NCBI RefSeq assembly: GCF_020991455.1
Contig: NZ_JAJMOX010000009.1
Coordinates: 1-64,000 of the forward strand
Direction: 5' to 3'
Length of the DNA stretch: 64,000 nt
Source: Flavobacterium sp. JAS
GTDB lineage: Bacteria; Bacteroidota; Bacteroidia; Flavobacteriales; Flavobacteriaceae
How positions within the stretch are numbered: the stretch's first letter is position 1; each line of letters starts with the position of its first letter. Positions 1 through 64,000 of this stretch are shown here, in pieces. The notes below the pieces were generated by a model. It made no database searches. It was not told the DNA's origin and saw only the letters and a list, made by a program, of their open reading frames with translations. The position numbers and the translations under genes are program-made.

Positions 1-2
1 CC

Positions 3-68
3 GACCCAGAGGGAAACGCCATAATCGAGATTAAGGAAACGTTATGGTTGTATGATAGATTTTTTTAA
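3..68 (+). CDS. C-terminal fragment of a protein cut by the window edge (possibly VOC/glyoxalase-like)
   Basis: Frame 3 is open from the left edge to a TAA at 66-68 and gives about 21 residues, containing DPEGNAIIEIKE. The D-P-x-G-N-x-x-E-I pattern is typical of the last beta strand of vicinal-oxygen-chelate (glyoxalase-like) domains, where the Glu is a metal ligand. That assignment is inference from a very short stretch; the rest of the gene lies outside the window. The fragment could also be a chance open frame. Confidence 0.4.
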   Translation, partial: DPEGNAIIEIKETLWLYDRFF

Positions 69-417
69 TGGGACCCAAAATTAGAATAGTCCTCTCTGGT
101 TTTTTTCTTTGGATTTAAGAGCATAAAAAACAAACTTGGACTCTGGCCTGTCTTTTAAACAAAAACCTTTAATTTTTCTTTTAAATGGTTTTTTTTTAGG
201 ATTCTTAATATATAATCATTGAAAAACAAATTTCCATTCTATTTGGTGATTTGCTTTTTATTTATGGAGTAGTTAAATGAAGAAGCTCTAGTTTTTAATT
301 AATTTATATTGTTTTTAGAATGCATTATATATTAAAAAACTCCTTAATTTCTTAAGGAGTTTTTCGTGACTAACATTAACAATTTATTCTAAAAAATGAT
401 TCTTGTTCTATAATCTT
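69..417. other. Intergenic region without a visible gene
   Basis: About 350 bases of AT-rich DNA between the fragment at the left edge and the convergent ABC permease gene. The only structure I can support is the terminator hairpin at 334-364. No open frame of useful length and no convincing promoter were seen. Confidence 0.6.
334..364. terminator. Bidirectional ACTCCTTAA-type terminator, copy 1
   Basis: AAACTCCTTAA and TTAAGGAGTTT are separated by a short loop, flanked by an A run on one side and a T run on the other, so it can terminate on both strands. It lies just downstream of the reverse-strand ABC permease gene. Nearly the same stem recurs at 20012, 20763, 23131, 23902 (degenerate) and 24774. 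Confidence 0.85.
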
Positions 418-2835
418 CTATTCATATTTCAAATATTTCAAAACATCGGTTTTTGTTGCTGTATATGCTCTTGAGAGTACAATTATTAAAGTGAAAGTTA
501 ATAATGTTATAAAACCTGTAATAAATGGAAGTAAAGTAACATCTATTCTGAAAGCAAAATTCTCCAGCCATTTATTCAGTAAATAATAAACCGGAAACAA
601 CGCGATTACAAAACCAATAATGCAATACAAAATATATTGTTTAGATAATTCTTTCAATAAAACATTTGTGTCGGCGCCAAGCGTTTTTCTGATTGCGATT
701 TCTTTCATTCGTCTTTGTATAGAATAAGATGCTAAAGCGAATAAACCAAAAAGCGCAATTAGAATTACTACAATGTTTAGCAGTGAAAACAAGTTTTTTT
801 GCTTCACATACGATTCATAGGTTCTCGCATATTCTTTATCTACGAAATCATATTGAAACGGATATTCGGTATCGACTTTCGACCATAATTTTTCTATGTT
901 CGTAATAGTGTTTCCAAGATCGTCTGATTTTAGTTTTGCATAAACTTTGTTAATGTTCTGCGTCATACCAAACATTTTGATATTGTAAAAAGCAATTGGC
1001 GGTACTTTTAATTCAGGACTTAATAAGCTGAAATCCTGTACAATACCAATTATTTTTACTTTCTGCTCATGAATTAAAAGTTCCTTGCCAATAGGATCTT
1101 TAAGATTCATTAATTTTAATGCGCTTTCGTTTATGATCACAGAATTTATAGTATCTGAAGCTAGTTTTCTATCAAAATTTCTTCCCTTAATTATTTTGAT
1201 GTTCAGCATTTTAAACATGCCAAAATCTAAAGGGATAACGCGTTGTTTAAAAAGTTCATTATTGTATAAAACACCTGATATAGAATTGTCTGAACCATCA
1301 AACGTAATAAGCCCCGTAGAGACTTGTTCGACGCCTTTAATTTTGCTGAGCCGCTGTTTTATGATGTTGTATTTGTTGTAAATATTTTGGGCTGCATTTT
1401 CTCCCTGGTAATCAACTGATGGGAAATTTAAAGATACCGAAATTACCTGATCGCCCTTAAAACCCAGATCTTTATTCTGTAAATATTTAATTTGCTGGTA
1501 TACGATATTTGAGCCAATAATAAAAAAGGCTGCAATGGCAAACTGAAAAATAAGCATTCCGTTGCGCAGCCAGATACCGTTTTTGCTTCTTTCGAAATTT
1601 CCTTTCAAAACTTTAAAAGTTTCGAAATTGGATATATAAATGGCCGGAAATAATCCTGCCGTCAAAATTGTAATGATAAAAATCAATATCAATTGTATGT
1701 AAAACTGACTGGCAAGAAGTACAATGTTTTTGTTTAAAAAGTTGTTGTAATACGGCAAAGTCAGCTCTACAATTACTAGCGCCAGTAAAATAGAAAAAGT
1801 CGTGGTTAAAACTGTTTCAAAAAGAAACTGACTAACAATATCGCCTTTTGATGCACCCGAAATTTTACGTACTCCAACTTCTTTCGCCCGCTTTACAGCA
1901 TTAGCAGTTGCGAGATTGATGTAATTAACAATCGACAAAACGAGAATCAAAACAGATAAACCCATCATGATTATTAAAAACTGATAATTTCCTCGTGTTT
2001 CAGGATAACCATCTATTATCGAATGTAATCTGGCTTTTGATAAAGGTTCAAGAATAACTGTAAAATGACCCACTTTTTTAGCCATAACTTCGGGTGTAAA
2101 ACCTGCTTCTTTGGAAAGTAGCGTAATAAAATTGTGGTTGTAAAGTCTTTCGAGCTTCTGTCTTGTAAGATCAAGTTTTGACGGGTCTTTTACTTTTAAT
2201 AATAACTTTAAAACAAACGGACCAGTCAATCCGGAAGTTGTATATTGTTTCATTTTATTGATGATGGCATTTGGCGCAATCGAAGAATTTCCTGGAATAT
2301 GGTACACGGCCCTTACAGAAAAAAGCTGGTCAAAACATTTTATTTGTTTTCCAATGGGGTTTTCATTTCCAAAAATCCTTTTAGCCGTAATATCTGAAAT
2401 AGCAATACTCGCATCATCTTTTATAGCTGAAATTGAATCGCCCTTAATAATTTTGAAAGGAAAAAAAGAAAAGAAATTTTGTTCGACATTGATAATTTTA
2501 TCTACAAACTCCTTTTTTCCTTTGTAAATAATTTTATCCTTTTGATACCAGCTATCAGCATATAGTATAGATTCGATATTTGGATCTTGGTCTAAAGTCG
2601 GTTTCAGGAATAAGGCACAATCTGACAAAGCGGGCATATCGCTTAGTTGAACCAAAACCTGATAAACTTTTTCTTTTTCAGGATTCCAGGCATTGTAACT
2701 CTGTTCGTCGTTCCAATAAAGTAAGGCGAATATTAATCCCGCGATTCCTATTGATAATCCTAAAACATTTAAAGCCGTAAAGAACTTGTTGTTTTTGAAG
2801 TGATAAATAAATATGTTGATCCAGTTTTTTAGCAT
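418..2835 (-). CDS. FtsX/MacB-type ABC transporter permease (second of a tandem pair)
   Basis: 805-aa membrane protein of the Bacteroidota FtsX-like permease family. It starts with a transmembrane helix (about residues 18-42), followed by a large periplasmic MacB_PCD-like region. A set of helices follows near 285-400, ending in the cytoplasmic coupling motif around AKEVGVRKISGAS. A second periplasmic region follows, then a C-terminal FtsX helix trio (about 690-800) with the parallel motif MKEIAIRKTLGAD. It is clearly a paralogue of the next gene upstream, with matching N- and C-termini, and is separated from it by one base. With the ATPase at 5253-5966 it probably forms a heteromeric exporter or stress transporter of MacB type; the substrate is unknown. 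Confidence 0.9.
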   Translation of the reverse strand: MLKNWINIFIYHFKNNKFFTALNVLGLSIGIAGLIFALLYWNDEQSYNAWNPEKEKVYQVLVQLSDMPALSDCALFLKPTLDQDPNIESILYADSWYQKDKIIYKGKKEFVDKIINVEQNFFSFFPFKIIKGDSISAIKDDASIAISDITAKRIFGNENPIGKQIKCFDQLFSVRAVYHIPGNSSIAPNAIINKMKQYTTSGLTGPFVLKLLLKVKDPSKLDLTRQKLERLYNHNFITLLSKEAGFTPEVMAKKVGHFTVILEPLSKARLHSIIDGYPETRGNYQFLIIMMGLSVLILVLSIVNYINLATANAVKRAKEVGVRKISGASKGDIVSQFLFETVLTTTFSILLALVIVELTLPYYNNFLNKNIVLLASQFYIQLILIFIITILTAGLFPAIYISNFETFKVLKGNFERSKNGIWLRNGMLIFQFAIAAFFIIGSNIVYQQIKYLQNKDLGFKGDQVISVSLNFPSVDYQGENAAQNIYNKYNIIKQRLSKIKGVEQVSTGLITFDGSDNSISGVLYNNELFKQRVIPLDFGMFKMLNIKIIKGRNFDRKLASDTINSVIINESALKLMNLKDPIGKELLIHEQKVKIIGIVQDFSLLSPELKVPPIAFYNIKMFGMTQNINKVYAKLKSDDLGNTITNIEKLWSKVDTEYPFQYDFVDKEYARTYESYVKQKNLFSLLNIVVILIALFGLFALASYSIQRRMKEIAIRKTLGADTNVLLKELSKQYILYCIIGFVIALFPVYYLLNKWLENFAFRIDVTLLPFITGFITLLTFTLIIVLSRAYTATKTDVLKYLKYE

Positions 2836-2836
2836 T

Positions 2837-5248
2837 TTACTCGTATTTTAAGTGTTTTAGAACATCAATTTTGGTTACTTGGTAAGCTTTTGCCAGTACA
2901 ATTGTCAATGTTAGAAACATTAACGCACTAAGGGCGACAAAGAAGGGAAGTACGGGAATGTCAATTCTGAAAGCAAAATTTTCAAGCCATTTTCGCAATA
3001 AAAGGTAGGCGGGAATTATTCCGATTACAAAACCAATCAAACAGAAAATCACGTATTGTTTTGATAATTCTTTCAGTAAAATATTGGTTTCAGCGCCTAA
3101 TGTTTTTCTGATCGCGATTTCTCTCAATCTTCTTTCCATAGAAAAGGAAGCTAAAGCAAACAACCCGAAAACGGCAATCAGAATTACAATTGCGTTTAAA
3201 AGTGAAAATAATTGACTTTGATCCTGATATTTTTTATACGTTCTGGCATAGTTTCTATCAACGAAGTTATATTCAAAAGGGTATTCAGCATCCACCTTTG
3301 TTTTCCAAAACTTTCCAATAGCATCAATGGTTTGTGACATTTTATCTGGAGAAATTTTAACCGCGATCGTATGCATTTCATTTTGAGACCATGATTGCGT
3401 TTTAATATGAAAGAAAATCATGGGGCTAATTTTGTTTTCAAGCCCAAAATAATTAAAGTCTTTTACAATTCCGACTACCTTATAATTGCCATCCTGCCAG
3501 TTGACGATCTTATTTATAGGGTCTTTTTCCAGTAATGTTTTCGCTGCAGTTTCATTTAATAAAACATTTGAAATGGTGTCTGAGGAAATTTTTTCTGTTA
3601 AATCACGTCCTTTTATCAATTGTACTTTCAAAAGATTCAGCATTCCAAAATCAATACCCATTTGCTGTGTTATAACCTCCTGGTGACTTTTGTAGTGTAA
3701 ACCAGCCCATGAATTTTCCAGACCGCCAATAGAAAATGATCCTGTAGAAACGGCTTCAACACCATTAATTTTTTGAAGTTCCTGCTGAATTGCTTTATAT
3801 CTTTCAAATTGTCCTTTTCCTTTTTTAGACTTAAATGAAATATCGATGACTTGCGCTCCTTTAAAACCTAAATCTTTTTCAGTCATAAAATTTACCTGTT
3901 GATACACAATAAAAGAACCAATGATAAAAAATGTGGCAATAGCAAATTGTAAAATCAGCATTCCATTACGAAGCCATACACCACTTTTACTCCTCGAGAA
4001 GTTCCCTTTTAAAACTTTCAGTACTTCAAAATTTGATATGTAGATCGCAGGAATAACACCAGAAACAAAAACAACAAGAATGAAAACTAATACTAATTGA
4101 AGATAGAATTGACTGCCAATAAGAATGAGATTTTTGTTTAATAAAGCGTTGTAAAAAGGCAATGAAAGTTCTACAATTACCAGGGCCAGCAATACTGAAA
4201 AAAGTGTAATCAATATGGTTTCAAATACAAATTGAATAACGATTTGCAATTTTGAGGCACCAATAACTTTTCTTATACCCACTTCTTTAGCACGTTTTAC
4301 AGCATTGGCAGTTGCCAGATTAATGTAATTGGCAATCGATAATAACAGAATTAGTATGGATAAAGCCATCAATATTTGTAAAAAAATCAGATTGCCATTT
4401 CCTTCGGCAAATGGAGTATTTCCTTGATAAAGTCTTGCTTTGGTGAGGGGTAATAACTGTGCTTTAAGAGGTTCGCCGTATCTTTTTATGAAGGCTTCAA
4501 GAGATAAACCCTCTCTCTTTGCCTGCTTTTTGTAGTTTTCTTCAAGGAAGATCTGATCCAATTTTTTGATAACCGCAGTGGTGTCACTTTGTTTTTTTAG
4601 CTTAAGTATTAATCCATAATTCAAACCCCAGCTTTCTCTGTTTTTTTCTAAATCCTCTTCTATGATCGTTGTAACTGCAGATGGCATCACCGAAGATTTT
4701 TCGGATAACCGATATACTCCTCGAACAACAAAAAGTTGTTCAGCATATCGGACTTGTTTTCCCATCGGATTCTCGTCTTTAAACAAACGTGAAGCCGTTT
4801 CTTCAGAAATTGCAATGCTGTTGCGATCGTGAATAGCACTTTTTGCGCTACCGTGAATAAATTCAAAAGGGAAAAAAGAAAAGAAACTGCTTTGCGCTGT
4901 AAGAATCTTATCAACTAACTCTGTCTTTCCGTGGTATTGTATGGTTTGCTTCGAGTAATTGGTTCTAAAATAGCAATAGGCATCTAAATAAGATGTGGTA
5001 GATTTTAAAATAGGGGCTGGAACTGCTGAAGATACAGCCCAGATATTTCCTCCTCCAAGATTACTCATTACCGAATAGACTTTATCTTTTTCGGGATTCC
5101 ATTGGTCATAGGCATGTTCTTCATTCCAATACAAAATCGCGAAAATCAATCCCGCAATTCCAATACCCAAACCCAAAACATTCAAACTTGTAAAAAGCTT
5201 GTTATTTTTGATGTGGTATATAAATATGTTGATCCAGTTTTTAAGCAT
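2837..5248 (-). CDS. FtsX/MacB-type ABC transporter permease (first of a tandem pair)
   Basis: 803-aa paralogue of the permease at 418-2835, with the same domain order: N-terminal helix, periplasmic domain, FtsX helices with the motif KEVGIRKVIGAS, a second periplasmic domain, and C-terminal FtsX helices with REIAIRKTLGAE. It starts four bases after the ATPase gene stops, so the three genes form one operon. Two full-length double-FtsX permeases next to one ATPase suggest either a heterodimer or two alternative partners for the ATPase. Known MacB/LolCDE-like systems of this type export peptides, lipoproteins or toxic compounds; nothing here identifies the cargo. Confidence 0.9.
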   Translation of the reverse strand: MLKNWINIFIYHIKNNKLFTSLNVLGLGIGIAGLIFAILYWNEEHAYDQWNPEKDKVYSVMSNLGGGNIWAVSSAVPAPILKSTTSYLDAYCYFRTNYSKQTIQYHGKTELVDKILTAQSSFFSFFPFEFIHGSAKSAIHDRNSIAISEETASRLFKDENPMGKQVRYAEQLFVVRGVYRLSEKSSVMPSAVTTIIEEDLEKNRESWGLNYGLILKLKKQSDTTAVIKKLDQIFLEENYKKQAKREGLSLEAFIKRYGEPLKAQLLPLTKARLYQGNTPFAEGNGNLIFLQILMALSILILLLSIANYINLATANAVKRAKEVGIRKVIGASKLQIVIQFVFETILITLFSVLLALVIVELSLPFYNALLNKNLILIGSQFYLQLVLVFILVVFVSGVIPAIYISNFEVLKVLKGNFSRSKSGVWLRNGMLILQFAIATFFIIGSFIVYQQVNFMTEKDLGFKGAQVIDISFKSKKGKGQFERYKAIQQELQKINGVEAVSTGSFSIGGLENSWAGLHYKSHQEVITQQMGIDFGMLNLLKVQLIKGRDLTEKISSDTISNVLLNETAAKTLLEKDPINKIVNWQDGNYKVVGIVKDFNYFGLENKISPMIFFHIKTQSWSQNEMHTIAVKISPDKMSQTIDAIGKFWKTKVDAEYPFEYNFVDRNYARTYKKYQDQSQLFSLLNAIVILIAVFGLFALASFSMERRLREIAIRKTLGAETNILLKELSKQYVIFCLIGFVIGIIPAYLLLRKWLENFAFRIDIPVLPFFVALSALMFLTLTIVLAKAYQVTKIDVLKHLKYE

Positions 5249-5252
5249 GATC

Positions 5253-5966
5253 TTAATTGTTTAAAGAGGCTGCAAAAACATCAACATTTCTATTGTTTGT
5301 TTTTTCAGAAAGGATAATCCCGTCTTTCATTAAAATTGTTTTTTGCGAGAATGAAGCATCATAATCAGAATGTGTCACCATCAAAATTGTAGCTCCACTA
5401 GCGTGCAAATCAGTCAATAATTCCATTACTTCATTACCATTTCTACTATCCAGATTTCCTGTAGGTTCATCGGCAAGAATAATTTTCGGATCATTAATTA
5501 AAGCTCTGGCTACCGCAACACGTTGTTGTTGACCTCCTGAAAGTTGCTGCGGATAATGTTTCAATCGGTGCGAAATACCCAATATTGTTGCTATATCCTG
5601 TACTTTTTTCTTTCTTTCTGATGCCGGAACATTATTGTAAATCAGCGGTAATTCGATATTGTCAAAAACGGATAATTCATCAATTAGATTAAAATTCTGA
5701 AATATGAATCCAATATTTTCTTTTCTGGCTTTCGATTTTAATTTCTCTTTGATGCCAACCATTTCCTGACCCAATAATTGATAACTTCCGTCAGAAGCAC
5801 TATCTAATAATCCGATGATATTTAACAAAGTCGATTTTCCGCTTCCGGATGGCCCCATGATCGAAACAAAATCACCTTGATTAATGGTTAATGAAATTTC
5901 GCTTAAAGCATTTGTTTCTACTTCTTCAGTTCTAAAAATTTTTGAAAGGTTTTTGATGTTGATCAT
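5253..5966 (-). CDS. ABC transporter ATP-binding protein, MacB/LolD type
   Basis: 237-aa nucleotide-binding subunit. Visible motifs are Walker A GPSGSGKST (near residue 38), the Q-loop region FQNFNLIDEL, signature LSGGQQQRVAVARAL, Walker B with IILADEPTGNLD, and switch His in VTHSD. The extended LDS after Walker B and the overall length fit the LolD/MacB/FtsE group, which pairs with FtsX-type permeases such as the two encoded just downstream. It is the first gene of the operon. The upstream region holds a -24/-12-like site and a palindrome that point to control by the divergent sigma-54 activator. Confidence 0.93.
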   Translation of the reverse strand: MINIKNLSKIFRTEEVETNALSEISLTINQGDFVSIMGPSGSGKSTLLNIIGLLDSASDGSYQLLGQEMVGIKEKLKSKARKENIGFIFQNFNLIDELSVFDNIELPLIYNNVPASERKKKVQDIATILGISHRLKHYPQQLSGGQQQRVAVARALINDPKIILADEPTGNLDSRNGNEVMELLTDLHASGATILMVTHSDYDASFSQKTILMKDGIILSEKTNNRNVDVFAASLNN

Positions 5967-6128
5967 AATCGTTGTTTTAAGATTGATGTTTTTTTAAAGA
6001 TTTTTTATTGCTGAAGTAGCAGAAACAGGTTCGAAATTAAGATAATTAACAATATAATCGATAGATGCCTATTTTTGTTACTTTTACCAACAATAATGTT
6101 TCACATATTTGATGATTTGCTAATCTTA

Positions 6129-6146
6129 TTGTGATTTTCGTGCCAA
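6129..6146 (-). promoter_or_regulatory. Candidate sigma-54 (-24/-12) promoter for the ABC operon
   Basis: Read on the reverse strand, the site is TTGGCACG, then AAAA, then TCACA. The -24 half is a perfect match to the RpoN consensus (TGGCACG). The -12 half should be TTGC and keeps only the T and C. Position (about 160 bases before the ATPase start) and the neighbouring NtrC-type regulator gene support it; the weak -12 half argues for caution. Confidence 0.45.
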
Positions 6147-6207
6147 AATTTTAAAGATTGTAACTGTCTTATTTTTAAAATTTTATTTTTTCAAAGAAAT
6201 CTGAAGT

Positions 6208-6223
6208 GTCCATTTGTGGACAG
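6208..6223. promoter_or_regulatory. Palindrome, candidate enhancer site for the NtrC-type regulator
   Basis: TGTCCA and TGGACA flank a TTTG spacer, forming a perfect 6+4+6 inverted repeat. It sits 60-80 bases upstream of the -24/-12-like site on the reverse strand and about 25 bases before the regulator's own start codon. This is the usual geometry for an upstream activating sequence of a bacterial enhancer-binding protein. That the adjacent regulator binds it is inference. Confidence 0.5.
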
Positions 6224-6246
6224 CTTTCGTCCAAAACCGAACAAAA

Positions 6247-7596
6247 ATGAAAAAAACAAATGCCTCAATATTAATTATCGACGATCAGGAAGACATCCTT
6301 TTTGCGTCGAAAGTGTTCCTGAAAAAGTATTTTGAAGACATTTATACGCTTAATAATCCAAAAAATATTGTCGAATTATTGTCAAAAAAAACAATTGATG
6401 TTGTTTTGCTTGATATGAATTACAGAATTGGTTTTGAAGACGGAAGGGAAGGTTTGTATTTATTGAAAGAAATAAAAACGCTTTCGCCAAAAACGGTTGT
6501 GATTTTAATGACTGCTTTCGGAAAAGTCGAAACAGCTGTCGAAGGTTTAAAAAATGGTGCTTTTGATTATATTTTAAAGCCTTGGGAAAACAAAAAACTG
6601 CTTGAATCTGTAAAACAAGCCGTTGATAAATCGAGAAAAGAACAAAAGAAAGTTAAGAATGTCGAAACCGAAAATGACTTTTTTATTGGTAGTTCCGAAA
6701 TTATAAAAAAGGCATATTCACTGGCAGATAAAGTGGCGAAAACGGATGCTAATGTTTTAATTCTTGGAGAAAACGGAACAGGAAAATTTGTTCTGGCGCA
6801 TCATATTTTTAGTGAATCCGAAAGAAAAAACAATCCATTTGTGGCAGTTGATTTAGGATCTTTGAATTCTAATATCTTCGAAAGTGAGTTGTTCGGTTAT
6901 GCCAAAGGAGCTTTTACAGATGCTAAAATAGATACTCCCGGACGTTTTGAAATGGCGCAAAACGGAACTATTTTCTTAGATGAAATTGGGAATGTTCCGT
7001 TGCATTTGCAATCTAAACTTTTGCAGGTAATTCAGACTAAAACGGTAACAAGATTGGGAGAAACGAAACCAAGACCTTTAAATGTCAGGATTATTACTGC
7101 AACGAATTTAAATTTGAAAGAGGAAGTTGCTGATAAAAATTTCAGGGAAGATTTGTATTATAGAATCAATACAATGGAAATTATTTTGCCTCCGTTGCGC
7201 GAACGAAACGAAGATAAAATTCCGTTGGCAGAATATCTTCTGGATAAAATGATCGAAAAATACGGGAGAGACGAAATTGCTTTTGATAAAAAAGTTCTGG
7301 AACAAATCGAGAAACACGCCTGGAATGGAAACATCCGGGAAATGGAAAATAAAATTGAGCGCGCCGTAATTCTTTGTGAAAACAATAAAATTACAGTTGC
7401 CGATTTAGATTTGGAAACTATCACAGCCTACGAAGAAAATCCCGATGATATCCAGCTTTCGTCTGTAGAGAAAGCTGCAGTCGAAAAAGCTTTACTCAAA
7501 AATAATAATAATATCAGTAAAACTGCCGATGAACTTGGCTTGTCGAGAGGTGCATTGTATCGTCGTTTAGAGAAGTATAACATTAGTGTCAATTAA
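6247..7596 (+). CDS. Sigma-54-dependent response regulator, NtrC family
   Basis: 449 aa from the ATG at 6247, preferred over an in-frame start 33 bases earlier because the receiver domain begins directly at KTNASILIIDDQ. An N-terminal receiver (about 1-125) has the DDQ acidic pair, a phospho-acceptor Asp in VVLLDMN and the Lys of LKPWE. The central AAA+ domain has Walker A GENGTGK and Walker B TIFLDEIGN. A C-terminal Fis-type helix-turn-helix (NISKTADELGLSRGALYRR) follows. The sigma-54-contacting loop reads GAFTDA instead of the textbook GAFTGA. The kinase follows with a one-base gap, so this is a two-component pair, probably controlling the divergent ABC operon. Confidence 0.93.
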   Translation: MKKTNASILIIDDQEDILFASKVFLKKYFEDIYTLNNPKNIVELLSKKTIDVVLLDMNYRIGFEDGREGLYLLKEIKTLSPKTVVILMTAFGKVETAVEGLKNGAFDYILKPWENKKLLESVKQAVDKSRKEQKKVKNVETENDFFIGSSEIIKKAYSLADKVAKTDANVLILGENGTGKFVLAHHIFSESERKNNPFVAVDLGSLNSNIFESELFGYAKGAFTDAKIDTPGRFEMAQNGTIFLDEIGNVPLHLQSKLLQVIQTKTVTRLGETKPRPLNVRIITATNLNLKEEVADKNFREDLYYRINTMEIILPPLRERNEDKIPLAEYLLDKMIEKYGRDEIAFDKKVLEQIEKHAWNGNIREMENKIERAVILCENNKITVADLDLETITAYEENPDDIQLSSVEKAAVEKALLKNNNNISKTADELGLSRGALYRRLEKYNISVN

Positions 7597-7597
7597 T

Positions 7598-8932
7598 ATG
7601 TTTAAATCATTTCAGACCTACAAATTGCTGTTTTTAAGATTAATTTGTATTGTAGCCGCAATTGAAATTTCGATTTACTTTTTTAAAGACGGTTTGCTTT
7701 TTACGGGAGTATTTGGACTTTTTATTGTTTTTCTTCTCATTAGGGAAATGTATTTTTATGTTCGAAATTTTGTTTTGCTTTATGATAAAACTATTGCTTC
7801 GATTTTGCAGAATGACTTTACTTCGGATTTTACCAAGCATAAATTCAATAAAAGTTACAATGATTTATTTCTATTGTATGATACTTTAAAACACAAGCAA
7901 AACGAACAGGTTTCAAAAGATATTATTTATCGTTCGATCCTGAATAATATCGAAACCGGGATTGTTATTTTGCAAAAGCAGGAAAATGATTGGGATATTT
8001 TTTTGATGAACGATTATTTCTCTTCACATTTTAATGTTCCGAAAGTTTCTAAATGGAAGTATCTTAAAAATCAATTACCATCTTTATGTGAGATTATTGA
8101 GGAAGATAATTTTCAGGAAATAAAAACATCTGTAGAAATCAGTATAAAAGAACAAAATATGCAGACGTTTGTTTTGCAGGCTTCAAGAACAGAGATTTTT
8201 GAGAAAGATTATTTTATCGTTTTACTCGATTCGATTCAGAATGTAGTCGAGAAAAAAGAAAAAGATGCATGGGTAAATTTGATGAAAGTGATTTCACATG
8301 AGCTTTTAAATTCCATAACACCAATTCGTTCTATTTGCCAGAATTTGCAGGATTTAGTCGAACAGGATTCCTTATCGGCTGAAGATTTAGAAGATGTAAA
8401 AAATAGCGTTGAAACGATGTTGAGACGAAGTGATCATCTTCAAAAATTTGTCGAAGGTTATCGAAAGTTGGCAATGCTTCCTTCTCCCAAAAAAGAAAAA
8501 ATAGAATTGCAGCATTTGATAGACAATTGTATACAAATTATGAATCCTTTGTTTAAGGAAAATCAGATTGAAGTTGTAAACACAATTTCTTTTAAACGCT
8601 GGATAAATGTTGATTCTCAGCAAGTCGAACAAGTTTTGATTAATCTTTTGACGAATTGTATTTATGCCTTAAAAAATATCGATCAAAAACAGATTTTAAT
8701 TTCGGCGGAAGCCAAAGAAAATCGCCTTTTTATAAGAATTGCTGACAACGGAAATGGCATTGAAAAGGAAATTGAAAACAAGATATTTTTACCTTTTTTT
8801 ACCACCAGAAATGAAGGTGCAGGAATTGGATTGACACTTTCTAAAAATATTATTGAAGCACATGGTGGTTATATTTCATATAAAAGTGAAGTTGGAAACA
8901 CTGTTTTTGAAATTTCTTTAATTGAGGAATGA
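7598..8932 (+). CDS. Two-component sensor histidine kinase
   Basis: 444 aa from ATG 7598; a GTG at 7586 would overlap the regulator gene and adds only four residues. Two N-terminal transmembrane helices (about 8-50) are followed by a PAS-like linker. The HisKA helix has the phospho-acceptor His in VISHELLNSITP, and the HATPase_c domain has the N box (LLTNCIYALKN), DNGNGI and the G box GAGIGLTLS. Almost nothing lies between the two helices, so it probably senses a membrane or cytoplasmic signal. It is co-transcribed with the NtrC-type regulator and is its likely partner. Confidence 0.92.
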   Translation: MFKSFQTYKLLFLRLICIVAAIEISIYFFKDGLLFTGVFGLFIVFLLIREMYFYVRNFVLLYDKTIASILQNDFTSDFTKHKFNKSYNDLFLLYDTLKHKQNEQVSKDIIYRSILNNIETGIVILQKQENDWDIFLMNDYFSSHFNVPKVSKWKYLKNQLPSLCEIIEEDNFQEIKTSVEISIKEQNMQTFVLQASRTEIFEKDYFIVLLDSIQNVVEKKEKDAWVNLMKVISHELLNSITPIRSICQNLQDLVEQDSLSAEDLEDVKNSVETMLRRSDHLQKFVEGYRKLAMLPSPKKEKIELQHLIDNCIQIMNPLFKENQIEVVNTISFKRWINVDSQQVEQVLINLLTNCIYALKNIDQKQILISAEAKENRLFIRIADNGNGIEKEIENKIFLPFFTTRNEGAGIGLTLSKNIIEAHGGYISYKSEVGNTVFEISLIEE

Positions 8933-8988
8933 TTTTATTTTTAAAGTTGTAGAAATAAATATAGTAGTTATGCTTAATAAAAATATAT

Positions 8989-9552
8989 ATGGAAATAGAT
9001 AGAGACTTAGTCCGAAAAATGATAGATGATTCTATAGGGGGTGATTATGTTATTGATGAATTCATAAATAGTTCTAAATATATATTTATAACCTATAAAC
9101 ATAAAGAATTTGATGACGATGATGAAAGAGGGAAATTAATAGGACCCGGACCAATAGTTTATAACAAAGAATCGAAGGAATATACAACTAGTGGAAGTGG
9201 TGAATTTGTTTGTGGAAAATACTCTGGTTACTTAGATGGGTTTAAGGAATATATTGAAAAAGAGTTATCTTTTGAAGAAATTAAAAGTAATATACTCCGA
9301 AGAAAATATGTGAATCATGATGATATTTGGTATTTAGAACTTATTTATAAAAAAGGAAAAGGAGATTTTAAATCATACCTTACAAAAAACAGAAACTATA
9401 ATCTTATGTTGCATAGTATTTATTGTTCTGAAGATCTTGATTCTATCGCATATTTTGAAAATATTTGGATAGAACTTAAACTAAAGTATGAAATAATAAG
9501 CCCGAATGAGATATTATTGTGGAAAAGCTATTCTGGAGATCTGCTTGGTTGA
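8989..9552 (+). CDS. Hypothetical protein, possibly immunity-like (YrhB/Imm35-type)
   Basis: 187-aa acidic, cytoplasmic-looking protein with no signal peptide or membrane segment. The segment around IGPGPIVYNKESKEY, followed by a Gly/Ser turn, recalls the YrhB/immunity-35 fold, where a conserved G-x-x-P-x-x-V-(D/N)-K precedes a beta strand. The second half is rich in charged helices. Such genes are often orphan immunity genes against polymorphic toxins; no toxin is seen nearby. Family placement is weak and based only on the motif. Confidence 0.55.
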   Translation: MEIDRDLVRKMIDDSIGGDYVIDEFINSSKYIFITYKHKEFDDDDERGKLIGPGPIVYNKESKEYTTSGSGEFVCGKYSGYLDGFKEYIEKELSFEEIKSNILRRKYVNHDDIWYLELIYKKGKGDFKSYLTKNRNYNLMLHSIYCSEDLDSIAYFENIWIELKLKYEIISPNEILLWKSYSGDLLG

Positions 9553-9635
9553 GAAGTAGATTTTGCGTTTATAATCTTAGAACAATGCATTGTTTTCCGG
9601 ATTAATTTATATTAGCGAATAAAAGATTTTTTAAA

Positions 9636-10139
9636 ATGATATTAGCATTTGATACTTATTACTTTGACGGAAAAGCAAAAACCGTTTGTCTTGAATTTAC
9701 AGAGTGGAACCAAAGTGAAAACTTTAAAGTTCACACCGAAATAATTGACAATGTAGAAGAATATATTCCGGGAGAATTTTACAAAAGAGAACTTCCATGC
9801 ATTCTGAGTCTATTAAATAAAATGGATTTAACAAATCTTGAAGTCATTATTGTAGACGGATTTGTTTATCTGGACGACGAAAAGAAATACGGTTTAGGCG
9901 GTCATTTATACGAAAAACTAAACAAGAAAACTCCAATAATTGGGGTTGCCAAAACAAATTTTGCTTCGATTGAAAAAGACAAAAAGAGTTTGATCAGGGG
10001 CGAAAGTGTAAAACCATTATATGTCACAGCAATTGGAATTGAATTGGAAGACGCTTTCCAAAAAGTAGAAAGTATGGCTGGCGAATTTAGAATGCCAACT
10101 TTATTGAGGGAAATGGATCGATTGACGAAGGAAATATAA
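9636..10139 (+). CDS. Short endonuclease V family protein
   Basis: 167 aa, shorter than typical Nfi (about 220 aa). Recognisable elements in order are the N-terminal strand with Asp (LAFDTYYFDG), the segment YIPGEFYKRELPCIL matching the PGxLxxRExP region of EndoV, VDGFVYLDD for the VDG metal-binding strand, the G-L-G-x-H-L box, and GVAKTNF for the GVAK loop. EndoV cleaves near deaminated bases (inosine) in DNA or RNA using acidic metal ligands; Asp6, Glu50 and Asp74 are the likely equivalents. The gene stands alone, with a TATATTAG -7-like box upstream. Confidence 0.82.
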   Translation: MILAFDTYYFDGKAKTVCLEFTEWNQSENFKVHTEIIDNVEEYIPGEFYKRELPCILSLLNKMDLTNLEVIIVDGFVYLDDEKKYGLGGHLYEKLNKKTPIIGVAKTNFASIEKDKKSLIRGESVKPLYVTAIGIELEDAFQKVESMAGEFRMPTLLREMDRLTKEI

Positions 10140-10277
10140 ATTAGCGTTTTTGTTTAATTGTATTAAACATAAGTGTTTTAAAAAATCTGTTAAATTTAAT
10201 TTCTTCTTCCATAAGATTTTTTAAATTAGCATTAAGTATGAATTTTAATACACAACAGTAATTAAAACAGATTATCG

Positions 10278-10871
10278 ATGAGCCCGAATAACTCAAATCC
10301 AAAAGTTGATTTTTACTTTGATAAAGCCGAAAAGTGGCAAAAAGAATTGGAACAATTACGTGCAATTGCGCTAGATTGCCAACTTACGGAAGAATTAAAA
10401 TGGGGCACTCCATGTTATACTTTAGGAGATAGAAATATTGTTTTAATACATGATTTTAAAGAATATTGTGCGTTTTTGTTTTTTAAAGGCGCTTTGCTAA
10501 AAGACACCGATAATATTTTAATTCAACAATCAGATAATGTACAGGCTGGGCGCCAGATCAGGTTTACAAATCTTAAGGAAATAACAGATCAGAAAGATAT
10601 TTTGAAAACCTACATTTATCAGGCTATTGAAGTAGAAAAAGCAGGTTTGAAAGTAGATTTGAAAGAAACAGCTGAATTTGAAGTTTCAGAAGAATTTCAG
10701 AAAAAACTGGACGAAATGCCCGACTTAAAAAAAGCATTTCATTCCTTAACTCCCGGACGACAAAGAGGCTATTTGTTACATTTCTCTCAGCCGAAACAAT
10801 CTAAAACGAGAGAATCAAGAGTCGAAAAAAATATACCCAATATTCTGGACGGAAAAGGATTGAACGATTAA
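10278..10871 (+). CDS. YdeI-like protein with DUF1801 and OmpD-associated C-terminal domain
   Basis: 197 aa. The N-terminal half (about 10-125) has the DUF1801 signature (FYFDKAEKWQKELEQLR, then ELKWGTPCYTL). The C-terminal part (about 135-190) carries the YdeI/OmpD-associated segment F-x-x-L-(T/S)-P-(G/S)-R-(Q/R)-R-x-Y, here FHSLTPGRQRGYLLH. This combination is common in soil Bacteroidota. A role in bacteriocin or peptide resistance has been proposed for YdeI homologues, but no biochemical activity is established. Confidence 0.85.
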   Translation: MSPNNSNPKVDFYFDKAEKWQKELEQLRAIALDCQLTEELKWGTPCYTLGDRNIVLIHDFKEYCAFLFFKGALLKDTDNILIQQSDNVQAGRQIRFTNLKEITDQKDILKTYIYQAIEVEKAGLKVDLKETAEFEVSEEFQKKLDEMPDLKKAFHSLTPGRQRGYLLHFSQPKQSKTRESRVEKNIPNILDGKGLND

Positions 10872-10928
10872 TTTGGGAATGTAGATAAACTCAAAAATTA
10901 TTTAGAAACACAAATAGGCTAATAAAAT

Positions 10929-11492
10929 ATGGGAGTCAACAAGAAATTATCATCAGATCAACAAGAAGAATTATTTAGCGTTCTGGAAGCTCGTTTTGAG
11001 AACAATCTTAATCGCCATAAAGGAATTGAATGGGATAAAGTAAGAATAAAATTATTGGCAAATCCTGATAAAATTTGGTCACTTGACGAAATGGAAAGAA
11101 CCGAAGGAGAACCGGACGTTGTAGGTTTTGACGAGAAAACAGGTGAATATATTTTCTATGATTGTTCTGCCGAAAGTCCAAAAGGACGCAGAAGTATTTG
11201 TTACGATCATGAAGCACTCGAGAAAAGAAAAGAACATAAACCGCAAAACAGCGCTATAAATATGGCTGCCGAAATGGGGATTGAAATCCTGACGGAATCA
11301 CAATATCGCGAATTACAAAAACTCGGAAAATTTGATGCAAAAACGTCAAGCTGGATTATAACGACTCCGGAAATCAGAAAACTTGGCGGTGCATTATTTG
11401 CCGATTTTAGATATAATACTGTTTTTGTTTATCATAACGGAGCAGATTCTTATTATGCCGCAAGAGGATTTCGTGGTTCGTTGAGAGTATAA
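10929..11492 (+). CDS. DUF4256 domain-containing protein
   Basis: 187 aa covering the whole DUF4256 family length. Typical elements are the start KKLSSDQQEELFSVLEARF, the central MERTEGEPDVVGFD, the segment YDCSAESPKGRRSICYD, and NSAINMAAEMGIEILTE. The function of DUF4256 is unknown; the protein looks soluble. It follows the YdeI-like gene by 57 bases and may share its transcript. A dispersed repeat lies immediately downstream. Confidence 0.88.
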   Translation: MGVNKKLSSDQQEELFSVLEARFENNLNRHKGIEWDKVRIKLLANPDKIWSLDEMERTEGEPDVVGFDEKTGEYIFYDCSAESPKGRRSICYDHEALEKRKEHKPQNSAINMAAEMGIEILTESQYRELQKLGKFDAKTSSWIITTPEIRKLGGALFADFRYNTVFVYHNGADSYYAARGFRGSLRV

Positions 11493-11512
11493 ATTAAATT
11501 TTATAGGTTTTA

Positions 11513-11612
11513 TTTGAAGCTAATCCAGCCATACATTATATCTTTTATGACTCCCGATAGCTATCGGGACCGCCATAAAAGGATACCATTTCTGTCTGGG
11601 CTAAAACACAGT
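11513..11612. repeat. Dispersed palindromic intergenic repeat (cruciform)
   Basis: The core is a perfect 18-base palindrome, TCCCGATAGCTATCGGGA, at 11552-11569. It sits in a larger inverted repeat (TATCTTTTATG at 11539-11549 against CATAAAAGGATA at 11574-11585). The flanks (gaagctaatccagc on the left, tctgtctgggcta on the right) resemble an interspersed repeat I recognise from Flavobacterium intergenic DNA. A short open frame across it (11514-11723) is not a credible gene. Confidence 0.6.
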
Positions 11613-11755
11613 TTCATAAGAAATCTAGTGTTTTATAATAACACACTAATTAAAAATTGTGCTGTCGTCATTTTGGCTACTAAAAGAACCAAACAGGCTA
11701 CATTAAAGCTTCTGTTTCTATAGACTTTTGCATTGTGATCTTAAAACAAGAAAAA

Positions 11756-12562
11756 ATGCAAAAGACAATTTTTATTACAGGCGCTTCATCGGGATTAGGA
11801 AAAGCTACGGCAAAATTATTTCATAGCAAAGGCTGGCAAGTAATTGCAACGATGCGTAATCCTGAAAAAGAAACCGAATTAAACCAGTTAGAAAACGTGA
11901 TTTTACTTCCGCTTGACGTAACTAATTCGGAACAAATTAATGCTACAATTCAAAAAGTTACCAATTTATATTCGATAGATATTGTTATGAACAATGCCGG
12001 TTACGGATTAATTGGCGCTTTAGAATCTTTATGCGATGAGCAAATTCACCGCCAAATCACCACAAATTTACTAGGAGTTATCCGGGTTTCAAAAGCTTTT
12101 ACGCCTCATTTCAGAGCTAAAAAAAGTGGTGTTTTTCTAAATATTTCTTCAACATTTGGATTAATCGGATTTCCAACTTGTTCCATATATAGTGCTACAA
12201 AATTTGCTGTCGATGGTTTTTCAGAAAGTATGGCTTATGAATTGGTACAATTTAATACACAAGTAAAAGTAATTGCGCCTGGCGGAATGCAAACTGATTT
12301 TGCCATTCGATCTATGGAAGTTGGGCAACACGACGCTTACGTAAAATTGACCGAAGAAGTAAGCAAAGGCTACAGCGCTGAACAAATTGCAAATTACAGT
12401 AAGGTAGAAGATATCGCTCAAATCGTGTACGAAGCTGCGACAGATAATAAAAATCAATTGAGATATATTGCCGGAAATGATGCTAATGCTTTGTACGACG
12501 AAAGAATGAAATCAGGCGCAGAATCGCAAGTGCAGAATATCAAAGCAATGTTTACTTTTTAA
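11756..12562 (+). CDS. SDR family oxidoreductase
   Basis: 268 aa from ATG 11756; an in-frame GTG at 11735 is rejected because the Rossmann strand starts directly after the ATG. Features are the cofactor loop TGASSGLGKAT (TGxxxGxG), NNAGYG, the catalytic Ser in NISSTFGLIG, and the YxxxK pair in YSATKFA. The Arg after the first strand (MRNPEK) suggests NADP(H). The overall type is the classical short-chain dehydrogenase with an insertion before the C-terminus, often annotated as oxidoreductase of unknown substrate. It is followed 12 bases later by a small ABM-like gene and then an AraC regulator on the same strand. Confidence 0.9.
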   Translation: MQKTIFITGASSGLGKATAKLFHSKGWQVIATMRNPEKETELNQLENVILLPLDVTNSEQINATIQKVTNLYSIDIVMNNAGYGLIGALESLCDEQIHRQITTNLLGVIRVSKAFTPHFRAKKSGVFLNISSTFGLIGFPTCSIYSATKFAVDGFSESMAYELVQFNTQVKVIAPGGMQTDFAIRSMEVGQHDAYVKLTEEVSKGYSAEQIANYSKVEDIAQIVYEAATDNKNQLRYIAGNDANALYDERMKSGAESQVQNIKAMFTF

Positions 12563-12574
12563 TTTAGAGAAGTT

Positions 12575-12880
12575 ATGAAAAATCAAGCCATAGAATTGAC
12601 TACTTTTAAACTTAACGGTTTTACGATCGAGCAATTTATTGCAGCTAATAAAGAAGTAGACGAATTCCTGAAACGTCAGGAAGGATTTAGATCCAGAAGT
12701 ATTTTGGAACTCAAACAAGGTGTTGTTTACGATATGCTTATTTGGGATAGTAAGGAACAAGGAACTGCCGCAATGCACCAATTAATGACAGAACTTAGTG
12801 ATTCAGTCGTTCATGATATGATTGATCAAAGTACCGTGAGTTGGAATATTGCAACAATAGAACATTTTGTAAATTTGTAA
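12575..12880 (+). CDS. Small ABM-like (dimeric alpha/beta-barrel) protein
   Basis: 101 aa. Length and pattern (strand ELTTFKLNG, helix TIEQFIAANKEVDEFLKRQ, strand GFRSRSILEL, strand VYDMLIWDS, helix KEQGTAAMHQLM) fit the antibiotic-biosynthesis-monooxygenase/ferredoxin-like barrel superfamily. Members act as small oxygenases, heme-binding or stress proteins, so the activity is open. It lies between an SDR enzyme and an AraC regulator in one apparent operon, which suggests a shared catabolic or detoxification role. Confidence 0.7.
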   Translation: MKNQAIELTTFKLNGFTIEQFIAANKEVDEFLKRQEGFRSRSILELKQGVVYDMLIWDSKEQGTAAMHQLMTELSDSVVHDMIDQSTVSWNIATIEHFVNL

Positions 12881-12897
12881 AAAGAGGTATTGAAACA

Positions 12898-13812
12898 ATG
12901 AAAGATCAACCAAAAATATTCAACAACATATCTGAATTGCATAAAGCGATGGGACAACCCAAACCTATGCATCCACTTATTAGTATTCTGAATTATGGCG
13001 AAGCGGTTTTTGATCCTAAAGATTTTGAAAAAGGTATTATTTTGAATTTTTACAAGATATCTTTCAAAACTAATTTTATAGGGAAATTGCGCTACGGACA
13101 TGGTTTTTATGATTTTGAAGAAGGCGGAATGTCATTTGTATCACCAGGACAAATTTTGCGTATGCAGGATGAAGAAGCTGATTATAGCGGAATGTCATTG
13201 CATATTCATCCAGATTTTTTTAGACCTTACTCTTTAAATATCACTATAAAAAAATACGGCTTTTTTGGTTATTCTGCTTCTGAAGCATTGTACTTATCAG
13301 AGAAAGAGAAAGAAACGATTTTGGGTGTTTTTGCAAATATTCAGAATGAATTGAATGAACGAATTGATAATTTTAGCCAGGATGTGATTATATCACAAAT
13401 CGAACTTTTACTCAATTATAGTAACCGCTTTTACAACCGTCAGTTCTTAACTCGAAAAGCGATTAATAATGATGTACTCGCAAAACTGGAAACGTTATTG
13501 AATACTTATTTTGATGACGAAAAAACGGTTCTAAACGGAATCCCAACTGTACAATTTGTTGCCGATGAATTGAAACTTTCTCCAAGATATCTGAGTGATT
13601 TACTTAGAAATGTTTGTGGTCAGAATACACAGCAATTTATTCATGATAAATTAATTGAGAAAGCAAAAGAATATATTGCAACGGGAACATTATCTGTTTC
13701 TGAGATCGCTTATAAATTAGGTTTTGAACATCCACAATCGTTCAATAAATTGTTTAAGAAAAAAACAAATAGTAGTCCAATTGCCTTTAAAGAATCATTT
13801 TATAAAAATTAA
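12898..13812 (+). CDS. AraC family transcriptional regulator
   Basis: 304 aa from ATG 12898, 17 bases after the previous stop. An upstream in-frame TTG would overlap the preceding gene and is rejected. The N-terminal cupin-like region (about 1-165) is of the type seen in Bacteroidota AraC proteins (FVSPGQILRMQ, LHIHPDFF). The C-terminal pair of helix-turn-helices is clear: VQFVADELKLSPRYLSDLLR and VSEIAYKLGFEHPQSFNKLF. It probably controls its own operon with the SDR and ABM-like genes in response to a small molecule. Confidence 0.92.
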   Translation: MKDQPKIFNNISELHKAMGQPKPMHPLISILNYGEAVFDPKDFEKGIILNFYKISFKTNFIGKLRYGHGFYDFEEGGMSFVSPGQILRMQDEEADYSGMSLHIHPDFFRPYSLNITIKKYGFFGYSASEALYLSEKEKETILGVFANIQNELNERIDNFSQDVIISQIELLLNYSNRFYNRQFLTRKAINNDVLAKLETLLNTYFDDEKTVLNGIPTVQFVADELKLSPRYLSDLLRNVCGQNTQQFIHDKLIEKAKEYIATGTLSVSEIAYKLGFEHPQSFNKLFKKKTNSSPIAFKESFYKN

Positions 13813-13842
13813 TTCCGTTTTAAAAACAGATTTAGAATCATA

Positions 13843-13878
13843 AAAAAAACTCCATCTGCTGCGGCTGATGGAGTTTTT
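13843..13878. terminator. Bidirectional terminator between AraC and PepSY-like genes
   Basis: AAACTCCATC and GATGGAGTTT pair around a TGCTGCGGCT loop, with an A run before and a T run after. It separates two convergent genes and can serve both. Confidence 0.85.
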
Positions 13879-13882
13879 AGTT

Positions 13883-14317
13883 TTAATCTTTTTTACCTTT
13901 TATAAACTTTCCTTCTTTGGTAAATTCAAGATCAATTTTGTTTGTCAAATCTACATCGAGATCTTTGTGACCATAATCAATGTGTGTAATTTTTTCGTTA
14001 GGATAATTTTTTGCCACATAATCTTTAATTGATTTCGGAATAAAATCTGTCGGAATTGGTTTGCCTTCTCCATCAACTTCCCGATAAGAACCGTCTTTCC
14101 AAAATTCAACTTCAGTACCGTCTTTAAGTATGACTTCGTAACCTTTTTCGCCATGTTCAGCATCTTTCTTTGCAGTAACAACTGTGGTGTGACTAAAATA
14201 TTTTAGAAGAAAATCCTGAGATGCTTTTGGTAATTCAGAGGTTTTAATTTTCTTTTGAGCGTGTGCCGATAGTACAAAACCTAGTAACAATGCGGCAAGA
14301 ATGATTCTCGTTTTCAT
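13883..14317 (-). CDS. PepSY-like secreted protein
   Basis: 144 aa with a clear signal peptide (basic MKTR, hydrophobic core, cleavage after SAHA). The mature part contains two half-repeats of the PepSY-like (PF11396) form. Each has a helix of the type LPKASQDFLLKYF or IPKSIKDYVAKNY followed by strands ending in a V-x-L/D-G-T-E-(V/L)-E-F pattern (DGTEVEFWKDG, NKIDLEFTKEG). Bacteroidota encode many such periplasmic proteins; roles in binding or inhibiting extracytoplasmic enzymes are proposed but unproven. Monocistronic. Confidence 0.85.
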   Translation of the reverse strand: MKTRIILAALLLGFVLSAHAQKKIKTSELPKASQDFLLKYFSHTTVVTAKKDAEHGEKGYEVILKDGTEVEFWKDGSYREVDGEGKPIPTDFIPKSIKDYVAKNYPNEKITHIDYGHKDLDVDLTNKIDLEFTKEGKFIKGKKD

Positions 14318-14535
14318 AGTTTGCGTATTTTAAGGTTGTCGTAAAAGCTAATTTACGATAAGTAAAATCGCATTCAAATCAATTTAAGAAAGCTTTAGTT
14401 TAATGTTAGGGATTTTTGTGTAAATTTAATTTTATGTAACAACGATATCACTTAAAGAAAAAAATGTAAAATCTAAGTTCGTGTTTTTGTTTAGTTGAGA
14501 ATAAAAGTATAATGTTCAATAACCTGTAATTTCGA

Positions 14536-15171
14536 ATGAATAGTACTGAAAATAAATCAAAGAATAAAGTGCTTTTTGCTTCCATAACAGCTTTTTTTGC
14601 CTGGTTTGCAATTCTGTTTCAACTCTATCTTACGGAGGGAACGGTGATTAATTTTCTTAGTTATTTTACTATTTTGTCTAATTTGTTAATTGCATTGTGC
14701 GTAACATTTTCGGTCTTTTTATCACAAACAAAAACAGGAATATTCTTTTCTGGCATTTCTGTTCAAACGGCGATTACTCTTTATATATTTATTGTTGCCT
14801 TGGTTTATAATGTTGTTTTGCGCGGAATGTGGATTGTAACAGGCTGGCAATTGATTGTTGATAATCTGCTTCATGTTTTAAATCCAATTTTATATATTTT
14901 ATATTGGTTCATCTTTGCTTCAAAAGAAAAATTAACCTGGAAAAACGGTGTTTATTGGACTTATTTTCCTTTGGGTTATTTGATTTATTCTTTAATTCGC
15001 GGCTCTGTTGTAAACTGGTACCCGTATCCTTTTTTGAATGTGACGAATCTCGGCTATAAAAAGGTTTTGATAAATGTTAGCTTCATGATTGTTCTGTTTT
15101 TTATTACAGGATTATTATTAATTGCGATCAACAATAAGTTTAGAAATAATAAATACTCTTCTTCTAAATAA
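14536..15171 (+). CDS. Pr6Pr family integral membrane protein
   Basis: 211 aa with six predicted hydrophobic helices spread along the length, as expected for the Pr6Pr (FAR-17a/AIG1-like) family. Family-like segments include FFAWFAILFQLYL, FTILSNLL, YNVVLRGMW, DNLLHVLNPILYILYW and YFPLGYLIYSLIRG with the following WYPYPFL. The conserved Thr/Asn and the His in the middle helices match eukaryotic relatives that hydrolyse fatty-acid esters of hydroxy fatty acids, but bacterial members have no established function. A TAATTTCG -7-like box is only a few bases from the start codon. Confidence 0.83.
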   Translation: MNSTENKSKNKVLFASITAFFAWFAILFQLYLTEGTVINFLSYFTILSNLLIALCVTFSVFLSQTKTGIFFSGISVQTAITLYIFIVALVYNVVLRGMWIVTGWQLIVDNLLHVLNPILYILYWFIFASKEKLTWKNGVYWTYFPLGYLIYSLIRGSVVNWYPYPFLNVTNLGYKKVLINVSFMIVLFFITGLLLIAINNKFRNNKYSSSK

Positions 15172-15234
15172 TTTCAGATGACTAATGCTTAGTTATTTTA
15201 CGAATGTAAATTGTATAATGACTGCATTCGTTTT

Positions 15235-15269
15235 TTTGCCAAATGACAAATCCTTCCAAAATAACTTTG
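15235..15269 (+). promoter_or_regulatory. Bacteroidota promoter overlapped by an operator-like palindrome
   Basis: TTTG at 15235 and TAACTTTG at 15262-15269 match the TTTG, about 20 bp, TAnnTTTG promoter with 23 bases between. The near-palindrome TTTGCCAAATGACAAA (15235-15250) lies over the -33 element. A matching palindrome, TTTGTCAAATGGCAAA, lies at 15861-15876 before the next gene. The arrangement fits autorepression by the Crp/Fnr-type protein encoded just downstream. Confidence 0.6.
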
Positions 15270-15283
15270 ATTAACTTGCAGTT

Positions 15284-15853
15284 ATGAAAGAATTTATAGA
15301 CTACCTATTACAATTTGGAGATTTAAATCAGCAACAACTTGATTTAATTACGAAGAAAGCAACTGAATTAAATCTTCAAAAAGACGAGTATTTTTCTGAA
15401 GCGGGAAAGATTGCTCAACAGGTTGGTTTTATTTTAGACGGAATCGTACGAATTTGCTATTATAATAATAAAGGAGAAGAAATTACCACATATTTTATTG
15501 ACGAAAATAATCTTATAGTCGATTTCGAAAGTTTCGAAAATGATATTTCTTCAAATGTTTACGTTCAGGCAACTACTGATTGTAAGTTATTAGTTTTCTC
15601 AAAAAAAGACTGGCGAGAACTTTTAGAGACTATTATTCCGTGGGAAGGTATTGTGCATAAAATTATTTCAAAAAAAATGAGACAAAAAGTAAATAGAATA
15701 AGTCGGTTAGTTTCAGAAGATGCAACAACACGTTATTTGGAGTTTTTGGAAATTTATCCCAATGTTGTCAATCGAGTTCCACTTTCTTACGTCGCTTCTT
15801 ATTTAGGAGTTACACAATCTTCCTTAAGCAGAATCAGGAAAAATATACGTTAA
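15284..15853 (+). CDS. Crp/Fnr family transcriptional regulator
   Basis: 189 aa. The N-terminal cyclic-nucleotide-binding-like barrel (about 20-115) contains YFSEAGKIAQQVGFILDGIVRI. A long dimer helix follows, then a short C-terminal HTH with VASYLGVTQSSLSRIRK. No conserved cAMP-contact Arg or Fe-S cysteines are visible, so the ligand is unknown. This Bacteroidota subgroup typically controls one neighbouring gene, here probably the SDR oxidoreductase starting at 15932, since both have the same palindrome upstream. Confidence 0.9.
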   Translation: MKEFIDYLLQFGDLNQQQLDLITKKATELNLQKDEYFSEAGKIAQQVGFILDGIVRICYYNNKGEEITTYFIDENNLIVDFESFENDISSNVYVQATTDCKLLVFSKKDWRELLETIIPWEGIVHKIISKKMRQKVNRISRLVSEDATTRYLEFLEIYPNVVNRVPLSYVASYLGVTQSSLSRIRKNIR

Positions 15854-15860
15854 ATCGCTT

Positions 15861-15876
15861 TTTGTCAAATGGCAAA
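15861..15876 (+). promoter_or_regulatory. Operator-like palindrome upstream of the SDR gene
   Basis: TTTGTCAAATGGCAAA is almost the reverse complement of the site at 15235-15250 (TTTGCCAAATGACAAA): both read TTTGYCA, two bases, TGRCAAA. It is 55 bases before the SDR start codon. The two copies bracket the Crp/Fnr gene, which makes them good candidate binding sites for its product. Confidence 0.55.
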
Positions 15877-15931
15877 TGATTTTGTTTTGAAACGAATGAC
15901 CTTTACTTCAATAATTTAAAAGATAAGAAAA

Positions 15932-16669
15932 ATGAAATCAGTATTAATTACAGGAGCAAATAGAAGTATAGGATTAGAAATTACAAAACAACTTTCAAAA
16001 AAAGGTTTGTTTGTTTATTTAGGAACCCGCGATCTTGAAAAAGGAAACGCAGTAGTAAAAGAATTAAACGAAAATGGATTCGAAAACATCAAAGCCATTC
16101 AAATTGATGTTACAAATCCGGATTCAATTGCAACCGCAAAAAGTATTGTCGAAAAAGAACAAGGCAAATTAGACATATTAATCAATAATGCAGGAATAAG
16201 CGGTGAATTTCCTCAAAGCGCCTTTGATGCGCCAATAAAAGATATTCAGAATGTATTCGACACCAACTTTTTTGGTGTTATAAGTGTTACGCAGGTATTT
16301 TTAGAATTGCTTAGAAAATCAGAAAGCCCAAGGATTAGTAATATTACGTCAGGACTTGGATCTTTAACATTACATAGTGATCCAAATTGGAAATATTATA
16401 ATTTTAAAGCCACAAGTTATGTGACATCAAAAGCAGCTTTGAATGCTTACACGATTATATTGGCTTATGAACTTAGAGATTTACCATTTAAAGTAAATGT
16501 AATTGATCCTGGTTTTACAGCAACAGATTTTAATCATCATCGTGGACCTGGAACTGTAGAAAGCGCAGCAAGTTTTATCATTAAACATACAGATACAGAT
16601 GAAAATGGACCAACAGGGAAATTTTTTAGTAATGATATTGAGGACGAAACAGGAATTAGTCCGTGGTAA
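15932..16669 (+). CDS. SDR family NAD(P)-dependent oxidoreductase (carbonyl-reductase-like)
   Basis: 245 aa. Visible are the cofactor loop TGANRSIGLEI, DVTNPDS for the adenine-binding Asp, NNAGISGEF, the Ser of NITSGLGSL, and Tyr/Lys in YVTSKAALN. The body resembles plant and animal carbonyl-reductase-type SDRs (long loop between Ser and Tyr, PGFTATDFN). The natural substrate is not predictable. A palindrome shared with the promoter of the preceding Crp/Fnr gene suggests it is that regulator's target. Confidence 0.9.
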   Translation: MKSVLITGANRSIGLEITKQLSKKGLFVYLGTRDLEKGNAVVKELNENGFENIKAIQIDVTNPDSIATAKSIVEKEQGKLDILINNAGISGEFPQSAFDAPIKDIQNVFDTNFFGVISVTQVFLELLRKSESPRISNITSGLGSLTLHSDPNWKYYNFKATSYVTSKAALNAYTIILAYELRDLPFKVNVIDPGFTATDFNHHRGPGTVESAASFIIKHTDTDENGPTGKFFSNDIEDETGISPW

Positions 16670-16750
16670 TTGTTATGATTCTAAAGGTCGAAAGAATTGA
16701 GTTTTTCTTGCGACCTTTAGAAAATAAAATACATAAGTAAAAGTAATATC

Positions 16751-17356
16751 ATGGCAGAATTCTGGGAAGATAATTTTATTGAAAAACAAGAAATGTGGGG
16801 ACTTGAACCGTCTAAGTCTGCAATATTGGCAAAGGTTTTTTTTGTTGAGAACTCCATAAAAAATATTCTGATTCCAGGAATTGGCTACGGAAGAAATGCA
16901 CAAGTTTTTAGAGAAAACGGAATTACGGTAACGGGAATCGAAATATCAAAAACAGCAATTGATCTTGCAGCAAAACATTTTGGTACAGATTTGAAAATTT
17001 ATCACGGTTCTGTGACCGATATGCCTTTTGATAATAACCATTATGATGGAATATTCTGTTATGCGTTAATTCATTTATTAGATAGCGACGAAAGAAAAAA
17101 ACTAATCAGGGATTGCTATAATCAATTATCAGAGAATGGTTTCATGATTTTTACAGCAATTACAAAAGAAGCTCAGACTTACAGAAAAGGAAACTTTGTA
17201 AGCAAAGATCGCTATGAAATATTTGATGGAGTCAAAATGTTCTTTTATGATAAAGAATCAGTTCATACTGAGTTTGATCAATTTGGATTATTGGAAATCA
17301 TAGAATTGGATGAAAGTTTTCCGTTCTTTTTTATAAAATGTAAAAAAATGAAATAA
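16751..17356 (+). CDS. Class I SAM-dependent methyltransferase (TehB/TPMT-like)
   Basis: 201 aa. Motif I is ILIPGIGYGRNAQVF, the acidic end of strand 2 is VTGIEIS, motif II-like is GSVTDMPFDNNHYDGIFCY, and post-motif is LSENGFMIFT. The opening residues EFWEDNFIEKQEMWG resemble thiopurine or tellurite methyltransferases, which detoxify small thiols or metalloids. The start ATG 16751 leaves the motif order intact. The gene appears monocistronic, downstream of the SDR. Confidence 0.87.
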   Translation: MAEFWEDNFIEKQEMWGLEPSKSAILAKVFFVENSIKNILIPGIGYGRNAQVFRENGITVTGIEISKTAIDLAAKHFGTDLKIYHGSVTDMPFDNNHYDGIFCYALIHLLDSDERKKLIRDCYNQLSENGFMIFTAITKEAQTYRKGNFVSKDRYEIFDGVKMFFYDKESVHTEFDQFGLLEIIELDESFPFFFIKCKKMK

Positions 17357-17431
17357 AGTTTTTGTTGGGTTCAGATTGTTTTGTGTTATTGATGTTAAAA
17401 TTCTATATTCGTGATAACAATTAACTAACCA

Positions 17432-18271
17432 ATGAAATTAAAAAGATTTTTTTCAAGCGAATTATTATATGTTATAATTTGTCTGTCCTCCTTATTTTGC
17501 AATGCACAAAATAATAAAACCTATCAAAAAACAGAACTGACCATTATTGGGACTGTTCATTTTCCAACCAAGAATATAAATGCAGATACTATTTATTCGG
17601 CTTTAGAAAGATTGAAGCCTGATATCATCTTGATGGAATCTGATAATAGTAACTTCAATTCAGATTTTACTTTTAAGAAAACTTACGATGAAAATGAATG
17701 GAACGCTATTATAAAATACAGGACTAATTTTAAAAATGTGTTATGCAGACCAATTGAATTTGAAGGAAGAAATGATTATAGAAAAACAAACGGAATTCAG
17801 AATGTAGACGTTGTTTTTAATGAAATTAATCTTTTAGATTCTTTAAATCTACTTTCGGTAAAACATAAAAAAATATGGGCGAGATTTGTTGAGTTAGCCA
17901 ATTTTTTAAGCGAATTTGACAATAGCTCTTTAAAAGAAATAAATTCGGTTTCTGTAGAAAATTTGGTTCGCGAAAGACAGTTTTATCAGTATCAGAAATT
18001 AAAAGAAATTGTAGATGAAAATGATGAATTTGCAAAGCTAAAAGTGAATACGGCAAGTAAAGAATCAATTTCGTACAGAGAAATGTATAATAGATATTGT
18101 TATTTTGAGGAATTAAGAAACAGGACAATAATTGAGAATATTCTAAAATGGAAGGCCAAATTTCCAAATAAAAAAATTGTGACTTTAATTGGTTTCTATC
18201 ATAAGTACTTTTTAACAAACGAGTTGAAATGGAAACAGAAAGAAAATGATTTTGAATTGAAAGTATATTAG
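17432..18271 (+). CDS. Secreted TraB/ChaN-like protein of unknown function
   Basis: 279 aa with an N-terminal hydrophobic signal (about 8-24, ending CNAQ). The mature protein starts with a strand and GTVHF motif (TIIGTVHFPTKN), has an acidic ILMES, and ends with IVTLIGFYHKYFL. A GxxH near the N-terminus, a central E/R-rich helical part, and G-x-x-H near the C-terminus are the hallmarks of the TraB/TIKI/ChaN superfamily, which includes metal-dependent proteases and heme-binding proteins. Assignment is at superfamily level only. TATATTCG upstream could be its -7 element. Confidence 0.65.
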   Translation: MKLKRFFSSELLYVIICLSSLFCNAQNNKTYQKTELTIIGTVHFPTKNINADTIYSALERLKPDIILMESDNSNFNSDFTFKKTYDENEWNAIIKYRTNFKNVLCRPIEFEGRNDYRKTNGIQNVDVVFNEINLLDSLNLLSVKHKKIWARFVELANFLSEFDNSSLKEINSVSVENLVRERQFYQYQKLKEIVDENDEFAKLKVNTASKESISYREMYNRYCYFEELRNRTIIENILKWKAKFPNKKIVTLIGFYHKYFLTNELKWKQKENDFELKVY

Positions 18272-18354
18272 AGATAAAATCAAAAGCCCGTAATAATCAT
18301 ACCGACTATAATAGTTCATAAATTTGTAGATAGAGAATTAAAAAACAATCAAAT

Positions 18355-18780
18355 ATGGAAGATTCAAAAAAACAATCGGACAACCCAAATTCATCAATTG
18401 ATGCAACACCAAAGGTTACGGGAATTGGCGGTATTTTCTTTTTTTCAGATAATCCGAAAGAAACCAAAGAATGGTATTCTAAAAATCTTGGACTTGAAAC
18501 AAATGATTGGGGTTCGACTTTTGAATCCAGAGATATTAATAATCCTGAAAAAGTAAATTCACTTCAATGGAGTCCTTTCAAAAAAGGAGACGAGTATTTT
18601 TCTCCATCAAAAAAAGAGTTTATGATTAATTACCAAGTTCAGCATATCGAAGCACTTGTAGATAAACTCAAAGAAAACGGAGTGACGATAATAGATGAAA
18701 TCACGAGTTATGACTACGGAAAATTTGTGCATATTCTGGATACTGACGGAAATAAAATTGAACTTTGGGAACCGGCTTAA
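18355..18780 (+). CDS. VOC family (glyoxalase-like) protein
   Basis: 141 aa with two beta-alpha-beta-beta-beta modules. Module 1 runs through TGIGGIFFFSDNPKETKEWYSKNLGL and module 2 through VQHIEALVDKLKENGVTI. It ends with the metal-ligand pattern LDTDGNKIELWEP, where the Glu of IELWEP is the usual ligand. Family members include glyoxalase I, fosfomycin-resistance enzymes and dioxygenases; the exact reaction is open. No membrane segment. Confidence 0.88.
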   Translation: MEDSKKQSDNPNSSIDATPKVTGIGGIFFFSDNPKETKEWYSKNLGLETNDWGSTFESRDINNPEKVNSLQWSPFKKGDEYFSPSKKEFMINYQVQHIEALVDKLKENGVTIIDEITSYDYGKFVHILDTDGNKIELWEPA

Positions 18781-18814
18781 TGGCGAAAGGGATTAAAAAT
18801 ATCTAATAACATAG

Positions 18815-18949
18815 AAAAAAAAATTATGGTATTTTCTTGCAGCATTCCTTCTCGTACTTAGAAAGAATTTGAGAGTTGCGATGAATAATGAAGAAGCTAT
18901 CGAAACCGAATTAATTAAAGAAAACGGTCTTAAATTGAATGCTAATTAA
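18815..18949 (+). other. Short open frame without a start codon, possible gene remnant
   Basis: Forty-four sense codons are open between a TAG at 18812 and the TAA at 18947. The reading is a hydrophobic helix (LWYFLAAFLLVL), a basic turn (RKNLRVA) and an acidic tail (NNEEAIETELIKENG). This looks like the end of a small membrane protein, but no ATG, GTG or TTG precedes the hydrophobic part. It may be a decayed gene or chance. The rest of 18781-19117 shows nothing else. Confidence 0.25.
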
Positions 18950-19117
18950 TTATCTGTTAATCAATAATTTATATCTGGATATTGCGTAAATTAGCTTGTT
19001 AAAAACTTCAGCTTATACCATAAAGAAAACTTCTCTTATGCTTGGTATAAATTAGTTAGGAATCATGCTAACTTTTGGGGAAACGGAAACAATTACAGAA
19101 CATAAAAATTGAAGAAA

Positions 19118-19963
19118 ATGGAACCGCACCTTGAACAAATTCGCGAGCAGCAAAAGCAGTCTTGGAACAAATTTTCTGGAGGCTGGAAGAAATGGGATGA
19201 ACTCGTAATGGATTTTTTAAAACCCATGGGAGACGAAATAATTAGAGCACTGAATCCACAAAAAAATGATGTTATTCTTGATGTTGCTTCAGGTACAGGA
19301 GAGCCAGGATTAACAATTGCCGGAAAAGTAACGGGAGGCAAAGTAGTCATGACCGATCTTGCCGATGACATGTTAAAGATAGCCCGTGAAAATGCAGCGT
19401 TAAGAGAAATCGAAAATATTGAAACTGTAGTGTGTGACGTTTGTGAGCTTCCTTTTCCTGATAATACATTTGATGCTATAAGTTGTCGATTTGGATTTAT
19501 GTTTTTTCCTGATATGCAATTAGCAGCCAAAGAGATGGTTCGTGTTCTTAAACCCGGAGGAAAAATTGCTACAGCTGTATGGAATGTTCCTGAAAAAAAC
19601 TTTTGGGTTACAGCTACGATGGGAACTATTAATAGAAATATGGAACTTCCACCGCCGCCGCCAGGTTCACCGGGGATTTTTCGTTGTGCCAAAGATGGAT
19701 TAATTTCGGATATTTTTTTGCAAGCCGGATTAAAGAATATTTCTCAAGTTGAGGTAGCTGGAAAATTGAACTGCAAAACAACTGATGCTTACTGGGGAAT
19801 GCAAACTGAAGTTGCTGCTCCAATAGTTGCTGCTCTCGCAAATGCTAGTGATGATATGAGAGAGAAAATAAAATACGAAACTTATGCGATAGTTAACGAA
19901 AGATATCCTGACGGGAATGTTATAATTGACTCAAGTGCACTGGTAATTTACGGAGAGAAATAA
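19118..19963 (+). CDS. Class I SAM-dependent methyltransferase (UbiE-like)
   Basis: 281 aa from ATG 19118; an in-frame TTG nine bases earlier is possible. Motif I is ILDVASGTGEPGLTI, strand 2 ends in VVMTDLADDML, motif II is CDVCELPFPDNTFDAISCRFGFMF and post-I is VLKPGGKIATAVW. The CRFG/MFF region and the overall form resemble UbiE/Coq5-type and demethylmenaquinone methyltransferase relatives. A proline run (PPPPPG) follows the core. Substrate unknown. A strong hairpin terminator follows. Confidence 0.87.
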   Translation: MEPHLEQIREQQKQSWNKFSGGWKKWDELVMDFLKPMGDEIIRALNPQKNDVILDVASGTGEPGLTIAGKVTGGKVVMTDLADDMLKIARENAALREIENIETVVCDVCELPFPDNTFDAISCRFGFMFFPDMQLAAKEMVRVLKPGGKIATAVWNVPEKNFWVTATMGTINRNMELPPPPPGSPGIFRCAKDGLISDIFLQAGLKNISQVEVAGKLNCKTTDAYWGMQTEVAAPIVAALANASDDMREKIKYETYAIVNERYPDGNVIIDSSALVIYGEK

Positions 19964-20011
19964 ATGTTTATACCTGTTTTAGATTTTTAGAAACTCTCGG
20001 CAAAATCGCAT

Positions 20012-20045
20012 AAAAAAACTCCTTAAGAAATTAAGGAGTTTTTTT
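20012..20045. terminator. ACTCCTTAA-type bidirectional terminator, copy 2
   Basis: AAAACTCCTTAA pairs with TTAAGGAGTTTT around a short GAAA-like loop, with A and T runs outside. It lies between the convergent methyltransferase and HD-domain genes. Confidence 0.88.
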
Positions 20046-20064
20046 AGGTTATAAAGTTATTATG

Positions 20065-20646
20065 CTAACTAACTTGAGAAGTATTAAGAAAACGGTGATA
20101 CTCTTTAATTTTAATTTTTAACCTTTCGGCTAAATAGTTGTTTCCGTCTTTTAACTCGTCGTGTATAATTTTAGCTTCTTCAATATACTTTAGCTTTTTT
20201 TCGTCAGTCCAGTAATAGGGTGGTTGGTACAAATTTGTAATTCTGTCCGCCATTTTAACGGCCCAAATTTCTACAGGCTGATCCTTAATTCTTTTTAGAC
20301 TATCAAGCATTTTTTCCAACGATCCTTCAATGTTATCATTTTTAGTTAGTGCAAGAACTCCACTTGCAACCTCATGTCCAAAAAGTTCGTTTACTTTTTC
20401 GTAGGTGAAAGCAGTATCTTCGATAGTATCATGAAGTATAGCACATTTAATAGCCAAATCGGCATTTATGTTTTCTGTTGATTGAATGGCGTTTAAAACT
20501 TCAAACACAACACTTCCAATATGATTTATATACTCTACTTGTTCGCCATTATCCAAACCACCATATTTTTGACCATTATGCAATCTTGAAGCTAATTGCC
20601 ATATTTTTTGAATTTCATCTATTGACCATTGTTTTTGTTGTGCCAT
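20065..20646 (-). CDS. HD-domain phosphohydrolase, small alarmone hydrolase-like
   Basis: 193 aa from ATG 20646; the frame is open 17 codons further upstream, but only to a TTG. The sequence has an N-terminal ASRLHNGQKYGG, the metal-binding CAILHDTIEDT, then VNELFGHEVASGVLALTKN, KMADRITNL and a C-terminal helix. HD-x-x-ED followed by V-x-x-L-T-K and a later D-R is the arrangement of RelA/SpoT/MESH1 hydrolase domains, which remove the 3'-pyrophosphate of (p)ppGpp. The protein has no synthetase domain. Inference: a small alarmone hydrolase or a related HD nucleotidase. Confidence 0.8.
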   Translation of the reverse strand: MAQQKQWSIDEIQKIWQLASRLHNGQKYGGLDNGEQVEYINHIGSVVFEVLNAIQSTENINADLAIKCAILHDTIEDTAFTYEKVNELFGHEVASGVLALTKNDNIEGSLEKMLDSLKRIKDQPVEIWAVKMADRITNLYQPPYYWTDEKKLKYIEEAKIIHDELKDGNNYLAERLKIKIKEYHRFLNTSQVS

Positions 20647-20762
20647 TTTTATTTTTTTTAAAATTAATAGATGCCTATTAAAGGATATTTTGAACAATAA
20701 ATATATAAAAGAAAAACGTCTTCATCCCATTCTATATAAACAATATTTCCAGAAATAAGCAT

Positions 20763-20794
20763 AAAAAAACTCCTTATGAAATTAAGGAGTTTTT
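20763..20794. terminator. ACTCCTTA-type bidirectional terminator, copy 3
   Basis: AAAAACTCCTTA and TTAAGGAGTTTTT form the stem. It ends the reverse-strand signal peptidase transcript (gene stop at 20851) and resembles copies at 334 and 20012. Confidence 0.85.
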
Positions 20795-20850
20795 GTGGTT
20801 TTTACGAACCTGTTCTTGAATTATTTTCTGCTTGGTTTAAAGAAATTTTC

Positions 20851-22464
20851 TTAATCATTACCAAGTCTTTTTTTTCTGATTATTTTATTTACTCCAATGT
20901 AAAGAGCTATTAGTCCTAAAAAATGTATTAGATAAGACTTAGGCTCACCATTTCCATTTACTACAGAAAAAACGCGATTCCATCTTACTTTGTTAATACC
21001 CTGGCCATCTTTATCCCAGCTAAACCAGATAAATACTGGTTTTCCAATTACGTGATTAAAAGGTACATATCCCCAGAATCTTGCGTCTAAAGAGTTTTGA
21101 CGATTATCTCCCATCATCCAGTAATAATCTTGTTTAAAGGTATAAGTAGTAGATACTTTTCCATTTATTAAAATCTTACCGTTTTCAATTTTTAAATTAT
21201 TCTCTTCATATTCTCGTATAATTCGTTTGTAAAGAGGCAGTGTTTTTAGATCCAATTTTATGGTTTTTCCTTTTTGCGGAATATAAATAGGTCCAAAATT
21301 GTCAACATTCCAACCCAAAGACGGAATATGAGGAAACACACCTCCATCTTCTCCCTTTGGTGATAAATATTTTTTAACTCCCTTTACAACCGGATTCTTT
21401 GCCAATGCTGCGGCTTCATCATTTGTTAATGTCAAAAAATATTGGCCCGTATTGGTAAGCGCAAAACTTCCATTGTCATATTTCATACCTTCTCTGACGC
21501 CATATTTATGTACAAGATCATCTTGACTAATAGCATCTCCTTTCGTATCAATAAAAAAATTATATTGAGCTTTTGAATCTTCTGGTAAGTTGCTCATTTT
21601 ACCATTGATATAAATATTTCCGTCGCGAATTTCTAAAGAATCCCCAGGTATTCCAACACAGCGTTTTACTAAATTTGTTTTTTTATCAATTGGCTTGTAG
21701 TAATTCCTATCAGGTTTAAAGTTATCCATATCACGTAATGTGTCTGCAGGTTGATTAAAAACTACAATCTCATTACGTTTAATCTTTTCTATTGACGGAA
21801 GTCTAAAATAGGGTAATTGAAACTTGTTTAACAGTGATGTTTCTTTTTTTGTAACATCATCATTAAATAAATATGATTTCGTACCAGTAAAAGGAATCGA
21901 ATCATGCACCATCGGCAATGCAATGGTAGTCATAGGTGTTCGTGCTCCAAAATTAATTTTACTTACAAACAAAAAATCTCCAGTTAACAATGTTTTTTCC
22001 ATTGACGAAGACGGAATCGTAAATGGTTGTACAATGTAAGTATGCACTAATGTAGCGACAATAACAGCAAATAAAAGTGAACTGATAGTATCTTCCGTTT
22101 TAGTTTTCGGCTGAACATCTCTATTTTCAATATAGGTTAGTTTTTCAGAAGTATAGTTTGAAAAAGTGATATAGAATCCTAATGTTAGTAAAACCAATAC
22201 AATATCCTTTCTGGAGTTTTTTTCAAAACTTCTAATAAGCTCTATCCAAACTACAGGAATCATTAAAAGATTAATAATGGGAATAAAAAGAAAGAAAACC
22301 CACCAACGAGGACGATTTATAATTTTCATTAAAACAACCAGATTATAAATTGGTATAAATGATTCTACAGGTTTTCTCCCTGCTTTTGAATAAAGTTTCC
22401 AGGTAGATAATCCATGAACAATTTGCATTATTAAAATAAAAAAGAGCCATTGAGATAGAGTCAT
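20851..22464 (-). CDS. lepB: Signal peptidase I, long Bacteroidota form
   Basis: 537 aa, about twice the length of E. coli-like short forms. Three hydrophobic segments occupy the N-terminal 100 residues, and a further helix near 125-148 anchors the catalytic part. The Ser box is TIPSSSMEKTLLTGD (catalytic Ser near 154) and the Lys box is NLVKRCVGIPGDS (Lys near 267). Between and after them is a long insertion typical of Bacteroidota LepB. Box E is MMGDNRQNSLDARFWG. It cleaves signal peptides at the outer face of the inner membrane. It is transcribed alone and ends in a terminator at 20763-20794. Confidence 0.95.
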   Translation of the reverse strand: MTLSQWLFFILIMQIVHGLSTWKLYSKAGRKPVESFIPIYNLVVLMKIINRPRWWVFFLFIPIINLLMIPVVWIELIRSFEKNSRKDIVLVLLTLGFYITFSNYTSEKLTYIENRDVQPKTKTEDTISSLLFAVIVATLVHTYIVQPFTIPSSSMEKTLLTGDFLFVSKINFGARTPMTTIALPMVHDSIPFTGTKSYLFNDDVTKKETSLLNKFQLPYFRLPSIEKIKRNEIVVFNQPADTLRDMDNFKPDRNYYKPIDKKTNLVKRCVGIPGDSLEIRDGNIYINGKMSNLPEDSKAQYNFFIDTKGDAISQDDLVHKYGVREGMKYDNGSFALTNTGQYFLTLTNDEAAALAKNPVVKGVKKYLSPKGEDGGVFPHIPSLGWNVDNFGPIYIPQKGKTIKLDLKTLPLYKRIIREYEENNLKIENGKILINGKVSTTYTFKQDYYWMMGDNRQNSLDARFWGYVPFNHVIGKPVFIWFSWDKDGQGINKVRWNRVFSVVNGNGEPKSYLIHFLGLIALYIGVNKIIRKKRLGND

Positions 22465-22636
22465 GTTTTGAGTTTTATTGGTTATTTTTTATAAAGTAAG
22501 AATACAATGAATACAGAAAAGTTTTTTACTGATATGGTATAAGTAGTTTTTTGTATAGTTTGTTACAGAATATTGAAATAAAAAACTCTAATATTGCATT
22601 GATCAATAATCATGAATTGAAGTCGTAATATAGCAA

Positions 22637-23095
22637 ATGAAGGAAATACTAATTTTTTGTTTTGTAATTTTTGCTTTTAATCTAGCGGTTAGTTTTTTCA
22701 GGACTCAGTTCAGTAAAAAAAAGGGGCAAGAAATTTTAAAATTATACCGTCAGGAGAAATTAGAAAAAGTAGACGTTAAAATTTCAGAAACAAGATATTC
22801 TCGTTTTTCAAATCGTGGAGGAACTTTATGTTTTTTAAAATGTACAATGTATTATTCTGAAAATGTATTGATTTTTACACAAAACGAAAATTCCAATTTT
22901 GCAGAAATTAATTTTACCTTACCATTGGTTGTTCATCCTGTAGACATAAAAAATATTTTTATAAAAACAGATGAATATATTCTGAATGTTGGAAATTCAA
23001 AATCAGGAAGAAAACTTCAAATATTTTCAGATAGCGAAAATGAGTTATTGAAGGTGATTTTTAATGGTTTCAAAAAAAGCCTGATTCCATTTTAG
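22637..23095 (+). CDS. Membrane-anchored hypothetical protein
   Basis: 152 aa. One N-terminal hydrophobic helix (about 4-22) is followed by a charged, beta-rich domain (VDVKISETRYSRF, CTMYYSENVLIFTQ, INFTLPLVVHPVD). I do not recognise a family. The domain could be a PH-like or small beta-barrel module on the cytoplasmic side. Own terminator at 23131-23164; no operon partner. Confidence 0.7.
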   Translation: MKEILIFCFVIFAFNLAVSFFRTQFSKKKGQEILKLYRQEKLEKVDVKISETRYSRFSNRGGTLCFLKCTMYYSENVLIFTQNENSNFAEINFTLPLVVHPVDIKNIFIKTDEYILNVGNSKSGRKLQIFSDSENELLKVIFNGFKKSLIPF

Positions 23096-23130
23096 ATTTG
23101 TTCCAAGAAAAAGATATTTAAAAAAAGCAT

Positions 23131-23164
23131 AAAAAAAACTCCTTAAGAAATTAAGGAGTTTTTT
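23131..23164. terminator. ACTCCTTAA-type bidirectional terminator, copy 4
   Basis: Stem AAAAACTCCTTAA / TTAAGGAGTTTTT with A and T runs; nearly identical to the copy at 20012. It lies between the convergent genes ending at 23095 and 23219. Confidence 0.87.
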
Positions 23165-23218
23165 GTTTTGAAAGCAGAATATTGAATTTGTGAATACTCT
23201 GAATTGCTTTAGTTAGAA

Positions 23219-23785
23219 TCAATTTAAGCTATCTTTAATTCGTTTTGTTATTTCATCAATTGTTCCCAATCCGTCAAAAGTCAAAACTTTAATTCTGGAC
23301 TTCATGTATTCGATTGCCGGTCTTGTTGAACTTTCAAAAACTTCAATTCTTTTAAGATGGATTGCGGCATCTTTGTCATCTTTTCGATCAGAAGTTTCAG
23401 CTCTCTTTTTTGCTCTTTTTAAAAGTTCTGTCTTTGGAACATCAATATTAATTACCTTTCCGATTTTCATTTTTTTTGATTCAACAAGTTCCATCAAATC
23501 ATTTACCTGTGGTTCAGTTCTGGGATATCCGTCTAGAATTATTCCGTTATTTGATCTATTTTCATCAAGAATTTTACTGAAAAGATCTTTCATTATGGAG
23601 TCAGGTACCAAATCACCTTTTTCTTCATATTCAGACATAATCTTTCCAATTTCCGTTTCATTTTGTTTTTCTAAGCGACACCTGTCTCCGGTTGAAATAT
23701 GTTGAAATTTAAGTTCTTCTTTTAAAATCTCGCATTGCGTGCCTTTTCCGGAATATGGAGGGCCTGTTATTATTAATATTTCCAT
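23219..23785 (-). CDS. Adenylate kinase family nucleotide kinase
   Basis: 188 aa. P-loop GPPYSGKGTQCEIL, STGDRCR for the AMP-binding segment, IILDGYPRTEPQV, and an Asp/Arg-rich lid (AKKRAETSDRKDD) with the following HLKRIEVFE. Length fits the short (lidless) adenylate kinases. The DGYPRT in place of the usual DGFPRT and a shortened lid suggest a paralogue rather than the housekeeping Adk. Reaction expected: NMP + ATP to NDP + ADP. Single gene. Confidence 0.87.
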   Translation of the reverse strand: MEILIITGPPYSGKGTQCEILKEELKFQHISTGDRCRLEKQNETEIGKIMSEYEEKGDLVPDSIMKDLFSKILDENRSNNGIILDGYPRTEPQVNDLMELVESKKMKIGKVINIDVPKTELLKRAKKRAETSDRKDDKDAAIHLKRIEVFESSTRPAIEYMKSRIKVLTFDGLGTIDEITKRIKDSLN

Positions 23786-24193
23786 TTATTTATAAAGTTT
23801 TTTGAAATTTCTTTAAACCTTGATCTGTATGAACTGCTTATGTCAACTTATACAGGGCTTCACAAATTTACAAGAAAACGGATTGTTTTTTGAACTAATA
23901 AACTCCTTAATTTCTGAAGGAGTCTCTAGGTGGGCTTTAAAAACTTGCTTAGGAACCATTTTTTGCAGGATTTAAAGAAAATCTCAATGAGTAATCGTTT
24001 TTATTTATCTTAAAAAGCTAATAAATTGTAGTAAAAATATTTCTTATATTCGCTTGAGGAAAAGTCAATTTATTGCACAAAACCAGCTAAAAAAATGTAT
24101 TTAATGCCATTTTGTGGTAGGTAAAAGAGAGTTGGGTATCATATTACAATAGCCCTCAGTCAACAAAGAATATTTTAATAACTAGCGACTATT
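23786..24193. other. Intergenic region with a decayed terminator and a possible promoter
   Basis: About 400 bases. It contains a degenerate copy of the ACTCCTT hairpin at 23902-23923 (ACTCCTT, then AAGGAGT). At 24026-24052 there is a promoter-like pair, TTG and TATATTCG with 16 bases between, which could serve the gene at 24194. No open frame worth reporting. Confidence 0.5.
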
Positions 24194-24655
24194 ATGAATA
24201 AAATATGGATATATAACGATGACGGTTCTTTCTCACTTTACCATAATGACATGGAAATCGGAACACTTAACAGAGGAGATGATTGGGCTAAGCAACTAAC
24301 AACCTTCAATATATATTCAGAAAATTATAAAATCAAAACCCGATTTGGTATTTTTCGTAAAAATAGGAATTGCATATTAAATGAGCAAGGAGAAACTATT
24401 ATAGATATAGAACTTGGTTTTAACCAAAAATTCAAATGCCAAAATCGCCATCTATTGTTGACTTTTACTGACAAGCCATTTTGGAAGTGGGCAATAATGG
24501 AAGGTAACAAAGTATTGACATCTTACGAAATAAACCTGTCAGACCCACAAATTGGACCGAACATAGAATGCAGTGATGAAGAATATAATAATTATATATT
24601 TGACTTCATATTAGGAAACCTTGTTTTAGGTAAAACAGCGCAAGATTTTTATTAA
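24194..24655 (+). CDS. Hypothetical soluble protein
   Basis: 153 aa, no signal or membrane segment, rich in aromatic residues and beta-strand-like stretches (IWIYNDDGSFSLYHND, TRFGIFRKNRNCILN, LLLTFTDKPFWKW). The alternation of short strands, and an N-terminal part describing an orientation or identity of a small domain, recall tubby/LURP-like barrels, but I cannot assign the family. Ends in a helix (YIFDFILGNLVLG). Transcribed alone; a terminator-like hairpin follows at 24774. Confidence 0.65.
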   Translation: MNKIWIYNDDGSFSLYHNDMEIGTLNRGDDWAKQLTTFNIYSENYKIKTRFGIFRKNRNCILNEQGETIIDIELGFNQKFKCQNRHLLLTFTDKPFWKWAIMEGNKVLTSYEINLSDPQIGPNIECSDEEYNNYIFDFILGNLVLGKTAQDFY

Positions 24656-24773
24656 ATGGGTTGTATATGTAAAAGTACGAACGTCCAACATGGTTTTTGC
24701 GTAATAATCCATACACACAAAGAAAATCCCGAATAGATTCTCAACAATAATATTTTTTTTAAAAGACATAAAA

Positions 24774-24799
24774 AAACTCCCTAATTTCTTAAGGAGTTT
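24774..24799. terminator. ACTCCTTAA-type terminator, copy 6, imperfect
   Basis: AAACTCCCTAA and TTAAGGAGTTT form the stem with one mismatch. It follows the hypothetical gene at 24194 and directly precedes a tRNA-3'-end-like fragment. Confidence 0.7.
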
Positions 24800-24804
24800 C
24801 TTGG

Positions 24805-24846
24805 TGGGGTGTCAGGGAGAGCAATCGAACTCTTAATCCCTATTTT
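24805..24846 (-). other. tRNA-3'-end-like fragment
   Basis: On the reverse strand the sequence runs GAGTTCGATTGCTCTCCC, then TGACACCCCACCA. This resembles a T arm (GTTCGAT loop) followed by an acceptor strand and CCA. The stem is imperfect and there is no matching 5' half nearby, so it is not a functional tRNA. Such fragments can be left by integrative elements. The remaining region to 25014 holds nothing else I can name. Confidence 0.3.
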
Positions 24847-25014
24847 GACCTTTTTTGAAGCTATAAAATGAAATATTTGATAAGTCATATTTACGCTTCT
24901 GGCTTTACTACAGTTGGAGGGATTAAAACTTAGTTTCCTAGCCCACATAACTAAGTTTTTAAAAAAGCGCATTTCGACAAGTATAAACAGTGGTTTTACA
25001 AAACCTTATTAGCT

Positions 25015-25566
25015 TTAGGTATTTTTCATCGCAACTTGTATTCTGTCTATTTGGCTTAAATGTCTAATAATGTGATTGATGAAAAATTGAAAAGTATCGC
25101 CCAATCGTAGCTTAATGAAACTTGAAATTGAAGTCTTAATCTTCACTTTATTTAAACTTACATTTCTTGATTGATTTAACAAATCCAAAAGTTTGATTTG
25201 TTGGTTTATAAATCTATCAATTACCGATTTGTCAAGTTTGGCATTCAATGGATTTTTGTCTTTAAAAGTTTTCATTTTATTTAGCTTTTCTTTTGGTAAC
25301 ATACTTTTGGCAAAGTAATTTCCTAAAATACCACTGTTAAATTCAATGTCAGTTTTAATGGTTGAATTTTTTATTTCATTTTCTATTTGTGGCAAATAAA
25401 AATCGCCATATAAATTCAAGTGCTCCAAACACTCCAAGATGCTCCACGAAATTTCGTTTTCCTTCCATGTTAAGGTATTCAAATCATAACTTTGTAGTTT
25501 TTCTGCTTGGTTTATAATTTGTCTTGACTGCTCTAAAAGCATTTGTGTTAATTTTTCAGATTGCAT
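25015..25566 (-). CDS. DinB-like four-helix protein
   Basis: 183 aa. Pattern of the DinB/DUF664 fold: helix 1, then the SWSILECLEHLNLYG segment with the first His, and a C-terminal helix with INHIIRHLSQIDR, giving the expected His-x3-His metal ligands. DinB proteins are metal-binding and include thiol transferases; the substrate is unknown. It lies 57 bases downstream of, and in the same direction as, the Crp/Fnr gene at 25624, so the two are probably one unit. Confidence 0.82.
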   Translation of the reverse strand: MQSEKLTQMLLEQSRQIINQAEKLQSYDLNTLTWKENEISWSILECLEHLNLYGDFYLPQIENEIKNSTIKTDIEFNSGILGNYFAKSMLPKEKLNKMKTFKDKNPLNAKLDKSVIDRFINQQIKLLDLLNQSRNVSLNKVKIKTSISSFIKLRLGDTFQFFINHIIRHLSQIDRIQVAMKNT

Positions 25567-25623
25567 AATTTAAATTTTTTATACAAAATTGTAAAAAGTA
25601 TTTTCTGTAAACCTTGATTCAAG

Positions 25624-26130
25624 TCAAGACTTTTTTAGTCGTGATAAAGTTTCGGCACTCATTCTTAAATAATTGGCAATATACCTATTGGGGATTTCCT
25701 GAAAAAGTTGCGGGCTTCTTTTTAAAACTCTTTCATATCTTTCTTTTGGCGAATTTGTCAAGATGTCAATTTCTCGTTCCATTTGTTGAATTACCAAATT
25801 TTCTAAAATTTTCATCCATAGATTTCTATTGCTTTCTGTTTCTAAAAATTTCTCTATTTGTTGTTTGCTCACAACTTTTATAACCGTTTTTTTTATCGCT
25901 TGAATAAATAAGTCAGAAGGTTTGCCTGTCAAAAAAGAGTCCAATGAAACAATTAAATTTTTTTTGTAGCCAAATCTGATTGTTTGTTCTTGATATTCAT
26001 CTAAAACAAAAATCCTCACACTCCCACTTTCTATGTAATACAAATTTGTATCAATGCTGCCTTTCACTTTTAGAAATTCGTTTCTTTGAATGATTATTAT
26101 ATTGTCCGAAAGTTCAATAATTTCTTTCAT
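25624..26130 (-). CDS. Crp/Fnr family transcriptional regulator
   Basis: 168 aa, slightly short. Cyclic-nucleotide-binding-like barrel (NEFLKVKGSIDTNLYYIESGSVRIF, then a PSDLFIQAIKKT region), dimer helix, and a C-terminal HTH with IPNRYIANYLRMSAETLSRLKK. The segment SPKERYERVLKRSPQLFQEIPNR is characteristic of the Bacteroidota subgroup. The ligand is unknown. Likely regulates the DinB-like gene downstream in the same direction. Confidence 0.88.
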   Translation of the reverse strand: MKEIIELSDNIIIIQRNEFLKVKGSIDTNLYYIESGSVRIFVLDEYQEQTIRFGYKKNLIVSLDSFLTGKPSDLFIQAIKKTVIKVVSKQQIEKFLETESNRNLWMKILENLVIQQMEREIDILTNSPKERYERVLKRSPQLFQEIPNRYIANYLRMSAETLSRLKKS

Positions 26131-26155
26131 TTCCTATCTGGTCGTGGGTTTCGGT

Positions 26156-26242
26156 ATGTTTGCAGCCAACTTATATATCCTCATTATTTTATTACTCATA
26201 TCTGCCTTATTATTGGGGTATAAGCGCTACCTAATCAAGTAA
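26156..26242 (+). CDS. Possible 28-aa hydrophobic peptide
   Basis: An ATG at 26156 opens 28 codons: MFAAN, a hydrophobic helix (LYILIILLLISALLLG) and a basic end (YKRYLIK). It has the form of a single-span small membrane protein, in the otherwise empty stretch between a divergent Crp/Fnr gene and the tRNA gene. No conserved neighbour supports it, so it may be chance. Confidence 0.3.
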   Translation: MFAANLYILIILLLISALLLGYKRYLIK

Positions 26243-26356
26243 AAGGTTTACAATAATACGCAAAAACAGAATACTACAATTGGTGTTTTTTAATAAATTG
26301 AGATTTGTTGAAACAATAAAAATTATGCTAAGCTATTTGTGAAGTATTATAGAAAA

Positions 26357-26388
26357 AAACAACGCCATTGGAATCCAATGGCGTTGTT
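26357..26388 (-). terminator. Terminator of the tRNA-Val gene
   Basis: CAACGCCATTGGA and TCCAATGGCGTTG are perfect arms with almost no loop, flanked by A and T runs. It sits eleven bases beyond the 3' end of the reverse-strand tRNA. Confidence 0.85.
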
Positions 26389-26398
26389 TGTCTTTGTG

Positions 26399-26473
26399 TG
26401 GGCGATGAGGGGTTCGAACCCCCGACCCCCTCGGTGTAAACGAGGTGCTCTGAACCAGCTGAGCTAATCGCCC
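26399..26473 (-). tRNA. tRNA-Val (anticodon UAC)
   Basis: Reverse strand: acceptor GGGCGAT pairs with ATCGCCC, D arm AGCTCAGCTGGTTCAGAGC, anticodon stem-loop CCTCG-TTTACAC-CGAGG with anticodon TAC, T arm GGGGG-TTCGAAC-CCCTC, discriminator A. CCA is not encoded. All four stems close and the loop sizes are standard. Confidence 0.97.
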
Positions 26474-26634
26474 TATTTTACTAGGTTGCTATCATTTTGT
26501 GATTGCGAGTGCAAATATACGCTAGTTTTCGAGTTCTGCAAAGAAAATCCATTAAAAGTTTAAAGTTTTTTTAATGCGCTTTTCTATGTAGTTGGTATAG
26601 AATTTGTTATGGTCGTAGATTTTTGTGATTATTT

Positions 26635-27441
26635 TTATTTTGATACCGACGGAATGTTTCTGTAGATGTAATCGCTGTGTTTTCCGGTGAATGATTTTTG
26701 CAATTCATCAAAAAAAGCATCCTGATCTTTTTCTTTTGGCCAAGTCGATTTTATAAGTTCCGTTACTTTCTCATTCGATTTTTCTAAATCTGTCAGAGAA
26801 TCATAGAAAAAGGCTTCCAGAAAATCGGTACTATTAGATCCCCAGGAATGGCGATACGGATAATAGGCTTTTATATAAGGATCATTAAAAGTAACTTTTT
26901 CATTGAATTCTTTTAGACCTTTTCCTTTACCTTCAAAATTCATCTGAGATTTACGAATATAAACAATCATTGGTTTTTTGGTTTCGTCCTTGTATTCCTT
27001 TCTGCCAATTGTAGTTACGCTTTGATAGATTTCGTCTGAGTGAACCGGAGAGTAATAACTATCATATTTATCAAAAAAGGTTTTTCTGGCTTTTTCATCC
27101 GGCCAGGCTTTTTTGATTAATTCGTCACTGACTTCACCTGCTTTTTCAATATCTTCCCAGGTTTTGTAGACACTTACAAGAACAATTTCAGTATTATCAT
27201 CAGTATAATAGTGGGTAAGAATTTCTGAACCTATGATCAAATCATTTTTACTGGTAACTTTATCAAAGTATTCTTGTTCGCCAACTTTCCAGTCCTTTCC
27301 GTCAGAATTTAGATTTCGATGTAAAGTTGTTACTGTAATAAATACAGGGTTTTCTTTTTCTTGTTTTTCTTGTGCATTTCCAATGACGCACGCCAGAACC
27401 ATCCACAGGACGAGCCCCAGAAGTGTACTTCTTGTTTTCAT
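26635..27441 (-). CDS. Secreted protein of unknown function with an internal duplication
   Basis: 268 aa with a signal peptide (residues 1-23, ending GNAQ). The mature part appears to be two related modules. The first contains YYTDDNTEIVLVSVYKTWEDIEKA, then ELIKKAWPDEKARKTFFDKY and HSDEIYQSV. The second contains TDFLEAFFYDSLTDLEKS, then ELIKSTWPKEKDQDAFFDEL and HSDYIYRNI. The matching W-P-(D/K)-E-K motif and H-S-D-x-I-Y end show tandem duplication. The strand-helix alternation suggests a dimeric alpha/beta barrel formed within one chain. Function unknown. Confidence 0.78.
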   Translation of the reverse strand: MKTRSTLLGLVLWMVLACVIGNAQEKQEKENPVFITVTTLHRNLNSDGKDWKVGEQEYFDKVTSKNDLIIGSEILTHYYTDDNTEIVLVSVYKTWEDIEKAGEVSDELIKKAWPDEKARKTFFDKYDSYYSPVHSDEIYQSVTTIGRKEYKDETKKPMIVYIRKSQMNFEGKGKGLKEFNEKVTFNDPYIKAYYPYRHSWGSNSTDFLEAFFYDSLTDLEKSNEKVTELIKSTWPKEKDQDAFFDELQKSFTGKHSDYIYRNIPSVSK

Positions 27442-27534
27442 GATTTAAATTTATTGGTTATTAAGAAAAAAACTAATCAAATTTAAGTCATTAATAAACA
27501 GATGGTTAGAAAATGGTCGTTTAATCGATAAACG

Positions 27535-28770
27535 TTAATTTTTGCTGTTTAACGGCAGTTCTGCAACTACAAAAGTGCTTCCGCCTACATAAATAAAATC
27601 ATCTTCCGTGGCATTTTTCTGAGCACTCAAAAACGCTTTTTCTACAGAATTGTATTTTGTTCCTATTAAATTATGTTTTTTAGCAGCATCTTGCAGTATT
27701 TCAACACTTAATCCTCTTGACGAATTAGGACTGCAGAAATAATATTGGGCTTTTTTAGGAAAAAGAGGTAAAATCGAATCCAGATCTTTATCGTTTACAA
27801 CTCCCAAAACAATGTGTAAATTCTCAAAAGTTTCTTTTTGAATCTGATTCATCACCACTGCCAATCCGTGTTTGTTGTGTGCGGTGTCACAAATGATTTT
27901 CGGATTTTCACCCAATTGCTGCCATCGTCCTTGTAGGCCAGTATTTTTTACAACGTTTAATAAGCCAGCTTTTAGATTTGTGTCTGAAACATTAAATTCA
28001 TTCTGAGCATTCAAAACTGCAATAGTTTGCTGAACGGTTTTCTTATTGTGAAATTGATAATCACCAATTAAATCAGACGGATAAACTTCGGAAATTAAAT
28101 CAGAAGCAAAGTATATAGGTGCTTTGTTTTCTTCGGCTTTAGCCAAAAATACAGGTTGCGTTTCCGTAGTATATTCACCAATAACAACAGGAACATTTGG
28201 TTTTATAATTCCGGCTTTTTCGCCTGCAATTGCTGCGGGGGTATTTCCTAAAAACTGAGTATGATCTAAGTCGATGTTTGTAATTACAGAAACTAATGGC
28301 GTTATAATATTGGTAGCGTCAAGTCTTCCGCCAAGGCCAACTTCAATAATGGCGATGTCTACTTTTTCTGAAGCAAAATAATCAAAGGCGAGTCCTACTG
28401 ACATCTCGAAGAAACTCATATCATTGGCTTCAAAAAAATCTTTGTGTTTGGCGATAAATTCACAAACAAAATCTTCCGAAATTTCTTTACCGTTGATTTT
28501 TATCCTTTCTCTAAAATCTTTTAGATGAGGTGACGTGTACAATCCAACTTTATATCCCGCTTCCTGCAAAACCGAAGACAACATATGCGAGGTTGATCCT
28601 TTGCCGTTGGTTCCCGCAACATGAATACATTTTAGACCATTTTGAGGATTATCAAGATGTGCTGCCAGCAACTTAATATTGGTCAAATCTTCTTTGTATG
28701 CCGAAGCGCCTTGAAGTTGGTACATTGGTAGTTGATTAAACATCCAATTGGTAGTTTCCTGATAGTTCAT
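27535..28770 (-). CDS. folC: Bifunctional folylpolyglutamate/dihydrofolate synthase
   Basis: 411 aa, usual length. ATP loop HVAGTNGKGSTSHMLSS, YTSPHLKDFRERIKING, EVGLGGRLDATN, NIDLDHTQFLG, and the C-terminal domain CDTAHNKHGL and GVVNDKD. It ligates glutamate to dihydropteroate (making dihydrofolate) and extends the polyglutamate tail of folates, in the cytoplasm. It is divergent from exbB with 130 bases between them. Confidence 0.95.
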   Translation of the reverse strand: MNYQETTNWMFNQLPMYQLQGASAYKEDLTNIKLLAAHLDNPQNGLKCIHVAGTNGKGSTSHMLSSVLQEAGYKVGLYTSPHLKDFRERIKINGKEISEDFVCEFIAKHKDFFEANDMSFFEMSVGLAFDYFASEKVDIAIIEVGLGGRLDATNIITPLVSVITNIDLDHTQFLGNTPAAIAGEKAGIIKPNVPVVIGEYTTETQPVFLAKAEENKAPIYFASDLISEVYPSDLIGDYQFHNKKTVQQTIAVLNAQNEFNVSDTNLKAGLLNVVKNTGLQGRWQQLGENPKIICDTAHNKHGLAVVMNQIQKETFENLHIVLGVVNDKDLDSILPLFPKKAQYYFCSPNSSRGLSVEILQDAAKKHNLIGTKYNSVEKAFLSAQKNATEDDFIYVGGSTFVVAELPLNSKN

Positions 28771-28901
28771 TTATTTTGGTTAAAAGTGTTGTTGATTGAA
28801 ATAATTTTCGTTTTTTTTAGTTTTATATAACAGCGAAAATTATCTTTATTGCAAATTTCAAATATTTTTTAGAATTAATTATTAAAAACCAGAATTAATG
28901 T

Positions 28902-29597
28902 ATGTTTAGTTTTATTCAAGTACAAACAGATACCATTGCAAACGCCGCTTCTAACGTAGTTATAGAAAAAATTGCTCCAAATACCGAAATCTCAGTTTTA
29001 GGATTTATCTTAAAAGGAGGTTTTTTCCTGATACCAATTGCCATCTTATTATTCTATACTTTTTATGTTATTATAGAAAGGTATTTATACATTAGTAAAG
29101 CTTCAAAAATAGACAGCAGATTAATGCAGGATGTTGGCGATAAACTGAATTCCGGTAATATCGAACTAGCAAGAACAATTGTTGAAAGAAGCAATACTGC
29201 AGCCGGAAATATTTTGAAAGAAGGAGTTTTGGTGATCGGAAGACCAATTGCCGAAATCGAATCAAATATGGATCGTGCTGCTGATATCGAAATTGGAGAA
29301 ATGGAAAGACGTTTAGGGCACCTTGGATTAATTGCTGGTATTGCGCCAACACTTGGTTTTATTGGAACTATTTCTGGGGTTATCAAGATTTTCTACAGCA
29401 TCTCAGTTACAGAGAATATTAGTATCGGAAATATTTCAGGAGGTTTATACGAGAAAATGATTAGTTCCGGTTCCGGATTAATTGTGGGGATTATTGCCTA
29501 TAGTGCTTATCACTTATTAAACGGAAAAATTGATGATTTTGCTTTAAAAATTCAAAAACAAATACTAGAATTTGTAAACATAATTCAAAGATCGTAA
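28902..29597 (+). CDS. exbB: MotA/TolQ/ExbB proton channel protein
   Basis: 231 aa with three membrane helices: about 36-57, 135-165 (LIAGIAPTLGFIGTISGVI) and 180-205 (MISSGSGLIVGIIAY). The large cytoplasmic loop between helices 1 and 2 and the conserved PTLG-x-x-GT motif match ExbB/TolQ. With ExbD (four bases downstream) it would use the proton gradient to energise a TonB protein at the outer membrane. The upstream box TATCTTTA is close to the Bacteroidota -7 consensus. Confidence 0.92.
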   Translation: MFSFIQVQTDTIANAASNVVIEKIAPNTEISVLGFILKGGFFLIPIAILLFYTFYVIIERYLYISKASKIDSRLMQDVGDKLNSGNIELARTIVERSNTAAGNILKEGVLVIGRPIAEIESNMDRAADIEIGEMERRLGHLGLIAGIAPTLGFIGTISGVIKIFYSISVTENISIGNISGGLYEKMISSGSGLIVGIIAYSAYHLLNGKIDDFALKIQKQILEFVNIIQRS

Positions 29598-29600
29598 GTT

Positions 29601-29996
29601 ATGTCTATTAAGAGAAAAAGAAGATTTCATGCCGAAGTAGCGACTTCGTCATTAAGTGATATTATGTTTTTCCTGCTGTTGTTTTTTCTTATTATCTCAA
29701 CACTTGCAAATCCTAATGTTATCAAAATGACTTTGCCGAAAGCGAAAGCAAATGAAAAAACAAACAAACAACTGATAAGTTTATCAGTTACCGAAGATAA
29801 AAAATTCTATATCGACAAAGAACCCGTAGAATTTGACGCTCTCGAAACGACTTTAATGTCAAAAATTGGAGCCGATAAACAACAAACTGTTGTCGTTAGA
29901 ATTCCGTTTAATTTACAAGTTCAGGATCTGGTAGATGTATTGCAAATAGGAGTGAAGAACAACTTGAAGTTTGTGATTGCTACAAGCCCGAAATAG
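29601..29996 (+). CDS. exbD: ExbD/TolR biopolymer transport protein
   Basis: 131 aa. Basic cytoplasmic start, one helix (about 18-40) with the critical Asp in LSDIMFFLLLFF (Asp20), then a periplasmic domain ending VVIRIPF-like and DLVDVLQIGVKN. It forms the stator with ExbB. A TonB-like gene lies nearby (30788-31690) but on the opposite strand, so the trio is not a simple operon. Confidence 0.93.
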   Translation: MSIKRKRRFHAEVATSSLSDIMFFLLLFFLIISTLANPNVIKMTLPKAKANEKTNKQLISLSVTEDKKFYIDKEPVEFDALETTLMSKIGADKQQTVVVRIPFNLQVQDLVDVLQIGVKNNLKFVIATSPK

Positions 29997-30023
29997 ATTT
30001 GTCAGAAAAAAATTGATCGAATT

Positions 30024-30521
30024 TTGGGAAATAGAGAAATAGAAGCAAAAGGATATACTTTGAATGTGGTTTTTATGATTATCATTTTTACAGGTATTCC
30101 ATATTTTATGTTTTGTAAATTTTCTAAGGAACTTGTTCATTGGGAAAATTTCAGTGATAACGGTTTTATTACTATAGTCTTTCTTGTTTCTTTGCTTGTT
30201 GGTATTCTGTGTTGGGTTAAACTTCTAGATACTGCACCGGCATTAATAATAAATAAAAAAGGTGTCTGGGTAAGAAAATCTATTCTTCCTTTTTCTCCTT
30301 TGAGGTTTATTGATTGGAATCAAATTAAATTTGTTGAATTAAATTTAATTAAAGGAAAGAAAAGTCAAACCACAACGGTTTTAGTTATTCATAGAAATGA
30401 TAGCTCGAAAACAAAAACAATAGAATTGGATGTTATAAATTATTCGTCGGAAGAAATTATTTCTATGTTTAGGGAGTTTTCTAATTTTCTCAATTTTAGA
30501 GATAGGTCAGTGATAAGATGA
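30024..30521 (+). CDS. Membrane protein with PH-like C-terminal domain, STM3941-like
   Basis: 165 aa. Two transmembrane helices (about 12-35 and 45-70), then APALIINKKGVWVRKSILPFSPLRFIDWNQIKFVEL, the common pattern of STM3941-type proteins with a soluble beta-rich domain. No ATG is available upstream of the helices; the frame runs on from the exbD stop, and TTG 30024 or an ATT nearby is the likely start. The missing ATG could be real use of a rare start or 5' decay. Function unknown. Confidence 0.65.
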   Translation: MGNREIEAKGYTLNVVFMIIIFTGIPYFMFCKFSKELVHWENFSDNGFITIVFLVSLLVGILCWVKLLDTAPALIINKKGVWVRKSILPFSPLRFIDWNQIKFVELNLIKGKKSQTTTVLVIHRNDSSKTKTIELDVINYSSEEIISMFREFSNFLNFRDRSVIR

Positions 30522-30582
30522 TGTTTTTAAAACGCGAAATATTTTAATTAAATATAAAATACAAGGATCTTAATCTTGAAAT

Positions 30583-30617
30583 AAAAAAGGCTTTCTGATT
30601 TTCAGAAAGCCTTTTTT
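30583..30617. terminator. Bidirectional terminator after the exbBD region
   Basis: AAAAAAGGCTTTCTG and CAGAAAGCCTTTTTT form a perfect stem with an ATTTT-like loop. Typical rho-independent form on both strands. Confidence 0.9.
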
Positions 30618-30630
30618 ATATGCATTTTTG

Positions 30631-30726
30631 TCATTTCGACGGAGGAGAAATCCTCGCGAGAAGCTCGACAAAGATTGGATTCTCGTTGCGGAGTTACTTG
30701 CGAGGATTTCTCCTCCGTCGAAATGA
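30631..30726. repeat. Long perfect inverted repeat between exbD and tonB regions
   Basis: Two perfect 27-base arms (30631-30657 and 30700-30726), beginning TCATTTCGACGGAGGAGAAA, enclose a 42-base GC-richer centre. A second sequence at 30755-30786 (GAGATTGCTTAGTTCCTCGC) resembles the widespread bacterial repeat read on the other strand as GTCATTGCGAGGAACGAAGC. The base composition differs from the surrounding genes. Together they look like dispersed repeats of REP or MITE type. No protein is encoded. Confidence 0.75.
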
Positions 30727-30787
30727 TAAGATTGTGTTATATTCGTTTGTTATTAGTGAGATTGCTTAGTTCCTCGCAAGGACAACG

Positions 30788-31690
30788 TTAATCCAAACTA
30801 AAATTATAAATAATTTTTCCAACTTGTTTTGCAGTTGCATTCTCATCAGGAGACCATCTTGTATTCATCGCTGCAATTTTGGCTTGATCTAGCAAACATC
30901 TTGCAGTATTCGTAGTTCCTTTTATTCCCGGAGTTGCACTTATGGTTTTTCCACTTTGATCTACAGTAACCTCGACAACAACTTTTCCGGCTTCGTCACA
31001 AGTATATTTTGGTGCAGGTTTAGACAATGCTTTTCGCCCGTTTAAAGAATATCCTGATCCACCACCAGAACCACCACCGCTTCCGGCTCCGTAACCACTT
31101 CCGGTACCAATACCATTTCCAGTTCCGTTTCCTCCGCCAGTTCCGCCACCGGAACCTCCAGAACCGTAATATCCGTTAGAGTTTAAACTTCCGTTACCTT
31201 TTCCTTTATTTCCTGCAACTTTATCATCGCCATCACCGCCTTTGTTTGATCCTTTTAAAATGCTCGATAAAGCATCATTTGTAGAATTAGAAACTTTTGG
31301 TTTTTCAGGAACAGGTTTTGTTTCCGGTTTTACAACAGGAGTCGGTTTTTTAGGTTTTTCTTTTGTTGGAATAACAACGTCATTATCGTCAGCTGTATTT
31401 TCTTGTGTAATAATAGCTTCGTCAGGAGTTGCTTTTGCTGGAGCTTGTTTGGCTTCGTTTTTTACTTCGAGAACCTTACTTTTATAATTTGCTCCCGAAC
31501 CTAAATCGCTGTCTCCAAAATTTACCGTCACGCCGCCACCGCCGCCACCGCCATCTGCAAGAGCAACGTTGTTCTCCGGATTATAAGGAGGCCAGAAACG
31601 TATAAAAAATAAAAGCAACAGTAATGCAGCATAAATTGCTGTAGATATTAATAGAGATTTCTTTTTATCTGAAGAATCCGTAGAAGTCAT
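30788..31690 (-). CDS. TonB-like energy transducer
   Basis: 300 aa. Short cytoplasmic start, one helix (about 14-33), a Gly run (DGGGGGGGV), a Pro/Lys-rich stretch (PTKEKPKKPTPVVKPETKPV), a long Gly/Ser-rich spacer (about 165-215), and a C-terminal domain containing KVVVEVTVDQSGKTISATPG and RCLLDQAKIAAMNTRW. Layout fits a periplasm-spanning TonB-type protein driven by ExbBD. The C-terminal domain keeps the YNF end (IIYNFSLD). It is convergent with exbBD, separated by repeats. Confidence 0.85.
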   Translation of the reverse strand: MTSTDSSDKKKSLLISTAIYAALLLLLFFIRFWPPYNPENNVALADGGGGGGGVTVNFGDSDLGSGANYKSKVLEVKNEAKQAPAKATPDEAIITQENTADDNDVVIPTKEKPKKPTPVVKPETKPVPEKPKVSNSTNDALSSILKGSNKGGDGDDKVAGNKGKGNGSLNSNGYYGSGGSGGGTGGGNGTGNGIGTGSGYGAGSGGGSGGGSGYSLNGRKALSKPAPKYTCDEAGKVVVEVTVDQSGKTISATPGIKGTTNTARCLLDQAKIAAMNTRWSPDENATAKQVGKIIYNFSLD

Positions 31691-31771
31691 TTTGATTCTG
31701 AGTTTTGTAATAGTATTAAATAAAAACGCTTAAAAGTACTAAAAATTGTTTAGAATCAAAGGAGGAATTTA

Positions 31772-31980
31772 ACCGCAGAGTTGACGAAGGTTTACGCAAA
31801 GCACTCCAGCTTATTTCGCGCAAAGTCGTGAAGTCGCAAAGTTTTTCATTTTTTAAAGTTTTCCTTTGCGACTCTGCGTCTTTGCGAGATTAAAAACAAA
31901 CAGCTTTGCGAACTTAGCTTGAGAATCAACTCAAACTAGACTTTGTGAACTTTGCGAAAAAACTTTGTGAACTCTGCGGT
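31772..31980. repeat. 209-bp non-coding repeat element with inverted ends
   Basis: ACCGCAGAGTT at 31772-31782 and AACTCTGCGGT at 31970-31980 are exact inverted ends. Inside, units such as CGCAAAG, GTCGCAAAG, CTTTGCGAC and TCTTTGCGAG recur in both directions and can fold into a long hairpin. Similar CGCAAAG units recur in the perfect inverted repeat at 46968-47031. No open frame. This explains most of the gene-free interval 31691-32037. Confidence 0.7.
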
Positions 31981-32037
31981 AAAAAAAACGGACCAAATAA
32001 AAGTATTTGATCCGTTTAAAATAAAGTATAAAGTAGA

Positions 32038-33264
32038 TTACACTAATTGTTTCAATGCAATTTCAAAAGCAGTTGCACTAATATTTGTTTTTGATGAATT
32101 TAAAGCGTGAGCTTTTACAATCGCATTTTTTATAATTTCTGATGTATCATTAAAGATCGCCTCATCTGTCATTTGCACTTTTTTCTCCATGAAATAAGCA
32201 AAAACTCTCGCCATTCCGCAGTTCGAGATAAAGTCAGGAATCAAACTTACTTTACGATCCACTTGTTCCATAATAGACCCAAAGAAAATTTCTTTATCAG
32301 CAAAAGGAACATTCGCACCACAAGAAATTACTTCTAATCCGTTTGCGATTAAGCTATCAATTTGAGATTGTTGCACCAATCTTGACGCAGCACATGGAGT
32401 AAAAATTTCAGCACCAATAGTCCAGATTTTAGAGTTGATTTCTTCAAACGGAATCATATTATCGGCAACCAATTTGTTTCCGTCTTTGTTTAGGAATAAA
32501 GTTCTGATTTCTTCAAAAGAAAAACCATCTTCTTTAATTAATCCACCATCGCGATCAATGATTCCAATAACTTTTGCACCCATTTCAGCCAGGTAAAACG
32601 CAGCAGCAGAACCTACATTTCCAAAACCTTGTACGATTGCTTTTTTACCTTTAATGTCTCCGCCATAAGTAGCATAAAAATGACGAACAGCTTCAGCAAC
32701 TCCGTAACCTGTAATCATGTCGGCAACAGTATATTTTCTAGTAACATCTGGTGAGAATTTTGGGTTTTCGATAACCTTGATAACACCTTGACGTAATTGT
32801 CCAATTCTATTAATTTTGTCAGCTTCAGTTGGTTTAAAGTGTCCGTTAAAAACACCTTCCTGCGGATGCCAAACACCACATTCTTCTGTCATCGGGATTA
32901 CTTCGTGAATTTCATCTACGTTCAAATCACCACCAGTTCCGTAGTAACTTTTTAATAAAGGCGAAACAGCTTTGTACCAACGTTGTAAAACTCCTTTCTT
33001 GCGAGGATCATTTGGGTCAAAGTTTATTCCTGATTTAGCACCGCCAATTGCAGGTCCTGAAACCGAAAATTTAACTTCCATAGTTTTGGCCAATGATAAA
33101 ACTTCATTCATATCTAAGCCTTTTCTCATTCTTGTTCCTCCACCTGCAGCTCCTCCACGTAGTGAATTAATAACGGTCCATCCTTCAGCTTCTGTTTCAG
33201 AATCTTTCCAGTTAAAAACAATTTCAGGTGCTTTATTTTCAAATTGCTGTAATAAATCTTTCAT
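32038..33264 (-). CDS. Glu/Leu/Phe/Val dehydrogenase family protein
   Basis: 408 aa. N-terminal catalytic domain with SLRGGAAGGGTRMRKG, the segment GPAIGGAKSGINFDPNDPRKKG carrying the catalytic Lys, and GTGGDLNVDE. A C-terminal NAD(P)-binding domain has VQGFGNVGSAAAFYL and IDRDGG. It deaminates an amino acid oxidatively to the oxo acid (or the reverse). This Bacteroidota form is distinct from hexameric GdhA, and the substrate (Glu or branched-chain) cannot be settled from sequence. Confidence 0.9.
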   Translation of the reverse strand: MKDLLQQFENKAPEIVFNWKDSETEAEGWTVINSLRGGAAGGGTRMRKGLDMNEVLSLAKTMEVKFSVSGPAIGGAKSGINFDPNDPRKKGVLQRWYKAVSPLLKSYYGTGGDLNVDEIHEVIPMTEECGVWHPQEGVFNGHFKPTEADKINRIGQLRQGVIKVIENPKFSPDVTRKYTVADMITGYGVAEAVRHFYATYGGDIKGKKAIVQGFGNVGSAAAFYLAEMGAKVIGIIDRDGGLIKEDGFSFEEIRTLFLNKDGNKLVADNMIPFEEINSKIWTIGAEIFTPCAASRLVQQSQIDSLIANGLEVISCGANVPFADKEIFFGSIMEQVDRKVSLIPDFISNCGMARVFAYFMEKKVQMTDEAIFNDTSEIIKNAIVKAHALNSSKTNISATAFEIALKQLV

Positions 33265-33355
33265 TTTGTTGAGATATGTTTAGTTTGCGTAAAAGTATAA
33301 AATAGAATAATGCGAATAATGTATTTTGTGTCAAATTTATCAAACATAAAAAAGA

Positions 33356-33384
33356 AAGCCGAAAACAATACGCTTTCGGCTTAA
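33356..33384. terminator. Terminator between chalcone-isomerase-like and dehydrogenase genes
   Basis: AAGCCGAAA and TTTCGGCTT pair across an acaatacgc loop. On the reverse strand it ends the chalcone-isomerase-like gene at 33412. Confidence 0.7.
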
Positions 33385-33411
33385 GAATTTTATAAAAATT
33401 TAGGATAATTA

Positions 33412-33987
33412 TTATTGCCCTAATAAATGTTTCTTTAATGTTTCATCAACTGGCTTGTCAGATAACCAGATTCCGAATAATGCTTTTTTGAAATCAAATC
33501 CGGGGATTTTTCCTTTTGGGACTTCATTTTTAATTACACTCACAGTTTGGTCTAACGGATTGTACCATAAAATAAAAACATCTTTTTCTGTAATGGCATC
33601 GCTTAATAAAGTTTTAAACTGCTCAATTCTTGGACGTAATTCTTCAAGATTACTTCCAGCAGATTTCTCAAAACCAGTATTCATTGCTTTTGTCAATTTG
33701 TTTGAAGAAACCATAGATGAGGTAATTTCAATTCTAATTGCCATTTCAGTATCACTGTCAATGATAAATTTTGGATCCTGGCTTAATTGCGATAAATACA
33801 AAGCCTGCACATAAACTTCTAACCACATTTTTGATCTTCCGCCAGCGCCATTAAGCTGCATTGTTTTATTTTGAACTTCAATTTTTCTTGGTACTGTAAC
33901 GCCGTTTACTTCAAGTTGAGCTTGGGCAGAAACAGTCGAAAATTGTAAACTTAAAAGTAAGGTAAGTAATAGTAAAATCTTTTTCAT
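33412..33987 (-). CDS. Secreted chalcone-isomerase-like protein
   Basis: 191 aa with a signal peptide (1-21, ending VSAQ). The chalcone-isomerase-like motif is present: NGAGGRSKMWLEVYVQALYLSQ, IRIEITSSMVSS and the C-terminal FKKALFGIWLSDKPVD. Bacterial members of this fold are periplasmic and mostly bind fatty acids or isoprenoids rather than flavonoids; enzymatic activity is uncertain. Monocistronic. Confidence 0.85.
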   Translation of the reverse strand: MKKILLLLTLLLSLQFSTVSAQAQLEVNGVTVPRKIEVQNKTMQLNGAGGRSKMWLEVYVQALYLSQLSQDPKFIIDSDTEMAIRIEITSSMVSSNKLTKAMNTGFEKSAGSNLEELRPRIEQFKTLLSDAITEKDVFILWYNPLDQTVSVIKNEVPKGKIPGFDFKKALFGIWLSDKPVDETLKKHLLGQ

Positions 33988-34281
33988 ATTCTGTCGATAA
34001 TTTTGTTTTTGGGCAAAAATAATGCTAATTTATTAATTTTAAGCTGTTATTGCAGATGTTTTTTTATTTCGATTTTTTATTTTTTTCAATGTATATAATT
34101 AAAAATCAATTTAGTAAGAGTTATTTTACGTGCATTTGCGCGTTTTAAGGGTTGTTTAATCTTTTTAAGGCGAAAATTGTCTCATTTTTTTGTGTTTTAT
34201 AAGTTTTAATCGTGAATTATATTCTTAAATTTTAAAGAAAACGTTGCAAAGTTTGTGTCAGTTGCGCTAAATTTCGCTATT

Positions 34282-34303
34282 ATTACGAAAACGTTATCGT
34301 AAT
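34282..34303. promoter_or_regulatory. LacI-type operator-like palindrome
   Basis: Arms ATTACGA and TCGTAAT flank an AACGTT centre; 20 of 22 positions are palindromic. The AAACGTT centre with extended arms is the pattern of LacI-family operators. It lies 33 bases before the -33 element of the promoter at 34336. No LacI-type gene is present in the window. Confidence 0.4.
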
Positions 34304-34335
34304 TGTTGCTGATCTATTAAATTTATATGCGCGCA

Positions 34336-34366
34336 TTGTTAATTTAAGTTTTAAAAATTATCTTTG
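34336..34366 (+). promoter_or_regulatory. Promoter of the acyl-CoA dehydrogenase gene
   Basis: TTG at 34336 and TATCTTTG at 34359-34366, 20 bases apart, match the Bacteroidota consensus exactly. The transcript would have a leader of about 100 bases. Confidence 0.65.
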
Positions 34367-34472
34367 GAAGCCGTTTAAAAAAGCAAAAACAATTAAAACA
34401 CAAAACCAAATTATTTCTATAAACGAAGTTTTTTAAATTTTGGTTTTCAAAAACAATAAAACTACAAAGACT

Positions 34473-35615
34473 ATGGATTTCAATCTGACCGAAGAACATT
34501 TAATGATTCAACAAGCCGCTAGAGATTTTGCTCAAAACGAATTGTTACCAGGTGTTATTGAGCGTGACGAAAAACAAATTTTTCCGACAGAACAAATTAA
34601 AAAGATGGGACAATTAGGATTCATGGGAATGATGGTTGATCCTAAATATGGTGGAAGCGGACTTGATGCAATTTCGTATGTAATTGCAATGGAAGAAATT
34701 TCTAAAGTTGATGCATCTGCTTCTGTAGTGATGTCTGTAAACAACTCATTAGTTTGCTGGGGATTACAAGAATTTGGAACTGAAGAACAAAAACAAAAAT
34801 ATTTACCGGGTTTAGCTTCAGGTGAAATTCACGGAGCTTTTTGCTTAAGTGAACCGGAAGCCGGAAGTGATGCAACTTCTCAAAAAACGACTGCCATTGA
34901 CATGGGAGATCACTATTTAGTAAACGGAACAAAAAACTGGATTACTAATGGAAATACGGCATCAGTTTATTTGGTAATTGCGCAAACGCATCCGGAGAAA
35001 AAACACAAAGGAATCAATGCTTTGATTATGACCAAAGATATGCCTGGTTTTTCTATTGGACCAAAAGAACAAAAAATGGGGATCCGTGGTTCTGATACAC
35101 ACTCTTTAATGTTTAGTGATGTAAAAGTTCCTAAAGAAAACAGAATTGGAGAAGATGGTTTCGGATTCAAATTTGCGATGAAAACCCTTGCTGGAGGTCG
35201 TATCGGAATTGCTTCTCAGGCTTTAGGTATCGCTTCAGGAGCTTATGAATTGGCTTTGAAATATTCTAAAGAGCGTAAAGCTTTTGGAACTGAAATTTGC
35301 AATCATCAGGCAATTGCTTTCAAATTAGCAGATATGGCGGTTAATATCGAGGCAGCCCGTCATTTATGTATGAAAGCAGCTTGGGATAAAGACCAGCATA
35401 AAAACTATGATGTAAGTGGTGCAATGGCAAAATTATTTGCTTCGCAAGTGGCAATGGACACAGCTGTAGAAGCGGTTCAGATTCACGGAGGAAATGGTTA
35501 TGTAAAAGAGTACCATGTAGAACGTTTTATGCGTGATGCAAAAATTACTCAAATCTATGAAGGAACTTCAGAGATCCAGAAAATTGTAATTTCAAGAGCA
35601 GTTATTGCAGGGTAA
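34473..35615 (+). CDS. Acyl-CoA dehydrogenase
   Basis: 380 aa from ATG 34473; the frame extends 33 bases upstream to another start, but homologues begin MDFNLTEEH. FAD-binding/active-site motifs: GAFCLSEPEAGSD, KNWITNG, and the C-terminal RxxxYG-like AGGRIGIASQALGIA with the catalytic Glu in IYEGTSEIQ. It oxidises acyl-CoA to enoyl-CoA. Length and sequence are typical of short-chain or general acyl-CoA dehydrogenases. Single gene with its own strong promoter. Confidence 0.95.
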   Translation: MDFNLTEEHLMIQQAARDFAQNELLPGVIERDEKQIFPTEQIKKMGQLGFMGMMVDPKYGGSGLDAISYVIAMEEISKVDASASVVMSVNNSLVCWGLQEFGTEEQKQKYLPGLASGEIHGAFCLSEPEAGSDATSQKTTAIDMGDHYLVNGTKNWITNGNTASVYLVIAQTHPEKKHKGINALIMTKDMPGFSIGPKEQKMGIRGSDTHSLMFSDVKVPKENRIGEDGFGFKFAMKTLAGGRIGIASQALGIASGAYELALKYSKERKAFGTEICNHQAIAFKLADMAVNIEAARHLCMKAAWDKDQHKNYDVSGAMAKLFASQVAMDTAVEAVQIHGGNGYVKEYHVERFMRDAKITQIYEGTSEIQKIVISRAVIAG

Positions 35616-35719
35616 TTTTCTTATAAATATTATAAAGTAAAACCCTTTCAGGCGCTTGTGTCTGAAAGGGTTTTTGTTTGGTTTTTAAATTGGTTATCTT
35701 TACATAAAGAAACTTTTTT

Positions 35720-36397
35720 ATGTACGAAGATTTAAAATATTGGTATTTAAGAGATCATAAATTGTTTAGAACTTTGAGTTATTCACAAATCAAACAATTG
35801 TGTATTATTACAGGTTTTAAAAAAGCTTCAAAAGGAGAGATTATTTATTTCTCTACTTCAGATTTGCCACGTATTTTTTTACTTAAAAAAGGAAATATCA
35901 AAATTGTTGCTGTTGACGACGATGGCAATGAAACCATAAAAGACATTATTCAAAAAGGAGATTTGTTTGGCGAATTAACTTTAGAAACCGATTCAAAAAA
36001 CGAAGAGTACGCAAAAGTCCTTTCAGACGATGTTGCGATTTGTAGTTTTTTAATGTCTGATTTTGAAGATTTATTGCTTAAAAATCCAACCTTGGCGCTT
36101 TCGTACACCAAATTTGTTGGTCTGAAAATGAAACGCATCAAGAACAGTTATGCAAATTTAATTTCTAAAGATGCAAAAACCAGATTGTATCACTTCCTGA
36201 AGGATTGGGCCGAGAAAGAAGGTATAAGAGAAGGAAATATGGTGGTAATTGATAATTATCTTACTCAAAGTGATATTGCTCAAATCATTTGCACTTCAAG
36301 GCAAACCGCGACACAATTATTGAATGAAATGGAATCTAATAATCTTTTAGCTTACAATAGAAAAGAAATTATCATTCCAGACATTACCAAAATATAA
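35720..36397 (+). CDS. Crp/Fnr family transcriptional regulator
   Basis: 225 aa with a complete cyclic-nucleotide-binding domain (KKASKGEIIYFSTSDLPRIFLLKKGNIKI, then LFGELTLE) and a winged HTH (LTQSDIAQIICTSRQTATQLLNEME). The full-length HTH and wing distinguish it from the two shorter Crp/Fnr proteins in this window. The position corresponding to the cAMP-binding RS pair is not conserved. It immediately precedes the peroxiredoxin operon and may regulate it. Confidence 0.92.
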   Translation: MYEDLKYWYLRDHKLFRTLSYSQIKQLCIITGFKKASKGEIIYFSTSDLPRIFLLKKGNIKIVAVDDDGNETIKDIIQKGDLFGELTLETDSKNEEYAKVLSDDVAICSFLMSDFEDLLLKNPTLALSYTKFVGLKMKRIKNSYANLISKDAKTRLYHFLKDWAEKEGIREGNMVVIDNYLTQSDIAQIICTSRQTATQLLNEMESNNLLAYNRKEIIIPDITKI

Positions 36398-36405
36398 TTA
36401 TTTTA

Positions 36406-36424
36406 GGCTAAGTGTAAATTAGCC
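36406..36424. promoter_or_regulatory. Inverted repeat upstream of the peroxiredoxin operon
   Basis: GGCTAA and TTAGCC are separated by GTGTAAA. It lies between the Crp/Fnr stop and the operon start, and could be an operator or a weak terminator of the regulator gene. Confidence 0.35.
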
Positions 36425-36452
36425 GACATTTTCCTTTTTCATAGCAAAGTAA

Positions 36453-36478
36453 TTTTACATCATCAAAAAGATGTAAAA
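36453..36478 (+). promoter_or_regulatory. 9-bp inverted repeat in the peroxiredoxin leader
   Basis: TTTTACATC and GATGTAAAA are perfect arms with an 8-base spacer, ending twelve bases before the start codon. The symmetry, A/T-rich arms and place are compatible with an operator or an mRNA hairpin covering the translation start. The candidate -7 box TAATTTTA overlaps its left arm. Confidence 0.4.
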
Positions 36479-36490
36479 CCAAAAAAAACT

Positions 36491-37087
36491 ATGAAAAAAT
36501 TACTTTTTATTGCATTAGCAACCTTAAGTTCGATTGCTAATGCACAAAGCACAATTCCCAAATCTGCGACAGATATTGCTCCTTTATTAATAGGAGAGAA
36601 AATTCCGGACATTACTTTAAAAACATCTGATAATACAGATGTTCAACTTTCTGATTTATTTAAAAAGAAAAAAACAGTTTTAGTTTTTTATCGTGGCGGT
36701 TGGTGCCCTTATTGCAACACACATTTGCAGGCATTGGCCGAAGCCGAAAAACAAATTCTTGATTTAGGCTACCAAATTATAGCCGTTAGTCCTGATGCGC
36801 CCGAAAATTTAAAAATTACAGAAGAAAAAGACAAAGTAAAATACACCTTGCTTTCTGATTCAAAAGGAGAACTTATTAAAGCAGTTGGAATTATTTATGA
36901 TGCTCCCGAAAACTATAAAGCAGTAATTTACGTACATTCTAAAGGAGCAAATGCTAATTTCTTACCAGTTCCGTCCATTTTTGTTCTAAACACGGAATCT
37001 GATATCTTATTCGAATATATTTCTCCGGATTTTAAGCATCGCATTACGACCGATTTACTTGTTTCAGTATTAACAAATATCAAATAA
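36491..37087 (+). CDS. Secreted AhpC/TSA-type peroxiredoxin
   Basis: 198 aa. Signal peptide 1-18 (ending SIANA). Thioredoxin-like fold with KTVLVFYRGGWCPYCNTHLQAL, so the peroxidatic Cys lies in GWCPYC, and VSPDAPENLK. Prx-like-2 group proteins with this pattern are common in Bacteroidota and reduce peroxides with a partner thiol system; here probably periplasmic. First gene of a long forward operon (36491-41838). Confidence 0.85.
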   Translation: MKKLLFIALATLSSIANAQSTIPKSATDIAPLLIGEKIPDITLKTSDNTDVQLSDLFKKKKTVLVFYRGGWCPYCNTHLQALAEAEKQILDLGYQIIAVSPDAPENLKITEEKDKVKYTLLSDSKGELIKAVGIIYDAPENYKAVIYVHSKGANANFLPVPSIFVLNTESDILFEYISPDFKHRITTDLLVSVLTNIK

Positions 37088-37093
37088 AATAAG

Positions 37094-37552
37094 ATGAAAA
37101 AGCTAATATTATTTGTGTTGATTTTGGTTTCGGGTATTTCATTTGCTCAAAACGATGCGAAACGAATTAATCAATATAACTTAGAAAACAAAGTGGCTAT
37201 TAAGGGTTATGATCCTGTTGGATATTTTAATCAAGGAAAAGCAGTTAAAGGAAAACAAGAAATCTCAACCTATTATCAAGGTGTGATTTATAAATTTTCG
37301 TCAAGCGAAAATAAAGAAACGTTCTTAAAAAATCCATCAAAATATGAACCTCAATATGGCGGATGGTGCGCTTATGCAATGGGAAGTGCAGGTGAAAAAG
37401 TCGAAATAAATCCTGAAACTTTCAAGATTGTCGATGGTAAACTCTATTTATTTTACAACGCTTATTTTAATAATACATTGAAAAGCTGGAATAAAGATGA
37501 GGCAAATCTAAAGTCAGAAGCTGATAATAACTGGAAAAAAATATATAAATAA
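37094..37552 (+). CDS. Secreted YHS domain protein
   Basis: 152 aa with a signal peptide (1-18, ending SFAQ). YHS-like core: VAIKGYDPVGYFNQGKAVKG, then IYKFSSSENKETFLKNPSKYEPQYGGWCAYAM. The Cys in GGWCAYAM is conserved. YHS domains bind metals or small molecules and often accompany redox proteins; role unproven. Six bases behind the peroxiredoxin gene. Confidence 0.85.
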   Translation: MKKLILFVLILVSGISFAQNDAKRINQYNLENKVAIKGYDPVGYFNQGKAVKGKQEISTYYQGVIYKFSSSENKETFLKNPSKYEPQYGGWCAYAMGSAGEKVEINPETFKIVDGKLYLFYNAYFNNTLKSWNKDEANLKSEADNNWKKIYK

Positions 37553-37560
37553 AAACGATC

Positions 37561-37947
37561 ATGAAAACAGAAAAAATAATCTGGATTTTAAGAATCGTGG
37601 CAGCAGGAATCTTGTTGCAAACCTTATTTTTTAAATTCAGCGGAGCAGCAGAAAGTATTTATATTTTTTCGACTTTGGGAGCAGAACCTTACGGGAGAAT
37701 TGGCTCAGGAATTGCCGAATTGATTGTGGCAATTTTAATTCTGATTCCTAAAACCACCTATATTGGTGCTTTGGGCGGATGCGGAATAATGACCGGAGCA
37801 ATTTTGTCGCATTTATTTGTCTTGGGAATAGTGGTAGAAAACGACGGAGGATTTCTGTTTTCATTAGCTGTTATTACCTTGATATGTTGTTTAGGATTGC
37901 TTTACTTCAATAAAAATAAATTGTTTAATCTTCTAAAACTAAAATAG
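37561..37947 (+). CDS. DoxX/MauE-like small membrane protein
   Basis: 128 aa with four hydrophobic helices (RIVAAGILLQTLFFKFSGA near the start, then IGSGIAELIVAILILIP, GALGGCGIMTGAILSHLF and LAVITLICCLGLLYF). This is the DoxX/MauE layout. Related proteins help electron transfer or thiol redox at the membrane. It follows the YHS protein by eight bases in the same operon. Confidence 0.8.
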   Translation: MKTEKIIWILRIVAAGILLQTLFFKFSGAAESIYIFSTLGAEPYGRIGSGIAELIVAILILIPKTTYIGALGGCGIMTGAILSHLFVLGIVVENDGGFLFSLAVITLICCLGLLYFNKNKLFNLLKLK

Positions 37948-37949
37948 CC

Positions 37950-38438
37950 ATGTTACTAAAATCAATACGCCACAGTTTAGATGAATTAATTTCTTTATTA
38001 GATCAATTATCAGATAAAGATTATGCAAAATCTTGCGAAGCTTTAAGTAACGCAACGATTGGAGAACATGTAAGACATATTGTCGAAATGTACAAATGTC
38101 TTGAAAATGGTTATGAGTCGGGAATTTTAAACTATGATAATCGCGAAAGAAATATCCGTATTCAAACTGAAACCGAATTTGCAAAACAATTTATAACAGA
38201 AATAAAAACCGGGCTGAAAAGCGAAAACAAAACCATCTATTTAGAGCAAGTAATTGACGGTCTTGCGATCCGGATTCAAAGCAATTATTATAGAGAGTTG
38301 CTTTATAATCTGGAACATTGCATTCATCATCAGGCTTTAATAAAAGTGGTCGTTTTGCAGCTTGAAGATATTTCGGTTAATGAAAATTTTGGTGTAGCAC
38401 GCTCGACCATAGAATATAGAAAACAATGTGTACAGTAA
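37950..38438 (+). CDS. DinB-like protein
   Basis: 162 aa, all-helical. His residues in ATIGEHVRHIVEMYKCL and NLEHCIHHQALIKV occupy the usual DinB metal positions. No membrane segment. It overlaps the next gene by 13 bases, which indicates translational coupling. Confidence 0.8.
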   Translation: MLLKSIRHSLDELISLLDQLSDKDYAKSCEALSNATIGEHVRHIVEMYKCLENGYESGILNYDNRERNIRIQTETEFAKQFITEIKTGLKSENKTIYLEQVIDGLAIRIQSNYYRELLYNLEHCIHHQALIKVVVLQLEDISVNENFGVARSTIEYRKQCVQ

Positions 38439-39136
38439 GTTTTGTAAATAATAACGGAGTTGTCATAATAACTTCAAATCGAGATGAAAAAGTAATTCGT
38501 CCGGGAGCTCTTGCGCCAAGAAATTATTGTTTGAATGGTAAAAACGTAATGTATCCAAAAGATCCAAAAGCAGGAGGAACGTGGTTTGCAGTCGATGAAA
38601 GCGGAACGGTATTAGTGCTTTTGAATGGTGGAATTAAAAAACACAATCCTGTATTTCTTTACAGAAAAAGCCGTGGATTAATTGCTCTGGATATTATTTC
38701 AAATCCATCGCCAAAGGATTTTTGGAACGAAATAAATCTCGAAGATATCGAGCCGTTTACCTTGGTTTTATATCAGAGCGAAGAATTATACGAATTGATT
38801 TGGGATGGTTTTACAAAATGGAAGACGCTGTTAGACCAGACCAGAAATTATATTTGGTCTTCGGTCACTTTATATTCTGACGAAATTAGAAAAAGGCGTT
38901 CAGACTGGTTTTTTGATTTTTTGAAAGATAAGAACGAAATATCAGCTTTAGATATGCTGGATTTTCATAGAAATACTCAAAGTGATGATTCTGAAAACGG
39001 TTTGATTATTAATCGGGAAAACACTTTAAAAACACTAAGTGTGACACAGGTTGTCATTAAGCAGAATAAAGGTACTATGAAGTACTATGATTTGATTAAA
39101 ACACAAGATTTTTCAACCTCATTTATAAGCATTTAA
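38426..39136 (+). CDS. NRDE (TANGO2-like) protein
   Basis: 236 aa beginning MCTVSFVNNNGVVIITSNRDE, which has the catalytic-type N-terminal Cys and the defining NRDE motif. Then PKDPKAGGTWFAVDESG and VLLNGG. Human TANGO2 relatives act in heme or lipid handling; the bacterial function is unclear. Coupled to the preceding DinB-like gene. Confidence 0.9.
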   Translation: MCTVSFVNNNGVVIITSNRDEKVIRPGALAPRNYCLNGKNVMYPKDPKAGGTWFAVDESGTVLVLLNGGIKKHNPVFLYRKSRGLIALDIISNPSPKDFWNEINLEDIEPFTLVLYQSEELYELIWDGFTKWKTLLDQTRNYIWSSVTLYSDEIRKRRSDWFFDFLKDKNEISALDMLDFHRNTQSDDSENGLIINRENTLKTLSVTQVVIKQNKGTMKYYDLIKTQDFSTSFISI

Positions 39137-39149
39137 AAAACAAATAAAG

Positions 39150-40184
39150 ATGAAACTATTTTTCCATAAAATAAGCAATTGGGAATATTGGCCATTTCAG
39201 GTTTTGTACGTTCCTATTTATTTTCTTTGGGCATATTATGCAATCAAAGCCAGATCTGTTTTCTTTTTTAATGCCTCTAATCCAAAAATTAAAAATGGAG
39301 GATTTATAATGGAAAGCAAAAAACAAATTTATGATTTGCTTCCTAAGAATTTTTATCCAAAAACGATTTTAATTAAGGAAAATACAGATTTAAAAAAGAT
39401 TGTAAGCACGATAGTTGATAACAGGGTTTACTTTCCTTTAATCGCTAAACCAGATATTGGTTTGCGCGGTTCCGGAGTAAAAAAAATCAGAAATGTTTAC
39501 GAATTAAGTGAATACGCCAGAAAAGCAAACTTTGATTTTTTGATACAAGATTTAATTCCGTTCAAAAATGAAGTTGGTATTTTTTACGTGCGTCATCCGC
39601 ATCAAAAAGAAGGTAAAATTACGGGAATTGTATCCAAAGAATTTTTAATTGTTACCGGTGACGGAAGTTCTACAATCGAAGATTTAATTTGTAAAACACC
39701 AAGATTTAAATTTCAGCTCGATGCTTTACAGGAAGAATACGGAAGCCAGTTGCATCGGGTTTTGCAAAATGGTGAAATGGTAAATTTAGTTCCGTTTGGG
39801 AATCACTCACGCGGTGCAAAATTTCTTGACGGAAGTAATTTGATTACGCCAAAATTAATCGCAATGATTAACGAAATCGCAACTCAAATTCCGGAATTCT
39901 ATTTTGGACGTTTTGATATCATGTACAATACTTTTGAAGAACTGGAACGAGGCGAAAATTTTCAAATCGTAGAACTTAATGGGGCCGCAAGCGAGCCAAC
40001 ACATATTTACGATCCTAAACATTCCGTTTGGTTTGCCTGGAAAGAATTGGCGCGACATATTACGTACATGTATGAAATCAGCGCTGAGAATCATAAGATG
40101 GGAGTTCCGTATTTAAATTATAAAGTTGGAATCCGTGAATACAGATTGCATTTGGCACAGAATAATAAGATCATGCATTTTTGA
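39150..40184 (+). CDS. ATP-grasp domain protein of unknown product
   Basis: 344 aa. The start is a hydrophobic patch (WPFQVLYVPIYFLWAYYAI). The ATP-grasp fold is marked by FPLIAKPDIGLRGSGVKKI (ATP-binding Lys), FLIQDLIPFKNEVGIFY, GRFDIMY and the metal-binding end FQIVELNGAASEP. ATP-grasp enzymes join a carboxylate to an amine or thiol through acyl phosphate. The substrate is unknown. It overlaps the stop/start junction of the LysE-like gene. Confidence 0.82.
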   Translation: MKLFFHKISNWEYWPFQVLYVPIYFLWAYYAIKARSVFFFNASNPKIKNGGFIMESKKQIYDLLPKNFYPKTILIKENTDLKKIVSTIVDNRVYFPLIAKPDIGLRGSGVKKIRNVYELSEYARKANFDFLIQDLIPFKNEVGIFYVRHPHQKEGKITGIVSKEFLIVTGDGSSTIEDLICKTPRFKFQLDALQEEYGSQLHRVLQNGEMVNLVPFGNHSRGAKFLDGSNLITPKLIAMINEIATQIPEFYFGRFDIMYNTFEELERGENFQIVELNGAASEPTHIYDPKHSVWFAWKELARHITYMYEISAENHKMGVPYLNYKVGIREYRLHLAQNNKIMHF

Positions 40185-40186
40185 AT

Positions 40187-40843
40187 ATGAAAGAACTGAA
40201 GAATATCTCAATTGGATTTCTGGTGAGTTTCATCGGTTCGATTCCGTTGGGATATTTAAATTTAGTTGGTTTAGAAATTTATTCAAAATCGGGTCTTTAC
40301 AATTTAGTTTTCTTTTTGTTTGGAGTTGTGTTTGTTGAAACCTTTGTCATTTATTTTACATTGCTTTTTGCAAAACAACTCATTAGAAATAAAAGATTAA
40401 TGAAGATAATTGATTTTTTTGCTGTCGGATTCATGTTTGTTTTGGCCTATTTCTTTTATTCTAATTTTAATTCGACTACAACTTTAAATGATAATTTACT
40501 GGGATATTTGATGTATTCGCCATTTGTAATTGGTGTGGTTTTAAATTGTTTTAATTTTTTGCAATTGCCATTTTGGACCAGTTGGAACCTTTATTTACTT
40601 AACGGAAAGTATATTACAATTGAAAGAAAGTTAAAATATTATTATATTGCAGGAACTTTGATTGGTGTTTTTTTAGGAATGTTGAGTTTGATTGTAATTC
40701 TGCAAACGCTTTTTCAGAAAACAAGTCAATTTTCAAAGTATATAATACCTGTTTTTATTCCGTTGCTTTTTATTGTTTTGGGAAGTATTCAGGTGTTCAA
40801 AGTGTATAAGAAATATTTTAAACCAGTTGCTTTAGAAATTTAG
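40187..40843 (+). CDS. LysE-type transporter-like membrane protein
   Basis: 218 aa from ATG 40187 (a TTG six bases earlier overlaps the preceding stop). Six hydrophobic helices; the first, SIGFLVSFIGSIPLGYLNLVG, resembles the LysE/RhtB start with conserved P-G. LysE proteins export amino acids or other small solutes, but this one is divergent. It may export the product of the ATP-grasp enzyme encoded just upstream; that is inference from position. Confidence 0.7.
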   Translation: MKELKNISIGFLVSFIGSIPLGYLNLVGLEIYSKSGLYNLVFFLFGVVFVETFVIYFTLLFAKQLIRNKRLMKIIDFFAVGFMFVLAYFFYSNFNSTTTLNDNLLGYLMYSPFVIGVVLNCFNFLQLPFWTSWNLYLLNGKYITIERKLKYYYIAGTLIGVFLGMLSLIVILQTLFQKTSQFSKYIIPVFIPLLFIVLGSIQVFKVYKKYFKPVALEI

Positions 40844-40872
40844 GTTCTGAAGTAAAACCAAATCTTTCATTT

Positions 40873-41838
40873 ATGAAAAAAATGTACTTTCTTCTTCCAT
40901 TTGTTTTTTTAGCCTGTAAATCAAATCCATCCGCAGTAAGCGAAAACACTTCAAAACCCATTGAAATCACTTATAAAGTAAGTGAAACCGAAGTCTCAGA
41001 TTTTTTAAAATATCTTTCTTCAGATGAATTAGAAGGACGCGAAACCGGAACAAAAGGCATAGATAAAGCAGCAGTTTTTCTGGAAGATTTTTTCAAAAAG
41101 AACAATATAAAACCATATTTTACTACTTATCGAGATACCCTTACCAATTTTGATAAACCTGCATATAATATTGTGGGAGTTTTAGAAGGAACAGATCCTA
41201 AACTAAAAAAAGAGTTTGTGGTTTTGAGTGCGCATTATGATCATATTGGACTGGAGAGTAAACAACAAGCAGATATGATTAATAACGGTGCGAACGATGA
41301 TGCATCAGGAGTTACTGCGGTTGCACAAATGGCTAAATATTTTTCTAAAACAAAATCTAATAAACGCAGTATTCTTTTTGTGTTTTTTGCCGGAGAAGAA
41401 AAAGGTTTGCTGGGTTCTAAAAGTTTAGTACAGAAACTGAAAAAACAGAATTTTAATTTATATACACAACTAAATATTGAAATGATTGGTGTGCCAATGA
41501 AACGAGATTATCTGGCTTATATCACAGGTTTTGATAAATCGAACATGGCAGAAAAAATAAATGAATACACAGGCAAAAAGACAATCGGTTTTCTCCCAAA
41601 AGAAGCTGAATATAAATTGTTTTACAGATCAGATAACTATTCATTTTATGATGTTTTTAAAAAACCATGTCAATCTATAAGTACTTTTGATTTTGAGAAT
41701 TTTGAATTTTATCATCATGTTTCAGATGAATTTAAGGTTATGGATATTCCGCATATGACTTCTTTTATTCAGGAGTTTTTGCCGGCAGTGACTAGAATTG
41801 CTACAACGCCAACAGAAGAAATTACGATGAATAAATAA
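40873..41838 (+). CDS. M28-family zinc peptidase, probable lipoprotein
   Basis: 321 aa. The N-terminus is a lipoprotein signal (FVFLACKSN, with Cys as likely lipidation site). Zinc ligands are SAHYDHIGL (His), GANDDASG (bridging Asp), AGEEKGLLGS (Glu pair) and FYHHVSDEF (final His). Aminopeptidase or Zn-exopeptidase activity in the periplasm or outer membrane is expected. Last gene of the long forward operon. Confidence 0.92.
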   Translation: MKKMYFLLPFVFLACKSNPSAVSENTSKPIEITYKVSETEVSDFLKYLSSDELEGRETGTKGIDKAAVFLEDFFKKNNIKPYFTTYRDTLTNFDKPAYNIVGVLEGTDPKLKKEFVVLSAHYDHIGLESKQQADMINNGANDDASGVTAVAQMAKYFSKTKSNKRSILFVFFAGEEKGLLGSKSLVQKLKKQNFNLYTQLNIEMIGVPMKRDYLAYITGFDKSNMAEKINEYTGKKTIGFLPKEAEYKLFYRSDNYSFYDVFKKPCQSISTFDFENFEFYHHVSDEFKVMDIPHMTSFIQEFLPAVTRIATTPTEEITMNK

Positions 41839-41873
41839 CCGGTCATTTTACCGGATTTGCTTATTTTTGCTTT

Positions 41874-42551
41874 ATGAAAAATATTATTGTTACCGGAACC
41901 AGTCGAGGAATTGGTTACGAACTTGCGCTACAATTTGCTAATGCTGGTCATCAGGTTTTAGCTATTTCAAGAAAAATACCTCAAACACTTTTAGAACATC
42001 AAAATGTTACTTGCCTTTCAGTTGATTTGGCAAATGAAGCTGCTTTGGAAGAAGTGAGCAACTTTCTTTCGTCAACCTGGAAAAAAGTTGATGCAGTCGT
42101 GCATAATGCCGGAGCTTTGTTATTAAAACCTTTTGCAGAAACAACTCAGGCTGATTTTGAAAGTATTTACAAAGTAAATGTTTTTGGCGTTGCAAATCTT
42201 ACCAGAATTTGCTTACCGTACCTTCAAAAAGGAAGTCACGTTGTCACAATTAGTTCTATTGGCGGTGTGCGTGGAAGTCTTAAATTTGCAGGTTTAGCAG
42301 CATATAGTTCAAGTAAAGGCGCAGTTATTACCTTATCAGAATTACTTGCCGAAGAATATAAAGAACAAGGAATTTCATTCAACGTTCTGGCTCTGGGATC
42401 TGTTCAGACAGAAATGTTAAACGAAGCTTTCCCTGGATATCAAGCCCCAATTTCAGCCGAAGGAATGGCAACTTATATTTATGATTTTACATTGAATGGA
42501 AATAAATATTTTAATGGGAAAGTACTGGAAGTTTCGTCAACAAATCCTTAG
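41874..42551 (+). CDS. SDR family oxidoreductase
   Basis: 225 aa. TGTSRGIGYELA, NAGALLLKPF, the Ser of TISSIGGVRG and YSSSKGA are all present. A -7 box TATTTTTG (41862-41869) lies only four bases before the ATG, so the message may be leaderless. It ends at the left inverted repeat of the four-helix-bundle element. Confidence 0.9.
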   Translation: MKNIIVTGTSRGIGYELALQFANAGHQVLAISRKIPQTLLEHQNVTCLSVDLANEAALEEVSNFLSSTWKKVDAVVHNAGALLLKPFAETTQADFESIYKVNVFGVANLTRICLPYLQKGSHVVTISSIGGVRGSLKFAGLAAYSSSKGAVITLSELLAEEYKEQGISFNVLALGSVQTEMLNEAFPGYQAPISAEGMATYIYDFTLNGNKYFNGKVLEVSSTNP

Positions 42552-42553
42552 TT

Positions 42554-42971
42554 AATTATAAATTATGAATTTTGAGTTATGAATGAAAGTATTGTGAAAA
42601 CTAAGAGTTTTGAATTAGCAATTAGAGGTGTTAACTTTTATAAATGGTTAGTTTCTGAAAAGAAGGAATTTGTAATGGGTAAACAATTTTTGCGTTCTAT
42701 TACTTCGGTTGGAGCAAATGTTCGTGAAGCGGTTAATGCACAAAGCAAAGCAGATTTCATTCATAAGTTATCAATTTCTCAAAAGGAATGTGATGAATCG
42801 ATGTATTTATTGGTTAGAAATTTTAAACGCTACAAATTATGTTTCTACAATTGAGTTTGAGTCAATGCACAATCAATGCGGAGAAGTGCTGAAAATAATC
42901 AAAAGTATAATAATTACATCAAAGAATAATCTAGTTAAAAACTCATAACTCATACTTCATAACTCATAATT
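42554..42971 (+). mobile_element. Possible cassette: four-helix-bundle gene between 32-nt inverted repeats
   Basis: The left repeat (42554-42585) and the right repeat (42940-42971, reverse-complemented) match at 26 of 32 positions. Each contains two to three copies of TTATGA/TCATAA units. The start codon of the four-helix-bundle frame lies in the left repeat and its stop in the right repeat, so the repeats and the gene form one unit that could fold into a hairpin with the gene in the loop. 23S rRNA intervening sequences encode the same protein family between complementary stems. Mobility is inference. Confidence 0.45.
42579..42948 (+). pseudogene. Frameshifted four-helix-bundle (S23/IVS-type) protein
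   Basis: Frame 1 (42579-42854) encodes 91 aa with GKQFLRSITSVGANVREAVNAQ and SISQKECDESMY. After the Tyr at 42804-42806 it loses similarity, while the +1 frame continues with WLEILNATNYVS to a TAA at 42948. Removing the four bases at 42807-42810 restores a continuous protein of about 120 aa, the normal S23/four-helix-bundle (PF05635) length. So either a real 4-base insertion or a sequencing error is present. The family is known from rRNA intervening sequences and as Avd-like helpers; no retroelement is nearby. Confidence 0.8.
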
Positions 42972-42974
42972 ATT

Positions 42975-43586
42975 TTGAACGAAACTCTTGCAAGATATAT
43001 ACCGGAACACGCTGTAAAGCCTGTATTTGATTTGATTGTTGCCAATCAGGTTCATCTGAAAATCGTAAACGAACGTCAAACACGTCACGGAGATTACAGA
43101 AGGGGTCCGAGCGGTAAACATGAAATCACGGTAAATGCAAGTTTAAATAAGTATCGTTTTTTGATTACGCTAATTCATGAAATCTCCCATTTAGTAGCGT
43201 TTGAAAAGTTTGGACGAAATATAAAACCTCATGGAAATGAATGGAAACATACTTTCCAGAGAACGATGATTCCATTTATACGTCCGGAGATCTTTCCGGG
43301 TGGTTTATTACCTTTATTAGCGAGACATTTTAAAAATCCATCAGCAAGTAGTGATACGGATACAACTTTGTCTCTGGCATTAAAACAATACGACGCACAA
43401 AATGATAAAAACTATGTTTTTGAAATTCCGTTTGGAAGTGTGTTCAGAATTAAAAATGGTAAAATCTTCAAGAAATTAGCGGTTAGAACCAAACGTTTCG
43501 AATGTATCGAAATCAGTTCGGGAAGAACTTATCTTTTTAATCCAAATGCTGAGGTTGAACTTTTGCCTATAAAAAACACGAATTAA
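42975..43586 (+). CDS. SprT-like domain protein
   Basis: 203 aa from a TTG start. No ATG lies in frame before TTG 42975, and the first internal Met is far inside the domain. Zinc motif LIHEISHLVAFEKFG (HExxH), then HGNEWKHTF with the third His. SprT-like proteins include the DNA-protein-crosslink protease SPRTN, and bacterial relatives are unstudied. The start lies three bases beyond the right repeat of the cassette at 42554-42971, so the original start may have been lost. Confidence 0.88.
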   Translation: MNETLARYIPEHAVKPVFDLIVANQVHLKIVNERQTRHGDYRRGPSGKHEITVNASLNKYRFLITLIHEISHLVAFEKFGRNIKPHGNEWKHTFQRTMIPFIRPEIFPGGLLPLLARHFKNPSASSDTDTTLSLALKQYDAQNDKNYVFEIPFGSVFRIKNGKIFKKLAVRTKRFECIEISSGRTYLFNPNAEVELLPIKNTN

Positions 43587-43647
43587 ATAAAAGGGAAATT
43601 TCAATATTAGAAATCCCAAATTCCAATCATAAAAGGGAACTTCCAAT

Positions 43648-43697
43648 AAAAAATCCCAAATTCCAATTTTGATAAGCTTGGAATTTGGGATTTTTTT
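43648..43697. terminator. Bidirectional terminator built from a TTCCAAATTCC-type repeat
   Basis: AAAAATCCCAAATTCCAA (43649-43666) and its reverse complement (43679-43696) form a long stem. A second direct copy of AAATCCCAAATTCCAAT lies at 43611-43627. It sits between the convergent SprT-like and MlaF-like genes. Confidence 0.75.
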
Positions 43698-43717
43698 ATT
43701 TAAATTTTTAAAAGGTT

Positions 43718-44479
43718 TTAACCTTTCAAATAGGCTTCTCTAACTTTCTTGAATAAGTTCGAAGAGTAAACAAACTTCACAATGTCTTTATTATCAGTTC
43801 TAAAGATTTCTTCTTTAGTTCCCTGCCACGCTTTTAACCCTTTTTTTAAGAATACGATGTTTTCGCCAATTTCCATTACCGAGTTCATATCGTGCGTATT
43901 GATTACAGTTGTAATATTATATTCTTCCGTAATTTCTTTAATCAGGTTATCAATCAGCGTAGACGTATTTGGATCCAGACCTGAGTTAGGTTCGTCACAA
44001 AATAAATACTTTGGGTTATTTACAATCGCGCGGGCAATCGCCACACGTTTTTGCATACCTCCTGAGATCTCCGAAGGTAATTTTTTATGAGCGTCAATTA
44101 GGTTTACTCTTTCTAAAACAAAATCAACACGTTCCTGAATTTTAGCTTTGTTGTCGTTCGTGAACATCTTTAAAGGGAAAGCAACATTTTCTTCAACAGT
44201 CATCGAATCAAATAAAGCACTTCCTTGAAAAACCATTCCAATTTCAGTTCTTAATTCTCTTTTTTCATCCGGATTTAGTTCCGAATAAACACGTCCGTCA
44301 AACTCAATTGTACCTGAATCCGGTGTATGAATTCCTAGTAAAGTTTTTAATAAAACAGTTTTTCCGGATCCACTTTGTCCAATAATTAAGTTGGTTTTTC
44401 CAGTTTCAAAAACGGTCGAAACGCCTTTTAAAACTCTACTGTCGCCGAATGATTTTTCTATGTTTTTTACTTCGATCAT
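43718..44479 (-). CDS. MlaF-like ABC ATPase for phospholipid transport
   Basis: 253 aa. Walker A GQSGSGKTVLLK, signature ISGGMQKRVAIARA, Walker B YLFCDEPNSGLDP, switch His in NTHDM. The GGMQKR form of the signature and the permease of MlaE type immediately upstream (coding regions overlap by one base) support the phospholipid transport ATPase of the Mla/Mce system. No substrate-binding MlaD gene is adjacent in this window. Confidence 0.9.
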   Translation of the reverse strand: MIEVKNIEKSFGDSRVLKGVSTVFETGKTNLIIGQSGSGKTVLLKTLLGIHTPDSGTIEFDGRVYSELNPDEKRELRTEIGMVFQGSALFDSMTVEENVAFPLKMFTNDNKAKIQERVDFVLERVNLIDAHKKLPSEISGGMQKRVAIARAIVNNPKYLFCDEPNSGLDPNTSTLIDNLIKEITEEYNITTVINTHDMNSVMEIGENIVFLKKGLKAWQGTKEEIFRTDNKDIVKFVYSSNLFKKVREAYLKG

Positions 44480-45225
44480 TATCCTAATAATAATTGAGTT
44501 AATATATAATTAAAAAGAATAATACAAACAGATGTCCATACAAATGATACTGTACTAGCTTTACCAACTTCAAGTGCACCACCTTTCATGTAATATCCGT
44601 GAAATGATGGAATTGTAGCTAATAACATTGCAAAAATCAAAGTTTTAATAAAAGCATATGTAATATGAAAAGGAATAAATTCCATTTGAGCACCTTGAAT
44701 AAAATCCTGACTGGTCGAAAAACCTCCATAAGCACAAGCAAGCCATCCACCAAAAATACCCAAAAACATACTGATTCCAATTACGAAAGGATACATTAAT
44801 AAAGCTATTATTTTTGGGAAAACAAGGTAGTTTAAAGAGTTAACACCCATAACTTCTAATGCATCAATTTGTTCTGTAACACGCATTGTACCAATACTAG
44901 AAGTAATGTAAGAGCCCATTTTTCCGGCCATAATTACCGATATAAAAGTAGGAGCAAACTCCAGAATCACAGATTGACGTGTAGCAAAACCAATTAAATA
45001 TTTTGGAATTAACGGATTAGTAAGGTTTAAAGCAGTTTGTATGGCAACAACTCCTCCAATAAAAAAGGAGATAAAGCAAACGATACCAAGTGAGTCGATT
45101 ATTAGATCATCAATTTCTTTGAAAATCAACTTTTTCATAACAGGCCATTTAGTCTGTTTATTGAAAATTTCTTTCAGCATTAAAAAATATCTCCCTATTT
45201 GGGATAAATAACGAATTAGCATCAT
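44479..45225 (-). CDS. MlaE-like ABC permease
   Basis: 248 aa with six hydrophobic segments and the MlaE features VAIQTALNLTNP, EFAPTFISVIMAGKMGSYITSSIGTMRVTEQIDALEVMG. The last stretch, with E-Q-I-D-A-L-E-V-M-G, is highly conserved in the family. With MlaF it moves phospholipids between inner and outer membrane. Direction and partner lipid-binding protein cannot be told from the sequence. Confidence 0.93.
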   Translation of the reverse strand: MMLIRYLSQIGRYFLMLKEIFNKQTKWPVMKKLIFKEIDDLIIDSLGIVCFISFFIGGVVAIQTALNLTNPLIPKYLIGFATRQSVILEFAPTFISVIMAGKMGSYITSSIGTMRVTEQIDALEVMGVNSLNYLVFPKIIALLMYPFVIGISMFLGIFGGWLACAYGGFSTSQDFIQGAQMEFIPFHITYAFIKTLIFAMLLATIPSFHGYYMKGGALEVGKASTVSFVWTSVCIILFNYILTQLLLG

Positions 45226-45306
45226 AAGTTTTACAAATATTGGCTAAGGTAAAAAGAAGTTACGAGTTTTGGGTTATGAGTTAAGGATTTTCGGTTGTTT
45301 TCCGAA

Positions 45307-46155
45307 TCAAATTAACTTTTGTTTCATTTTCTGAAAACGGTAATTTCTAATAAATTTAGCTTGTTCAGGGGTAACGAGTAAAGGAGTTTTTGCTTTTTTA
45401 GCTTTCCAGAATCCTTTAATATAATCAAAAAACAGCAATGGTTTTTTCTTCATCATCGCCAGCTTAGCAGAGGCAATTGCTGTAATCCAGAAACCATATC
45501 CTAACGTATAAAAAGCTTCGCCTTGTTTATAACGTGCTGTTTTATTGTAATTTGCACCAGTTGGTTTTAGGTGTTTTACATGTAAAGAAGAGTCTGTAAC
45601 TATTTTCCAATCATAGTATTTACAAAGTAATTCGTCTACCGTATCCCAACCCATTGCAGGTTTTAAACCTCCAATTTGCTGGAAAGTTTCCTTTCTGTAA
45701 GCTTTTAGTGCACCGCGAATATGATCTTTATCGGTTAGATTTTCTAAAACCCAATCTCCGTTTTTTTCGATATAACAAAATCCGCCAACCATTCCAATTT
45801 TTGGATCTGATTGAAAGTGATTGATGATAGTTTCGAAGTAATTTGAAGGAAAAATTAAATCGCCATCTATTTTTACAATAATATCATATTCTGAATCGAG
45901 AGTTTCATAACCTTTCTGAAAAGCCTGAATCACTTTGCTTCCCGGCATGTGAATCGCATCAGAAGTTTTGTTTACAACAGAAATAAATGGATTTTCTTTT
46001 GCAAAACCTAAAACAATTTCTTCTGTTTTATCTGTTGAATTATCATTTACAACAACAACTTTTGCAGGTAAAACAGTTTGAGAAACCAAAGATTGTAAGG
46101 TCAAGCCAATTAAATCTTGTTCGTTGTGCGCGGGAATGACTATGTAATATCTCAT
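45307..46155 (-). CDS. Family 2 glycosyltransferase
   Basis: 282 aa from ATG 46155; an in-frame TTG is 21 bases further out. GT-A fold: YIVIPAHNEQDLIGLTLQSL, VVVNDNSTDKTE, and KIDGDLIFP where D-G-D is the metal-binding DxD. C-terminal hydrophobic and basic region. The enzyme transfers a sugar, perhaps to a lipid or polysaccharide. A methyltransferase gene precedes it by about 100 bases of repeat DNA. Confidence 0.87.
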   Translation of the reverse strand: MRYYIVIPAHNEQDLIGLTLQSLVSQTVLPAKVVVVNDNSTDKTEEIVLGFAKENPFISVVNKTSDAIHMPGSKVIQAFQKGYETLDSEYDIIVKIDGDLIFPSNYFETIINHFQSDPKIGMVGGFCYIEKNGDWVLENLTDKDHIRGALKAYRKETFQQIGGLKPAMGWDTVDELLCKYYDWKIVTDSSLHVKHLKPTGANYNKTARYKQGEAFYTLGYGFWITAIASAKLAMMKKKPLLFFDYIKGFWKAKKAKTPLLVTPEQAKFIRNYRFQKMKQKLI

Positions 46156-46184
46156 AAATTTTAAATTAAATCCCAATTTTTTTT

Positions 46185-46239
46185 AAATTCCAAATTCCAA
46201 TTCTTACCTAATAATGGTTTAAATTGGAATTTGGAATTT
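46185..46239. repeat. TTCCAAATTCCAATT inverted repeat
   Basis: AAATTCCAAATTCCAATT (46185-46202) and its exact reverse complement (46222-46239) enclose a 19-base loop, between the methyltransferase and glycosyltransferase genes. The same heptamer-like wording occurs at 43610-43697. Confidence 0.75.
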
Positions 46240-46255
46240 AAATATTGGAATTTGT

Positions 46256-46783
46256 TTATGCTTTCACTTTTTCCGCAACAACAATATAATATCTTGGAGT
46301 GAAATATCTTAGTAATGGTCTGAATCCAAACTTCTTTACCGGATGTGTGAATTTTTGACGATCGGTTATTTTCCAGCCTGTTTTTTCTAAAAGCCAGTCC
46401 AGTTGCCAGTCTTCAAATTCATGGTAATGTCTGTCCCACATATCTGTTTTAGAACGATATGCTGGTGAAAACCATAAACGTAACGGAATTGAAATTAACA
46501 ATTTATCACATTTTACGTTTTCTAGAATTGTGTACGGATTTAGCAAATGTTCGAAAATTTCAAAGGCAGTAAAAACAGTATATTCTTCTGTTTGTAAAGC
46601 AGTTTGATCGTTATCTAAATCTTCCCCTTTTGTGTTTTTTACGGTATAACCATTTTCTTCCATTATTTTAGAGAACGGATTTGGGACACCAAAATCAAAA
46701 ATGGTTTCTGATGTTTTAATGTGTTTTTGTAAAAACTCTAGGGTAAGTTTGAATCTTTTATTCGGAAACGTTTTTTCGTACAT
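46256..46783 (-). CDS. Class I SAM-dependent methyltransferase
   Basis: 175 aa, Methyltransf_23-like. ETIFDFGVPNPFSKIMEENGY is a modified motif I (P in place of the usual Gly), then EYTVFTAFEIFEHLLNPYTIL as post-I. The Asn/Pro-rich motif I is unusual. Likely modifies a small molecule or a sugar; substrate unknown. Neighbour to a GT2 enzyme, so a polysaccharide or lipid role is possible. Confidence 0.78.
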   Translation of the reverse strand: MYEKTFPNKRFKLTLEFLQKHIKTSETIFDFGVPNPFSKIMEENGYTVKNTKGEDLDNDQTALQTEEYTVFTAFEIFEHLLNPYTILENVKCDKLLISIPLRLWFSPAYRSKTDMWDRHYHEFEDWQLDWLLEKTGWKITDRQKFTHPVKKFGFRPLLRYFTPRYYIVVAEKVKA

Positions 46784-46967
46784 AGTTATTGAAAGGAACG
46801 AAACAATCTGTCGTTCTTGATTTTATAATTAGGTCGCAAATATACAAAGATTACTTCTTTTTTTGCTGTTTTTTAATTTGAATGAAAAATGAAAGCCCGC
46901 ATTTAAAATGATGGTTTTAAATGCGGGACTTAATTTTTTAAGTTTAATAAAAAGTTAGATTGAATTT

Positions 46968-47031
46968 CTCGCAAAGACGCGAAGTCGCAAAGTAATTAAT
47001 ATAAAACTTTGCGACTTCGCGTCTTTGCGAG
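46968..47031. repeat. Perfect 26-bp inverted repeat with a 12-base loop
   Basis: The arms (46968-46993 and 47006-47031) start CTCGCAAAGACGCGAAGTCG and are exact complements. It is made of the same CGCAAAG/CTTTGCG units as the repeat at 31772-31980. It lies between the KAS III and methyltransferase genes and could double as a terminator. Confidence 0.8.
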
Positions 47032-47063
47032 CGTATTAAACTCGCATTTAGAAAAAACTTAAT

Positions 47064-48122
47064 TTAATATCGATATACAAATGCGTTAACATTCATTCCT
47101 GCTCCAACAGAAGCAAAAATTACAACATCTCCTTTATTGATTTCATGGTTTTCAAGTTTGCCCTGAATCAATAAATCATAAAGAGTTGGTACCGTTGCAA
47201 CGCTTGAGTTTCCTAAATCATGAATACTCATTGGCATAATATTTTCGGGTGCAGTTTTGTCGTAAAGTTTGTAGAAACGTGCAATAATCGCCTCGTCCAT
47301 TTTTTCGTTGGCCTGATGAATAAGGATTTTCTTTACGTCATCAATTGCAATTCCGCTTTTGTCTAAACAGCTTTTCATCGCACATGGAACCTGGCTTAAA
47401 GCAAATTCGTAGATTTTACGTCCGTACATTTTGATGTATTTAATGTCTGGATCTAAATCTGGATTATATGATTTTCCGAAGTATAAAAAGTTAGCTTCTT
47501 CATTTGCAAAAGTGGCACTTTCGTAAGATAACAAACCAGCTTCATCATCAGATGCTTCTAAAATTGAAACACCTGCACCATCAGAATAAATCATAGAATC
47601 ACGATCATGATCATCTACAACTCTTGATAAGGTTTCAGCGCCAATTACCATAACGCGTTTTGCCATTCCTGATTTAATGAATGCATTTGCCTGTAAAACA
47701 CCTTCAATCCAGCCGGGACATCCAAAAAGAATATCGTAAGCTACACATTTAGGGTTTTTGATGTCTAATTTGTTTTTAACGCGTGTTGCTAAACTCGGTA
47801 GAATATCAGATTGATTTGTTCCTGTCTTTACATCACCAAAATTATGTGCAAAAATGATATAATCTAAAGTCTCGCGATCGATTTTAGCATTTTCAAGAGC
47901 TCTTTCGGCTGCAAAATAAGCTAAATCAGATGAGGTATGTTGGTCTTCGGCATAACGGCGATTTTCGATACCGGTAATACCTTTAAATTTTTTTATTACA
48001 ACTTCGTTAGGGTAACCAAAAGGAGTTCCGTCTTCATTCAAAAAAACATGATCGCCAAAGTCAGTATTGCTTACTTCTTTATTAGGAATATAACTTCCTA
48101 TACCTATTATTTTTATTTTCAT
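47064..48122 (-). CDS. 3-oxoacyl-ACP synthase III (KAS III)-like protein
   Basis: 352 aa. Catalytic Cys in ILFGCPGWIEGV, His in ILIHQANEKMDE, Asn in DLGNSSVATVP, and the C-terminal GAGMNVNAFVYRY. These are the three catalytic positions of FabH-like condensing enzymes. Length exceeds housekeeping FabH, and the N-terminal IGIGSYIPNKEVSN with a long loop is the 'ketoacyl-ACP synthase III' subtype common in Bacteroidota, sometimes linked to aryl polyene or flexirubin-type lipids. No such cluster lies next to it. Confidence 0.88.
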   Translation of the reverse strand: MKIKIIGIGSYIPNKEVSNTDFGDHVFLNEDGTPFGYPNEVVIKKFKGITGIENRRYAEDQHTSSDLAYFAAERALENAKIDRETLDYIIFAHNFGDVKTGTNQSDILPSLATRVKNKLDIKNPKCVAYDILFGCPGWIEGVLQANAFIKSGMAKRVMVIGAETLSRVVDDHDRDSMIYSDGAGVSILEASDDEAGLLSYESATFANEEANFLYFGKSYNPDLDPDIKYIKMYGRKIYEFALSQVPCAMKSCLDKSGIAIDDVKKILIHQANEKMDEAIIARFYKLYDKTAPENIMPMSIHDLGNSSVATVPTLYDLLIQGKLENHEINKGDVVIFASVGAGMNVNAFVYRY

Positions 48123-48344
48123 TATTCCTCGATATATCCGGTAAATTTATTGCTAAAGTATAAATAAATTCATGATAACTGTCATAAAATATACTATGCA
48201 TGCATATAATTATGAAATAATAATTATTTGCAGGATATATTGTTAATTTTCTAATGATTTTTTGGTTTTACCGAGATTTCAAACGTTTGAAATCAATGGT
48301 GCCAGAAATTTTTTTTTGACACTTTTTGAGGTGATGGTAAAAAA

Positions 48345-48377
48345 ATACCCGATAGGTTTTTAAAATCTATCGGGTAT
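48345..48377 (-). terminator. Terminator of the gcvP transcript
   Basis: ATACCCGATAG and CTATCGGGTAT are perfect arms with an 11-base loop. On the reverse strand a T run follows directly. It lies 28 bases beyond the gcvP stop. The remainder of 48123-48344 shows no gene. Confidence 0.88.
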
Positions 48378-48405
48378 GAATATGTATTTAAAGAAAATTT
48401 ATTTC

Positions 48406-51258
48406 TTAGTTTTCTTCCATATAAGCTTCAATAGGAGCACAGCTGCAGATTAAGTTTCTATCTCCAAAAGCATCATCAGCTCTTCTAACTGAAGGCCAGA
48501 ATTTGTTTTCGGCAATATATTCTAATGGGAAAGCAGCTTGTTCTCTTGTATATGGAAATTCCCAAGTTTCAGAAGTTAGCATTGCTAAAGTATGAGGAGA
48601 ATTTTTTAATACGTTGTTGCTGTCTTCAATTGTTGCAGCTTCAATTTCTTTTCTGATAGAAATCATAGCCTCACAAAAACGATCTAATTCTTCTAAGTTT
48701 TCACTTTCAGTTGGTTCGATCATTAAGGTTCCTGCAACCGGGAAAGAAACTGTTGGTGCGTGGAAACCGTAATCCATTAAACGTTTTGCGATATCCGTTA
48801 CTTCGATTCCTTTTTGTTTGAAAGGACGACATTCTAAGATCATTTCGTGAGCTGCACGACCCATTTCTCCAGAATATAAAGTATCGTAGTGACCGTTTAA
48901 TTTTTCTTTAATATAGTTTGCGTTTAAGATTGCATGCTCTGTAGCGCTTTTTAATCCATCAGCACCAAGCATCGAAATGTATCCGTAAGAAATCAAACAT
49001 ACTAAAGCAGATCCCCAAGGAGCAGCAGAAATAGCTGTAATTGCAGTTTCTCCTCCTGTTGGAATTACCGGATTTCCTGGTAAGAAAGGAACCAATTGTG
49101 GCGCTACACAAATAGGACCAACACCTGGACCTCCACCACCGTGCGGAATCGCGAATGTTTTGTGTAAGTTCAAGTGACAAACGTCAGCTCCAATTGTAGC
49201 AGGATTTGTTAATCCAACCTGAGCATTCATGTTTGCACCATCCATATAAACTTGTCCACCATTATCGTGGATAATTTTTGTAATTTCCTGAATAGCACTT
49301 TCAAAAACTCCATGTGTAGATGGGTAAGTTACCATTAAACATGAAAGGTTATCTTTATGAAGAATTGCTTTTTCGCGTAAATCTTCAACGTCGATATTTC
49401 CATTTTCAAGAGTTTTTGTAACCACAACTTTCATTCCCGCCATAGCAGCAGAAGCCGGGTTTGTACCGTGAGCCGATGAAGGAATCAAAGCAATATTTCT
49501 ATGATCGTCTCCACGAGATTGGTGGTACGCACGAATTACCATAAGTCCTGCATATTCTCCTTGTGCACCTGAGTTAGGTTGCAAAGTAGTTCCTGCAAAA
49601 CCAGTAATTACGTTTAATTGCTGCTCTAATTTTTTTAACATTTCCTGGTATCCTTGCGCCTGATCAAGTGGAGCAAATGGATGAATGTTGTTCCAGTTTG
49701 GGTTACTTAACGGAAGCATTTCTGCAGCAGCGTTCAATTTCATTGTACAAGATCCTAACGAAATCATCGAGTGATTTAACGCTAAATCTTTACGCTCCAA
49801 CATTTTGATGTAACGCATCAAAGCTGTTTCCGAATGGTATTTGTTGAAAACATCATGCTCTAAGAAAGCAGAAGTTCTGTTTAAGTTTTCTGGGTAATGA
49901 TTTGTTTCTGTTAATTCAGAAACTGTAGTTGCTTTTAAAGAAAGTGCTGTAGCAAAAATATTGATAATGTCATTAACATCAGAAACGCTAGTAGTTTCGT
50001 TTAATGAAATTGAGATTGTATTTTCGTCTACATAGTAAAAGTTTACTTCATTTGCTTCTGCAACCGCTTTTACTTTTTTAGCATCAGCTTTAACTAAGAT
50101 AGTGTCAAAGAAAGCGGAGTTAACTTGCTCTAAACCTAAGTTTTTCAATTCGTTTGCCAAAGTTGCAGCCGCAGCATGTACTTTGTCAGCAATGTATTGT
50201 AAACCTTTTGGTCCGTGATAAACTGCATACATACCAGCCATTACAGATAATAATACCTGTGCAGTACAAATGTTTGAAGTTGCTTTATCACGTTTGATAT
50301 GTTGTTCACGAGTTTGCAAAGCCATACGTAAAGCACGGTTTCCGTTAGTGTCAATAGTAACACCAATGATACGTCCCGGCATGCTTCGTTTGTATTCTTC
50401 TTTAGTTGCAAAATACGCAGCGTGAGGACCACCGTAACCTAACGGAATTCCGAAACGTTGTGTAGTTCCAACAACGACTGCGGCACCCATTTCTCCCGGA
50501 GGAGTTAATTTAGCTAAGCTTAAAATATCAGCAGCAACCGCTACTTTAATTTCGCTTGCAGCAGCTTTTTCGATAAAAGCAGTATAATCGTAAACTTGTC
50601 CGTACTTTCCAGGGTATTGTAAAATAGCTCCGAAGAATTCTGTAGAGAAATCAAAAGTTTCATGGTTTCCAATTACTAATTCAACTCCAATTGGTGTTGC
50701 ACGAGTTTGTAAAACTGAAAGTGTTTGAGGTAAAATTTCTTCAGAAACGAAAAATTTATTTACGTTATTTTTCTTTTGGTCACGAGAACGAACGTCTAGT
50801 AATAAAGCCATAGCTTCTGCAGCAGCAGTTCCTTCATCTAATAAAGAAGCATTTGCAATTTCCATTCCTGTTAACTCGATAACAGTAGTCTGGAAATTTA
50901 AAATCGCTTCAAGACGACCTTGTGCAATTTCAGCCTGATATGGAGTATAGGCAGTGTACCATCCCGGATTTTCAAAAACATTACGTTGAATTACAGCAGG
51001 AACAATTGCCTGATTGTAACCTAAACCAATATATGTTTTAAAAAGTTTATTTTTGTTTCCTAATTGCAGAATATGGTTTGAAAACTCATACTCCGTCATC
51101 GCTGGATCTAAGTTTAAAGGTGCTTTTAAACGAATGTCATCTGGAAGGGTTTCATAAACAAGTTGTTCGATCGATTCAACTCCAATGGTCTGTAACATGT
51201 GTTGAAGATCTGTTTCTCTTGGACCAATGTGTCTTAAAGCAAAAGCATCTGTTTTCAT
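48406..51258 (-). CDS. gcvP: Glycine dehydrogenase (decarboxylating), P protein
   Basis: 950 aa, the fused form with both halves (N- and C-terminal homologous halves). The pyridoxal-phosphate Lys is in [17 protein letters not shown], with the Gly-rich loop beyond it. Start [18 protein letters not shown] and [15 protein letters not shown] are family landmarks. It decarboxylates glycine and passes the aminomethyl group to the H protein. I saw no glycine riboswitch upstream. gcvT and gcvH are not adjacent. Confidence 0.97.
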
Positions 51259-51361
51259 ATAGTTGTAAAAGTGTTGTTTTTTAGTGGCGCAAAATTAAGT
51301 ATTAATAATAATTTATTATACATTTTTAACTTCAATTTTTATGAAATTTACAACTAAAGAG

Positions 51362-51389
51362 TTGATTTGTTAATAATTGATTAGATTTG
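51362..51389 (+). promoter_or_regulatory. Promoter of the UbiA-like gene
   Basis: TTG at 51362 and TAGATTTG at 51382-51389, 17 bases apart, match the Bacteroidota consensus. The ATG is five bases beyond, so the message would be leaderless or nearly so. Confidence 0.5.
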
Positions 51390-51393
51390 AGGT

Positions 51394-52206
51394 ATGATAG
51401 TATCAAAACGGATATTAGATTTTTACCTGAATAGCAGTATTCATGTGGCCTTATCGTGTTACGCATTGGTGCGAATCACGTTTCATGTGTTTCATATTCA
51501 GTATGATGAGCCAATGGCGCTGTTTACTTTTTTTGGAACAATTGTAGGATATAATTTTGTTAAATACGATGCTTTAGTCCGCGTTAAAAAAAATCCAATC
51601 GGAAATCAGTTAAAAATTATTGCTGTTTTGAGTTTTATTTCGGTGATTTTGGTGGGGTATTATTTTTTCCATTTAAAAAGAATTACTCAAATTGTCTCTG
51701 TCGGGATCTTTGCCATAACGGCACTTTATACACTTCCTTTTTTTCCAAACAGAAAAAATGCCCGAAATTGGGCAGGAGTAAAAATTTATATTGTAGCGCT
51801 TTGTTGGGTGGGAGCAACACTGGTTTTGCCTTTAATAAATGCCGAAATTTCGTTTACAAGTGACTTCTTTATAAAATGCATTCAGCGTTTTATTTTGGTT
51901 TTTGTACTGATTTTAGTTTTCGAAATTATTGATTTGGCTAATGATGATCCGCATTTACAAACTGTTCCGCAGACCATTGGCGTTAAGCGGACTAAAATTT
52001 TAGGGTTTTTATTATTAGTTCCGTTTTGGGGTTTAGAGGTTTTTATATCTACTTTTAATTATCATGATGCTTTTATTAATCTGATAATGGTTATAATGTT
52101 AATGTTGTTCATCGCATTTGCAAACCCCAATCGCTCAAAATACTATACTTCTTTTTGGGTCGAAAGTGTTCCAATTTTTTGGTGGCTGATGATTGTTTTT
52201 CTTTAA
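51394..52206 (+). CDS. UbiA-like integral membrane protein
   Basis: 270 aa, about eight hydrophobic helices. GTIVGYNFVKYDALVRV resembles the first prenyltransferase motif with Asn and Asp spaced four apart. The second (YTLPFFPNRKNARNWAGVKIYIVALCW) has the loop seen in bacterial homologues. The second Asp-rich motif (FEIIDLANDDPHLQTVPQTIGVKRT) keeps the D-x-x-x-D and the following T-x-x-x-G. Some UbiA-family members transfer prenyl groups; others are uncharacterised. The substrate is unknown. Confidence 0.75.
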   Translation: MIVSKRILDFYLNSSIHVALSCYALVRITFHVFHIQYDEPMALFTFFGTIVGYNFVKYDALVRVKKNPIGNQLKIIAVLSFISVILVGYYFFHLKRITQIVSVGIFAITALYTLPFFPNRKNARNWAGVKIYIVALCWVGATLVLPLINAEISFTSDFFIKCIQRFILVFVLILVFEIIDLANDDPHLQTVPQTIGVKRTKILGFLLLVPFWGLEVFISTFNYHDAFINLIMVIMLMLFIAFANPNRSKYYTSFWVESVPIFWWLMIVFL

Positions 52207-52243
52207 GATTTTTAATTCTATATTTGGAAATAAATGAATCTAC

Positions 52244-52675
52244 ATGGAAAAACAAATCTCTTTTTTTGGAATGAAGTTTACACAAGTGCAGTATTTTTTG
52301 TTTTTCTTCGGATGGATGTTTTTTCTGGCTTTTATTTGGCCGTTCATTATTGGCTCTTATCTTGGAATGTCAATTTTGATATGCGGATTATCTGTTCTTT
52401 TTGTTGGTCTGCTTAACCGTTTATTCGGATTATTACTTCTTTTGTTTTATTTCGTAAATAAATCACTTATTAGATACTATCAAAATTTCATGATGGTGCT
52501 TACTTCTATTTTGGCTACTTTATTTTACAGTCTTTTTGTGCCCATGAATTTTTATACTTATATGGCACATCTTCTGGTTAACACTTTTACAATCTTTTTA
52601 ATTCATGATTTTGGCTTCAAAAAGGGCAGTGAAAATATCGAAGATGAGATTATTAGTTTAGATGATGATAATTAG
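52244..52675 (+). CDS. Small integral membrane protein, hypothetical
   Basis: 143 aa with three or four hydrophobic helices (FLFFFGWMFFLAFIWPFIIG, LLNRLFGLLLLLFYFVNKSL, VLTSILATLFYSLFVPM) and an acidic tail (NIEDEIISLDDDN). No recognised family. Overlaps the convergent SRPBCC gene by 23 bases at the 3' end. Confidence 0.65.
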   Translation: MEKQISFFGMKFTQVQYFLFFFGWMFFLAFIWPFIIGSYLGMSILICGLSVLFVGLLNRLFGLLLLLFYFVNKSLIRYYQNFMMVLTSILATLFYSLFVPMNFYTYMAHLLVNTFTIFLIHDFGFKKGSENIEDEIISLDDDN

Positions 52676-53123
52676 ATTTTTCGCAAACTTCTTTTAGAGT
52701 CTTATTTCTTTCTAAAAGAAAGTTAGTCAGATGCTTCTCTAAAAATAAAATATCAAAAAGCTCCCCGAAGATTCCAAACGGAGTTTCGTATTGTAATTTG
52801 TCTTTCATAATGATAAAGCCATTTTTCTCTTCAAAAAAATGTTCATGTTTGAACGATTTAAACTTTCCTTTTTCCATTTCATCAACAAAGTACTCATAGA
52901 AATTCATGGCAGTAATTCGGCTTTTATGAGTAATATAGAATCCAAAATGTTTCCCACGCCAAGTTACGGTTTCATTCAAATTGATCAAACCTGATGTTAC
53001 GCCCTCAATTGCTTTTTCTTTAGAAGGACTTGCAGATTGCTGATGAATGTCAATATTTCTTGAGGCGTCAAAAACGATTTGTTTTGTTGCTTTTATTTTT
53101 GTTGTGAGGTGAATTGTTGTCAT
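52653..53123 (-). CDS. SRPBCC family protein
   Basis: 156 aa, START/Bet v1-like. KATKQIVFDASRNIDIHQQSAS, ETVTWRGKHFGFYITHKSRI and FEEKNGFIIMKDKLQYETPFGIFG fit the ligand-binding fold found beside or fused with TIGR01777 proteins. It lies in the same cluster as the TIGR01777 gene, overlapping the intervening membrane gene by four bases. The bound lipid or small molecule is unknown. Confidence 0.83.
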   Translation of the reverse strand: MTTIHLTTKIKATKQIVFDASRNIDIHQQSASPSKEKAIEGVTSGLINLNETVTWRGKHFGFYITHKSRITAMNFYEYFVDEMEKGKFKSFKHEHFFEEKNGFIIMKDKLQYETPFGIFGELFDILFLEKHLTNFLLERNKTLKEVCEKSNYHHLN

Positions 53124-53506
53124 GATTCGGTTTCATTTTTAAAATACATTGTAAAAAATATTCCTGCTATAATCGATGAAATTGAATAAGATATGGCAAG
53201 GTCAAACCACACAATTCCATTGATGAGCGCTGTTGTTATAAAAACGCCAATTATTACAATTGTGACTAGAATTATTCTTTCATAAATCATTTTTATGTTT
53301 TTAAAAAGGAGAAAAATAAACATATAAAAGATATAAGTTGGCAATGAAAAAAGCAATCCTAGTATTATTGCAAATGGATAGAGTTGAAAAAAGCCATAAA
53401 AATTGTTTGCACTCCAATTAGATGTAAATCCATTTATTATAGCGAAAATAATTGGTCCGCATAATAATGTGAATATCCAATGTCTTAACATCAAAACCGT
53501 ATTCAT
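53120..53506 (-). CDS. Four-helix membrane protein, hypothetical
   Basis: 128 aa with about four hydrophobic helices (WIFTLLCGPIIFAIIN, PFAIILGLLFSLPTYIFYMFIFLLF, IILVTIVIIGVFITTALING, ISSIIAGIFFTMYF). No recognised family. Overlaps both neighbours by four bases, so it is translationally coupled with the SRPBCC and TIGR01777 genes. Confidence 0.65.
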   Translation of the reverse strand: MNTVLMLRHWIFTLLCGPIIFAIINGFTSNWSANNFYGFFQLYPFAIILGLLFSLPTYIFYMFIFLLFKNIKMIYERIILVTIVIIGVFITTALINGIVWFDLAISYSISSIIAGIFFTMYFKNETES

Positions 53507-54414
53507 TTATCTAATAAATTTTTAAAAGCGTGACCAATATCTCCAAACTTAAATTTAAACCCACTATCTAAAAGTCGTTTCGGAATTACATTTCTGCTTT
53601 TCAAAACTAATTCTGTTTCTGTTCGAATAAAGAAAGATCCAATTTCTAATAAGAATTTATTCATCGGAATTCCGAAAGGAAAATCAACTGCTTTTCGGAG
53701 TTTCTTCATGAAATCAGTATTGCGGACAGGTTCTGGCGAAACGATATTAATAATGCCGGTTATTTCTTTTTGAATGATAAAGTCAATTGCATTTGCAAAA
53801 TCATCTTCATGAATCCAACTTACAAACTGGTTTCCTTTTCCTTGTTTTCCTCCAAAGCCAATTTTAGCCAAAGTTTTAAGCGGAATAAAAGCGCCGCCAT
53901 TTTTGCCAAGAACAATTGAAGTTCTTAAAGCAGTTTTTAACGTATTTGGAGTTTCGGTTTTAAAGAATGCTTTTTCCCAAGATAGCGCGACGTTTATAGA
54001 AAAATCATTTCCAATTTCGCCATTAACTTCATCCATTTGTTTATCCAAAGAAAATCGATAAATAGTAGAAGTTGATGAATTCAGCCAATGTTTTGGCGGA
54101 TTTTTGCAGTTTAAGACGGCTTTGTTTAAAATCTTTGTACTTTCAATTCGGGATAGTAGAATTTCTTTTTTGTTTTCTTTAGTATAACGGCAATCAACAG
54201 ATTTTCCCGCGAGATTAATTAAAACCGTTGCGTTTTCCAGTTCCTTTTCCCAACCTGAAAAAGTCTTTGCATTCCAGTTTACATATTTAATTCCGTCAAT
54301 AGTTTGAGATTTTCCTCGAGTTAGAATTACAATTTCTTCAAATTTATTTTTGAAATGATTGACTAAAACTTGTCCTAGAAAACCTGTTCCGGCTGCGATT
54401 ATGAGTTTTTTCAT
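53503..54414 (-). CDS. TIGR01777 family NAD(P)-binding oxidoreductase
   Basis: 303 aa. Extended-SDR fold: KLIIAAGTGFLGQVLVNHF (GxxGFxG), ILTRGKSQ, VLINLAGKSVDCRYTKENKKEILLSRIEST, STSTIYR and the C-terminal (F/P)-x-R-L-L-(D/E) ending. The NLAGxxV-D-x-R-Y-x-x-x-N block defines the family (YfcH/SulA-like). The true reaction is unknown. Coupled with the next two genes downstream. Confidence 0.9.
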   Translation of the reverse strand: MKKLIIAAGTGFLGQVLVNHFKNKFEEIVILTRGKSQTIDGIKYVNWNAKTFSGWEKELENATVLINLAGKSVDCRYTKENKKEILLSRIESTKILNKAVLNCKNPPKHWLNSSTSTIYRFSLDKQMDEVNGEIGNDFSINVALSWEKAFFKTETPNTLKTALRTSIVLGKNGGAFIPLKTLAKIGFGGKQGKGNQFVSWIHEDDFANAIDFIIQKEITGIINIVSPEPVRNTDFMKKLRKAVDFPFGIPMNKFLLEIGSFFIRTETELVLKSRNVIPKRLLDSGFKFKFGDIGHAFKNLLDK

Positions 54415-54427
54415 TGGTATGTTTTTT

Positions 54428-54510
54428 TAGCCACGAATTACACGAATTAAGCGAATTTTTAAATGTGTAAAATCTGCGCTAATATTAATTCGTGAAATTC
54501 GCGGCAAAAC
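54428..54510. repeat. GCCACGAATT-type inverted repeat
   Basis: AGCCACGAATTACACGAATT near the left end and AATTCGTGAAATTCGCGGC near the right end are imperfect inverted arms. Repeats with this wording are widely scattered in Bacteroidota intergenic DNA. It fills the gap between the TIGR01777 gene and the small membrane-protein gene. Confidence 0.65.
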
Positions 54511-54524
54511 TTTTAAGTAAATAA

Positions 54525-54911
54525 TTATGCTTTAAAAACTAATCTTTCTTCTTGTTGTGCTTCTTTAGCTTTTCTTTTTCCTCTGAAGAAGAAATATAAA
54601 TTGAAGAATAACATTATACCAAGATAAATAGAAAATCCACCAATTTTATAGCTTAATCTTTCAATTAATTGCTGATAGCTGTCCTGGCTTAACTGAAGTT
54701 CTAAGATCATTAAGGCGAACCCAATATTTAAAAGATAAAAACCAGTTTCAAAAAGTTTGTTGGTTGCCTCTGCAATTTCTTCTCGTCCTTTGAAAATATC
54801 AAGCATAAAGATTTTTCCGTTTTTGAAAAGTGTTTTAGAAACATAATAAGTAAGAAATAAAGCGATTGGTAAATAGATTCCGTAACCAATTAGGATTTTT
54901 GTAGTTTCCAT
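54525..54911 (-). CDS. Small membrane protein, hypothetical (paralogue 1)
   Basis: 128 aa, three or four helices: YGIYLPIALFLTYYVS, YLLNIGFALMILEL and SIYLGIMLFFNLYFFFRGKR. The segments YLLNIGFA and KTLFKNGKIFMLD parallel YLLNIGYC and KICYKNGNIYVLE in the neighbouring 115-aa protein, so the two are paralogues. Charged C-terminus (KRKAKEAQQEE). Family unknown to me. Confidence 0.7.
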   Translation of the reverse strand: METTKILIGYGIYLPIALFLTYYVSKTLFKNGKIFMLDIFKGREEIAEATNKLFETGFYLLNIGFALMILELQLSQDSYQQLIERLSYKIGGFSIYLGIMLFFNLYFFFRGKRKAKEAQQEERLVFKA

Positions 54912-54930
54912 GATATTTAAATTTAAAGTG

Positions 54931-55278
54931 TTATTTGATTAATTTATGAATGTACTTAGTTAATATAATGATGTTGAGATAATGCAATATTGAAATGATA
55001 AAAATGATAATTGCCGTTTTTATTCCGATAGTTTCGACAAGATTGGCGAACGATTGTATTTTTTGCCAGGATATTAAAGTCATTGCACAATAACCAATAT
55101 TTAGAAGATAGTAGGCTAAAAGTAATACCTGATTAATTTTTTGGCAGATATCAGCGTGATTTGGGATCAATTCTAAAACATAAATGTTTCCGTTTTTGTA
55201 GCATATTTTTCCAACTTTTAAAATGATGAAAATCGTAATGCCGAGGTAAATAAAATACCCAATAATATTGAGATTCAT
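54931..55278 (-). CDS. Small membrane protein, hypothetical (paralogue 2)
   Basis: 115 aa with four hydrophobic segments (IGYFIYLGITIFIILKVG, VLLLAYYLLNIGYCAMTLIS, IIIFIISILHYLNIIILTKYI). It matches the preceding protein in order and in the motifs KNGNIYVLE and YYLLNIGY. Position in a run of same-strand genes behind the GbsR-like regulator suggests co-regulation. Confidence 0.7.
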   Translation of the reverse strand: MNLNIIGYFIYLGITIFIILKVGKICYKNGNIYVLELIPNHADICQKINQVLLLAYYLLNIGYCAMTLISWQKIQSFANLVETIGIKTAIIIFIISILHYLNIIILTKYIHKLIK

Positions 55279-55297
55279 GATTTTTGCGTTTTATAAA

Positions 55298-56383
55298 TTA
55301 ATAACTATTAATTATAGCGGTAAGATTCTCCTGAATTTGTATTTCTGCCAATTTGCATTTGTTCTTTACTTCAATTGCAGATCCTTTTGCAAGAAAAATT
55401 GAAGTTGGAATAGTAGTTTCTAAAAACTCAAAGTCGTTACCATAATTTCCCTGAAAATCAACATCAATTTTATGATTTAGAACTTTAAATTGTTCCCATC
55501 TCGGATGTTGTACTTCATATTCAAAAGTAGTTTCCTCGTCAATTTTGGTATAACCAAAATAATGTTCTGTTATGAATTCAGCTTCAGAATCTACTTCAAT
55601 TTCTGTTGGTTTTTTCTCAGTTTCTAATTCAATTGTATTCCATTGTTCTTTATTTTTCCATTGATAAACAAAAGTTTGTGTAGTACCATCTTCAATAATT
55701 TCATGTTTCATTTTCTGCGTTTCATAATGTTCCTGATATAAAGTGTTGGCAATAAAAGTGATTGCTTTTTTTGGAACAATTTCTTTAATGAAAACTACAC
55801 CGCGTTTCCATTCGCCATTTTCAAAACGCTTTACATAGAATCTTAAATTGACTTCTTCAAAATTTATATGAAACGGAATTTTTACTCCCAAAACTTTTGT
55901 GTTTTTAAACATGAAACCAACCAGACTTACATAACATTTGTTGTTCCACAAATCTATTTCAGTACCAACGGGAATATATTTTTCTAAAATTTCAGCATGA
56001 ACTTCATAATTGAAAAGTGCTAAGTTTCTCCATTCTGCATTTAGAAATGAATCAGAAGTAATATTTGCTGTTAGAAAATAGAAGTAAGTTGCTATTAACA
56101 TCGGAAAAAGAAATAAACTAAGAAAATTTCCCAAATCATTTCCGAACATAGAGTTGCTCAGAATTAATATAAAAGCTGTTAAAACTAAAAGCCAATAAAG
56201 TAGAATTTTTCTCTTTTTTTCTTTGCTGAGTTCCTTCATTTTTGTGAGTAAAATAATTCCTATTGTTATTTGTACAATTCCTAAGACGATTTGAAATAAC
56301 ATTCCAAAGTATACCAAAAGGTAAAGCCCGAGAGTTGTGAAGTAAAATATTTTGTTGATTTTATGTAATGTTGTAAATGTCAT
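55298..56383 (-). CDS. Membrane protein fused to a DUF2071 domain
   Basis: 361 aa. Residues 1-110 hold four transmembrane helices (LGLYLLVYFGMLFQIVLGIVQI, LLYWLLVLTAFILILS, FLSLFLFPMLIATYFYFLT). Residues 120-360 carry DUF2071: AEWRNLALFNYEVHAEILEKYIPVGTEIDLW, CYVSLVGFMFKNTKVLG, HINFEEVNLRFYVKR. DUF2071 (YqjF-like) normally stands alone at about 240 aa and has an acetoacetate-decarboxylase-like fold. The membrane-plus-DUF2071 fusion is unusual. One of three shared operators lies directly upstream. Confidence 0.85.
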   Translation of the reverse strand: MTFTTLHKINKIFYFTTLGLYLLVYFGMLFQIVLGIVQITIGIILLTKMKELSKEKKRKILLYWLLVLTAFILILSNSMFGNDLGNFLSLFLFPMLIATYFYFLTANITSDSFLNAEWRNLALFNYEVHAEILEKYIPVGTEIDLWNNKCYVSLVGFMFKNTKVLGVKIPFHINFEEVNLRFYVKRFENGEWKRGVVFIKEIVPKKAITFIANTLYQEHYETQKMKHEIIEDGTTQTFVYQWKNKEQWNTIELETEKKPTEIEVDSEAEFITEHYFGYTKIDEETTFEYEVQHPRWEQFKVLNHKIDVDFQGNYGNDFEFLETTIPTSIFLAKGSAIEVKNKCKLAEIQIQENLTAIINSY

Positions 56384-56398
56384 GATTTAGTTGTTTTT

Positions 56399-56425
56399 AA
56401 ACTTTCAGTAAAAAAAGGAAAGTTT
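56399..56425 (-). promoter_or_regulatory. GbsR-type operator copy 3
   Basis: AAACTTTCA, nine bases, GGAAAGTTT (8 of 9 arm positions). It lies 15 bases upstream of the TM-DUF2071 gene start. Confidence 0.6.
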
Positions 56426-56480
56426 TGATTGAATTTTATTTTGATGAAATAAATTGCTGCTAAGTTTTTCCATTCTGCCT

Positions 56481-56771
56481 TTAAGAAGTTGATAGTTTTG
56501 CTTTTTGATGGTATATAATTATGGTTAGGAAAAATATTAGATAAATAGGTATTACGAATAGCCAACCAAAGCCTCCATTCCAAAACGAAAAAAAGAGGAT
56601 TACTAAAGCAAAATAGATATAAATTAATTTGTTTTCTGGGAAGATTAAAACAAATAAAATTGCTGCCAAAACTTGTAAACCACCAGTAATAGCCAGACCG
56701 TAAGCACCAAGTAGTAAAAAAATAAGTGCGGCTATATTTATGATCTCGATTATTTTGAATGTTGTTTTCAT
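56481..56771 (-). CDS. Small membrane protein, hypothetical
   Basis: 96 aa with three helices (INIAALIFLLLGAYGLAITGGLQVLAAILFVLIF, IYFALVILFFSFW, GWLFVIPIYLIFFLTIIIYH). Just beyond its end, in another frame, is INFLKAEWKNLAAIYF, which resembles the DUF2071 start FLNAEWRNLALFNY of the next gene. The gene may therefore be the membrane half of a decayed paralogue of the TM-DUF2071 fusion. An operator copy lies 17 bases upstream. Confidence 0.65.
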   Translation of the reverse strand: MKTTFKIIEIINIAALIFLLLGAYGLAITGGLQVLAAILFVLIFPENKLIYIYFALVILFFSFWNGGFGWLFVIPIYLIFFLTIIIYHQKAKLSTS

Positions 56772-56787
56772 GGTTATTGATTGTTTT

Positions 56788-56813
56788 AAACTTTCAGAAA
56801 AAAATGAAAGTTT
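56788..56813 (-). promoter_or_regulatory. GbsR-type operator copy 2
   Basis: AAACTTTCA, eight bases, TGAAAGTTT: perfect 9-base arms, 17 bases upstream of the 96-aa membrane gene. Confidence 0.65.
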
Positions 56814-56839
56814 TGATTAAATTTTTTTAATTTGATATT

Positions 56840-57343
56840 TTACTTCATAATTTTCAGGACCAAACGTCCCAACCAGTTTTCATTGAATTCTGTCATTTTA
56901 TCTAACATATTATCAGCTTTTAAAACAAAGTCATACAATTTAGTAGTTTGATCTACAAAGTGTTTTTCTTCAGCAGAATCTTTTGCTTCTATAGTCGAAA
57001 CTTCTTTTAAAATTTTAAGAGCAGGTTTAATTTCTCTTTTGCTTCTTTCTCGTGCAATTTTAGAAGCCAATTCGTCCAAATCTTTTTCAGCAGTAAAAAA
57101 TTCTCTTCTTTCTCCCGCCTTATATTCTTTATAGACAATTCCCCAATCCATTAAGGCTCTAAGATTCATACTGGCATTTCCGCGCGAAATTTGCAATTCG
57201 TCCATAATGTCCTCCATAGAAACAGCTTCGTTCGAGACCATTAATAAAGCATGGATTTGCGCCATGGTTTTATTAATTCCCCATTGAGAACCTAATGCTC
57301 CCCAGGTTTGTACAAACTTATTTTTTGCTTCTTTGAATTCCAT
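56840..57343 (-). CDS. GbsR/MarR family transcriptional regulator
   Basis: 167 aa. Winged HTH with SMEDIMDELQISRGNASMNLRALMDWGIVYKEYKAGERREFFTAEKD, the pattern of the GbsR subgroup of MarR. A long C-terminal helix follows. GbsR in Bacillus represses choline and betaine genes; the ligand here is unknown. It is the promoter-proximal gene of the reverse cluster, and the same inverted repeat lies upstream of it and two downstream transcription units. Confidence 0.9.
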   Translation of the reverse strand: MEFKEAKNKFVQTWGALGSQWGINKTMAQIHALLMVSNEAVSMEDIMDELQISRGNASMNLRALMDWGIVYKEYKAGERREFFTAEKDLDELASKIARERSKREIKPALKILKEVSTIEAKDSAEEKHFVDQTTKLYDFVLKADNMLDKMTEFNENWLGRLVLKIMK

Positions 57344-57347
57344 GAAA

Positions 57348-57394
57348 CAAATGTAAGTAAAAGTTTTTAAACTTTCAAAAATAAATGAAAGTTT
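57348..57394 (-). promoter_or_regulatory. GbsR promoter with operator copy 1
   Basis: Reverse strand: TTTTG, 20 bases, TACATTTG matches the TTTG/TAnnTTTG promoter (57348-57380). The operator AAACTTTCA, eight bases, TGAAAGTTT (57369-57394) covers the -33 half. This would allow autorepression. Confidence 0.65.
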
Positions 57395-57414
57395 ATTTGA
57401 TGAGGTTTTTTTAA

Positions 57415-57459
57415 GAATTATCTTATGTCATGTTTTTAGTGTCTTATGACAGATAATTC
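57415..57459. promoter_or_regulatory. Inverted repeat in the divergent region before the RiPP-like locus
   Basis: GAATTATCT pairs with AGATAATTC, and inside them GTCAT with ATGAC, leaving a loop of about 14 bases. It lies between the GbsR gene and the promoter region of the 217-aa gene. It may be an operator or a weak terminator. A TAnnTTTG box (TAGCTTTG) follows at 57502-57509 but lacks a clear -33 partner. Confidence 0.4.
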
Positions 57460-57571
57460 TCATCTTATTACATTTTTTTTCTTACATCTTCCTATCTAAA
57501 ATAGCTTTGATATAGAAAATTAAAGAAAAATTAGTTTTCTAAGTCATTCATTATCAGGTAATGAGTGAAAA

Positions 57572-57676
57572 ATGAAAGAGTGGAGCAGAACCCACTGAAA
57601 AAACGAACTGTTTCGCACAGTTAAAAGCGAAGGCGGATCTGAAAAGCCTCATGAGTAGGACCAAAAATTAATTATC
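57572..57676 (+). ncRNA. Structured 5' leader, copy A, upstream of the 217-aa gene
   Basis: Three hairpins run into the start codon: AGTGG/CCACT, AACTGT-TTCGC-ACAGTT, and AGGC/GCCT enclosing CTGAAAA. The conserved tail is GAGTAGGACC followed by A-rich DNA. From CTGAAAA to the A run, 25 of 29 bases match the leader at 58603-58693, and its second and third stems are replaced there by compensating pairs. It may be a cis-regulatory RNA. No known riboswitch class matched by eye. Confidence 0.55.
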
Positions 57677-58330
57677 ATGCAAGCAATACCAGTAAAAGTA
57701 AAAAATGTAAATGTGTATCCGTATGTCGATTGGAATGGTGGGGGAGTTGGACCCGTTATTCTTCCGGTTGTTGAAGGAGCCAGCGGAACCTATGCTGTTG
57801 GTACACTTATCAGGTCAGTATTCTACAATCTAGATTTACAGACTAAAAATTCTAAACTTGGCATACACCAGAAGTATGTAGCAATTGGAGAGACAGAAGA
57901 TGGTACTCCATTTACAACTCCGTGGATGTACAGTACAAATGTAACTAACGAAGCAGAGTTTGGCAGAACTATAACACTTAATCAGCCAAATTCAGAAGCA
58001 ATTAGCGCAGTAAGTGTGCCGCCTTATATCACACTTGGCCCTCTAACTGATATTACCGTTTCTCAGCTATTTCCTGCACCGGCAATAGGAGAGAGACTGT
58101 TAATTGAAAATGGTTCAGGTAATGTTATTGCAACCAGAACAGGTACACCACACGAAATGGGAGTTGAGGTAATCAGCGGTAATCGTTCAGGAAAATTAGT
58201 GGTTGGGATGAAAAATATCATCATTTCAGGAAAAAACAAAGAAGGAAAAACAGTCACTTTTGGACATCTAACTTGTTTGAATCCAAATGAACCAGCGATT
58301 TTTCTGCATCAATTTGGTTCGAATGAGTAA
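57677..58330 (+). CDS. Unrecognised 217-aa protein of the RiPP-like locus
   Basis: No family recognised. Soluble, no signal, and mostly beta-strand-forming (VKNVNVYPYVDWNGGGVG, TYAVGTLIRSVFYNL, GRTITLNQPNSEAISAVSVP, SGKLVVGMKNIIISG). A single Cys is near the C-terminus (FGHLTCLNPNEPA). The leader in front of it is shared with the second DUF1843 peptide, so both are expected to respond to one signal. It could be a partner, a sensor or a structural protein of the locus. It is followed by its own strong hairpin. Confidence 0.7.
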   Translation: MQAIPVKVKNVNVYPYVDWNGGGVGPVILPVVEGASGTYAVGTLIRSVFYNLDLQTKNSKLGIHQKYVAIGETEDGTPFTTPWMYSTNVTNEAEFGRTITLNQPNSEAISAVSVPPYITLGPLTDITVSQLFPAPAIGERLLIENGSGNVIATRTGTPHEMGVEVISGNRSGKLVVGMKNIIISGKNKEGKTVTFGHLTCLNPNEPAIFLHQFGSNE

Positions 58331-58337
58331 AGAAATA

Positions 58338-58383
58338 GGACAATCTCTTTTATAGAAAAGTATTTTTTATAAAAGAGATGTCC
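58338..58383 (+). terminator. Terminator-like hairpin after the 217-aa gene
   Basis: GGACAATCTCTTTTAT and ATAAAAGAGATGTCC form a strong stem around a 15-base loop, followed by a short CTTTTAC. The T run is brief, so readthrough into peptide 1 is likely partial. Confidence 0.7.
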
Positions 58384-58421
58384 CTTTTACAAATAAGTAA
58401 TAACCGCTAAAAACAACAACT

Positions 58422-58598
58422 ATGGGAGTAATTATGCCTTATGGTGTCGCTATCAGAGAAGCTATAGCTTCAAACGATTTGACTAAAATGCAGGCTATTG
58501 CCGAGCAAGCCAAAAAAACAATAAAAGACCAGGGAGATCTGGGCGGCGCTTTGTTAGAATTGCTGGATGCGATAGACGCTCTAAAAAATAAAAAATAA
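58422..58598 (+). CDS. DUF1843/GDL-type precursor peptide 1
   Basis: 58 aa: MGVIMPYGVAIREAI, then KKTIKDQGDLGGALLELL and an acidic end. The opening (MG-V-x-x-x-Y-(A/G)-x-x-IREAIASNDL) and the following A-E-Q-A-K-K are the DUF1843 form. It contains the GDL motif used, as I recall, to name an associated radical SAM/SPASM maturase family. No Cys. The radical SAM gene lies 350 bases downstream. Predicted role: ribosomal precursor peptide. No promoter leader of type A/B precedes it. Confidence 0.75.
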   Translation: MGVIMPYGVAIREAIASNDLTKMQAIAEQAKKTIKDQGDLGGALLELLDAIDALKNKK

Positions 58599-58602
58599 TA
58601 GA

Positions 58603-58693
58603 GCCCTCTAAAAACAAACTGACTTGTACAGTAAAACAAGGGTGTAGCTGAAAAACCTTAAGAGTAGGACTAAAAAACAAAAAACAAACTATT
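58603..58693 (+). ncRNA. Structured 5' leader, copy B, upstream of precursor peptide 2
   Basis: TAGAG/CTCTA, then AACTG-ACTTGT-ACAGT, then AGG/CCT enclosing CTGAAAA, and finally AAGAGTAGGACTAAAAA. The conserved parts equal those of copy A at 57604-57667, while stem bases change in pairs. It ends about 17 bases before the start codon. Confidence 0.55.
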
Positions 58694-58864
58694 ATGGGAG
58701 TAACAATGCTTTACGCAGCAGGAATCAGAGAGGCGATCGCTTCGAATGATTTAGAAAAAATGAAGGCAGTAGCTGAACAGGCGAAACAAACTGTAAGAGA
58801 ACAAAAAGATTTACACGCAGCGTTGTTAGAATTGCTAGAAGCAATCGACACTTTTAGAAAGTAA
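58694..58864 (+). CDS. DUF1843/GDL-type precursor peptide 2
   Basis: 56 aa: MGVTMLYAAGIREAIASNDL, then a K-rich middle (EQAKQTVREQKDLHAALLEL) and LLEAIDTFRK. Clear paralogue of peptide 1 (identical IREAIASNDL and ALLELL blocks), but the GDL triplet is KDL here. It carries leader copy B and precedes an intra-operon terminator, so it should be the more abundant, separately regulated peptide. Too short to be found without looking for it. Confidence 0.75.
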   Translation: MGVTMLYAAGIREAIASNDLEKMKAVAEQAKQTVREQKDLHAALLELLEAIDTFRK

Positions 58865-58871
58865 TCTTTAC

Positions 58872-58912
58872 AAAAGACGGTTTATCAAGTTTTACTTCTT
58901 AAACCGTCTTTT
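58872..58912 (+). terminator. Attenuator-like terminator between peptide 2 and the maturase
   Basis: AAAAGACGGTTT and AAACCGTCTTTT are perfect 12-base arms with a 17-base loop, followed by TTTAATTAATT. It lies between the stop of peptide 2 and the radical SAM start, so peptide message should exceed enzyme message. Confidence 0.82.
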
Positions 58913-58943
58913 AATTAATTGTCAAACCGTAAACAAAACTAAG

Positions 58944-60374
58944 ATGGATACTATTAAGACCTCAACACGATACAGAGTAAGAGATGATTACAAAACTGCC
59001 ACCCCCGTTCATGTAGTGTGGGAAATAACATTAGCCTGTAATCTGAAATGCTCGCATTGCGGATCCAGAGCCGGAAAGGTAAGACCGGGTGAATTAACGA
59101 CGGAACAATGTTTTGGTGTTATTGATAGTCTTAAACGTCTTGGCACCAGAGAAATTACGATTATTGGCGGAGAAGCTTTTTTAAGAAAAGACTGGCTCGA
59201 AATTATTGAAAGAATACATCAAAGCGGAATCGAATGCTCGATGCAGTCCGGTGCTTACAATTTAACCGAAGAGCGAATTGTTGATGCGAAAAAAGCAGGA
59301 ATACGAAATATTGGAGTTTCTATCGACGGAATGCCGGAAACTCACAATAAAATACGAGGAAGAAGAGATTCTTTCGAACACGTAATAAATTGTCTGCAAC
59401 TGCTTAAAAAACACAATATACCATCTAGTGTGAATACTGTAATTACTAAAAGGAGTAAAAATGAGCTGAATGAATTACTGGATGTTTTAATTGAAAATGG
59501 AGTGAAAAACTGGCAAATACAGCTTGCTGTTGCCATGGGAAATGCTGTTGACAATTCGGAAGAATTGATAGTACAGCCCTATGAGTTAAATGATTTTTAC
59601 GACAATCTGATTGTCATCTACCGAAAAGCCTTAGTGAATAATGTGTTGATACAGGCAGGAAATAACATTGGTTATTTTGGACCGTATGAGCATATCTGGA
59701 GACAGGGCAATGAAAAATATTATACCGGATGTTCCGCAGGACATACAGGAATAGGAATTGAAGCCGACGGAAAAATTAAAGGCTGTCCATCATTACCAAC
59801 AAGTGTGTACACAGGAGGTAATGTAAAAGACATGAAGCTAGAGGATATCTGGAAATACAGTGAAGAAATGGTTTTCTCCAGATATAGAAATAAAGAAGAG
59901 TTATGGGGAGGCTGTAAAGGCTGCTATTACGAATCTTCTTGTTTGGCCGGCTGTACCTGGACGAGTCACGTGTTGTTTGGAAAGAGAGGAAACAATCCTT
60001 TTTGCCATCATCGAGCCCTTGAGTTAAAAAAGAAAGGACTTAGAGAAAGAATAAGAAAAACACAAGAAGCACCGGGACTATCTTTTGATATCGGGCTTTT
60101 TGAAATCATAGTTGAAAATGAAAAAGGAGAAATTGTAGAAATACAATCGCCTAACGATACTCCTGTAATTCCACCATCAGACCATACAGACAGAGTTCCG
60201 AGAATACCAAAAGCACTGAAGTTATGCAATGGCTGTGACAATTACGTCTATGAAGAAGAACATACTTGTACTTTTTGCAATGCTGACATTGAAAAGGTAA
60301 ATAACGAATATGCTGTTAAGATGGAAAAAGCAAAACGTTCACTGGAAAAATTAGAATTGTTAATGATGAAATAA
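58944..60374 (+). CDS. Radical SAM/SPASM peptide maturase, GDL-peptide-associated type
   Basis: 476 aa. Radical SAM motif CNLKCSHCGSR (CxxxCxxC) near residue 30 and TIIGGEAFLRKDW (GGE) follow. The SPASM region shows GCSAGHTGIGIEADGKIKGCPSLPTS and CKGCYYESSCLAGC with many Cys for auxiliary clusters. A further C-terminal CNGC, eleven residues, CTFC set (near 428-445) forms a zinc-ribbon-like tail not usual in SPASM enzymes. It should modify residues of one or both nearby peptides. I recall the name GDL motif peptide-associated maturase for this type. Confidence 0.9.
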   Translation: MDTIKTSTRYRVRDDYKTATPVHVVWEITLACNLKCSHCGSRAGKVRPGELTTEQCFGVIDSLKRLGTREITIIGGEAFLRKDWLEIIERIHQSGIECSMQSGAYNLTEERIVDAKKAGIRNIGVSIDGMPETHNKIRGRRDSFEHVINCLQLLKKHNIPSSVNTVITKRSKNELNELLDVLIENGVKNWQIQLAVAMGNAVDNSEELIVQPYELNDFYDNLIVIYRKALVNNVLIQAGNNIGYFGPYEHIWRQGNEKYYTGCSAGHTGIGIEADGKIKGCPSLPTSVYTGGNVKDMKLEDIWKYSEEMVFSRYRNKEELWGGCKGCYYESSCLAGCTWTSHVLFGKRGNNPFCHHRALELKKKGLRERIRKTQEAPGLSFDIGLFEIIVENEKGEIVEIQSPNDTPVIPPSDHTDRVPRIPKALKLCNGCDNYVYEEEHTCTFCNADIEKVNNEYAVKMEKAKRSLEKLELLMMK

Positions 60375-60375
60375 T

Positions 60376-60954
60376 ATGGAGCAGTTAAAAAATATTCAAT
60401 CTGAAATTGATCAGCATTCGCATCATATTGAAGAAGGTTTAAGCCTTTCGGAAATTACCATTAAGTATGGTCTGAATTCTTACCGGTATGGATCGTCCAG
60501 TTTTTTGGGTGACCTTTTTGATCCTATTCCAATCACAGACAAAACAGTGTTTTATGATTTAGGCTCAGGGTATGGAAATATTATTTTGTATGGAGCTGTA
60601 AAATATCCGGACACTCAGTTTATAGGAATTGAAATTCTGGAAGAGCGAAACAAAGTTTGCGTTGATTTAATCGAAAAAGAAGGAATCACAAATGTTAGGG
60701 CAATTTCAGGCGATATCTTAAAGACTGATGTTTCCGACGGGAATGTTTTTTATCTGTACAATCCTCTTTATGATTTTCAATACACGGCTTTACTGGATAA
60801 ACTATATCAGATCTCTTTAAACAAGACCATTATTGTAATTGCCGAGTCTCGCTGTATCTTTTTTGATGAAGCCCAATGGTTAGAACAATATCATTTTAAA
60901 GACATTGATGTGATCCGGAAAATTAAATATTACCGCTCTAAATCTGCTAAATAA
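60376..60954 (+). CDS. SAM-dependent methyltransferase of the RiPP-like locus
   Basis: 192 aa. Motif I: VFYDLGSGYGNIILYGAVKYP with the following FIGIEIL; the acidic post-motif (SGDILKTDVSDGNVFYLYNPLY) is typical. One base separates it from the maturase gene. It may methylate the peptide, or another product of the locus. The substrate is inferred only from location. Confidence 0.82.
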   Translation: MEQLKNIQSEIDQHSHHIEEGLSLSEITIKYGLNSYRYGSSSFLGDLFDPIPITDKTVFYDLGSGYGNIILYGAVKYPDTQFIGIEILEERNKVCVDLIEKEGITNVRAISGDILKTDVSDGNVFYLYNPLYDFQYTALLDKLYQISLNKTIIVIAESRCIFFDEAQWLEQYHFKDIDVIRKIKYYRSKSAK

Positions 60955-60988
60955 ATCAAATCAATAAATAATCTAAAATCAAAAAGTT

Positions 60989-61819
60989 ATGGCTAGTTTA
61001 AGTTCAATTATTCTTCCGGTTCTTGAAGGAATGGAAGAATCACATTTAAAAGATCAATTATTAAAATTCCTTCCAAATCAGGAAGAGGCATTTTCAAAAA
61101 TTGAAAAAAGTTTCAATCAATTGACCTCGAAAGTTCAGGATAAAGAGCGTTTACAGCGTTTTTTTCACAGTTGGAGCCAAACTAATAACAGTGCAATGAC
61201 CGTTTCCGGAATTAGCAACCGCATGACCATGCTGGTTCATAAAAACCAACCTATTGCAGACGAAAAAGCACTATTACAGTCTATCACCAGTTTAAACCGA
61301 ATTGTTGATGAAGATCTGGCGGTTGTTGGGAGAATTTTGCATTCGCAGTTGTTTTATACGATGGCAACTACAATTTGTGCAGATGATGAATGGCTTTCAC
61401 GCCGATATTTAAATCAAAGTGCTTGTGATTTTAAAGCATGGAAAGATCAAAACTCGCTTCGAAATAAAGACATCATGATCGCTTTATTGACCACTTTGAT
61501 ACATGAAATTTATACGCATGGCGAAGTGGAATTGATATTGCCAAAATTTCAATCCTGGCTGGCAAACGATTATGGTTTCACCGAAGAAGAAAGTGATAAA
61601 ACACTGGCCTGGATAAGCGTTCATTGTGGTCCAACAGAGAAAAACCATTTCTTCTTTGCCGTTAATTCTATTTTCCACTATGCAAAAGCAATGAATGTTG
61701 ACCTTGAGGCGTATGATTTAGAATCAATTGTTAACGACTATTTAGCTAAGAAATCGGCTGTTATGGTGGATCTTATGGAAGTGGAAGAATTAAGTTTTAA
61801 ATCTATATACCAACAATAA
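60989..61819 (+). CDS. All-helical protein with a heme-oxygenase-fold-like pattern
   Basis: 276 aa, nearly all helix. Towards the C-terminus, ALLTTLIHEIYTHGEVELILP is followed by WISVHCGPTEKNHFFFAVNSIFHYA, giving H-x3-E-x2-H. This spacing resembles the last helix of TenA/PqqC and heme-oxygenase-like diiron oxidases. An earlier FFHSWSQTNNSAM offers another His. Family placement is a hypothesis. If correct, an oxidation or cleavage of the peptide is possible. Confidence 0.5.
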   Translation: MASLSSIILPVLEGMEESHLKDQLLKFLPNQEEAFSKIEKSFNQLTSKVQDKERLQRFFHSWSQTNNSAMTVSGISNRMTMLVHKNQPIADEKALLQSITSLNRIVDEDLAVVGRILHSQLFYTMATTICADDEWLSRRYLNQSACDFKAWKDQNSLRNKDIMIALLTTLIHEIYTHGEVELILPKFQSWLANDYGFTEEESDKTLAWISVHCGPTEKNHFFFAVNSIFHYAKAMNVDLEAYDLESIVNDYLAKKSAVMVDLMEVEELSFKSIYQQ

Positions 61820-61849
61820 TTATTACAAAGAAATAAACTTCTACGCAAT

Positions 61850-63079
61850 ATGTCAAAAATTAAATTGCAACAAAATCAAGCCGATAAACAAGAAAAGTGG
61901 GATCAATTGTTTTTTCAATATTTTCAGAAAGATAAAGGATTAAACAGAGATTCTTTTGCTAATTCTTCTGTAATTCTGTCTACGGAATATAGCGGGCAGA
62001 TGAATCATTTGTGTGCTGTTTTAAACAAAGCCTGTAAAGCGATTGTTTTGAATTATTTTGAAGACGACAGAATTCGGAACTATTATCAACTGGATAATGA
62101 CCTTGAAGCTTTATTGCGAAAAAGTAATAGCCAAATATACAATCAGGGTTTTTATCGCCCTGATTTTTTATATGACAAAAACGATCAGCCCAAAATTTGC
62201 GAAATAGGAGCACGATATCCGCTAAACGGCTGGATGATCAGTTACTATTCGCATTTGATGAACAATCAGACCAATACTTCTGAAGGCAGTTTAAATACCA
62301 GAGATACGGCTTTAGAAAATCTTGTTAACGATATATACCATCAGTTTGCTCCATATAAAAAAGTAGCACTTATTCATGATGACGAAAAAGGAAGCGATAT
62401 TTTCAATCTTCAATGGGAATTAGCAAAACTAAAAATTGAACTAATTTCTGCAAGACCTCAGGATCTAATCGTTTCAGATAATTCAATACAGGTAAACGGA
62501 ACACCAGTTTCGCAATTTATACTGGAAATGGATCGCGAAGAACTGAAAAAAATAAGTCCGGATGTGTTGGACAAGTTAATTGAAGAAAACTGTTATTTCA
62601 ATGATATTCGAACTTTAATTTTAATCCATGATAAAAGGGTTTTGGCTGTCATGTACGATTCTCAAATCATGCTTGATTACCTGAGTGAAGAGGATTATGG
62701 CTTTTTGCAGGATTATCTCATCCCTAGTTTCGTGATAACAGATCCTGCCGGCTGTGATGCCTTTATCAATTCTGAAGAGAATCTGATCTTAAAATTAAAT
62801 AGTGGAGGAAGAGGAATCGGGGCCTATGTGAAAAATGATTGCACAACCGAAGACTGGAATACTATTATCAAAGAAAATTGGAATAAATACCTGATTCAGC
62901 ATTTTGTAGACCAAAAAGAATTTGACGATGTCCAGAATAATCGTCAGATTTATTTAGTGGGGATGTTGCTTTGTAAACATGACAAAACGTATGGATCCGG
63001 GATATTTCGAGGCTCAGATGAGTCTGTTGTAAATGTACACCAGGGCAGAGCTTTGATTTATCCAATAGTAGCACAATAA
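61850..63079 (+). CDS. ATP-grasp-like protein of the RiPP-like locus
   Basis: 409 aa. FYRPDFLYDKNDQPKICEIGARYPLNGW resembles the metal-binding E-x-x-x-R-x-P end of glutathionylspermidine-synthase-like and related ATP-grasps. LILKLNSGGRGIGAYVKND is a flexible ATP-binding loop with Lys. The order (acidic motif first, loop later) suggests a circularly permuted fold. It may form an amide or ester bond on the peptide. Confidence 0.6.
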   Translation: MSKIKLQQNQADKQEKWDQLFFQYFQKDKGLNRDSFANSSVILSTEYSGQMNHLCAVLNKACKAIVLNYFEDDRIRNYYQLDNDLEALLRKSNSQIYNQGFYRPDFLYDKNDQPKICEIGARYPLNGWMISYYSHLMNNQTNTSEGSLNTRDTALENLVNDIYHQFAPYKKVALIHDDEKGSDIFNLQWELAKLKIELISARPQDLIVSDNSIQVNGTPVSQFILEMDREELKKISPDVLDKLIEENCYFNDIRTLILIHDKRVLAVMYDSQIMLDYLSEEDYGFLQDYLIPSFVITDPAGCDAFINSEENLILKLNSGGRGIGAYVKNDCTTEDWNTIIKENWNKYLIQHFVDQKEFDDVQNNRQIYLVGMLLCKHDKTYGSGIFRGSDESVVNVHQGRALIYPIVAQ

Positions 63080-63084
63080 AAAAT

Positions 63085-63999
63085 ATGAAACATACAGTTG
63101 TTATACCTCTTTATAATAAGGAAGCCTACATCTTTGATACGATTAAGTCCTTGGCTTTTCAGGAAAAAAAAGCGGCACAAATTATCATTGTAGATGATTT
63201 TAGTTCAGATAAGAGTCTGATTAATTTAAAAGATTCCTTGTCCTTTTTTGCTCCACAGTTTTTACAGACAGACATTCAGATCATTGAATTAAAAGAAAAC
63301 AAAGGTCCGGGCAATGCGAGAAACATGGGGTTAGAACTGGCAACTGGAGATGTTATAAGTTTTTTGGATGCAGACGATTGTTACATTTCTTCTTGTTTGA
63401 ACGATGTTAATGCTATTATGGAGCAGGAGAAAATAGACGTTTTGATTCTTGGAATTGTATTGATTCCCTCCAATTATTATTTGCCAAACATCAAATCGTT
63501 TGAAAAAGAATTGATTTCCCTTTCTAATGATCTGTTTTTAATACCAGATCCGTTGCACACCGTTAGTGCTCCGGATTTTATCATGGGGGTCGGCAGTAAT
63601 GTGGTGATTCAAAAAACACACCTGAAAAACATTCGCTATGAGACTGATGTTTCCTTAAATGAAGGAATTGATTTTTGGTACCGTGTTTTAAAAAATGTGC
63701 CACAGCAATCCCGTGTTGGATTATTGAATAAAGCTTCCATCGAAGTAAGAGAGGTTGAAGGCAGTTTGTCCCGCATTAGCTATTCGAATTGGAAAGAATT
63801 AGAGATTCCTGTTTCAATAAAAAGATATTATAAAAGTACAAATCGGTACGATCAGCAATTAATGGGAATGTTGTCGCAGCGATGGCTGTCACACGCAATG
63901 AAGCGATTACCATCGTGGAAGGAAAAGGCTCTGTTTCTTTTCAAGCATCACAGACTCTTAGTTAAAAACAGTTACTATTTAAAAAAACGAAGTAAATAA
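63085..63999 (+). CDS. Family 2 glycosyltransferase of the RiPP-like locus
   Basis: 304 aa. GT-A motifs: HTVVIPLYNKEAYIFDTIKSL, IIIVDDFSSDKS, KGPGNARNMGLELATGDVISFLDADDCY with a DADD metal site. It follows the ATP-grasp gene by five bases. It could glycosylate the peptide or belong to an unrelated surface pathway entering from the right. Its stop is the last codon but one in the window. Confidence 0.88.
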   Translation: MKHTVVIPLYNKEAYIFDTIKSLAFQEKKAAQIIIVDDFSSDKSLINLKDSLSFFAPQFLQTDIQIIELKENKGPGNARNMGLELATGDVISFLDADDCYISSCLNDVNAIMEQEKIDVLILGIVLIPSNYYLPNIKSFEKELISLSNDLFLIPDPLHTVSAPDFIMGVGSNVVIQKTHLKNIRYETDVSLNEGIDFWYRVLKNVPQQSRVGLLNKASIEVREVEGSLSRISYSNWKELEIPVSIKRYYKSTNRYDQQLMGMLSQRWLSHAMKRLPSWKEKALFLFKHHRLLVKNSYYLKKRSK

Positions 64000-64000
64000 A

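Follow-up and report, generated by a model that had tools for sequence, protein, structure and literature searches.

A DUF1843 peptide and radical SAM/SPASM maturase pair linked to a separable ligase unit in Flavobacterium

Introduction

The closest described relatives of the maturase studied here belong to two NCBIfam classes. One is TIGR04103, which we take to be the class of PlpX, a splicease that removes tyramine from X-Tyr-Gly, and to be the same family as IPR026482. The other class, TIGR03913, contains the GDL-peptide maturases, for which adjacent DUF1843 peptides are presumably a family feature, judging from the name and use of the family.

PlpX, a member of IPR026482, acts on Xaa-Tyr-Gly by excising tyramine (PMC11002830), and MYG and LYG are natural PlpX sites (PMC10533398). 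In Chromobacterium, a DUF1843/DUF1842/maturase operon has been noted (PMC12114271), and in Burkholderia thailandensis DUF1842 is near, in consecutive locus tags (PMC12322963). Biosynthesis of E-64 involves the oxygenase Cp1A, the ATP-grasp enzyme Cp1B and the ANL ligase Cp1D (PMC12568646).

Here we analyse a stretch of 64,000 nucleotides, called hereafter the window (positions 1 to 64,000, forward strand, of contig NZ_JAJMOX010000009.1, assembly GCF_020991455.1, Flavobacterium sp. JAS). The original prediction was of an uncharacterised locus, in which five enzymes would act on one product. The locus is uncharacterised in the sense that no described product of a DUF1843/maturase set was found in the literature searched (Scott et al. 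2022 (Chem) may cover the family chemistry), but its maturase family is already catalogued as a named NCBIfam family, and the Chromobacterium operon had been noted in the source cited above.

Results

Gene content and order

The locus consists of two DUF1843 peptide genes followed by genes for a radical SAM/SPASM maturase, a methyltransferase, a putative helical protein (HOX276), an ATP-grasp ligase, a glycosyltransferase and, past the window, an AMP-forming ligase. The same order, whole or partial, is present in 16 other Flavobacterium records, taken from a set in which each species has a single genome, and is therefore not due to chance: it is real and conserved. The tight spacing described from the maturase onward was confirmed by arithmetic on the ORF coordinates, with gaps of 1, 34, 30 and 5 bases. 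All coordinates below are on the + strand.

The first gene of the cluster (57677..58330, ORF) encodes A217, a 217-aa protein with no family assigned. It has matches in 15/16 Flavobacterium loci, of which the one in L029 is partial (residues 1-103). Its AlphaFold model was too poor (pLDDT 32.5), and a profile search of the PDB with the A217 family gave no credible match. An imperfect inverted repeat, 81% complementary, follows the gene (58334..58388). On the 3' side of the window end, an AMP-binding protein is encoded after a 12-base gap, followed in turn by a 592-aa protein, DUF1842 and proteins of 495 and 231 aa; neither the 592-aa nor the 495-aa family had a credible match when its profile was searched against the PDB. 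A217, these further genes and the two RNA leaders described below had not been part of the prediction.

Family matches (ORF, Pfam, NCBIfam) identified the class I SAM methyltransferase (60376..60954) and the family 2 glycosyltransferase (63085..63999, 3.1e-26), as had been proposed. HOX276 (60989..61819) is a 276-aa protein with conserved His and Glu, of putative fold and activity, which was assessed as a candidate heme-oxygenase-like diiron oxidase. A heme-oxygenase-like fold had been suggested for it, and the searches did not bear this out: no NCBIfam or Pfam family was above cut-off, the sequence profile search gave no credible PDB match, and the all-alpha AlphaFold model, which is poor (pLDDT 45.9), gave no match at E <= 0.001 in a fold search.

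Linkage of the peptides, the maturase and the further enzymes

DUF1843 peptides adjoin the maturase in 19/19 related loci (16 Flavobacterium, 3 Kordia). They also lie beside it in 11/11 maturase-bearing genomes among 299 Flavobacterium genomes, a set that overlaps with the 19 loci, and in Aureibacter and Azospirillum records (two of the three matches examined for the latter). The expected co-occurrence in homologous loci was thus found, and it supports the peptides and the maturase as a pair.

For the further enzymes the situation is less simple. One hybrid product would result if all six enzymes acted in turn to splice, methylate, oxidise, amide-couple and glycosylate a DUF1843 peptide. In favour of this are the tight operon of conserved order and the joint presence of the HOX276, ATP-grasp and AMP-ligase genes in 14/16 Flavobacterium loci. 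The distribution over the 299 genomes also fits: maturase and HOX276 occur together in 9, the maturase only in 2, HOX276 only in 1, and neither in 287 (Fisher p = 1.2e-14, in a test that ignores relatedness). However, three Flavobacterium loci (L030, L042 and L075) have the peptides and the maturase without the HOX276, ATP-grasp and AMP-ligase genes, with scars in two of them. In L030 and L042, the 409-aa ATP-grasp gene is present only as relics and the glycosyltransferase is retained, so that the latter does not track the other three strictly. None of the four further enzymes of the prediction (methyltransferase, HOX276, ATP-grasp enzyme and glycosyltransferase) was found in the 14 kb examined at L075, nor within 9 kb of the peptide and maturase in any of the 3 Kordia loci. 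We infer that these absences are losses. The converse arrangement was seen in genome G402 (locus L074), where the genes for the 276-aa and 409-aa proteins, the glycosyltransferase and the AMP ligase stand with open frames at the corresponding place; no peptide, maturase or methyltransferase match was found in the 16 kb examined, and no maturase anywhere in the genome at E <= 1e-70. These loci weaken the claim of five enzymes and one product, of which the co-location stands, and make the hybrid product unlikely.

We propose instead that HOX276, the ATP-grasp ligase, the glycosyltransferase and the AMP-forming ligase form a second, separable unit, co-located with the peptide unit and not strictly required by it.

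The proposed second unit partly resembles E-64 biosynthesis

The ATP-grasp-like enzyme of the prediction (ATPG409, 61850..63079, 409 aa) has nothing above cut-off in Pfam alone, but a profile match (1.3e-14) and alignment relate it to Cp1B (PDB 9cjn). Three of the four substrate-site residues of Cp1B are kept: R139, D141 and E163 correspond to R103, D105 and E118, invariant in 12/12 aligned sequences, and N165 corresponds to G120, in a mapping that uses an inferred numbering offset of 15 between the paper and the PDB chain. Together with the AMP-binding protein and a candidate oxidase, this enzyme makes the operon similar to the E-64 pathway. It differs in that none of its genes could be recognised as coding for an Fe(II)/alpha-ketoglutarate oxygenase, that the Asn of Cp1B is a Gly, and that the unit is linked to a peptide maturase. 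The product of the second unit would most likely be a small amide-linked molecule in the style of E-64, with amide bonds formed by the ATP-grasp and adenylating enzymes.

The maturase is related to GDL-peptide maturases and to spliceases

The maturase (58944..60374, 476 aa; ORF, Pfam, NCBIfam, alignment) has Radical_SAM and SPASM domains that exceed the Pfam cut-offs, a CX3CX2C motif whose C32, C36 and C39 are invariant in 16/16 aligned sequences, and a C-terminal Cys4 extension. Its best NCBIfam model is TIGR03913 (535.8 bits, below the curated cut-off of 591.75) and its second is TIGR04103 (423.8 bits, below the cut-off of 725). The third-ranked model reaches 163.9 bits, which leaves TIGR04103 about 260 bits ahead of all remaining non-GDL models. 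The same two models come first in 5/5 relatives scanned (the Kordia, Aureibacter, Azospirillum, Nostoc and Tropicibacter maturases); for TIGR03913, the Kordia and Aureibacter maturases are below the curated cut-off, the Azospirillum one is not. TIGR03913 was matched at E <= 1e-90 in 1/299 Flavobacteriaceae genomes, which is the window's own, and PF08898 in 8/395 Bacteroidota genomes, five of which show no more than a marginal match, located within a long frame. These matches are too rare to be used for a wider survey.

The presence of adjoining DUF1843 peptides and of a near DUF1842 gene is shared with the GDL-peptide maturases, the best-scoring family. Unlike these, the window maturase scores below the curated cut-off, and its locus adds the methyltransferase, HOX276, ATP-grasp, glycosyltransferase and AMP-ligase genes, A217 and the RNA leaders. 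With the PlpX/PlpY spliceases and their spliceotides, the shared traits are the clear second rank of TIGR04103 and an X-Tyr-Gly in P1 and most peptides; in keeping with this kinship, a Nostoc TIGR04103 gene adjoins a 71-aa gene and a Nif11 precursor with the C-terminal sequence IALYGLPPELF. The differences are several. The window peptides have no Nif11/NHLP leader, and they are small proteins with the site at their N-terminus, where a leader followed by a C-terminal core would place it at the other end. Among the neighbours of the maturase gene no separate PlpY-like partner was recognised, the Cys4 extension is absent from the Nostoc protein in the alignment, and P2 has X-Y-A.

A conserved N-terminal tyrosine in the DUF1843 peptides

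The two predicted peptides of 56-58 aa next to the maturase were confirmed as ORFs passing Pfam DUF1843 (gathering score 23.3). P1 (58422..58598, 58 aa; 2e-13, 51.2 bits) starts with M-P-Y-G and P2 (58694..58864, 56 aa; 4.8e-12, 46.7 bits) with M-L-Y-A. Both had been called GDL peptides; P1 does contain these letters, but P2 has KDL in their place.

Similarity to P1 and P2 was used to gather 78 DUF1843 ORFs (47 distinct), all 78 of which fit Y[GAM]xx[IVM]x[ED]A. The Tyr of the N-terminal X-Y-G/A/M is invariant in 47/47 distinct peptides; the residue before it is L (21), P (18), M (6) or A (2), and the one after it is G (32), A (13) or M (2). At the equivalent position, the DUF1842-DUF1843 protein of PDB 8t0b has MYGVAI. 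Relative to the X-Tyr-Gly of known splice sites, P1 has PYG and P2 has LYA, one of 15/47 distinct peptides with Y-A or Y-M. Cys occurs in only 1/47 (the L021 peptide, within a longer C-terminal tail), which is evidence against thioether chemistry; sactipeptide and ranthipeptide chemistry was therefore set aside.

We give a probability of about 60% to the reading, suggested by family kinship and motif conservation, that the maturase carries out backbone splicing on the DUF1843 peptides. It would excise tyramine at the N-terminal X-Tyr site, a change of -135.0757 Da. The adjacent methyltransferase, which has a 43% identical homologue adjoining the maturase in Aureibacter, probably acts on the same small-protein substrate.

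SPASM maturases diversify in chemistry, and the enzyme might catalyse another radical SAM/SPASM reaction at the Tyr region (crosslink, epimerisation or Tyr side-chain change), its splicease kinship being merely phylogenetic. The Y-A and Y-M sites are in keeping with this, as is the Tropicibacter relative (L048), whose maturase scores equally with TIGR03913 and TIGR04103 and whose putative precursor has no clear X-Y-G. Against it are the lead of TIGR04103 over all other non-GDL models and the X-Y-G/A/M present in every peptide collected, so that such a reaction appears improbable. That DUF1843 proteins are structural or self-assembling, and the maturase substrate something else, is very unlikely: DUF1843 was chosen as a candidate assembly protein because operons contain repeated paralogues of it, and the DUF1842-DUF1843 fusion exists, but the same source reports no higher-order assembly of the fusion (PMC10994174), and the peptides recur next to the maturase in all 19 loci and in Aureibacter and Azospirillum.

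RNA leaders and a terminator-like hairpin flank the small-protein genes

A DUF805-like structured RNA leader, with an extra hairpin and a pseudoknot, lies upstream of A217 (57575..57665, RF03081 35.2 bits), and a second one upstream of P2 (58614..58674, 34.7 bits). Both are below the RF03081 gathering score of 51.1. Outside the window, the copy before DUF1842 (C66:67276) scores 75.8 bits and another, on C44, 79.6. Shared with DUF805 RNA are a GUGGAG hairpin (A217 leader), a GGC..GAAAAGCC hairpin and a 3' GAGUAGGA; the window copies differ by their low scores and by an added CUG..CAG hairpin, in which the loop covaries with bases lying downstream. The pseudoknot and its covariation were examined on homologous leaders of 16 relatives. 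Such a leader, with its covarying pseudoknot, is found before A217, before the last peptide and before DUF1842, but before none of the enzyme genes counted. Matches to RF03081 at E <= 1 also occurred in 4/14 control genomes (above cut-off in one), and of 1357 first-look candidates only 150 received a score, which leaves both the weak copies and the number of copies uncertain.

Between the last peptide and the maturase, the fold revealed a terminator-like hairpin with a T run (58872..58912). A similar hairpin was read from folds at the corresponding place in 16/16 Flavobacterium and 3/3 Kordia loci. Leader and hairpin together may allow the small proteins to be expressed separately from the enzymes.

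Discussion

Combining splicing with the other features gives a larger picture, which as a whole is quite unlikely. The spliceotide would be a small folded protein that carries a ketoamide close to the N-terminus, not a cleaved peptide, and DUF1842 its beta-barrel partner; with the E-64-like amide-ligase pathway, one locus would make two kinds of protease inhibitor, and the pseudoknotted DUF805-like RNA would control the small-protein genes.

For the DUF1843/GDL peptides, a family known mostly by name, the proposed splicing yields a prediction of a single mass shift, testable in E. coli. If the maturase splices, ribosomal backbone splicing shares a locus with a separable ATP-grasp/AMP-ligase unit. 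The DUF805 RNA gains a concrete gene set for testing. Finally, close gene spacing does not necessarily imply a single product.

Cluster genes and their linkage in relatives

The open reading frames of the original prediction were all recovered at their positions. The two short peptides (58 aa, 58422–58598; 56 aa, 58694–58864) both passed the Pfam DUF1843 score, and the next gene encodes the radical SAM/SPASM maturase (58944–60374), with TIGR03913, the GDL-peptide maturase family, as best NCBIfam model. An upstream gene, A217 (57677–58330, 217 aa), has no family assigned. The operon runs on beyond the window end. An AMP-binding protein (AMP ligase, 398 aa), starting 12 bases after the glycosyltransferase stop, has an AMP-binding match just below Pfam's 29.9 bits (29.4 bits, 4.5e-07) and matches the NCBIfam DVU1553-type ligase under its cut-off (5.9e-15). 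It is followed by genes for proteins of 592 aa, 137 aa (DUF1842, 1.3e-19; weak match, 0.0031, to the solved DUF1842 protein 8t0b), 495 aa and 231 aa. The 495-aa protein (locus L003:4916–6403 on contig C66, beyond the window end) has a hydrophobic N-terminus and a CxxCH invariant in 7/7 aligned members, a motif by which it appears c-type cytochrome-like. In relatives, its gene accompanies that for DUF1842, before or after the cluster.

When 84,980 species, each represented by a single genome, were scanned with a pattern that reaches close relatives only, 19 loci were obtained, 16 from Flavobacterium and three from Kordia. DUF1843 peptides preceded the maturase in 19/19, in line with the predicted co-occurrence. 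A related glycosyltransferase was present in 16/16 Flavobacterium loci, the methyltransferase in 15/16, and the putative helical protein HOX276 (60989–61819), the ATP-grasp gene (61850–63079) and the AMP ligase in 14/16 each; each of these was found in 0/3 Kordia loci. Among 299 Flavobacterium genomes, a set not independent of the 19 loci since some genomes are probably of the same species, the maturase (E≤1e-70) occurred in 11, HOX276 (E≤1e-5) in 10, exactly those that have the ATP-grasp gene, and maturase and HOX276 together in nine. In three of the 16 Flavobacterium loci (L028, L031, L032), the methyltransferase and HOX276 genes flank a second glycosyltransferase, about 50% identical. Kordia aestuariivivens carries a DUF1842 gene (L039:14469–14903; Pfam 5.5e-26) some 4 kb away from the DUF1843/maturase pair.

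A peptide-maturase core and a separable enzyme unit

The five enzymes had been proposed to act on one product. The pairing of peptides and maturase held, and a single product for all enzymes is weakened by separable gene sets. Locus L030 keeps peptides, maturase and glycosyltransferase, with only a 21-residue ATP-grasp relic (E 0.002) in the interval between the latter two. Locus L042 keeps these genes and the methyltransferase, and its relic runs from HOX276 residues 1–23 (E 0.003) into ATP-grasp residues 312–394 (1.2e-31). In L075, peptides and maturase are followed by DUF1842. Conversely, the Flavobacterium genome G402 has open frames for HOX276 (270 aa), ATP-grasp protein (421 aa), glycosyltransferase (307 aa) and AMP ligase (399 aa), and no match to peptides, maturase or methyltransferase lies in the 16 kb covered at this locus. 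This unit adjoins relatives, judged by eye, of two genes upstream of the window cluster, 48406–51258 and 51394–52206, which we take to be gcvP-like and UbiA-like, respectively. Aureibacter has three DUF1843 peptides side by side with a maturase and a methyltransferase of 43% identity, and the other cluster enzymes were unmatched at that locus. HOX276, ATP-grasp protein and AMP ligase were jointly present or jointly absent in 16/16 Flavobacterium loci. From these gene contents and this co-variation, the core is peptides plus maturase, with the methyltransferase a frequent companion.

In E-64 biosynthesis, Cp1B joins trans-epoxysuccinate to an amino acid and Cp1D, an ANL-family enzyme, adds the amine (PMC12568646). 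The ATP-grasp profile matched Cp1B in two stretches (profile 38–205 and 218–338) and, like the E-64 system, the cluster pairs an ATP-grasp with an AMP-binding protein. HOX276, predicted to be helical and encoded near this pair, has conserved His and Glu; no epoxysuccinate synthase was recognised. The likeness is one of parts. The separable amide-ligase unit at this locus was not met in a partial literature search, which was not aimed at the unit itself.

Maturase chemistry

The maturase scored 535.8 bits with TIGR03913 and 423.8 with TIGR04103, presumably IPR026482, the next model being far lower (163.9). The same pair topped the scans of five relatives from three phyla. PlpX, a splicease assigned to IPR026482, removes tyramine from Xaa-Tyr-Gly (PMC11002830), and its natural sites are MYG and LYG (PMC10533398). 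A Nostoc relative adjoins a Nif11 precursor with LYG close to its end. Similarity to the two window peptides gathered 78 DUF1843 ORFs (47 distinct). The Tyr of an N-terminal X-Y-[GAM], one of six invariant alignment columns, is present in 78/78; in the distinct peptides it is preceded by Leu, Pro, Met or Ala and followed by Gly (32), Ala (13) or Met (2). The DUF1843 part of 8t0b has MYG at the corresponding site. Together, the model ranking, the Nostoc LYG, the invariant Tyr and the 8t0b MYG favour backbone splicing of the DUF1843 peptides as the most likely reaction, with a probability of roughly 60%.

Several points count against splicing: maturase scores below the curated cut-offs of both families, the non-Gly sites of some peptides, including the 56-aa one, the N-terminal position of the putative site, adjoining genes among which no partner protein was recognised, and a Tropicibacter relative without clear X-Y-G. 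The latter (L048, Tropicibacter oceani plasmid, 2088–9392) scores equally for both families; its neighbours are another radical SAM gene, two peptidases, one trypsin-like and one M23, and a hypothetical protein of 193 aa, in which no clear X-Y-G was found.

The maturase family is already named in NCBIfam (TIGR03913). Two transcriptome papers note a DUF1843/DUF1842/maturase operon in Chromobacterium (PMC12114271) and DUF1842/DUF1843 genes in Burkholderia thailandensis (PMC12322963). The partial literature search met no link of DUF1843, DUF1842 or TIGR03913 to splicing; Scott et al. 2022 (Chem) may already make it. Spliced products are protease inhibitors and the reaction is widespread, according to two reviews (PMC10373908, PMC11117315).

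RNA leaders and a hairpin before the maturase

In 33 leaders (30 distinct), 97.3% of cells pair in the proposed structure; shuffles reach 88.4%, and sliding the structure gives no more than 55.2%. Of the five pairs in the pseudoknot helix, four show both-side changes. Two of five measures did not clearly favour the structure: 15/500 shuffles equalled the leaders in pairs with a double change, and fewer pair types occurred than in any of the 500. Most double changes divide two leader types and so represent few events; further ones occur in L031/L032 and L042. A T-run hairpin separates the last peptide from the maturase in 16/16 Flavobacterium and 3/3 Kordia loci, as read from single folds without statistical control, and would fit an excess of peptide over maturase. 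The leader RNA of this locus was not met in the partial literature search.

Two window leaders scored under the gathering score of RF03081, the DUF805 RNA; strong copies precede DUF1842 (75.8 bits) and lie on contig C44 of the same genome (79.6 bits). In the 16 Flavobacterium loci, a GAAAARCC core was found before A217 (15/15), DUF1842 (11/11) and the last peptide (16/16). It is missing before the first peptide in 15/16 loci, the exception being L030, which lost A217 and retained an A217-type leader there. The core was found before none of the genes for maturase (0/16), methyltransferase (0/15), HOX276 (0/14), ATP-grasp protein (0/14), glycosyltransferases (0/19), AMP ligase (0/10), 592-aa (0/6) and 495-aa (0/8) proteins, several enzyme genes starting within 1–34 bases of their predecessor, with little space for a leader. 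Rows whose match starts far from the first residue, including four for AMP ligase and the Kordia maturases, were left out of the count. Kordia peptides had no GAAAARCC leader (0/3).

Elsewhere in the same genome, weak DUF805 RNA copies precede membrane and exported proteins. On C44, the 79.6-bit match (L005, 158933–159000) precedes a 90-aa protein and a weak one (L011, 180010–180069, E 0.05) a 68-aa double-glycine bacteriocin-like peptide. Given these two C44 matches, the DUF805-like leader may mark genes for small products more widely.
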